The notes under the pieces were generated by a model. The model saw only the letters and a list, made by a program, of their open reading frames with translations. It made no database searches and was not told the DNA's origin. DNA of 22,553 nucleotides, from positions 1 to 22,553 of the IMG/VR virus record IMGVR_UViG_3300044616_001697, one strand, 5' to 3'. This DNA comes from a virus. Made by a program: the position numbers and the translations under genes. Below, in pieces: positions 1-22,553 of the stretch (positions are counted from its first letter, which is position 1; each line of letters opens with the position of its first letter).

Positions 1-759
1 GTCAACATTTACAGTAAATCAGTTACTAGCAAAACAAGACTTTAGGGACCGATTCAATAAAGAAAACCCTATCGGTCTACATGAAATGATGTACCCGTTA
101 TTGCAAGGTTTTGATAGCTTTGCTGTAAAATCTGACATTGAATTGGGTGGAGTTGATCAAAAATTTAACGTATCTATCGGTAGAGTTATTCAAAAACAAT
201 TTGATTCCGATAACCAACAAGTGGGAATGTTAATGCCGATTCTCATTGGAACTGATGGAAAAGAAAAAATGTCCAAGAGTCTCAATAATACCATAGGAAT
301 AGATGAACACCCGCTTAATATGTTCTCAAAACTGGAAAAATTCCAGACAACATTGTAGACGATTTTATTTTACTTTTGACAGACTTAGGCATGACAAATC
401 TGCCTGCCAATCCTAGAGAAAAACAAAAGTTGATGGCAGTTGAAGTAGTTTCAACAATTCATGGTGAAGAAGAAGCCAAAAATGCTCTTAAAAATTCAGA
501 GGCGATTATCGTATCCGGTGAAACAGAAGTTATTGCCGAAGAAGTCGCTTTTGAAGAAATTAAGCTGCCGATTCTACTCGCTAATTTACTTAAAGATATA
601 AATTTTACAAAATCAACAAGTGACGCGAGACGTTTGATAACTTCTGGTGCTATTAAAATAGATGGAATAAAAATTACAGACGAAAAACATACTGTTAATG
701 AATTTGGTCAACTCTTACAAGTTTCCCGTAAAAGATTTTTCCGTCTTATTGCAAAATAG
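1..759 (+). CDS. tyrS: Tyrosyl-tRNA synthetase, 5'-truncated, with apparent frameshift
   Basis: Charges tRNA-Tyr with tyrosine. The frame open from base 2 reads through a class I TyrRS core: the [17 protein letters not shown] and LGGVDQKFN tyrosine/ATP-pocket segments, then the KMSKS loop at 266-280. That frame stops at 356-358. The remainder, including a C-terminal S4 RNA-binding domain (roughly 560-740), continues in another frame from before 376 to 759. Adding one A to the five-A run at 336-340 restores a continuous TyrRS reading ([11 protein letters not shown]...). The window edge removes the N-terminal part with the HIGH motif. The change may be a homopolymer sequencing error or a real inactivating mutation. 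A phage leader repeat begins only 13 bases after the stop, so the gene is physically joined to the phage region. Identity is secure; functional state is not. Confidence 0.9.
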
Positions 760-771
760 TGGCCAATAATC

Positions 772-830
772 AAACTGGCACAGTCCATTGAATAATGGGT
801 TGCTTATGGTCTATTATTCATTTGTCAACC
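772..830 (+). promoter_or_regulatory. Family A leader repeat, copy 1 (probable promoter)
   Basis: One of three close copies (others at 1551-1609 and 3121-3178) of a ~58-bp block beginning AACTGGCACAGTC. It contains a possible sigma70 promoter, TTGAAT (788-793), an 18-bp spacer and TATTAT (812-817). Each copy lies 20-30 bases upstream of a small gene. The -35 match is weak, so promoter function is inferred from position and conservation. Confidence 0.6.
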
Positions 831-849
831 GTTCACCACATTACAAACC

Positions 850-1122
850 ATGGGTGTGTTCATGGCTGAAACTCAAGACGACAATTGTCTTACATGTCGG
901 TTTGCACAATGGAAACGCAACACATCTGGCCACCGCTTTCATATATCCGGCGATGGCCGCTGCATTTGGGAAGGGTGGCGGGACTGGAGCATTCCGGGTT
1001 CTATGTACCACGCTGGCAGTGTGGACGAGAAGTTAGCTCCCTCGCAGCCTGGTGGGGGTTATATCAACCGCAAGAAGCCCGTCGGCGACTGCCCATGCTG
1101 GGAGGATATTAAGAATGGCTGA
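850..1122 (+). CDS. Small cysteine-rich protein, possible zinc-binding
   Basis: A 90-residue protein of unknown function. It has an N-terminal CLTCRF motif (Cys 14 and 17), a later Cys in DGRCIW and a C-terminal GDCPCW, spacing that suggests a structural metal site. It is rich in Trp, Gly and Pro, and in base composition (about half G+C by eye) is clearly richer than its AT-rich neighbours, which suggests recent acquisition. The ATG at 850 lies about 25 bases past the putative TSS of the family A leader. An in-frame ATG at 862 (MAETQDDN) is an equally good start, since neither has a clear Shine-Dalgarno. Similar Cys-patterned small proteins occur in phages, but I cannot name a family. Confidence 0.7.
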   Translation: MGVFMAETQDDNCLTCRFAQWKRNTSGHRFHISGDGRCIWEGWRDWSIPGSMYHAGSVDEKLAPSQPGGGYINRKKPVGDCPCWEDIKNG

Positions 1123-1203
1123 TCTCGGCAACTGTTCACCATCTACGCCAGCGGGCTGATGAGCTGTTATTGTTAATTCAATTCTATCCAAAGGAGAACT
1201 CTC

Positions 1204-1497
1204 ATGTCACTGAAACTTCGCGGTATTTCTTATACCCGTGACTGGAATTATAAGTCAGAATGGCCCACCAGTTTTGATCATGCTCTCAGAGATAGTATTG
1301 ACAAAATTGCAAAAGGAGATTCTTTCCGTGATGTAAGAATTGAGGATAAATTGGAAGCCACACAAAAAGTCATGGCAAATCTTATTGAACATCTTGTTCG
1401 GAAAGATCTTATGGATAATGAGGAATTTCAGACGATTCTTGAACAAAACGATTACCGACCTGAATTCAAACTTGTTGAGGTAGAAGATGAGGATTGA
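1204..1497 (+). CDS. Conserved-looking hypothetical protein, 97 aa
   Basis: I do not recognise this protein. It is soluble and mixed-charge, with a predicted helical centre (residues 25-75) and a very acidic C-terminus ending VEVEDED. It has one of the best ribosome-binding sites in this half of the window, AAGGAG about 8 bases before the ATG. The upstream stretch carries GTTATTGTTAAT, a motif found ahead of many genes here. No obvious terminator follows; the next family A leader starts 53 bases after the stop. Confidence 0.75.
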   Translation: MSLKLRGISYTRDWNYKSEWPTSFDHALRDSIDKIAKGDSFRDVRIEDKLEATQKVMANLIEHLVRKDLMDNEEFQTILEQNDYRPEFKLVEVEDED

Positions 1498-1550
1498 TAA
1501 AATCACGACAAGACTTCATAAGAAGTAATGATTCTTTGTGGACACTTCAA

Positions 1551-1609
1551 CAACTGGCACAGTCCATTGAATAATGGGTTGCTTATGGTCTATTATTCAT
1601 TTGTCAACC
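1551..1609 (+). promoter_or_regulatory. Family A leader repeat, copy 2
   Basis: Nearly identical to the copy at 772-830 from ACTGGCACAG through ATTTGTCAACC, including the TTGAAT / 18 bp / TATTAT arrangement. It lies about 30 bases upstream of the gene at 1638. Confidence 0.6.
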
Positions 1610-1637
1610 ACAGACGCCTTTCATCACTTCGGTAACC

Positions 1638-1892
1638 ATGAAAACCAACAAACAAGAATTTCTGTTTCTGACCGATTATCAGACAGGAGAGCCGATCTTT
1701 TTGGATATATCACAAATTGCGTCTATCCAACAACTTGTGGACCCTAGGCGCACCCGCATTACCATTCTGACAAGCAACCAGCAATTTCTTGTCAGTGAAG
1801 AAGCTCTGGCCGTTGCTCTTGCCAGCGGGCGCGGCTTTTGGGGACCGAAGGATGATTCAGATGTACAAGAAACACTTAAAGAAATGACTTAA
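1638..1892 (+). CDS. Small protein with LTDYQTGEPI domain (paralogue of 3201-3674 C-terminus)
   Basis: An 84-residue protein of unknown function. Residues 7-60 contain EFLFLTDYQTGEPIFLD, followed by SQI and a SNQQFLVSEEA segment. The same pattern recurs in the C-terminal half of the protein at 3201-3674, so the two are paralogous. The β-rich pattern (hydrophobic strand, turn, strand with EPI-x-LD) suggests a small compact domain. The ATG follows a family A leader; no Shine-Dalgarno is visible. Confidence 0.75.
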   Translation: MKTNKQEFLFLTDYQTGEPIFLDISQIASIQQLVDPRRTRITILTSNQQFLVSEEALAVALASGRGFWGPKDDSDVQETLKEMT

Positions 1893-1934
1893 ATTAACTC
1901 CTATTATTGATTTAACAACCTATTCACCAAAATC

Positions 1935-2135
1935 ATGTTTTATGTTCTAGCAACACTCCAAAATCCTTCTCGTGAAGTCTTTGTTCACTGGACGTATCCC
2001 TATACTCCTTGTTTCTATGCTATTGATAATCCACCAAAATCAGTTTCAAGAGAAGAAGCGGAATGGTTGCTAAGCAAATGCCAGGAATGTCATGGATGGA
2101 TGTATGACCACAACTTACGAATTGTGCCAGCCTGA
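1935..2135 (+). CDS. Hypothetical protein, 66 aa
   Basis: I do not recognise this protein. It is small and aromatic-rich (FVHWTYPYTPCFY), with three Cys, two of them in a CQECHGW context (about residues 49-55), which could be half of a metal site. It lies 43 bases after the 1638-1892 gene. The spacer holds CTATTATTGATTTAACAACC, which matches only the -10 part of the family A leader. No Shine-Dalgarno is visible. Confidence 0.65.
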   Translation: MFYVLATLQNPSREVFVHWTYPYTPCFYAIDNPPKSVSREEAEWLLSKCQECHGWMYDHNLRIVPA

Positions 2136-2140
2136 GCATA

Positions 2141-2210
2141 CTAATGGACCATTGATTAGTGATGCAATTTTCAATGTCATCCTCCTCTAATACAGGAGGT
2201 TTTTATTGTC
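2141..2210 (+). terminator. Conserved post-gene block with hairpin terminator
   Basis: An imperfect repeat, ACCATTGATT..TGATGCAATTTTCAATGTCAT, leads into the hairpin CCTCC (2181-2185) / GGAGG (2195-2199) and then a T run and ATTGTC. The same block recurs at about 3678-3745. The hairpin plus T tract supports rho-independent termination. Confidence 0.75.
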
Positions 2211-2232
2211 CAAATGTCGGAAGCCGGTTCAA

Positions 2233-2298
2233 GAAGTGGCACAATAGGCTTTTCATTGTTCCTAGGTTCTGGTTAAACTATTATTGTTCTCAAACAGA
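2233..2298 (+). promoter_or_regulatory. Divergent family A-like leader
   Basis: Contains GTGGCACAATAGG and, further on, CTATTATTG, in the same order as the start and -10 part of the family A leader, but the middle has diverged and no -35 is convincing. It immediately precedes the gene at 2305. Confidence 0.35.
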
Positions 2299-2304
2299 GA
2301 AATC

Positions 2305-2985
2305 ATGCTCACTTTCGCTTCTGCTACAGATCTTCTCGGAAACCGCCAATCAAAAAAGCTGGCCAATAATACCTATCTGAGAAAAGAAAATGATTATTTT
2401 GTAGTCCGATTGCATGAAACCGATATTATCACAATCGCTCCTGATGATTCCTGTATTCTTCACAACGAAGGATATTTCACCAAAACAACTAAAGAACGAC
2501 TGAATAGTTATTCTTCCGCGACCATCGTTCAGGAAAAGGGTATTTGGTATGTAAGGGGCATTCCATTTTATGATGGAATGATTATTGATAAAAATGGCAA
2601 TCCCGTTAATACAATCAATAATACAGACGAAGTTCAGAAAAAGAAGAAAAGGCTGGATATTATGGTGAAAAAGTTTATTGAAGGTTATTGTGAATGGGCA
2701 TTGGAAAATGGTATTGAACGATCTAATGGTGACTGTTGGTTGTGTTTGTTTGGACAAGATAATAACCTAGATCACATTTACAGTCATCTGGAAGAACAGT
2801 ATTATTTTGGTTCATTTGTTGATGTTGTTATCAGACAAAGTAATTATAACAATCCTGATTTTATTCGTCAATATACCTCATCTCAATTAAGAACATCTAA
2901 ATCTAGTTCTCATCTAAAAAGACTTCTGACAACATATTTTAAAAAAGTCAAACCAAATCTTATGGAATTTGTTACACTGGAATGA
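2305..2985 (+). CDS. Phage protein of the RKLANNTYL-type family, function unknown
   Basis: The 226-residue product has an N-terminal region (residues 10-85) with the pattern SKKLANNTYLRKENDY, a VRLHETDIITI strand, HNEGYFTKTTKERLN and KGIWYV. To my recollection this pattern is widespread in phages and some bacteria as an uncharacterised module that tolerates many C-terminal extensions. Residues 115-226 are a separate, helical, basic region that I do not recognise. The ATG at 2305 fits the family start; the frame is open further upstream from a TTG at 2284, but that adds residues unlike the family. A strong hairpin terminator follows within 10 bases. Confidence 0.85.
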   Translation: MLTFASATDLLGNRQSKKLANNTYLRKENDYFVVRLHETDIITIAPDDSCILHNEGYFTKTTKERLNSYSSATIVQEKGIWYVRGIPFYDGMIIDKNGNPVNTINNTDEVQKKKKRLDIMVKKFIEGYCEWALENGIERSNGDCWLCLFGQDNNLDHIYSHLEEQYYFGSFVDVVIRQSNYNNPDFIRQYTSSQLRTSKSSSHLKRLLTTYFKKVKPNLMEFVTLE

Positions 2986-2992
2986 AAACCAC

Positions 2993-3026
2993 ATCCTCCT
3001 CTAATCCAGGAGGATTTTTTATTGTC
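2993..3026 (+). terminator. Rho-independent terminator
   Basis: Stem ATCCTCCT / AGGAGGAT with a short loop, followed by TTTTTT and ATTGTCC. It closes the 2305-2985 transcription unit. Confidence 0.85.
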
Positions 3027-3120
3027 CATAAAACTCAAATTTATTAAAAGACTTCCAAACGTAGTACCCATTCCCGAAAATGAAATCATGTAAATTTATT
3101 AAAGTCTAAAGGACAGTTAA

Positions 3121-3178
3121 GAAACTGGCACAGTCTATTGGATAATGGATTGCTTATGGCCTATTATTGATTTGTTCA
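3121..3178 (+). promoter_or_regulatory. Family A leader repeat, copy 3
   Basis: A slightly diverged copy of the 772-830 block, with TTGGAT, an 18-bp spacer and TATTAT retained. It lies about 23 bases upstream of the gene at 3201, which has a GAGG Shine-Dalgarno. Confidence 0.6.
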
Positions 3179-3200
3179 TTCACAAACGAGGATTTCTCTC

Positions 3201-3674
3201 ATGTCCACGATTAAGGTTCAAATTGTTGGTGGTGGTTCTGTTAAGAGTCTTATTGAAGCCGGCCCGGAATCTTGTAATCCCGAATTCGCCAAGAATAATC
3301 ATCTCACCTTTCATGCTTATTCTGATACAATGAAAGCCCGGATTCTTGAACAAATGATTAAATCTCCTGCAAGAATCGGGATTTCGTTTACTGATGAACC
3401 ATATAGGACTGGAGAATGGCATGAACCATTGATTGTTGATGCAATTTTCAATCGTTCACAATCACTCGTTAGACAAGAATTTCTAACCCTGACCGATTAT
3501 CAGACAGGAGAGCCGATCTATTTGGATGTATCACAAATTACGTTCATCCGGCAGATTGGGAGTGGTGATACTTACCCCAGACATACCAGCGTTGGTACGC
3601 TGTCAAACAATCAGGTATTTCTTGTCAGGGAAGAAGCGGCATGGATCGCCCGGATTATAGCGAAAAAGATGTAA
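3201..3674 (+). CDS. Chimeric hypothetical protein with LTDYQTGEPI C-terminal domain
   Basis: The 157-residue protein appears to be a fusion. Residues 1-75 (MSTIKVQIVGGGSV..., then FHAYSDTMKARILEQMIKSP) are an unrecognised domain. Residues 93-150 repeat the domain of the 1638-1892 protein (QEFLTLTDYQTGEPIYLD, then SNNQVFLVREEA). The join, residues 74-86 (HEPLIVDAIFNRS), is encoded by DNA matching the intergenic repeat that elsewhere (2141 and 3678) lies after stop codons. That suggests recombination through a non-coding repeat created the fusion. The start is supported by GAGG 9 bases upstream. Function unknown. Confidence 0.8.
   Translation: MSTIKVQIVGGGSVKSLIEAGPESCNPEFAKNNHLTFHAYSDTMKARILEQMIKSPARIGISFTDEPYRTGEWHEPLIVDAIFNRSQSLVRQEFLTLTDYQTGEPIYLDVSQITFIRQIGSGDTYPRHTSVGTLSNNQVFLVREEAAWIARIIAKKM
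3418..3454 (+). repeat. Intergenic repeat captured inside a coding region
   Basis: The block around ACCATTGATTGTTGATGCAA and the following TTTTCAAT matches the post-gene repeats at about 2141-2174 and 3678-3707, but here it is translated within the 3201-3674 gene. It marks the joint between that gene's two halves. Confidence 0.65.
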
Positions 3675-3713
3675 AAACGAACCATCGATTGCTGATACAA
3701 ATTTCAATGTCAT

Positions 3714-3746
3714 CCTCCTCTAATCCAGGGGGTTTTTTATTGTCTA
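3714..3746 (+). terminator. Rho-independent terminator
   Basis: Stem CCTCCT / AGGGGG (with a G·T pair), then TTTTTT and ATTGTC, preceded by a copy of the ACCATCGATT...TTTCAATGTCAT block. It closes the 3201-3674 unit just before the convergent gene at 3759. Confidence 0.75.
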
Positions 3747-3758
3747 AAAATGTAAAAA

Positions 3759-4265
3759 TCACCCATTCTCCATCTGATAAAGAATCTTTCTTAGACCACG
3801 AGTGTTAATATAATTTTCCATGGCCTCTTTTAGAAATTGATTCAAAAACTCTGTAGAAGTAGGAACAGAATAACCTTTCAGTTTAACCGCCTTGTAGAGC
3901 ATTTTAAAATCTTTTATTATCTTTTTGTCCAACAATAAGATTTCGTCTTTTTTAGCTTTCTCCCATGTAACATTATTAACAGAACAATCCATTCTGTCTT
4001 TACTTTTATACTTGATTCTTTTTGAATTAGAAATGTTGGGGAGAAATGCTTTTGCAACTAAGTTACCTACAAGAATACATCTTCTACGGTGAGTTTTATC
4101 ATAAATCCAGACAGCCTTATTTGTCTTTACTCTTCCATCTTTTAGTTTAATGAGAGTGTTATTTCTTTTCATTGACCATATTTCGCCAGAGTCAGAGACG
4201 AAATACCCCTCAAAGTCCTCGTAACCGGAAATGCTATTTATTGCCGTCAAATTGGTTGGTATCAC
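3759..4265 (-). CDS. NUMOD4-type protein, degenerate HNH endonuclease relative
   Basis: The 168-residue protein starts with a NUMOD4-like segment (residues 11-34: ISGYEDFEGYFVSDSGEIWS), the DNA-recognition module common in phage HNH homing endonucleases. It continues with GNLVAKAFLPN (67-77), the usual lead-in to the HNH core. Where active relatives have a His-rich NHIDGN-like motif, this protein has IKYKSKDRMDCSVNNVTWE (84-102): the NN..W tail is kept but the catalytic histidines are absent. The C-terminal 60 residues are helical. It is leftward, alone, amid rightward genes, as expected of an inserted mobile gene. Probably a DNA-binding but nuclease-dead relic, or a repurposed regulator. Confidence 0.75.
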   Translation of the reverse strand: MIPTNLTAINSISGYEDFEGYFVSDSGEIWSMKRNNTLIKLKDGRVKTNKAVWIYDKTHRRRCILVGNLVAKAFLPNISNSKRIKYKSKDRMDCSVNNVTWEKAKKDEILLLDKKIIKDFKMLYKAVKLKGYSVPTSTEFLNQFLKEAMENYINTRGLRKILYQMENG

Positions 4266-4299
4266 TGGGCTTATTTGGACAGAGATAATTATTTAAGCA

Positions 4300-4640
4300 T
4301 TCTGTATGAAAGTTAGTATTTTTAAGAGTTTTCTTGTCATAGTATAGGAATTGTGAATTGATAATGATTGTTATTGGTTAATAATTCGTATTGTTTAATT
4401 ATTGATAATATTTCGTATCGTTTATCGTTTGTTATTGTTATTCGTATTGTTTATTGTGTTTAAGACCCTTATTGATAAGAATTCGTATTGTTTATTGTTT
4501 ATTATTGTAATTCGTATCATTTATTGTGTTTGATCTGGTTATTGTTGTTATTGTGTTTGAGACCCTTATTGATAATAATTCGTATCGTTTATTGTGTTTG
4601 ATCTGGTTATTGTTGTTATTGTGTTTGAGACCCTTATTAT
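4300..4640. repeat. TTATTG-rich repeat block in gene-free stretch
   Basis: The divergent intergenic space between 4265 and 4855 holds no credible gene. Much of it is built from TTCGTAT[TC]GTTTATTG and TTGTTGTTATTG words. A ~60-bp segment at 4511-4570 recurs almost perfectly at 4579-4638 (68-bp period), with shorter relatives from about 4370. All T/G-rich words lie on the + strand here. No start codon with a ribosome site was seen. Confidence 0.75.
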
Positions 4641-4667
4641 TCTTAGTAATCTCGGGCTTCCTGTGAT

Positions 4668-4724
4668 AACAACAGCAACCACCAATAACAACAGCAACCA
4701 CCAATAACAACAGCAACCACCAAT
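4668..4724. repeat. 19-bp tandem repeat, three copies
   Basis: Three perfect head-to-tail copies of AACAACAGCAACCACCAAT (4668-4686, 4687-4705, 4706-4724), followed by a partial fourth. The unit contains the reverse complement of the TTGTTATTG words immediately to the left, so strand composition switches abruptly at about 4660. Confidence 0.9.
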
Positions 4725-4800
4725 AACCACAGCAAAAGAATAACAAACTTATTGATAATCATTCTCAATAATACCATAAGAGATCCTAATACCCCAACTC

Positions 4801-4829
4801 TTGACAACGATACTCCAACCGTCTATATT
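4801..4829 (+). promoter_or_regulatory. Consensus sigma70 promoter
   Basis: TTGACA (4801-4806), exactly 17 bases, TATATT (4824-4829). This is the best -35 in the window and lies 25 bases upstream of the ATG at 4855. It is not embedded in the long cassette repeat used by the later promoters. Confidence 0.85.
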
Positions 4830-4854
4830 ACTTCTATACCCCAGAGGTTCTCCG

Positions 4855-5397
4855 ATGCCCACCACCAAAACAATCACTCTGTATAAGTTTGATGAGTTGA
4901 GCGAAGAAGCCCAGAATAATGCAATCTCCAAACTGTACAGTATAAATGTAGACCACGATTGGTGGGATCACATTTATGAAGATGCCAAAACTATCGGTCT
5001 TAAGATTGAAGAGTTTAATCTTGATCGTAAGAAAATCACCGGCACACTAAATGAATATCTGCTTGATTGTTGTCGTTCAATCCGACATAATCACGGTAAA
5101 GAATGCGAAACATTTAAGACTGCTCAACAATATCTACAAGAATATATTCAGCTATTTGTTAAATGGAAAGAAAATGATACCGAAGAAGACGTTTTTTGGA
5201 AACCCACTGATTGGTTATATGAATTCAAATATACTGACGAAGCCGATGAGATTACAAATGAATTCAGGAAAGCTCTACTCCAAGATTATCTTATCATGTT
5301 GGATAAAGAATATGAGTATTTGACTAGCGAAGAAGAAATTAAACAAGCAATAGAAGCTAATGAATATCTCTTCCATGAGGACGGAACACTGGAATAA
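4855..5397 (+). CDS. Phage-family protein with YKFDELSEEAQ motif, function unknown
   Basis: The 180-residue protein opens with TLYKFDELSEEAQNNAI, then VDHDWWDHIYEDAKTIGLKI and FNLDR. To my recollection this belongs to a family common in phages and mobile elements of many bacteria and never assigned a biochemical role. The C-terminus keeps the matching TSEEEIKQAIEANEYLF segment. The protein is acidic and largely helical. The ATG at 4855 is chosen because it sits after the promoter and behind AGAGG; the upstream TTG at 4801 is itself the -35 box and cannot be the start. A hairpin follows 24 bases after the stop. Confidence 0.9.
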   Translation: MPTTKTITLYKFDELSEEAQNNAISKLYSINVDHDWWDHIYEDAKTIGLKIEEFNLDRKKITGTLNEYLLDCCRSIRHNHGKECETFKTAQQYLQEYIQLFVKWKENDTEEDVFWKPTDWLYEFKYTDEADEITNEFRKALLQDYLIMLDKEYEYLTSEEEIKQAIEANEYLFHEDGTLE

Positions 5398-5420
5398 CAC
5401 CTGTTACAATAACTAACATT

Positions 5421-5455
5421 TGCTTCGGTATTATTATATCGGAGCATTTGTTATA
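5421..5455 (+). terminator. Hairpin terminator, TGCTTCGGTAT type
   Basis: An 11-bp stem (5421-5431 with 5436-5446, two wobbles) and a 4-base loop, followed by TTTGTTATAT. The hairpin and its flanks recur identically at 12653-12684, more than 7 kb away. Other hairpins with different stems share the TAT....ATA apex. Confidence 0.7.
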
Positions 5456-5539
5456 TCTTTACATTTAGTCTTAATAACATCTTATAGTGTCCGTAAGAGT
5501 TATTATACATGATACAATGCACTAATGGTCCATGAGTGT

Positions 5540-5607
5540 TCCAGTTTATCAAGTGTCCACTGCTACCACCGCTCCTTCATAATATGGGTTATTGTTATTA
5601 AGTTCTC
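5540..5607 (+). promoter_or_regulatory. Family B leader repeat, copy 1
   Basis: A ~66-bp block from CCAGTTTATCAAGTGTCCAC to TTATTGTTATTAAGT, almost identical to 6312-6382. It is followed only by a 7-codon ATG frame and then, 84 bases on, the gene at 5691, so the gene it once served may be lost. Apart from this and the hairpin at 5421, the stretch 5398-5690 shows nothing else. Confidence 0.6.
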
Positions 5608-5690
5608 AAGAGATCACTCAAATGGAGACTGTTTTATTGTATTGAAATCTGAATAGCAATTCATTTAATAACATCTTTCTGGAGAATCTA

Positions 5691-5771
5691 ATGGATGTTC
5701 CTTTCCTGTTCTTTTTTATTGTCTTTACAATCATGGGTTGGGCCATTTACTATAACAACCACAACGAATAA
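5691..5771 (+). CDS. 26-residue single-pass membrane peptide
   Basis: A very short frame encodes MDVPFLFFFIVFTIMGWAIY and a polar NNHNE tail: one hydrophobic segment (residues 4-21) with a charged C-terminus. GGAGA lies 6 bases before the ATG, which supports translation. Its place beside two further membrane-protein genes (5838 and 6802) fits a group of small inner-membrane proteins, as seen in early regions of T4-type phages. Specific role unknown. Confidence 0.6.
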   Translation: MDVPFLFFFIVFTIMGWAIYYNNHNE

Positions 5772-5837
5772 GACACTTCATAAACCGTCTACTAATAACA
5801 TCACACCTACAATAACAACGAATCATTCAAAACAACT

Positions 5838-6026
5838 ATGGAACTACTTACCAATCAAGTGAACGTGGTATTTCTTATTATTCAAACCGCTGTAGCCTTA
5901 TATTTCACCTTCTTTCTTGATAATCTCACTCATAAGGCATTTAAGGAATTGGATGTAGACAAAAGGCGTCTTATTTCATGGGGAATGTTCTTTCTGATGA
6001 TCATCTCTCTTAAAACTCTTAACTGA
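5838..6026 (+). CDS. Small two-segment membrane protein, 62 aa
   Basis: Two hydrophobic segments, residues 9-27 and 45-58, are separated by a charged loop (HKAFKELDVDKRR) that would probably lie in the cytoplasm. The spacer from the 5771 stop carries GACACTTCATAAACCGTCTA, a variant of the leader element at 6983, 7996 and 8370. No Shine-Dalgarno is seen. A hairpin terminator follows 20 bases after the stop. Unrecognised; probably a membrane-acting early protein. Confidence 0.7.
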   Translation: MELLTNQVNVVFLIIQTAVALYFTFFLDNLTHKAFKELDVDKRRLISWGMFFLMIISLKTLN

Positions 6027-6033
6027 ACTCAAA

Positions 6034-6078
6034 AGTGTTTCATATAGCTAGGACTAATAATCCTAGCTTTTTATTGTC
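6034..6078 (+). terminator. Rho-independent terminator, duplicated at 6613
   Basis: AGCTAGGA (6046-6053) / TCCTAGCT (6061-6068), an 8-bp perfect stem, followed by TTTTATTGTC. The element with its AGTGTTTCATAT lead recurs almost perfectly at 6613-6657. Confidence 0.9.
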
Positions 6079-6256
6079 TAATAATCTAATAACATAAATA
6101 ATAACAGGTAATAACAATCCTCTTACACCTCCGGCCTCTGTAGTCACTGTCTCAAAGAGATCAAATTACACACCACTAAGGTTCTTAAAGATTAAAAATC
6201 CTACTTCCAACCGAATAACAAAAACAGTAATAAAACTGATTATATTTTATTGCTTA

Positions 6257-6334
6257 TAATAATTCAAGTAGAAAGCGTTAGCGCAATCTACGATTTTTTA
6301 GTATCTGCGTGTACCAGTTTATCAAGTGTCCACT
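6257..6334 (+). repeat. 78-bp repeat with internal hairpin, copy 1
   Basis: Essentially identical to 6661-6738. It contains GTAGAAAGCGTTAGCGCAAT followed by CTAC, which can fold as GTAGA/TCTAC and GCG/CGC around a TTAG loop, then GATTTTTTAG. That is terminator-like. Its right end overlaps the family B leader. The stretch 6083-6256 shows no gene. Confidence 0.85.
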
Positions 6335-6382
6335 GCTACCACCGCTCCTTCATAATATGGGTTATTGTTATTAAGTCCTCAG
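6312..6382 (+). promoter_or_regulatory. Family B leader repeat, copy 2
   Basis: Matches 5540-5607 over about 66 bp, ending GGGTTATTGTTATTAAGTCC. It sits directly upstream of the gene at 6393. No standard -35/-10 pair is obvious. The recurrent TATTGTTATTAAG word before starts suggests a promoter or translational element. Confidence 0.55.
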
Positions 6383-6392
6383 GGAAACAACA

Positions 6393-6566
6393 ATGTCCCG
6401 CAAAGTCACTGTCACATTCACAACCAAAATGGTGTTAAATGTGGATGATGATGGTATCACTGATGAATATCTAATCAGGCACCTTACACGCTTCATGAAC
6501 AATCCAGCATACACCAAACTTATTGAGGATGAAAGGTACGACTTTAAGATTGAAGAGGAAGCGTAG
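6393..6566 (+). CDS. Hypothetical protein, 57 aa
   Basis: A small soluble acidic protein beginning MSRKVTVTFTTKMVLNVDDD and ending in KIEEEA. The alternating hydrophobic residues at 4-16 suggest a β-strand pair, and the centre (DEYLIRHLTRFM) a helix. It follows the family B leader directly, with AGGGAAA 7-13 bases before the ATG. A duplicated hairpin terminator lies downstream at 6625. Not recognised; an overlapping 62-residue frame at 6250-6438 is a shadow of the repeats. Confidence 0.7.
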   Translation: MSRKVTVTFTTKMVLNVDDDGITDEYLIRHLTRFMNNPAYTKLIEDERYDFKIEEEA

Positions 6567-6612
6567 GTAATAATCTACAGATACGGCCACAAAACTGACC
6601 AGATCCTTCCAT

Positions 6613-6657
6613 AGTGTTTCATATAGCTAGGACTAATAATCCTAGCTTTTTATTGTC
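6613..6657 (+). terminator. Rho-independent terminator, second copy
   Basis: The same stem (6625-6632 / 6640-6647) and TTTTATTGTC tail as at 6046-6078. It is followed immediately by the second copy of the 78-bp repeat. Confidence 0.9.
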
Positions 6658-6660
6658 CAA

Positions 6661-6738
6661 TAATAATTCAAGTAGAAAGCGTTAGCGCAATCTACGATTT
6701 TTTAGTATCTGCGTGTACCAGTTTATCAAGTGTCCACT
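6661..6738 (+). repeat. 78-bp repeat with internal hairpin, copy 2
   Basis: Duplicate of 6257-6334. After GTGTCCACT the two copies diverge, so each feeds a different downstream leader and gene (6393 versus 6802). Confidence 0.85.
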
Positions 6739-6801
6739 CATGGTTGCTTGATCTTTTAATACCTGTTATATTGTTATTGATCTAAAAGAATTCCACTCGC
6801 C

Positions 6802-6984
6802 ATGCTAACGATTTTTATCATTTACTTATACATGGTCACTTGCACATATTGGGCTCTTGTTGCATTACGAACTCCGAGTAATTTTTCCGAACGAGGTCTT
6901 ATGATATGGGCTGCATTATGGTGGCCGGTATTGATTCCAAGTGTGTTAATTGCTAAGATCCTAAAGGAATTGGATTCTTTATGA
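6802..6984 (+). CDS. Small two-segment membrane protein, 60 aa
   Basis: Hydrophobic segments at residues 2-22 and 33-51 are joined by a short polar loop (RTPSNFSERG), and a charged KILKELDSL tail follows. It is Trp-rich near the second segment (WAALWWP). The layout resembles the MKINWLNL proteins that follow, but there is no clear sequence match. TTATATTGTTATTGATC lies about 20-35 bases upstream; no Shine-Dalgarno is visible. The TGA stop is the first part of the next leader repeat. Confidence 0.7.
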   Translation: MLTIFIIYLYMVTCTYWALVALRTPSNFSERGLMIWAALWWPVLIPSVLIAKILKELDSL

Positions 6985-7062
6985 CACTCCATAAGCTGTC
7001 CACTCATCACCAATAATCCCAGCACTATCCGCTAACATGATTACTGTTATTGGATTTCTTCC
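6983..7062 (+). promoter_or_regulatory. Family D leader repeat, copy 1
   Basis: Begins at the preceding stop codon (GACACTCCATAAGCTGTCCA) and ends GATTACTGTTATTGGATTTC, then TTCC and the ATG. The end portion (about 40 bp) is nearly identical at 8047-8076, where it precedes an unrelated gene that also starts ATGAAAATC. It is pyrimidine-rich just before the start, with no Shine-Dalgarno. Confidence 0.6.
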
Positions 7063-7224
7063 ATGAAAATCAACTGGCTTAATCTTCTTCTTCTGGTATC
7101 GGGAAGTTCCATTTCCCTGTCTATTCTTACTTTGTTGTTTGGTCCTTTTCCCTTTCTTGTTCCTCTTCTTCATGGAGCAGTTTGGGGATTGTTATCGGTT
7201 TGTTTTTTCCCCCTTACTAAGTGA
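7063..7224 (+). CDS. MKINWLNL membrane protein, paralogue 1
   Basis: 53 residues, two hydrophobic segments (about 5-26 and 31-50) around an FGPFPF turn. It is the first of three tandem genes that all start MKINWLNL and keep a mid-protein FG and a later WG. A hydrophobic two-pass protein of this size suggests action at the inner membrane. The gene is too short to stand out as an ORF, but the paralogy and shared leader support it. The next gene begins 4 bases after its stop. Confidence 0.8.
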   Translation: MKINWLNLLLLVSGSSISLSILTLLFGPFPFLVPLLHGAVWGLLSVCFFPLTK

Positions 7225-7228
7225 TCCA

Positions 7229-7384
7229 ATGAAAATCAACTGGCTTAATCTTCTTATTTGTTTGATAGGAATTATTAGTAATATTATTCTTTTCACTTTG
7301 CTTTTCGGACCACTTCACCCTCTTTCTGCAATGATAGTTGGTATTGTATGGGGACTGTTTTTCCCAGGTATTGATAATGATTGA
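7229..7384 (+). CDS. MKINWLNL membrane protein, paralogue 2
   Basis: 51 residues, with segments at about 7-27 and 31-46, an LLFGPLHP turn and IVWGLFF near the end, all aligned with the copies on either side. The TGATCCA-ATG junction with the previous gene is repeated exactly at the next junction, so the unit was probably duplicated with its intergenic link. Translation is likely coupled. Function unknown. Confidence 0.85.
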   Translation: MKINWLNLLICLIGIISNIILFTLLFGPLHPLSAMIVGIVWGLFFPGIDND

Positions 7385-7388
7385 TCCA

Positions 7389-7556
7389 ATGAAAATCAAC
7401 TGGCTTAATCTCTTTTATTGGCTCCTTGTCAATCAGGTTTCATTAACAGTGTTTACTGTGTTCTTTGGTCATGTAGACATTTTGACAGCAATAATAACTG
7501 GTACTTTCTGGGGTGTCGTATCAAATTACACTCTTACGATTTTTTATTACGAATGA
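7389..7556 (+). CDS. MKINWLNL membrane protein, paralogue 3
   Basis: 55 residues, the most diverged copy after the shared MKINWLNL start. It keeps VFFG at the turn and TFWGVV in the second segment, with a longer C-terminal tail (YTLTIFYYE). Its TGA stop overlaps the ATGATG start of the next gene. Function unknown; presumed inner-membrane two-pass protein. Confidence 0.85.
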   Translation: MKINWLNLFYWLLVNQVSLTVFTVFFGHVDILTAIITGTFWGVVSNYTLTIFYYE

Positions 7557-7795
7557 TGTCACACCACAAGTACATTGTTGAAGTTAGGAACATTGATGGT
7601 TCCTTGGCAAGTTTATCAGAAGTGGAAAAGAAAAGACAAGAACATCCACATCTGTTTTCAAAAGAAGAATTTACAATATATGAACTTTGTTATTATGCGT
7701 CATTTGGACAGGGGCGAGATGTTCCAACTGGTCCTGTAGGTTTGCCCAAATTTATGCAAGATATTGGTATTTCTTATCGGCTTAAAACATGGTAA
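7553..7795 (+). CDS. Hypothetical protein, 80 aa
   Basis: Starts at ATG 7553 or 7556 (ATGATG), overlapping the stop of the third MKINWLNL gene, so translation is likely coupled. The product (MSHHKYIVEVRNIDGSLASL..., then FSKEEFTIYELCYYASFGQG) is soluble, with a long polar centre. I do not recognise it. It overlaps the next gene by 7 bases, giving a five-gene cotranscribed run from 7063 to 7998. Confidence 0.8.
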   Translation: MMSHHKYIVEVRNIDGSLASLSEVEKKRQEHPHLFSKEEFTIYELCYYASFGQGRDVPTGPVGLPKFMQDIGISYRLKTW

Positions 7796-7998
7796 CAATA
7801 GAACCATTCTTATCAAGTTATGAAATCCATCTTAAACGTTGTTATACCGCAATAAGTTTACACACTCCAATAAAAGATCTAATGATATTAGCAAATGACG
7901 AGGATCATTTTATTTGGGATTTGGTAGCAGAAAATCCAAACTGCCCACGTTATCTTAAAAGATACATTGCAATTAAAAAGTATCTAATGAAACTGTGA
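7789..7998 (+). CDS. Small LRV-like helical protein, 69 aa
   Basis: Residues 27-60 (IKDLMILANDEDHFIWDLVA, ENPNCPRYLKRYI) resemble one or two units of the variant leucine-rich helical repeat with the LA-x-D...VAENPN-x-P signature, found in diverse bacteria and phages. A single unit implies a small interaction protein rather than a full solenoid. The overlap with the upstream gene places it last in the 7063-7998 unit. The stop TGA is again the first base group of a leader repeat. Confidence 0.75.
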   Translation: MVTIEPFLSSYEIHLKRCYTAISLHTPIKDLMILANDEDHFIWDLVAENPNCPRYLKRYIAIKKYLMKL

Positions 7999-8076
7999 CA
8001 CTTCATAAGCTGTCCATCTAATTCCGATGTTCTCAACACCATCCACTAACATAATTACTGTTATTGGATTTCTTCC
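7996..8076 (+). promoter_or_regulatory. Family D leader repeat, copy 2
   Basis: GACACTTCATAAGCTGTCCA at the previous stop, ending AATTACTGTTATTGGATTTC, TTCC, ATG. It matches the copy at 6983-7062 at both ends, with a diverged centre. Confidence 0.6.
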
Positions 8077-8385
8077 ATGAAAATCTATCTTGATGATGAG
8101 CGGTCAACACCAACAGGATGGATTCGTTGTTATTGGCCCGATGAGGTTATAACACTTCTACAGAATAACATCGTTGATATTATCTCACTGGATCACGATC
8201 TTGGTGATGATAATAGAGGCACAGGAAACGATGTAATCTTATGGATTGAAGAACAAGTCTTTACCAATAACTATAAGCCGCCGATTATTCAGGTGCATTC
8301 GGCTAACAGTTCTGCGAGATTGAAGATGGAGAATGGTATTAAATCCATTCAAAGACGAGTAGCGAGACTCTGTGCCACTTCATAA
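8077..8385 (+). CDS. cREC-like receiver-fold protein (cyclic-phosphate processing receiver)
   Basis: The 102-residue protein matches the stand-alone receiver-fold family I know as cREC. It opens with MKIYLDDER (residues 4-9 carry the acidic pair), then TGWIRCYWPDEVITLL, a central ISLDHDLGDD (36-45), RGTGNDVILWIEE and a C-terminal QVHSANSSAR (72-81). The conserved Asp cluster and the HSAN loop would form an active or metal site unlike ordinary phosphorelay receivers. Published comparative genomics proposes a role in processing cyclic phosphates in RNA repair and phage-host conflict; no activity is shown here. The last residues (CATS) are encoded by the next leader repeat, so the natural C-terminus has been altered by that insertion or junction. 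Confidence 0.85.
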   Translation: MKIYLDDERSTPTGWIRCYWPDEVITLLQNNIVDIISLDHDLGDDNRGTGNDVILWIEEQVFTNNYKPPIIQVHSANSSARLKMENGIKSIQRRVARLCATS

Positions 8386-8440
8386 GCTGTCCACCGGAAC
8401 CACCGATTCCCAATAATCCGCTGTATTGTTATTAAGTCCC
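8370..8440 (+). promoter_or_regulatory. Family D/B leader repeat
   Basis: GCCACTTCATAAGCTGTCCA overlaps the end of the cREC-like gene. The block continues through AATAATCCGCTGTATTGTTA and TTAAGTCC, joining the start of the D-type leader to the end of the B-type leader. It precedes the gene at 8456. Confidence 0.55.
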
Positions 8441-8455
8441 AGAAAAGGAATTTCA

Positions 8456-8704
8456 ATGTCTACTCTCACTCCCGAACAACTTTCCGAGCTTCTTGATGAT
8501 TATTGTGATCGTGTTATCAACAAAACCGATCCCGATACAATCGTTGGAGTTAATATCACCACAACGGTAACACATTCCGATGGTTCCATTACGGAATTTG
8601 TTGATATTCACTCCCCAAAAGAAGAGTCAAACCGGGTTATCAAGAAACCCGCTCCCCAAGAAAATAGGCCCTATCGTATCAACTGTTTTTCTGAAGACAA
8701 ATAA
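8456..8704 (+). CDS. Hypothetical protein, 82 aa
   Basis: A soluble acidic protein. An N-terminal helix (LTPEQLSELLDDYCDRVI) is followed by strand-like segments (VGVNITTTVTH, SITEFVDIHS) and a Pro/Asn-rich tail. The start is set by AAAAGGAA 5-12 bases upstream of ATG 8456; ten more upstream codons are open but belong to the leader repeat. Not recognised. Confidence 0.75.
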   Translation: MSTLTPEQLSELLDDYCDRVINKTDPDTIVGVNITTTVTHSDGSITEFVDIHSPKEESNRVIKKPAPQENRPYRINCFSEDK

Positions 8705-8728
8705 TAACCTCAAATTTCTCCTCCTCCA

Positions 8729-8974
8729 ATGAGCACCCCAAATCAGGCAATTTTTGAGAATCATCTGAAGAATGCTTATGAGGATCTCTTTGCTAACAAT
8801 CCAGAGTATTCTTATGCTGCGAGTAGAACAACTCCGGTAGATCTTGCTCATAAAATGACAGAATCTCTCGTAACCGGACAAGGAAATAAAGATGGTGATG
8901 GTATCAAAAGAGCATGTAAAGCGGTAGGAATTAAACACACTTATAAAGCAATCAAAGAATATCTTAACCAATAA
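8729..8974 (+). CDS. Small helical phage protein with IKHTYKAI motif, 81 aa
   Basis: An all-helical, basic-ended protein. The C-terminal third (NKDGDGIKRACKAVGIKHTY, KAIKEYL) resembles an uncharacterised motif I associate with small phage and bacterial proteins, which looks like a helix-turn-helix-sized unit; DNA or RNA binding is possible but unproven. It starts MSTP after a TTTCTCCTCCTCCA tract, the same arrangement as the next gene, suggesting the start region was duplicated. Confidence 0.75.
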   Translation: MSTPNQAIFENHLKNAYEDLFANNPEYSYAASRTTPVDLAHKMTESLVTGQGNKDGDGIKRACKAVGIKHTYKAIKEYLNQ

Positions 8975-8997
8975 CCATCCACATTTCTTCTCTTCCA

Positions 8998-9279
8998 ATG
9001 AGCACCCCAACTAAAACTGAATACATTCAGATGCCGGCTATTTCCACGCCAGCTATTGTAAATCATCTTCACGCTCTCCCTGAAGGTAAAGAAAAAAATA
9101 CACTTCGTTTGCAATATCTTATGCGCTATCTCTCAACTTATAGAGAAGCACCCGATATTAAGACATTGACGAATGATGTTCTTTATGCACTCGGGGTTGT
9201 AACCGATCCAGTTAATTTCACCGGAGCCATCGGACTTACTGAATATAAAAACTTTCTCAAAGAAAATCATCTTTCATAA
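8998..9279 (+). CDS. Hypothetical protein, 93 aa
   Basis: Starts ATGAGCACCCCAA behind TTCTTCTCTTCCA, like the gene at 8729, but the rest of the protein is unrelated. It is helical (VNHLHALPEGKEKNTLRLQY, then LMRYLST), with a C-terminal GLTEYKNFLKENH segment. No family is recognised. It lies 23 bases after the 8974 stop and is probably cotranscribed; a hairpin terminator follows at 9318. Confidence 0.75.
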   Translation: MSTPTKTEYIQMPAISTPAIVNHLHALPEGKEKNTLRLQYLMRYLSTYREAPDIKTLTNDVLYALGVVTDPVNFTGAIGLTEYKNFLKENHLS

Positions 9280-9317
9280 CAACCATACACATTTAACAAT
9301 AAACACCAATAATATCT

Positions 9318-9346
9318 GCTGAGGTATAACAATACTTCAGCTTTTG
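9318..9346 (+). terminator. Cassette 1 hairpin
   Basis: Stem GCTGAGGTAT / ATACTTCAGC around AACA, followed by TTTTGTTATA. First hairpin of the hairpin-plus-promoter cassette series. Confidence 0.75.
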
Positions 9347-9378
9347 TTATATTCTTATTTTTTGTCTTAAAAAATGAA

Positions 9379-9490
9379 TAGGGTGTCCGTATCTGTATTC
9401 TACTGATGGTGTTGGGATCCGTCAAGCATTCTTCCATAAGCAATTCTGATCGGTTAAGGGGTTGACCTAAGCGGTTCCAGGGTCTATATT
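9379..9490 (+). promoter_or_regulatory. Cassette 1 promoter block
   Basis: A conserved block (GTCCGTATCTGTATTCTA, then GTCAAG, then TTCTGATCGGTTAA) leads into TTGACC (9462-9467), a 17-base spacer and TATATT (9485-9490). An ATG abuts the -10 at 9491, but transcription should begin downstream of it. Confidence 0.85.
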
Positions 9491-9517
9491 ATGGAAGTTC
9501 ATCAGACAAGCCTTCTT

Positions 9518-9886
9518 ATGTCCCGGAATCCCGCTCCCGAACTGAAGCACGACATTGCAGTTCATGAGGGGTTCGTAACCCTGAATAATAACGATGATGG
9601 TTTCTATACACAATACTTCAATAATCGGGAAGAGGTTGAGCAATTCATCGCTGAGCTACGTGAGGCAATGGATAATGTATGGCCGGATGGTGTTAATCCT
9701 GAAGAACTGCAGGAAGAATGTTATCAAAAACGAGAGGAAGAGCGTCAAGAATACTTGCGCAATAATCCTCCTCGGCCACAAACACCAGAAGAGATTGAAC
9801 GTAATAAAAGGCTGATGACACTTCTTGATAAACTGGCTAATGATGATTCATATAGTGTTTGTTCTCATGTAGCGGAAAATCCCTGA
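9518..9886 (+). CDS. Hypothetical charged protein, 122 aa
   Basis: Unrecognised. Residues 8-45 look like a small β-sheet (HDIAVHEGFVTLNNNDDGFY, TQYF). Residues 46-100 are a long, highly charged helix (REEVEQFIAELREAM, then QKREEERQEYL). A PPRPQTPEEIERNKRL link and a tail ending CSHVAENP follow. I chose ATG 9518 because the upstream in-frame ATG at 9491 directly abuts the promoter -10 and would lie upstream of the transcript. No Shine-Dalgarno is evident. Confidence 0.7.
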   Translation: MSRNPAPELKHDIAVHEGFVTLNNNDDGFYTQYFNNREEVEQFIAELREAMDNVWPDGVNPEELQEECYQKREEERQEYLRNNPPRPQTPEEIERNKRLMTLLDKLANDDSYSVCSHVAENP

Positions 9887-10127
9887 TTCATCACACCATA
9901 AGCACCTATCCACAACATAATACGTTAACACCCTCCTCTACCACTGCCTTTTCAGCGACATTATTGTGCTCAGGGAGTCCTTTATCCTTGAGCACATTTT
10001 TGTAGCTGAGATCCAAGATGATCTAAATAAATCTAAAAAACCTTTTATCGGGAATTTCGGTCTGAAGGTGCTATGGGTCATTCCGTCAAATAAGATCACC
10101 GATAATTTCATTGTTATAATAAATGTT
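9887..10127. other. Gene-poor spacer, possible gene remnant
   Basis: A frame from a GTG at 9966 runs about 50 plausible codons (LRESFILEHIFVAEIQDDLN, KSKKPFIGNF) and then reads into the leader repeat at 10128. It may be the remnant of a truncated gene. No ribosome site, full product or terminator was found. No other gene is visible here. Confidence 0.35.
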
Positions 10128-10200
10128 ATGTGCCAGTCCATAAGCTGTCCACCGATACTCTCATGTTCCCATAATCTGCTGTATTGTTAAGAAGTCTTCA
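10128..10200 (+). promoter_or_regulatory. Family D/B leader repeat, distal copy
   Basis: GTGCCAGTCCATAAGCTGTC, CACCGATA..., then AATCTGCTGTATTGTTAAGA and AGTC. It matches the leader at 8370-8440 and precedes the gene at 10205. Confidence 0.55.
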
Positions 10201-10204
10201 GAGA

Positions 10205-10549
10205 ATGTCTCTCATGGCTCTCAATTGGAAAGTTCCTGTTTCTTCTCTTCTGAGCCGTCTTCAGGATAATGACTATAAGATTTTCTCAGTCAATAATGGA
10301 GGCGAGACTATTCTTATTGACCAGAATCTTTCCAATGGAACTGCAAGAGCAAAGGCAGTAGAAGAGATTGTTTCTGTAGACGCATCTGCAATTGCTCTTA
10401 TCAAGAATAAACAAACATTTGCGGTTTATATTGTATTAGGTAATGATCCACATGAGATTGCAGCCGATTATACTAATGATGAAGAATTGGAAAAAGTTAT
10501 TGATGAATTTGCTGATAGTTGGCAGGATAAGAAATGTCCTAGGATGTGA
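10205..10549 (+). CDS. Hypothetical protein, 114 aa
   Basis: Unrecognised soluble α/β-looking protein: VSSLLSRLQDNDYKIFSVNN, GGETILIDQNLS, then VSVDASAIALIKN and FAVYIVLGNDPHEI, ending in an acidic helix (EELEKVIDEFADSW). ATG 10205 is the first ATG after the leader; MALNWK at 10214 is an alternative. AGAGA before the ATG is only a weak ribosome site. A clear terminator follows at 10567. Confidence 0.75.
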   Translation: MSLMALNWKVPVSSLLSRLQDNDYKIFSVNNGGETILIDQNLSNGTARAKAVEEIVSVDASAIALIKNKQTFAVYIVLGNDPHEIAADYTNDEELEKVIDEFADSWQDKKCPRM

Positions 10550-10566
10550 AACAATGATGAAATAAT

Positions 10567-10597
10567 AACCCTAGAGTAATTCTGGGGTTTTATTGTT
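10567..10597 (+). terminator. Cassette 2 hairpin
   Basis: Stem AACCCTAGA / TCTGGGGTT (with wobble) followed by TTATTGTTTATA. Confidence 0.75.
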
Positions 10598-10625
10598 TAT
10601 AATTTGAGAAGAAAAATAAGATAGT

Positions 10626-10733
10626 CTGTCCGTATCTCTATTCTAGTCGTATTTTATCGGCTGTCAAGGTCTGAACTGATAAGCACTTCTGATCGGTTAA
10701 AGGCTTGACGTAGGCATCAATCCGGTCCATACT
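10626..10733 (+). promoter_or_regulatory. Cassette 2 promoter block
   Basis: The conserved GTCCGTATCTCTATTCTA and GTCAAGGTCTGAACTGATAA blocks lead into TTGACG (10705-10710), 17 bases and CATACT (10728-10733). The ATGG after the -10 is a leftover of the repeat, not a start. Confidence 0.85.
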
Positions 10734-10758
10734 ATGGAAGTCAACCGGAACCGATCCG

Positions 10759-10926
10759 ATGGCCCAAACCTTCCGCCCTGTCTGCGACATTCAGAGCAGA
10801 AATCCGTTCATGGTAGCGGTAATCAAAGATGATGAGAACCTTCTCATCGACGGGGAACCTTCAGTAATTCCAATGTGGTGGATCGCATCGGAATATGCGA
10901 AACTTTATGCTGGTGATGTGAAATGA
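10759..10926 (+). CDS. Hypothetical protein, 55 aa
   Basis: A short protein beginning MAQTFRPVCDIQSRNPFMVA, with VIKDDENLLIDG and a Trp pair before a short helix (IASEYAKLYAGDVK). The ATG at 10759 follows AACCGGAACCGATCCG, the same 5' leader used by the gene at 12213, which fixes the start. Its TGA overlaps the next ATG (ATGA), so it heads a coupled three-gene unit. Not recognised. Confidence 0.75.
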   Translation: MAQTFRPVCDIQSRNPFMVAVIKDDENLLIDGEPSVIPMWWIASEYAKLYAGDVK

Positions 10927-11132
10927 GCAATACTAAATTCCGAATTGTTAAATATAACGATTCCTTTGAAGAACTTCACATTCTTCAAGTCTGTCACTCG
11001 TATGAGGAAGCAGACCAAAGATTCCAATACTGGGATGAGAAATACCCAAACGATTATATTGAAATTCTTACTCCAGAAGACTGGAGATATTTTCAATTAG
11101 GTTCTAATCCCTCTGTTTTTGTTACATCATGA
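10923..11132 (+). CDS. Hypothetical protein, 69 aa
   Basis: Starts in the ATGA overlap with the preceding gene. MSNTKFRIVKYN, then LQVCHSYEEADQRFQYWDEK and IEILTPEDW give a β-α-β pattern of a kind common in small phage proteins that re-align side chains of 'Y..A...F' helices, but no named family is recognised. It overlaps the next gene by four bases. Confidence 0.8.
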   Translation: MSNTKFRIVKYNDSFEELHILQVCHSYEEADQRFQYWDEKYPNDYIEILTPEDWRYFQLGSNPSVFVTS

Positions 11133-11491
11133 TTTTCCAAACAAGTTACACGATCACCGGGCATCTTCAGCGCCAATTAGCGGCAGTTGCTACTCCAATC
11201 GTTGAGAATTGGTTCACAGATGTACTGATCCACGACACTGCTGCTACCGAAGATATGGAAATTGGCGAAGTTCGTTTATGGGCACTTCGCAAAACGGGTA
11301 CATGGTTGTGTACTCTGAAGCAAGATATTTCTGAGCATAACGAATTCACTGGACTTGTTACTTCAATTATGAGGCATCCCGATGAATATAATGACGGATA
11401 TTATCATCTTTTTCTATTGCATAAGATCTCAGCAGATAAGCTGAAGATTACACCGACAACTTATGAAGAAATGTCCTATGTGAATGTGTGA
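11129..11491 (+). CDS. Hypothetical protein, 120 aa
   Basis: Third gene of the coupled 10759-11491 unit (four-base ATGA overlap). The protein begins MIFQTSYTITGHLQRQLAAV and contains EVRLWALRKTGTWLCTLKQD, followed by YYHLFLLHKIS. A β-rich core is likely. Not recognised. A terminator hairpin lies 11 bases after the stop. Confidence 0.8.
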   Translation: MIFQTSYTITGHLQRQLAAVATPIVENWFTDVLIHDTAATEDMEIGEVRLWALRKTGTWLCTLKQDISEHNEFTGLVTSIMRHPDEYNDGYYHLFLLHKISADKLKITPTTYEEMSYVNV

Positions 11492-11502
11492 GATAACAAA
11501 TG

Positions 11503-11530
11503 CCCCGGAGAAATCTGGGGTTTTTATTGT
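11503..11530 (+). terminator. Cassette 3 hairpin
   Basis: Stem CCCCGGA / TCTGGGG around GAAA, then TTTTTATTGTTTATA. Confidence 0.85.
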
Positions 11531-11560
11531 TTATACTTTGATAAGAAAAATAGAATAGGA

Positions 11561-11668
11561 TCTCCGTATCTGTATTCTAGTCATATTTTTATCGGTTGTC
11601 AAGGTCTGGAGTCATAACCATTTCTGATCGGTTGAAGGCTTGACGTATGCGGCTTCCGGGTCCATACT
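11561..11668 (+). promoter_or_regulatory. Cassette 3 promoter block
   Basis: The CTCCGTATCTGTATTCTA and GTCAAGGTCTGGAGTCATAA blocks lead into TTGACG (11640-11645), 17 bases and CATACT (11663-11668). Confidence 0.85.
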
Positions 11669-11698
11669 ATGGAAGTCAACCGCAAGGAAATTGATCCC

Positions 11699-11995
11699 AT
11701 GGACCAAGCCGATTTTCTCGCTATTGCCAAAGAAACCGCATCTTACGTGATAGAGCACGAGCGGAATAATGTTCTGAGCAACAAAAATAATCTTGATCTT
11801 TCAACATTCAGTTCCTTTCTTGATGGGATCAAAGGCCACCAATACTATAATGCCTTAGTGTTGAAATGTGATGGATGTGAGACGTACATTCTCATGCAGC
11901 TTAATACAGATTATCGTGAAATCGTGTGTAGAATGTCGGGTGATGAAGCCCGCGAATTCGTAGAGCATTTTCATGATATTGTCCTGAACGAATGA
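11699..11995 (+). CDS. Hypothetical protein, 98 aa, donor of a duplicated C-terminus
   Basis: Soluble protein: MDQADFLAIAKETASYVIEH helix, a middle with LVLKCDGCETYILMQLNTDY and a C-terminal helix REIVCRMSGDEAREFVEHFH. The last 26 or so residues, and the DNA behind them, recur at the end of the gene at 12443-12607. ATG 11699 is chosen because it lies about 30 bases after the -10 with AAGGAAA upstream; the ATG at 11669 abuts the -10. The fold resembles small roadblock-like or phage αβ proteins, but I cannot assign it. Confidence 0.75.
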   Translation: MDQADFLAIAKETASYVIEHERNNVLSNKNNLDLSTFSSFLDGIKGHQYYNALVLKCDGCETYILMQLNTDYREIVCRMSGDEAREFVEHFHDIVLNE

Positions 11996-12013
11996 TCTGA
12001 ATACAAACACATT

Positions 12014-12045
12014 TGCTAGGGTATAACAATACTCTAGCATTTGTT
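12014..12045 (+). terminator. Cassette 4 hairpin
   Basis: Stem TGCTAGGGTAT (12014-12024) / ATACTCTAGCA (12029-12039) around AACA, then TTTGTTATAG. Confidence 0.75.
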
Positions 12046-12076
12046 ATAGTCTTATATTTTGTGGAAAAATAAGATA

Positions 12077-12187
12077 GTCTGTCCGTATCTCTATTCTACT
12101 GGTAATAATCCAGTTTGTCAAGGTCTGGAGTCATAAGCACTTCTGATCGGTTAAGGGCTTGACGTATGCGGCTTCCGGGCCCATACT
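12077..12187 (+). promoter_or_regulatory. Cassette 4 promoter block
   Basis: The conserved GTCTGTCCGTATCTCTATTC and GTCAAGGTCTGGAGTCATAA blocks lead into TTGACG (12159-12164), 17 bases and CATACT (12182-12187). Here the ATG after the -10 is mutated to AAG, showing that it is not needed as a start. Confidence 0.85.
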
Positions 12188-12212
12188 AAGGAAGTCAACC
12201 GGAACCGATCCG

Positions 12213-12410
12213 ATGAGCAACCTTTCCCCAACCGTTTATCAAGACAACGGATTCGCAGATAGGAAAGAATACCTCGATTCTTTGCGGGAAGAGTATGGCG
12301 GTTTGGTGGATGTTCTCACCAGCATTCTTCCAGCATCAGAAGATTTTGATGGCTTGGTTACGGAATTGGAAGATGCTCTGGCCAGCGGAGAATATGACGA
12401 ATTGATCTGA
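12213..12410 (+). CDS. Small acidic protein, 65 aa
   Basis: Begins MSNLSPTVYQDNGFADRKEY, followed by an amphipathic acidic stretch (LREEYGGLVDVLTSIL, FDGLVTELEDALASGEYDEL). It is strongly negatively charged, as many small phage proteins that mimic nucleic acid or bind host enzymes are, though no such role is shown. The start follows AACCGGAACCGATCCG as at 10759; the apparent upstream start at 12159 is the TTG of the -35 box. Confidence 0.75.
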   Translation: MSNLSPTVYQDNGFADRKEYLDSLREEYGGLVDVLTSILPASEDFDGLVTELEDALASGEYDELI

Positions 12411-12442
12411 TTTCTTACTTTTATTCCATCGCATTTCTTCCC

Positions 12443-12607
12443 ATGGACGCTTCCAACCTTTCCGCATCACAAGCTAGAGAAAAGATCATTGAATGGGGAG
12501 AAGAATTCACATTTGAGATTGTCTGTCGTGAAATCGTGTGTAGAATGTCGGGTGATGAAGCCCGCGAATTTGTGGAGGATTTTCATGATAATGTCCTGAA
12601 CAATTGA
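12443..12607 (+). CDS. Chimeric small protein with copied C-terminus, 54 aa
   Basis: The N-terminal half (MDASNLSASQAREKIIEWGE) is unique. From residue 29 the sequence REIVCRMSGDEAREFVEDFH almost repeats the end of the 11699-11995 protein, and the DNA is nearly identical over about 70 bp. The gene therefore looks like a recombination product between a new 5' part and a copied 3' part. It lacks a Shine-Dalgarno; a TTTCTTCCC tract precedes the ATG. A hairpin terminator identical to the one at 5421 follows. Confidence 0.65.
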   Translation: MDASNLSASQAREKIIEWGEEFTFEIVCREIVCRMSGDEAREFVEDFHDNVLNN

Positions 12608-12652
12608 GAAGATCAAATCTTGGTACAATTGAATAACAAATACAAACACATT

Positions 12653-12684
12653 TGCTTCGGTATTATTATATCGGAGCATTTGTT
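12653..12684 (+). terminator. Cassette 5 hairpin (identical to 5421)
   Basis: TGCTTCGGTAT (12653-12663) / ATATCGGAGCA (12668-12678), then TTTGTTATAT. Same sequence and flanks as the hairpin at 5421-5455. Confidence 0.75.
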
Positions 12685-12715
12685 ATATTATTATACTTTC
12701 TTGTAAAAATAGAAT

Positions 12716-12827
12716 AGTCTGTCCGTATCTCTATTCTACTGGTAATAATCCAGTTTGTCAAGGTCTGGAGTCATAAGCACTTCTGATCGGTTAAGGGCTT
12801 GACGTTTGCCACGGCTGGGTCCATACT
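12716..12827 (+). promoter_or_regulatory. Cassette 5 promoter block
   Basis: Nearly identical to cassette 4 through the start of the -35. TTGACG (12799-12804), 17 bases, CATACT (12822-12827). Confidence 0.85.
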
Positions 12828-12857
12828 AAGTAAGTCAAACAACCCGGAAGGTTTCCG

Positions 12858-13208
12858 ATGAACTCGTCTCATCCGATCTTTAAGAGTCTTCCTTCTCTTA
12901 AAAGGGAGATTCGGGAACTTCTCATCTCAATCAAAAAAGATCAGGATTGGAAACAACTTCGCGCTGATTTTTCGGATGATGAGACACCACATATTCAGGT
13001 GACCATCGGTTGCACATTTAATGAAGGTACAATCTCATGGAATTATCAAACTGGAGACAATTCCTACACTGGTGGTGCTTATGACCACCCAGAATGGTTC
13101 ATTGTTTATCTAACGAGTCGTGCAAATTGTTCTAACGAAGCGAAAGATATTATCAGTGAAATTGAAGGAAGAATTTATGAGTGCTTTAGCACTCTTAACA
13201 ATAACTAA
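12858..13208 (+). CDS. Hypothetical protein, 116 aa
   Basis: Soluble protein with an N-terminal basic helix (FKSLPSLKREIRELLISIKK), a β-rich, aromatic centre (VTIGCTFNEGTISWNYQTGD, then AYDHPEWFIVYLT) and a C-terminal acidic helix (EAKDIISEIEGRIYECF). GGAAGG 7 bases before ATG 12858 supports the start. Not recognised. The next gene follows 20 bases after the stop. Confidence 0.8.
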   Translation: MNSSHPIFKSLPSLKREIRELLISIKKDQDWKQLRADFSDDETPHIQVTIGCTFNEGTISWNYQTGDNSYTGGAYDHPEWFIVYLTSRANCSNEAKDIISEIEGRIYECFSTLNNN

Positions 13209-13228
13209 TCCATTCATTCTGTGATTCC

Positions 13229-13495
13229 ATGTTCTCACTTTTCTTCTTCACTGGCAATGATCCCGAATTAGCTTTTGATATTAAAGATAGAATTGCACGA
13301 TATATTGATGAATACGTCAAAGAAGGCGAATTTGATACCTATGAAAGTGCAATTGATCGGATGAATAATATCGGATCCCGTTGGATATTTTATCCTAATG
13401 CTTGTATTATTGAAGGCGAAAAAGTTATAGGGATTTATATGGAGGATGGAGTTAATTATACTCCGAAGAAAATTGAAGAGTTTGTGGAAGTATAA
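13229..13495 (+). CDS. Hypothetical protein, 88 aa
   Basis: Begins MFSLFFFTGNDPELAFDIKD; the short hydrophobic start is too short to be a signal peptide. A helix (RIARYIDEYVKEGEFDTYES) and a strand-rich tail (WIFYPNACIIEGEKVIGIYM) follow. It is acidic. It is probably cotranscribed with the preceding gene and ends at a hairpin 9 bases after the stop. Not recognised. Confidence 0.75.
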   Translation: MFSLFFFTGNDPELAFDIKDRIARYIDEYVKEGEFDTYESAIDRMNNIGSRWIFYPNACIIEGEKVIGIYMEDGVNYTPKKIEEFVEV

Positions 13496-13504
13496 CAAAC
13501 AAAA

Positions 13505-13535
13505 GGGTTGGGTATAACAATACCTGACCCGATCT
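13505..13535 (+). terminator. Cassette 6 hairpin
   Basis: Stem GGGTTGGGTAT (13505-13515) / ATACCTGACCC (13520-13530) around AACA. It lacks a clean T tract but matches the loop of the other cassette hairpins. Confidence 0.65.
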
Positions 13536-13571
13536 TATAGTCTTATATTTTCTTGTAAAAATAGAGTAGGC

Positions 13572-13679
13572 TTCCCGTATCTGTATTCTATTGGTGATAA
13601 TTCAGTTTGTCAAGATCTGGACTGATAAGCACTTCTGATCGGTTAAACGGTTGACGGTGGCCGATGGTGGTTGTATATT
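13572..13679 (+). promoter_or_regulatory. Cassette 6 promoter block
   Basis: The TTCCCGTATCTGTATTCTA and GTCAAGATCTGGACTGATAA blocks lead into TTGACG (13651-13656), 17 bases and TATATT (13674-13679). Confidence 0.85.
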
Positions 13680-13720
13680 ATGGGTGTTCAAACATTCCTG
13701 GCAGGTTGCCGGCTCCACCG

Positions 13721-13885
13721 ATGCGATTCTCAACCCCACAGAAGATTTCCAAATTTTTCTATCTGGGATGGAATCCGAATTCTTATGATGAGATTTTCGG
13801 ATTCTCTCTTTTGAATTTTTACGTCGGATTCTACTACGAATCTGGCTGGTGTGCGGGATTTCTTGACGCGAATGGGTGCCTCTGA
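13721..13885 (+). CDS. Aromatic-rich small protein, possible 5' half of a broken gene
   Basis: A 54-residue frame rich in Phe and Tyr (KISKFFYLGWNPNSYDEIFG, FYVGFYYESGW). Its ATG lies at the position equivalent to ATG 14603 in the duplicated next unit, so the start is supported by homology of the leader. It overlaps the following frame by 35 bases in a different frame. Either it is a separate coupled gene or, with a frameshift, the N-terminal part of one protein with 13851-14282. Not recognised. Confidence 0.5.
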   Translation: MRFSTPQKISKFFYLGWNPNSYDEIFGFSLLNFYVGFYYESGWCAGFLDANGCL

Positions 13886-14282
13886 AAAGTATTACAATCC
13901 TCTCGCAGTCTTTCCCATGAAATCACTCAAGATCCCCGTTGTTCTCACCACAACAAAAATAACTGAAGATCAATGGAAAGAGTTTATTTCTGATACAATC
14001 GGTGACATTTCTGGTGAAATGGTTACAGTTGGGCCATGGCAAGTTCCGGTTAAGTTTGTGGCACTAGCAGCATCTTATACGTGGAAAAATGAAGGTTATG
14101 GGGCTGTTATTGAATCTGTTACGCTATATGGAAAGCGCACGCTATGCAGAGTAAAAGAAAGCGACTATAAGTTGGAGGGTATCGTTAGCATTAAAGGTGT
14201 GAAGAGGAGAGCCTATACTTCTTCCATTATGTTTGAACTTCCCGATGGTCGGCTATATAATGTGGCAACAATTCAGGTATGA
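13851..14282 (+). CDS. Paralogue of the 14603-15370 C-terminal domain, 143 aa
   Basis: From residue 23 (MKSLKIPVVLTTTKITEDQW) to the end this protein is very close to the C-terminal 123 residues of the protein encoded at 14603-15370, including EFISDTIGDISGEMVTVGPW, VTLYGKRTLC and the ending ELPDGRLYNVATIQV. The domain is β-rich and of unknown function. Possible starts are GTG 13851, ATG 13872 and ATG 13917 at the edge of the conserved domain; none has a good ribosome site. The 5' neighbour differs between the two paralogues, which indicates domain shuffling after duplication. Confidence 0.8.
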   Translation: MRDFLTRMGASEKYYNPLAVFPMKSLKIPVVLTTTKITEDQWKEFISDTIGDISGEMVTVGPWQVPVKFVALAASYTWKNEGYGAVIESVTLYGKRTLCRVKESDYKLEGIVSIKGVKRRAYTSSIMFELPDGRLYNVATIQV

Positions 14283-14308
14283 AATAGCAAACACAATAAT
14301 TATACAAT

Positions 14309-14340
14309 GGCCCCGATTAACCTCCGGGGTTTTTTATTGT
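14309..14340 (+). terminator. Cassette 7 terminator
   Basis: CCCCG / CGGGG stem, then TTTTTTATTGTC. The region from here to about 14430 recurs after the 15370 stop. Confidence 0.85.
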
Positions 14341-14448
14341 CTTCTAATCTATTTGTTATTTTCTATAACAGTCTGTAGCATTTGTTTGTATTATTATATG
14401 CGTCTAATTTGTTTGTTATATTATTATACTTTATGAAAAAACAGTACA

Positions 14449-14560
14449 GGGCTCCCGTTGATTTAATTATACAGCCGAGGCTGGCCATAGTCAAGGTCTG
14501 GAGTCATAAGCATTCCTGATCGGTTAAACGGTTGACGGTGGCCGATGGTGGCTGTATATT
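14449..14560 (+). promoter_or_regulatory. Cassette 7 promoter block
   Basis: The GTCAAGGTCTGGAGTCATAA and CTGATCGGTTAA blocks lead into TTGACG (14532-14537), 17 bases and TATATT (14555-14560). The far-upstream CCGTATC block is replaced here by unrelated sequence. From the -35 through about 40 bases past the -10 it matches cassette 6. Confidence 0.85.
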
Positions 14561-14602
14561 ATGAGAGTCCAAACATTCCTGGCAGGTTGCCAGGCTCATT
14601 CC

Positions 14603-15370
14603 ATGGAAAGGCTCAAAGGTTCTAGTCTTGCTCGCACCGTTAAATTCATGCGGGAAGCCGGAAAGACTACTAAAGAGATAGTAATATCTTGTGGATACGG
14701 TAGAGAAGAAGAAGGTAAAATTCCACATTATACAGCATTTTACGAGGAGCTTCTTATCGTTCGTGATAACGAAAAGCGATATGAAGCGATGTCTAGTAAT
14801 GTGAACAAACGCCGCGATAATGTTTTGCATTATTTGCTTTCTGCAATTGAGTATAGAACGAAATATGAATATAGAAACGATTGGGCAGATCGTTGTGATT
14901 ATAGCGAGGAATCATACAGTGCTGATGATAACTATATTGTCCGTTATTATGGCGATAAGATTGCACTTTTCACCCAAACTGGGGTGCAATTTTTTATTCC
15001 TTCAATGAAATCTCTCACTCTTCCCGTTAATGTCACCACAGCAAAAATAACCGTTGAGCAATGGAAAGAGTTTATTTCCGAAACAATCGGGGACATTTCT
15101 GGTGAAATGGTCACAGTTGGGCCATGGAAAGTTCCGATTAAGATTGTAGCACTAGCAGCATCTTATACGTGGAAAAATGATGGTTACGGTGACTTTATTG
15201 AATCTGTTACGCTATATGGAAAGCGGACTCTCTGCAATGTAAAAGAAAGCGGCTATGATTTGGAAGGTATCGTTAGCATTAAAGGTGTGAAGAGGAGAGC
15301 CTATACTTCATCCATTATGTTTGAACTGCCAGATGGGCGCCTATATAATGTGGCAACCATTCAGGTATGA
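14603..15370 (+). CDS. Two-domain hypothetical protein, 255 aa
   Basis: The N-terminal part (about 130 residues) begins MERLKGSSLARTVKFMREAG and continues KTTKEIVISCGYG, then YTAFYEELLIVRD. This short 'GY....FYE.LL' pattern resembles small regulator-like proteins of cyanobacteria and their phages, but the match is weak. The C-terminal 123 residues are nearly the same as the 13851-14282 protein. ATG 14603 is preferred; the in-frame ATG at 14561 abuts the promoter -10 and is outside the expected transcript. AGG lies about 10 bases upstream. Function unknown. Confidence 0.8.
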   Translation: MERLKGSSLARTVKFMREAGKTTKEIVISCGYGREEEGKIPHYTAFYEELLIVRDNEKRYEAMSSNVNKRRDNVLHYLLSAIEYRTKYEYRNDWADRCDYSEESYSADDNYIVRYYGDKIALFTQTGVQFFIPSMKSLTLPVNVTTAKITVEQWKEFISETIGDISGEMVTVGPWKVPIKIVALAASYTWKNDGYGDFIESVTLYGKRTLCNVKESGYDLEGIVSIKGVKRRAYTSSIMFELPDGRLYNVATIQV

Positions 15371-15396
15371 AATAGCAAACACAATAAGTATACAAA

Positions 15397-15430
15397 GGCC
15401 CCCGGTTTAATCGCCGGGGTTTTTTATTGT
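15397..15430 (+). terminator. Terminator ending the rightward cassette array
   Basis: CCCCGG / CCGGGG stem followed by TTTTTTATTGTCTTC. The downstream ~70 bp copy the sequence after cassette 7's terminator, but no promoter block follows. Confidence 0.85.
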
Positions 15431-15775
15431 CTTCTAATCTATTTGTTATTCTCTATAACAGTCTGTAGCATTTGATTGTATTGTTATATCGGTTGATGTG
15501 TTTGTTATTGTTATTGTGTGTTATGTGTATTTGTTTGTATTATTAACAGTGTGTAATGACAGTTGATTTGTTATTTTGTATGCTTATCGGCCCCGCCTAG
15601 CGATAATAATCCATAAGCCCCCCAATAACCCCCAATAATCCATAATAAGCCCCCAATAATAATCTGACCCTTTGAAATAATATATCAAATATCCATGGGT
15701 CCCCTATACCCCCTTAAAATATACCGATACCATTTTTTCAAAAAATTTCCGCCGGCAAAAATTTTCCCAAAAGGG
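15431..15775. other. Gene-free boundary with low-complexity tracts
   Basis: No gene is visible between the convergent units. The left half is T/G-rich (TTGTTATTGTTATTGTGTG). From about 15590 it switches to C/A-rich runs (CCCCCCAATAACCCCCAATA, then GCCCCCAATAATAATC). Near 15740 it ends in AAAAAATTTCCGCCGGCAAA and AATTTT, an imperfect palindrome centred on GCCGGC-like bases. It marks the change from the early cassette region to the conserved late-side genes, and may be an origin, terminator or packaging-neutral spacer. Confidence 0.6.
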
Positions 15776-15946
15776 TCAACTCGTTTCCATCACATAAGAC
15801 AGATTAACATTTAATCCGATCCATAAATCAACAGAAAAATATAAATCCGTCTCTGGATCCGAAAGCATCATATCAAGCCAGTATTCAAAATTTGTACCTA
15901 CTTGATACCAACCCCAATATATCTTCTCAAAGAAATTACATCTCAT
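15776..15946 (-). CDS. Hypothetical protein, 56 aa
   Basis: Starts MRCNFFEKIYWGWYQVGTNF and contains an acidic, aromatic centre. AAGGAG 7 bases upstream of ATG 15946 fixes the start; the longer frame from 15997 lies inside the upstream gene. It overlaps the upstream gene's end by 11 bases, so it is the third gene of a leftward coupled unit. Not recognised. Confidence 0.7.
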   Translation of the reverse strand: MRCNFFEKIYWGWYQVGTNFEYWLDMMLSDPETDLYFSVDLWIGLNVNLSYVMETS

Positions 15947-16178
15947 CTTTATTCTCCTTATCAACACATAAAAATTCTTGTCCTCTGGCCTCGGCATCTA
16001 ATAACCGTTCAAATAAATCAAGTCCGGCTAGAATAACTTCCATTTTTGTTAATCCTGATCTATAAGCAGCGGAGGACAATTTATTCATAGCTTCGTCGTT
16101 GAAAGTGATTATGAACTGATGTTTTGTCATGATTGGTTTTGTTGATAATAATTTCTCAATAAATTCTTTAAGTTTCAT
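15936..16178 (-). CDS. Probable ribbon-helix-helix-like small protein, 80 aa
   Basis: Residues 18-65 (KHQFIITFNDEAMNKLSSAA, YRSGLTKMEVILAGLDLFER) show the strand-helix-helix rhythm of ribbon-helix-helix DNA-binding proteins, with the GLTKMEVI turn and an L-D-L-FERLL-AEARG ending that I associate with cyanobacterial examples. RHH proteins dimerise and bind operators with the paired strand. The start overlaps the upstream stop (ATGA), and the N-terminal 16 residues precede a second possible start, MTKHQF. It may autoregulate its three-gene unit; not shown. Confidence 0.7.
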   Translation of the reverse strand: MKLKEFIEKLLSTKPIMTKHQFIITFNDEAMNKLSSAAYRSGLTKMEVILAGLDLFERLLDAEARGQEFLCVDKENKDEM

Positions 16179-16447
16179 TTTGTGATCCCCAATTCATTAT
16201 AGCGTTCTCTATTTTCAGGTAGTTGAAACTTATGCATGTGAGATTTTTTCTCTAATTTTTCAAGACGTTGAAAGATTTCTACCATAATACCATACAACTT
16301 ATCTTCTCCATTGGGATTATTTTCCAGATCAATAAGAAATGATAACTTATTCCAATAATCTTTTTTACTCATTTTGTCTTCGTCGCCAAATACCACCCTA
16401 ACACGAAAATCTCTTTCTGTCAAGTGGTCCAGTGAACGAACTGACAC
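16175..16447 (-). CDS. Hypothetical protein, 90 aa
   Basis: First gene of the leftward unit 16447-15776. The product (MSKKDYWNKLSFLIDLENNP, then YGIMVEIFQRLEKLEKKS) is helical, with a possible short coiled coil near residues 55-70. The frame opens at GTG 16447; ATG 16372 is an alternative that would give 65 residues. Neither has a strong ribosome site, but the first 25 codons look coding. Not recognised. Confidence 0.65.
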   Translation of the reverse strand: MSVRSLDHLTERDFRVRVVFGDEDKMSKKDYWNKLSFLIDLENNPNGEDKLYGIMVEIFQRLEKLEKKSHMHKFQLPENRERYNELGITK

Positions 16448-16494
16448 ACAGATTTTCTACATAGATTGATTCAGTAAAAATCGTCTTTAATCTT

Positions 16495-16692
16495 ATGAAG
16501 GAAACCAAATATCACATCTATCTCAATAATAAATGTGTTAATTATAATCTATCTGAAGCAGAATTTAATAAAATCTGGAATGATTATCTACACATGGCGA
16601 CCATTCATAAAAATCTCAACAGAGAAGATCTATCTTATGAAGAGGTGGTGTTTGACAAATCAACCTACTCTCTTCAAGGTACTATATACTGA
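16495..16692 (+). CDS. Conserved T4-type cyanophage-like hypothetical, 65 aa
   Basis: The pattern KYHIYLNNKCVNYNLSEAEF, then a W-containing helix and DLSYEEV, is one I recall as a short protein conserved across T4-type cyanophages, usually near structural genes and of unknown role. It is divergent from the 16447 unit and begins a rightward run with the glycosyltransferase. The ribosome site is weak. Confidence 0.75.
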   Translation: MKETKYHIYLNNKCVNYNLSEAEFNKIWNDYLHMATIHKNLNREDLSYEEVVFDKSTYSLQGTIY

Positions 16693-16717
16693 GCACTGAA
16701 GTTTATAAAGGTGAAAC

Positions 16718-17602
16718 ATGAAAGGTTTTAAAGTGAAAGCGGTAGAACCGGTTCAAGAGGATATGGATACTCTTATTGAACGAGCAAAGAATAAACTAAA
16801 AGGAAAGACCATCGTATTCTGTCTTCCCGGTAGATCGGTTTCTTATACATTCTTAAAGAATTTTGTTCAGTTATGTTTTGATCTTGCTGGTAATGGTACC
16901 GCATTTGCCATTCAACAAGATTATTCTTCCATGGTGAATTTTGCTCGTTGTAAATGTCTTGGTTATAATGTAACCCGAGGTAAGTTTCAGATTCCTTGGG
17001 ACGGTAGATTACATTATGATTATCAAATGTGGATTGATAGTGATATCGTCTTTAACAGCGCGGTTTTTTGGAAATTGATTGATACTGCCATTTTTAACGA
17101 AGAGAAAGCCGATAACAGAAATTCAGAACAATGGCCGCTAATGAATAAAACCGAAGAGGAATTAGATTCCATCGGTCGTTGGAATGAAGCTGTTCGTAAA
17201 GAAAGAATTCAACGACTCAATCTAAAATGTAATCCTGTTACCAGTGGTTATTATGCCACCGAAGATCGCACCACCGTTCCCGTTGCACACTGGATCTACG
17301 ATGGTGAAGAATTTATTCGCAATGGTGGTATGATGAAATCAGAAACACTAGAATCCATGGCCGCTCGTAAAAAACCATTTACTTGCGATTACGTTGGTTT
17401 TGGATTCGTATTAGTGGCTCATGGTGTTTTTGAAAATATGATCTATCCGGTCTTTGGTCCTAAATTACAAGCCTACGATAATGGTATTGAAGACTTCTGT
17501 GGGGAAGACGTTGGCTTCTGTCTCGATGCAAAGGAACTCGGAGTTGAGATTGTTGTAGATCCCGCTGTACGAGTTGGTCACGAGAAAATGGTTGTACTCT
17601 GA
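16718..17602 (+). CDS. GT-A fold glycosyltransferase-like protein
   Basis: The 294-residue protein has a nucleotide-sugar transferase layout: an N-terminal TIVFCLPGRSVSYTFLKNF (31-49), then SSMVNFARCKCLG and YDYQMWIDSDIVF with the metal-binding DSD at 107-109, a long middle with a VTSGYYA segment, and a C-terminal GEDVGFCLDAKELGVEIVVD (262-281) ending VRVGHEK, where Glu/Asp and His are typical acceptor and metal residues. Enzymes of this type add sugars to DNA, protein or glycan; the acceptor here is unknown. AAGGTG precedes the ATG, and the stop overlaps the next start (TGATG). Related genes occur in T4-type cyanophages. Confidence 0.85.
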   Translation: MKGFKVKAVEPVQEDMDTLIERAKNKLKGKTIVFCLPGRSVSYTFLKNFVQLCFDLAGNGTAFAIQQDYSSMVNFARCKCLGYNVTRGKFQIPWDGRLHYDYQMWIDSDIVFNSAVFWKLIDTAIFNEEKADNRNSEQWPLMNKTEEELDSIGRWNEAVRKERIQRLNLKCNPVTSGYYATEDRTTVPVAHWIYDGEEFIRNGGMMKSETLESMAARKKPFTCDYVGFGFVLVAHGVFENMIYPVFGPKLQAYDNGIEDFCGEDVGFCLDAKELGVEIVVDPAVRVGHEKMVVL

Positions 17603-17745
17603 TGTACTGGAACATTTATTACGACAATAAGCTTCTATATAAAGAAGTAACAGACGAAGAACGCAAAACGATACAGAGAGCATTAATGGAAAAAGTCACA
17701 GATGGCGCAATGGACATTACACTTATTAAAATGGAGGTAGTATGA
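17602..17745 (+). CDS. Small hypothetical protein, 47 aa
   Basis: Starts in the TGATG overlap with the glycosyltransferase gene and ends in a TATGA overlap with the next start, so it is tightly coupled on both sides. The product MYWNIYYDNKLLYKEVTDEE (helix follows: RKTIQRALMEKVTDGAMDIT) is a short strand pair plus helix. Too small to stand out as an ORF, but the overlaps argue for a real gene. Not recognised. Confidence 0.75.
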   Translation: MYWNIYYDNKLLYKEVTDEERKTIQRALMEKVTDGAMDITLIKMEVV

Positions 17746-17879
17746 AAAAGAATTTATCGGGCGGAAGAATTATTGAATCCCAGCCCAAAAAATCACGTCA
17801 AGGAGATGGCAAACACACCAAAAACTCTGCAACCAGTAGAAATGCAAAACGCAAACCCACTCGCGGTCAAGGCCGTTGA
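17742..17879 (+). CDS. Small basic SGGR...RGQGR protein, 45 aa
   Basis: Very basic peptide: MKKNLSGGRIIESQPKKSRQ, a GDGKHTK centre and the ending KRKPTRGQGR. I recall short proteins with the same SGGR / TRQG / RGQG skeleton in many T4-type cyanophage genomes, of unknown role. High Lys/Arg and Gly suggest nucleic acid or ribosome contact. GGAGGT 4 bases upstream is a strong ribosome site, and the ATG overlaps the preceding stop. Its 3' part overlaps the next gene in another frame. Confidence 0.8.
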   Translation: MKKNLSGGRIIESQPKKSRQGDGKHTKNSATSRNAKRKPTRGQGR

Positions 17880-18282
17880 AGAATGGATTCAAAGAGTCTC
17901 TCAGTCTCGTTCAGAGCTGGGAGGCTTTTCTGTATGTCCTTATGCATCTAAAGCATCTTATAAGATCGTTGAATGTGACATTGATAAACTAGAACTCCTA
18001 TCAAATTATGATATTCTAATTTACATCGTCAATGAGTCTTTACTAGAAGAAATCAATAAATGGATAGAACATTATAACGAAGAGTATTCAGATTGGATCT
18101 TTCTAGAAGACTGTGCTACCTACGATACCTTTATTAATGGTGTTCAGACCAATAACGGAAGTCTCAATTTAATACTTGCTCAGCCCAAGAAAGATTTACT
18201 AAAAGCCCGCGAAGCATTAAAAAAGACCAGTTACTATTCGTTCTGGTCCGATGAGTATTATAATGAAATCGTTGGAGATTAA
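17842..18282 (+). CDS. DUF1415-like protein, 146 aa
   Basis: Residues 1-40 (MQNANPLAVKAVEEWIQRVS, then SRSELGGFSVCPYASKA) resemble the CPFA-type N-terminus of DUF1415, and the C-terminus LLKAREALKKTSYYSFWSDE fits phage versions I recall. The biochemical role of the family is not known. ATG 17842 is preferred because it starts at the conserved part; ATG 17806 would add 12 residues inside the preceding gene. The gene overlaps the RGQGR gene by 38 bases, and its TAA shares four bases with the stop of the convergent gene at 18279. Confidence 0.75.
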   Translation: MQNANPLAVKAVEEWIQRVSQSRSELGGFSVCPYASKASYKIVECDIDKLELLSNYDILIYIVNESLLEEINKWIEHYNEEYSDWIFLEDCATYDTFINGVQTNNGSLNLILAQPKKDLLKAREALKKTSYYSFWSDEYYNEIVGD

Positions 18283-18650
18283 CGAAGTCTTACGTTAGCG
18301 AGATTGGTTGTTCTTTTTCTTTTCTCTTCCTGCGATGCCTGAGGCTTTTCGTTTCTAATCTTTTCTTGAGTATCGGCAAGATTTCTTAATGCAACAGTAT
18401 AACGCTGTCTTTGTTTTGGAGATACCTGCTTCATCTGCCAATCAAGAAGAATAGAATGTTTCCAATCTTCGCTCATTACACTCATAATATTTCTGGCAGC
18501 ATCTTCGCTATCAACAAAGCCCTCATCAATCAGATATTCAAGAACCAGATCATAAAGCTCTACATCCTCTTTTTGAAACACTTCTGAAGAATTGGTGCTT
18601 TCATAAACACCCAAATAAGCCTCGTGAAGACTATAATACTTACCGTTCAT
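18279..18650 (-). CDS. Virion/structural-type protein with ARNIM-MSE-W-SIL motif, 123 aa
   Basis: The central segment VELYDLVLEYLIDEGFVDSE, followed by DAARNIMSVMSEDWKHSIL, matches a motif I recall from T4-type cyanophage virion proteins ('EEVDLYDVI...LLDEGYAD..EAA..IM.NMSE.W...I'). The same motif ends the protein at 20642-21220. The rest is polar and basic. Its own late-type promoter (CTAAATA) lies 23-29 bases upstream. Probably a structural or head-associated protein; exact place unknown. Confidence 0.75.
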   Translation of the reverse strand: MNGKYYSLHEAYLGVYESTNSSEVFQKEDVELYDLVLEYLIDEGFVDSEDAARNIMSVMSEDWKHSILLDWQMKQVSPKQRQRYTVALRNLADTQEKIRNEKPQASQEEKRKRTTNLANVRLR

Positions 18651-18672
18651 TATTGTTTTTTAGAATATAAGT

Positions 18673-18679
18673 TATTTAG
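18673..18679 (-). promoter_or_regulatory. Late-type promoter motif CTAAATA
   Basis: TCTAAATAAC on the minus strand, 23-29 bases upstream of the 18650 start. It resembles T4 late promoters (TATAAATA) and matches the three other copies near 21250 and 21530. Confidence 0.6.
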
Positions 18680-18688
18680 AATTTATTG

Positions 18689-19327
18689 CTAAAATGGTAG
18701 TAATGCACCTAGAGTAGTCTTAACAAGAAAATCTTTAGCTTTTCTCACTGGTTTTGATCTAGCTATTCTTCTACCAGAATTTCTTGATTGTTTTGTTAGA
18801 ACTCTATTTGCCTTTCTTGTGACGGATTTTATTTTGCGATCTCTTTCTCTTACTCTTTTTAGTTTGTCTCGTAATGCTTTCTTTGTGTTTTTATCAGTGG
18901 TGTTTTTAATTTGTTTCTGGATTCGTTGCACTTGCCCAAAAATCTCCATGATCAATTCTTCGCTCAATTTTGGATTTCTAATTCTACTATCCGAAACACT
19001 AAAATCTTTATTTCTTCCGCTATTTTTGTTGAAACCAAAAGACTTATAGAATTTTTCTAACTTTCCTTTCTTTCCCTTATCGGCTTGTGGTGTTAGTGTA
19101 ACTCTTTTGTTTTGTTTATCGGCATAACGAGTCAGACCTTTCATCGCTCTTGAGCCGATTCCTTGATTTCTTTTTTCTTTTGGTACTTCAATTGAATGAA
19201 GACGAATATCACCACTATTACTAAGAGTAGAATGAAACTTCATTCCAGGATGTTTTCTTCGCCAGGCAGAGCCTATTTTATCTAAGGATTCTTGTGATTC
19301 GGCAATAAACTGGCGAAAGGTTTTCAT
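18689..19327 (-). CDS. Capsid-targeted GNAT-type acetyltransferase
   Basis: 212 residues. Residues 1-10 MKTFRQFIAE followed by S form a T4-like capsid-targeting peptide with an I-A-E cleavage site for the head-maturation protease. Residues 43-62 (LHSIEVPKEKRNQGIGSRAM) contain the GNAT motif A, RNQGIGS, that holds acetyl-CoA pyrophosphate, and 92-99 (KFYKSFGF) is motif B. The C-terminal third is a long, very basic region, perhaps for DNA binding in the head. Most likely an acetyltransferase packaged and injected with DNA to modify host proteins; substrate unknown. The start overlaps the upstream stop by four bases. Confidence 0.8.
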   Translation of the reverse strand: MKTFRQFIAESQESLDKIGSAWRRKHPGMKFHSTLSNSGDIRLHSIEVPKEKRNQGIGSRAMKGLTRYADKQNKRVTLTPQADKGKKGKLEKFYKSFGFNKNSGRNKDFSVSDSRIRNPKLSEELIMEIFGQVQRIQKQIKNTTDKNTKKALRDKLKRVRERDRKIKSVTRKANRVLTKQSRNSGRRIARSKPVRKAKDFLVKTTLGALLPF

Positions 19328-19872
19328 CTTCTTTTTGGTTGAGTTTTAGTTCTTTGTGGTTTATCTTTTGCTCTTATTGTTGGCGGCGCATTTTTGCTGA
19401 TGTTCTTGTTAGCGGTATCTATGTCAACCATAATATAACTTCCCTTACCAGCTTTTGCACCCGCATTATGAGCATCTGGTACCCGAACTATTTTATGACC
19501 TCTCTTGATGTATTCTCTAGATTGTTGTATAGGACTTACCTTCTTTGCTCTTTTCATGAGTTCTTCACCTTCATATTTTTGTAGTAGCTCCTTTTTCTTT
19601 TCTCTAGATTTTTTATGTGATATTGTATTTGTTACTTTAGGATTAACAAATTTAAGATTCACTCTAGAATAACCATAATCATTACCCACTCTAGGTGTAG
19701 GAGTTGTATATACAGTTTTATTAGTTTTTTCTGGATGATAAGTTCCCGATGACGGAGATTCTTTGAAGCCTGATTTTAAAATGGAATTTTTATTTTCTCT
19801 AGAAGTGTAATGAGCGGTTCTCAAAACTCTCATTCTTTTGGCTTCGGTAATAAACTGGCGAAAGGTTTTCAT
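19324..19872 (-). CDS. Capsid-targeted ADP-ribosyltransferase-like protein
   Basis: 182 residues. Residues 1-11 MKTFRQFITEA match the T4 internal-protein targeting peptide, with cleavage expected after Glu 10. The body follows an ADP-ribosyltransferase-like pattern: HYTS (21-24), ILKSGF (31-36), VYTTP (54-58), DYGYS (65-69), then late GHKIVRVPDAHNAGAKAGKG and SYIMVDID, like ART-fold toxins with a 'VRVPD....YI.FD' ending. The catalytic Glu is not certain. T4 packages its own ADP-ribosyltransferase, Alt, so an injected modifier is plausible. It overlaps both neighbours by four bases. Confidence 0.65.
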   Translation of the reverse strand: MKTFRQFITEAKRMRVLRTAHYTSRENKNSILKSGFKESPSSGTYHPEKTNKTVYTTPTPRVGNDYGYSRVNLKFVNPKVTNTISHKKSREKKKELLQKYEGEELMKRAKKVSPIQQSREYIKRGHKIVRVPDAHNAGAKAGKGSYIMVDIDTANKNISKNAPPTIRAKDKPQRTKTQPKRR

Positions 19873-20282
19873 CTTCCAAATTTTCTAATATTACTTTTTG
19901 CATTACCAACTTCAATATATTTTTTTGTTTTTCGGTTTTCTATATCACGTTTCATCTCTCTTGATTCGGGATGACTTAAATCACCACGAACCATTCTAGA
20001 AAACATTCTTCCCTGCCTATAACCTTTTAGTTTATCAATTCTAGTCCTAACCTCTTTTTTAGTGTCGGGTAAATTACCACTGTCTGTTCTATAATCATCC
20101 CGGGATTTTTTATCATATTTGGCGCCTCTGTTTGCAGAATGAAACATGCGCCTGATTCCAGTTTGTCGATCTCTTAATGAAGTTGATCCTGTTGCTCTTT
20201 TGTTTCTTATGTCCTCTTTTTCTAAAGGACTAAGATTTTTTTCTTGTTTGGCCTCGGCCATAAACTCTCTATAAGTCTTCAT
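19869..20282 (-). CDS. Capsid-targeted basic internal protein, 137 aa
   Basis: Starts MKTYREFMAEAKQEK, the closest here to the T4 internal-protein peptide MKTYQEFIAEA, with a predicted cleavage after Glu 10. The rest is a strongly basic, low-hydrophobicity chain (SLRDRQTGIRRMFHSANRGA, KYDKKSRDDYR, KKEVRTRIDKLKGYRQGRMF) suited to DNA packing. No enzymatic motif seen. The true start is ATG 20282, immediately after the upstream stop; the longer frame from 20426 is inside the metallopeptidase gene. A likely internal head protein. Confidence 0.8.
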   Translation of the reverse strand: MKTYREFMAEAKQEKNLSPLEKEDIRNKRATGSTSLRDRQTGIRRMFHSANRGAKYDKKSRDDYRTDSGNLPDTKKEVRTRIDKLKGYRQGRMFSRMVRGDLSHPESREMKRDIENRKTKKYIEVGNAKSNIRKFGR

Positions 20283-20283
20283 A

Positions 20284-20658
20284 TTAATAACCGTGTTTTG
20301 GAATTTGATGTGAATATTGACGAAGTATAACAGCAGCAGTAGCATTAGCCTCATTTTCAATATCGCTACCATCACCACCATCCATCTCTTTACCACTTGC
20401 TTTTTGTTTATAATGAACCAACTCATGAGCCAGTGTGCGATAAATGTCCATAGGATGACGTTCTGCGATCTGAATTCTTATCGTATCGTCAGAAAGATTA
20501 TACATTCCAAAGGTCTTATGTTTCGCCGAAAATTCAGGATTATCAATAATAATAACATTAGGAGTTTCTTCTATTTCAAGATGGTCACAAGCAAACTTAA
20601 GAAAGTCTTTGACTTGCGATCTTTTTGATTCAGTAAGAAATTCAGTGTACTTCTTCAT
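20284..20658 (-). CDS. Capsid-targeted HExxH metallopeptidase-like protein
   Basis: 124 residues. The N-terminus MKKYTEFLTESKRSQ is a variant of the targeting peptide, with a possible L-T-E cleavage. TLAHELVHYKQ at 76-86 holds the zinc-binding HELVH, and GSDIENEANATAA (97-109) supplies candidate third ligands Glu 101 or 103, as in small gluzincin-like phage proteins. Aromatic and acidic spacers (IYRTLA) precede the motif. A catalytic zinc site is well supported; substrate and timing are unknown, either in the head or in the host. It overlaps the upstream gene by 17 bases and abuts the downstream start. Confidence 0.8.
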   Translation of the reverse strand: MKKYTEFLTESKRSQVKDFLKFACDHLEIEETPNVIIIDNPEFSAKHKTFGMYNLSDDTIRIQIAERHPMDIYRTLAHELVHYKQKASGKEMDGGDGSDIENEANATAAVILRQYSHQIPKHGY

Positions 20659-21220
20659 CTAGAATACTTTGAATCCAGTTTTCACTCATCGCTTCCATAA
20701 TATTTCTTGCAGCTTTTTCGGTTTTTGCAAAATTATTGTCCACCAAATAAGCAATAATAGTATCAACTTCCTCTTTTCTTAATCCAATTTCTTTATCTTC
20801 TCTTCTTCTAGTACCAATAACTGCATTCATTCGCCTTTTTAGCTTTTGTTTGGCCTGAGAATCTTCACCCCAATTTCGCTCATCTGGATGAGGATCTTTC
20901 CAGTCATCATGTTTTCCGATATCTCTTTCGCGGCTTTTAGGTAAAAATGTTGTTTTTACTGAGTCCCGCGACCTTAATTTGGAATCCTCTTTCACTAATT
21001 TTCTAACAGTTTCACGTCTTTTATTGTGAAGATGTTCTACATCCTTTCTTGTGAATTTTGGATCTGCAGCTTTTTTGGCACCCTTCTCAATATTTTTCTT
21101 CACTGCTTCAATATCAACAGCTTCATTAACACGATAGCGAATTCTTTCTGCATAAGGAAAGAATTCTCTCGTGACAGTACAACCATACATGTCATAATAA
21201 GAATCCAGTAATTCGTCCAT
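20642..21220 (-). CDS. Virion/structural-type protein with MSE-W motif, 192 aa
   Basis: First gene of the leftward late operon. The N-terminus (MDELLDSYYDMYGCTVTREF) differs from the targeting peptide of its neighbours. The middle is highly charged and basic (RKDVEHLHNKRRETVRKLVK). The C-terminus KEEVDTIIAYLVDNNFAKTE, then KAARNIMEAMSENWIQSIL, repeats the motif found in the 18279-18650 protein. This type of ending is common in cyanophage virion proteins; it may anchor the proteins to a shared partner. A late-type promoter lies 24-30 bases upstream. Role otherwise unknown. Confidence 0.75.
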   Translation of the reverse strand: MDELLDSYYDMYGCTVTREFFPYAERIRYRVNEAVDIEAVKKNIEKGAKKAADPKFTRKDVEHLHNKRRETVRKLVKEDSKLRSRDSVKTTFLPKSRERDIGKHDDWKDPHPDERNWGEDSQAKQKLKRRMNAVIGTRRREDKEIGLRKEEVDTIIAYLVDNNFAKTEKAARNIMEAMSENWIQSILDEEVH

Positions 21221-21243
21221 CGGGTGCGCCTAGTAGATAATCC

Positions 21244-21250
21244 TATTTAG
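21244..21250 (-). promoter_or_regulatory. Late-type promoter motif, leftward
   Basis: CTAAATA on the minus strand upstream of the 21220 start. It is back to back with the rightward copy at 21262, so the intergenic space holds divergent late promoters. Confidence 0.65.
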
Positions 21251-21261
21251 AATTTTGACAC

Positions 21262-21268
21262 CTAAATA
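21262..21268 (+). promoter_or_regulatory. Late-type promoter motif, rightward
   Basis: CTAAATAACC, 64 bases upstream of the 21332 gene, which has AGGAG ahead of its ATG. Confidence 0.6.
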
Positions 21269-21331
21269 ACCTTGGTGATTAAGGAACCACCTTAAAAGTT
21301 TCTCTTAATCCAAATTTAGGAGAATAGACTA

Positions 21332-21532
21332 ATGCCTGCTGTAGACCGCGATGTGATGTATATGCAAGAGACATTTGGTACCACTTGTCTCGCAACTGAT
21401 TATGGTGCTCTTGAACTTCGGGAAGTAATTCACGATCGCAAAGATAAAAAAGTTAAAACCGAAGATAAAGAACTGTTTTCTCTAGAATCTTCTTGGGATT
21501 ATGGTCTTGAACCGAATGTTATTAACGGCTAA
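21332..21532 (+). CDS. Hypothetical protein upstream of gp25, 66 aa
   Basis: Product MPAVDRDVMYMQETFGTTCL, then ATDYGALELREVIHDRKDKK and an acidic end (ESSWDYGLEPNVING). I do not recognise it as a T4 protein; a small gene ahead of gp25 fits the cyanophage baseplate neighbourhood. AGGAG 11-15 bases before the ATG supports the start. The stop overlaps the next late promoter motif. Confidence 0.7.
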   Translation: MPAVDRDVMYMQETFGTTCLATDYGALELREVIHDRKDKKVKTEDKELFSLESSWDYGLEPNVING

Positions 21533-21535
21533 ATA
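21529..21535 (+). promoter_or_regulatory. Late-type promoter motif upstream of gp25
   Basis: CTAAATAACT, overlapping the 21532 stop and 20 bases before the gp25 ATG. Same sequence as at 21262. Confidence 0.6.
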
Positions 21536-21554
21536 ACTCTTAATTTAGTATAAA

Positions 21555-21953
21555 ATGCCAGTAGAGCGGATAAGTCGTTCTTTTAAGGATATAAGTATTT
21601 CATTTGATGTTAATCCATTAACTCGTGATCTTATCGTACTTAAAAATGAAACGGCTATTGTCCGCTCTATTCGCAATTTAATCTCAACAATAAAAGGAGA
21701 GATCCCCTATTCAGATAAAGGTAGTAATATTACTAATCTTTTATTTGAAAATATGAATTCCATAACTTCGTCGCTGATTGAAAGTGAAGTCACTGATACC
21801 ATTACTCGCTATGAGCCTAGAGTGTCTCTTATAAGCGTAGTTGTGAATCCCGATTACGATAATAACACTTATGATATTGTAATTACATATACGATCGTAG
21901 GAATAGATGTTCCACCACAACAACTAACTCTGGTTCTTAATACCGTCCGATAA
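21555..21953 (+). CDS. 25: Baseplate wedge subunit gp25
   Basis: 132 residues matching T4 gp25, the small wedge protein that joins gp6, gp7 and gp53 and is the T4 member of the sheath-initiator/lysozyme-like family shared with type VI secretion TssE. Visible hallmarks: FKDISISFDVNPLTRDLIVL, NETAIVRSIRNLI (31-43), the IPYSDKGSNITNLLFEN turn (50-66) and a β-rich C-terminus with DVPPQQLTLVL. Normal length for the family. The stop overlaps the next ATG (TAATG), so gp6 is translationally coupled. A late-type promoter lies just upstream. Confidence 0.95.
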   Translation: MPVERISRSFKDISISFDVNPLTRDLIVLKNETAIVRSIRNLISTIKGEIPYSDKGSNITNLLFENMNSITSSLIESEVTDTITRYEPRVSLISVVVNPDYDNNTYDIVITYTIVGIDVPPQQLTLVLNTVR

Positions 21954-22553
21954 TGGCCATAGTCAATCTCACTTCACTAGATTTCAATGAAATAAAAGCC
22001 TCTTTAAGAGATTATCTTAGAGCCAATTCAAACTTTAGTGATTATGATTTTGAGGGTTCTAACTTTTCTACTATTATTGATATTCTTGCCTATAATACTT
22101 ACATCTCCTCATACAATACCAACATGGTATCTAATGAGGTTTTTCTTGATTCGGCAACATTAAGAGAGAATGTTGTATCAAGAGCAAAAGAAATCGGTTA
22201 TACTCCAAGATCCAGAACCGCTGCAAGAGCCAATATTAGTTTTACCGTTGACACCACTAATCTACCCATTAATCCAATCACACTGACTCTTAAAAAGGGA
22301 GTTGTGGTTACGAGTGATTCTTTTAATGGTGCTAGTTACACTTTTTCTATTCTTGAAGATATTATCGCACCAGTTATTAATAACATTGCAACCTTCAATA
22401 ACATTTCAGTTTATGAAGGATCTTTTATTGTTCAGAATTTTACCGTAGTTGATGATAATTCAAGATTTCGTCTTGATAACGAGGGAATTGATACTTCGCT
22501 TATTAATGTTCTTATTCGTGAAAGCAATCTAACAAACGTAACACAAAAATATA
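21953..22553 (+). CDS. 6: Baseplate wedge subunit gp6 (N-terminal part)
   Basis: The first 200 residues of gp6, which dimerises to form the inner baseplate wedge ring. Family marks: YDFEGSNFSTIIDILAYNTY (32-51), VSNEVFLDSATLRENVVSRA, KEIGYTPRSRTAARA, and a strand-rich domain. The gene is cut by the window end. It overlaps gp25's stop by one base. gp25-gp6 order is the usual T4-type arrangement. Confidence 0.95.
   Translation, partial: MAIVNLTSLDFNEIKASLRDYLRANSNFSDYDFEGSNFSTIIDILAYNTYISSYNTNMVSNEVFLDSATLRENVVSRAKEIGYTPRSRTAARANISFTVDTTNLPINPITLTLKKGVVVTSDSFNGASYTFSILEDIIAPVINNIATFNNISVYEGSFIVQNFTVVDDNSRFRLDNEGIDTSLINVLIRESNLTNVTQKY

Follow-up and report, generated by a model that had tools for sequence, protein, structure and literature searches.

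This locus bears on the open question of how T4-like cyanophages acquire and shed their numerous uncharacterised small genes. The window (the whole stretch of DNA analysed here, an entire IMG/VR record of 22,553 bases) is a fragment of a T4-like virus, and between positions 9306 and 14600 it carries seven cassettes of ~200 nt lying between small genes. An earlier, sequence-only reading had proposed these seven copies, and all of them were confirmed, with an alignment that spans ~200 nt. The same reading had assigned to every copy a GTCAAG element together with TTGAC[C/G] spaced by 17 bases from TATATT or CATACT, which was recovered in seven of seven; a CCGTATCT.TATTCTA block in most copies, found in six and missing from copy 7; and a slightly varied block beside GTCAAG, which corresponds to CTGATCGGTT in 7/7 copies with flanks that vary slightly. 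GTCAA-N34..39-TTGAC pairs number seven in the window versus a mean of 0.03 and a maximum of 1 in 500 dinucleotide shuffles, which excludes chance. An Rfam search of the window returned no matches.

Read on the minus strand, GTCAAG becomes CTTGAC and TATTCTA becomes TAGAATA, which yields TTGACA-N17-TAGAAT, a leftward promoter close to the sigma70 consensus. GTCAAG and the CCGTATCT.TATTCTA block are thus the predicted -35 and -10 elements of a divergent minus-strand promoter, which would give the cassette a promoter on each strand and make it bidirectional. The predicted order from left to right is a plus-strand terminator, a leftward promoter, a core, and a rightward promoter with its leader (Table 1). 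A structured RNA with GTCAAG pairing to CTTGAC was also considered and dropped, as both arms proved to be -35 boxes. Apart from the seven copies, a remnant with a hairpin only, consisting of the left arm alone, was noted at 5414..5495 (plus strand), and a type-2 intergenic element with a GTGCCA/TGTCCAC inverted repeat lies at another exchange joint (10125..10224, plus strand).

Table 1. Predicted features of the seven cassettes, in window coordinates.
Feature	Position	Strand	Remark
Cassette 1 terminator hairpin	9318..9341	+	10-bp stem, dG -12.2, U-rich tail
Cassette 1 leftward promoter TTGACG-N17-TAGAAT	9397..9425	-	
Cassette 1 core between -35 boxes	9421..9466	.	contains CATAAGCAATTCTGATCGG
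Cassette 1 rightward promoter TTGACC-N17-TATATT	9462..9490	+	
Cassette 2 terminator hairpin	10567..10589	+	
Cassette 2 leftward promoter TTGACA-N16-TAGAAT	10640..10667	-	
Cassette 2 core	10663..10709	.	
Cassette 2 rightward promoter TTGACG-N17-CATACT	10705..10733	+	
Cassette 3 terminator hairpin	11502..11521	+	
Cassette 3 leftward promoter TTGACA-N17-TAGAAT	11574..11602	-	
Cassette 3 core	11598..11644	.	
Cassette 3 rightward promoter TTGACG-N17-CATACT	11640..11668	+	
Cassette 4 terminator hairpin	12014..12039	+	
Cassette 4 leftward promoter TTGACA-N17-TAGAAT	12093..12121	-	
Cassette 4 core	12117..12163	.	identical to cassette 5 core
Cassette 4 rightward promoter TTGACG-N17-CATACT	12159..12187	+	
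Cassette 5 terminator hairpin	12653..12678	+	
Cassette 5 leftward promoter TTGACA-N17-TAGAAT	12733..12761	-	
Cassette 5 core	12757..12803	.	
Cassette 5 rightward promoter TTGACG-N17-CATACT	12799..12827	+	
Cassette 6 terminator hairpin	13505..13530	+	coordinates read from sequence
Cassette 6 leftward promoter TTGACA-N17-TAGAAT	13585..13613	-	
Cassette 6 core	13609..13655	.	
Cassette 6 rightward promoter TTGACG-N17-TATATT	13651..13679	+	
Terminator-like hairpin GCCCCG...CGGGG + T6, upstream of cassette 7	14310..14335	+	read by eye
Cassette 7 leftward promoter TTGACT-N17-TATAAT	14466..14494	-	CCGTATCT block lost, promoter kept
Cassette 7 core	14490..14536	.	
Cassette 7 rightward promoter TTGACG-N17-TATATT	14532..14560	+	

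The interval between the -35 boxes contains the motif [CG]ATAAGCANNTCTGATCGG, which is partly two-fold symmetric, and a regulator may bind this putative operator core. Divergent TTGAC pairs in general are common among other viral contigs, and the bare pair is therefore non-specific, whereas the core motif is specific: in five related records the CATAAGCANNNCTGATCG motif is almost confined to cassette arrays and a reversed control pattern gave no matches, and the core pattern had no matches in 84,980 GTDB species genomes. The short patterns TTCTGATCGGTTAA (searched in IMG/VR) and CCGTATCTNTATTCTA gave mostly chance matches and were discarded. Among the relatives, G001 (IMGVR_UViG_3300044591_002420, 125 kb) has seven full cassette copies confined to one region, and G002 (IMGVR_UViG_3300042556_001633) has six full copies and several partial ones. 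The core pattern also matches the records L503 and L506 (250 kb), where arrays of 7-8 copies follow the same plan with a different left arm, and once L505. Synechococcus phage B23 and two contigs resembling it have arrays built to this plan from different sequence; the five copies of a related element in phage B23 all lie at 115.3-119.3 kb of its 243-kb genome (MN695335), and B23 was the only record with a B23/L506-type element in a search of the phage collection. The window encodes a gp25 baseplate wedge protein (21555-21953, PF04965) with its best match in phage B23 (60%), and psbA was not found in G001, so that a cyanobacterial host is suggested by the gp25 similarity only. Most array genes had no informative family matches.

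Both promoters are found in all 20 cassettes with this core from the window, G001 and G002, with a spacer of 17 (16 in one case), and the -35 boxes of the back-to-back pair are 36-37 bp apart. When the operator motif was the sole means of locating sites in these three genomes, 19 of 19 had a leftward TTGAC followed by a -10 after 16-17 nt, including one site where the rightward TTGAC has been lost and the leftward one kept. Information content is 1.9 and 1.5 bits per position in the leftward hexamers versus 0.6 in the spacer, and hexamers conserved so far above their spacers are the expected footprint of a promoter. In an independent consensus scan of the region six leftward promoters ranked at the top with 11/12 matches, compared with 9-10/12 for the rightward ones, and the ranking was the same in G001, with leftward promoters best. 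In L503 and L506, TTGACA-N17-TATACT is kept in the full-core copies though the surrounding sequence differs; in a scan, neither TTGAC box was found beside the motif at L503 1404, 5161 and 5839 and at L506 7150. Both promoters are expected to fire with host RNA polymerase.

For the hairpins, most cassettes possess, on the plus strand, a stem of 8-12 bp followed by a U-rich tail; the distance to the leftward -10 is 47-54 nt in most cases, and the stems are unrelated in sequence between copies. A hairpin had been attributed to each cassette, and this is borne out for most copies but not for copy 7, where the nearest G+C-rich terminator-like hairpin is non-adjacent and lies, by reading, at 14310-14329; a clear adjacent hairpin was likewise absent from the copies g2 201 and g2 6451. 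All 12 hairpins that were folded contain G-U pairs and all 12 are weaker on the minus strand. As a G-U pair turns into a C-A mismatch in the complementary strand, the hairpins should act, if at all, on plus-strand RNA, and because they are plus-strand structures leftward transcription is not expected to be efficiently stopped. The leftward promoter faces the upstream module, in which no leftward gene was recognised, and its transcript is therefore probably non-coding and antisense to that module. A small RNA transcribed leftward and ending at a terminator of its own was rejected as a candidate, a minus-strand terminator-like site being present only in copy 7 (14446-14458).

Comparison with the close relative G001 suggests how the arrays change. 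The two genomes are 97-98% identical over most of 16372-22553 of the window, and the gene content of their arrays differs module by module. Blocks common to both start or end in cassettes at 10612, 11644, 12836, 13609 and 14419 (cassettes 2, 3, 5, 6 and 7); since cassette homology lengthens BLAST blocks into the cassettes, exact crossover points are not placeable within them. A conserved gene order, which the sequence-only reading had named as evidence against itself, was not seen: of the junctions that carry a cassette G001 keeps 0/7, versus 8/12 of the plain ones (p = 0.007; 0.026 in the reverse direction), a test based on few junctions and hand-curated ORFs that is significant only for this close pair, G002 being too diverged to give power. 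Its suggestion that related phages be searched for the same cassette flanking different genes was borne out in the close relatives. A UvrD-like helicase module is present in G001 and G002, and the window is without it between these cassettes. The genes between cassettes had been described as unrelated, which is mostly the case, except that 11669-11995 and 12443-12607 have a common 82-nt 3' end, 93% identical, just before copies 4 and 5, and that 13872-14282 duplicates the end of 14561-15370 (86% aa). The window duplications comprise a module (13609-14419 / 14490-15525) and a gene tail with its cassette (copies 4 and 5).

The arms of the cassettes have different histories. Out of 49, the three best right arms (96%) belong to the three pairs with a common downstream gene, whose left arms are at 91, 64 and 58, and the best left arm (97%) is that of the pair with a common upstream gene, where the right arm is at 59. 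For instance the left/core/right identities are 64/83/96 for copy 2 versus G001 102938 and 58/85/96 for copy 6 versus G001 108250, both with the downstream gene in common, and 97/83/59 for copy 3 versus G001 103886, with the upstream gene in common. Step profiles locate the identity switch at the core. By this comparison the cassettes are chimeric, each arm tracking the gene next to it, upstream for the left and downstream for the right.

It is quite probable that the cassette is both a joint between accessory modules and a complete two-way regulatory unit, and that modules are swapped by homologous recombination. The plus-strand intrinsic terminator would serve the module on the left of the cassette and the rightward sigma70-type promoter that on the right. 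As all copies are similar, homologous recombination could take place between cassettes of the same genome or of co-infecting relatives; it would swap, delete or duplicate intervening modules of one to few genes, and a new module would be fitted at once with its own promoter and terminator. At the level of sequence it is evident how the cassette is built, that relatives conserve it, and that modules have been replaced with an identity switch inside cassettes. The original proposal of mobile PeSL-like cassettes stands as regards terminator-promoter units at module joints but not as regards mobility of the cassette itself, as the gene module would move and the cassettes would be joints for homologous recombination.

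Three other explanations were weighed against recombination between two-way cassettes. A transposable or self-mobile element inserting between genes would be multi-copy, near-identical and intergenic in varied neighbourhoods, as the cassettes are, yet it is highly improbable: in three genomes no gene pair was found both with and without a cassette, the arms track the neighbouring genes, and in G001 as in B23 the copies found occupy a single region. Modules may instead be exchanged by illegitimate recombination or homing endonucleases, with selection for expression simply holding cassettes at the gene boundaries. This is consistent with the 4/12 plain junctions that are also broken in G001 and with a weak NUMOD4 match in the gene at 3759-4265, but we consider it unlikely, because chimeric cassettes with arms of different history and a switch in the core are the product expected of cassette-to-cassette recombination.

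The remaining alternative concerns the leftward promoter, namely that only the rightward promoter works and that the leftward hexamers arise incidentally from an inverted-repeat regulator site with GTCAAG...CTTGAC arms. The partial dyad symmetry of the core (9-11/18 in several copies) and the near-perfect 15-bp arms in L503 agree with such a site; a binding site, however, leaves a -10 at 17 bp unexplained, and this -10 is kept as TAGAAT, TATAAT or TATACT amid entirely different surroundings, which makes the alternative a poor prospect. Beyond the two-way design itself, we tentatively propose, as a possibility that is rather doubtful, that each module is bracketed by convergent promoters, with the left cassette giving sense RNA, the better-matching leftward promoter of the right cassette giving antisense RNA, and the shared core operator setting both.

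Among known systems, the PeSLs (promoter-early stem-loops) of T4-type phages are described as a repeated terminator stem-loop with a sigma70-type early promoter in hyperplastic regions, and module shuffling among close relatives maps to these units (PMC4503421, PMC3950731). The locus shares with them a T4-like myovirus genome (gp25), a repeated unit that joins a predicted stem-loop terminator to a sigma70-like promoter, a position in a hyperplastic region with small novel genes, and module exchange at the units between close relatives. The PeSL analogy holds, and nothing points to transposon-like jumping. In the work of Arbiol in 2010, recombination between neighbouring PeSL units reportedly makes small circles. 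To our knowledge, the original PeSL papers (Arbiol 2010; Comeau 2014) describe no divergent promoters, whereas in the cassette two back-to-back promoters flank an operator-like core that they share. The type of promoter and the group of hosts differ from those of PeSLs as well, and the predicted two-way promoter with its shared core appears to be a new design.

T4 early promoters have GTTTAC at -35 (PMC1524935), in contrast to the near-consensus TTGACA/TATAAT of the cassettes. T4-like cyanophages have no homologues of alt, mod, motA or asiA, and their early genes are believed to be read by the host polymerase in unmodified form, in keeping with the consensus-like hexamers; antisense RNA has a precedent in this group in CfrI of cyanophage S-PM2, a single locus at psbA without a cassette (PMC2984593). 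The haloarchaeal myovirus HGTV-1 has a conserved promoter and inverted repeat before many ORFs, with a proposed shuffling role; this resembles the cassette, but its promoter has an archaeal TATA-box-like region, and a divergent promoter is not mentioned in the available parts of the source (PMC3950731). Lambdoid morons are likewise accessory genes with their own promoter and terminator, but they are single insertions of distinct G+C content (PMC1524935), whereas here the regulatory DNA is common to all modules and acts as the joint.

In S-PM2 the PeSL density was judged by Puxty et al. too low to explain gene acquisition (PMC4503421), unlike the present cyanophage-like clade with its dense cassette arrays. 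This clade, isolate B23 included, has dense joints, and there is sequence evidence of their use in the group of the window itself. The two-way promoter design predicts widespread antisense transcription of accessory genes, and if the convergent-promoter reading is true, captured genes would enter a built-in silencing-and-release switch.

In L215, one of the further sequences compared with the window, the cassette at 8637-8907 has its left half on both flanks, the two halves being inverted relative to each other, and this element is a doubled, symmetric cassette. In the window, two different small genes have nearly identical 3' ends (11914-11995 and 12526-12607), and this common end apparently represents a chimeric gene produced at a cassette joint.

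Further genes and repeats of the window
Feature	Position	Strand
Third repeated intergenic element, CTGGCACAGTCCATTGAATAATGGGTTGCTTATGGTCTATTATT	746, 1525, 3096	
Gene with weak NUMOD4 match (homing-endonuclease-like)	3759-4265	minus
Intergenic low-complexity tandem repeats, units of ~70 and ~19 nt	4399-4735	
Second repeated intergenic family	5533, 6306, 6710, 6985, 7999, 8367, 10125	
Protein with cyclic-phosphate processing receiver domain	8077-8385	plus
Four consecutive genes with similar N-termini	18689-20658	minus

The third intergenic element contains TTGAAT-N18-TATTAT. Positions 86-759 hold the C-terminal half of a tyrosyl-tRNA synthetase, split over two frames with the break near 358-376, and this fragment was not found in the close relative G001 (IMGVR_UViG_3300044591_002420).

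The four consecutive minus-strand genes begin with MKTFRQFI.E, MKTYREFMAEA or MKKYTEFLTES, N-termini similar to the sequence that targets the internal proteins of T4 to the capsid. Because of this likeness, together with weak GNAT and M78 peptidase matches, each in one of the genes, their products may be packaged and ejected with the DNA.

The second intergenic family, also present in G001, in the more distant viral records L503 and L506 and in a further compared sequence, L128, carries an inverted repeat of the GTGCCA-N10-TGGCAC type followed by a -10-like TATTGT or TACAAT, without a clear -35. By their motifs, these elements look like activator-dependent promoters, and possibly constitute a middle promoter class.
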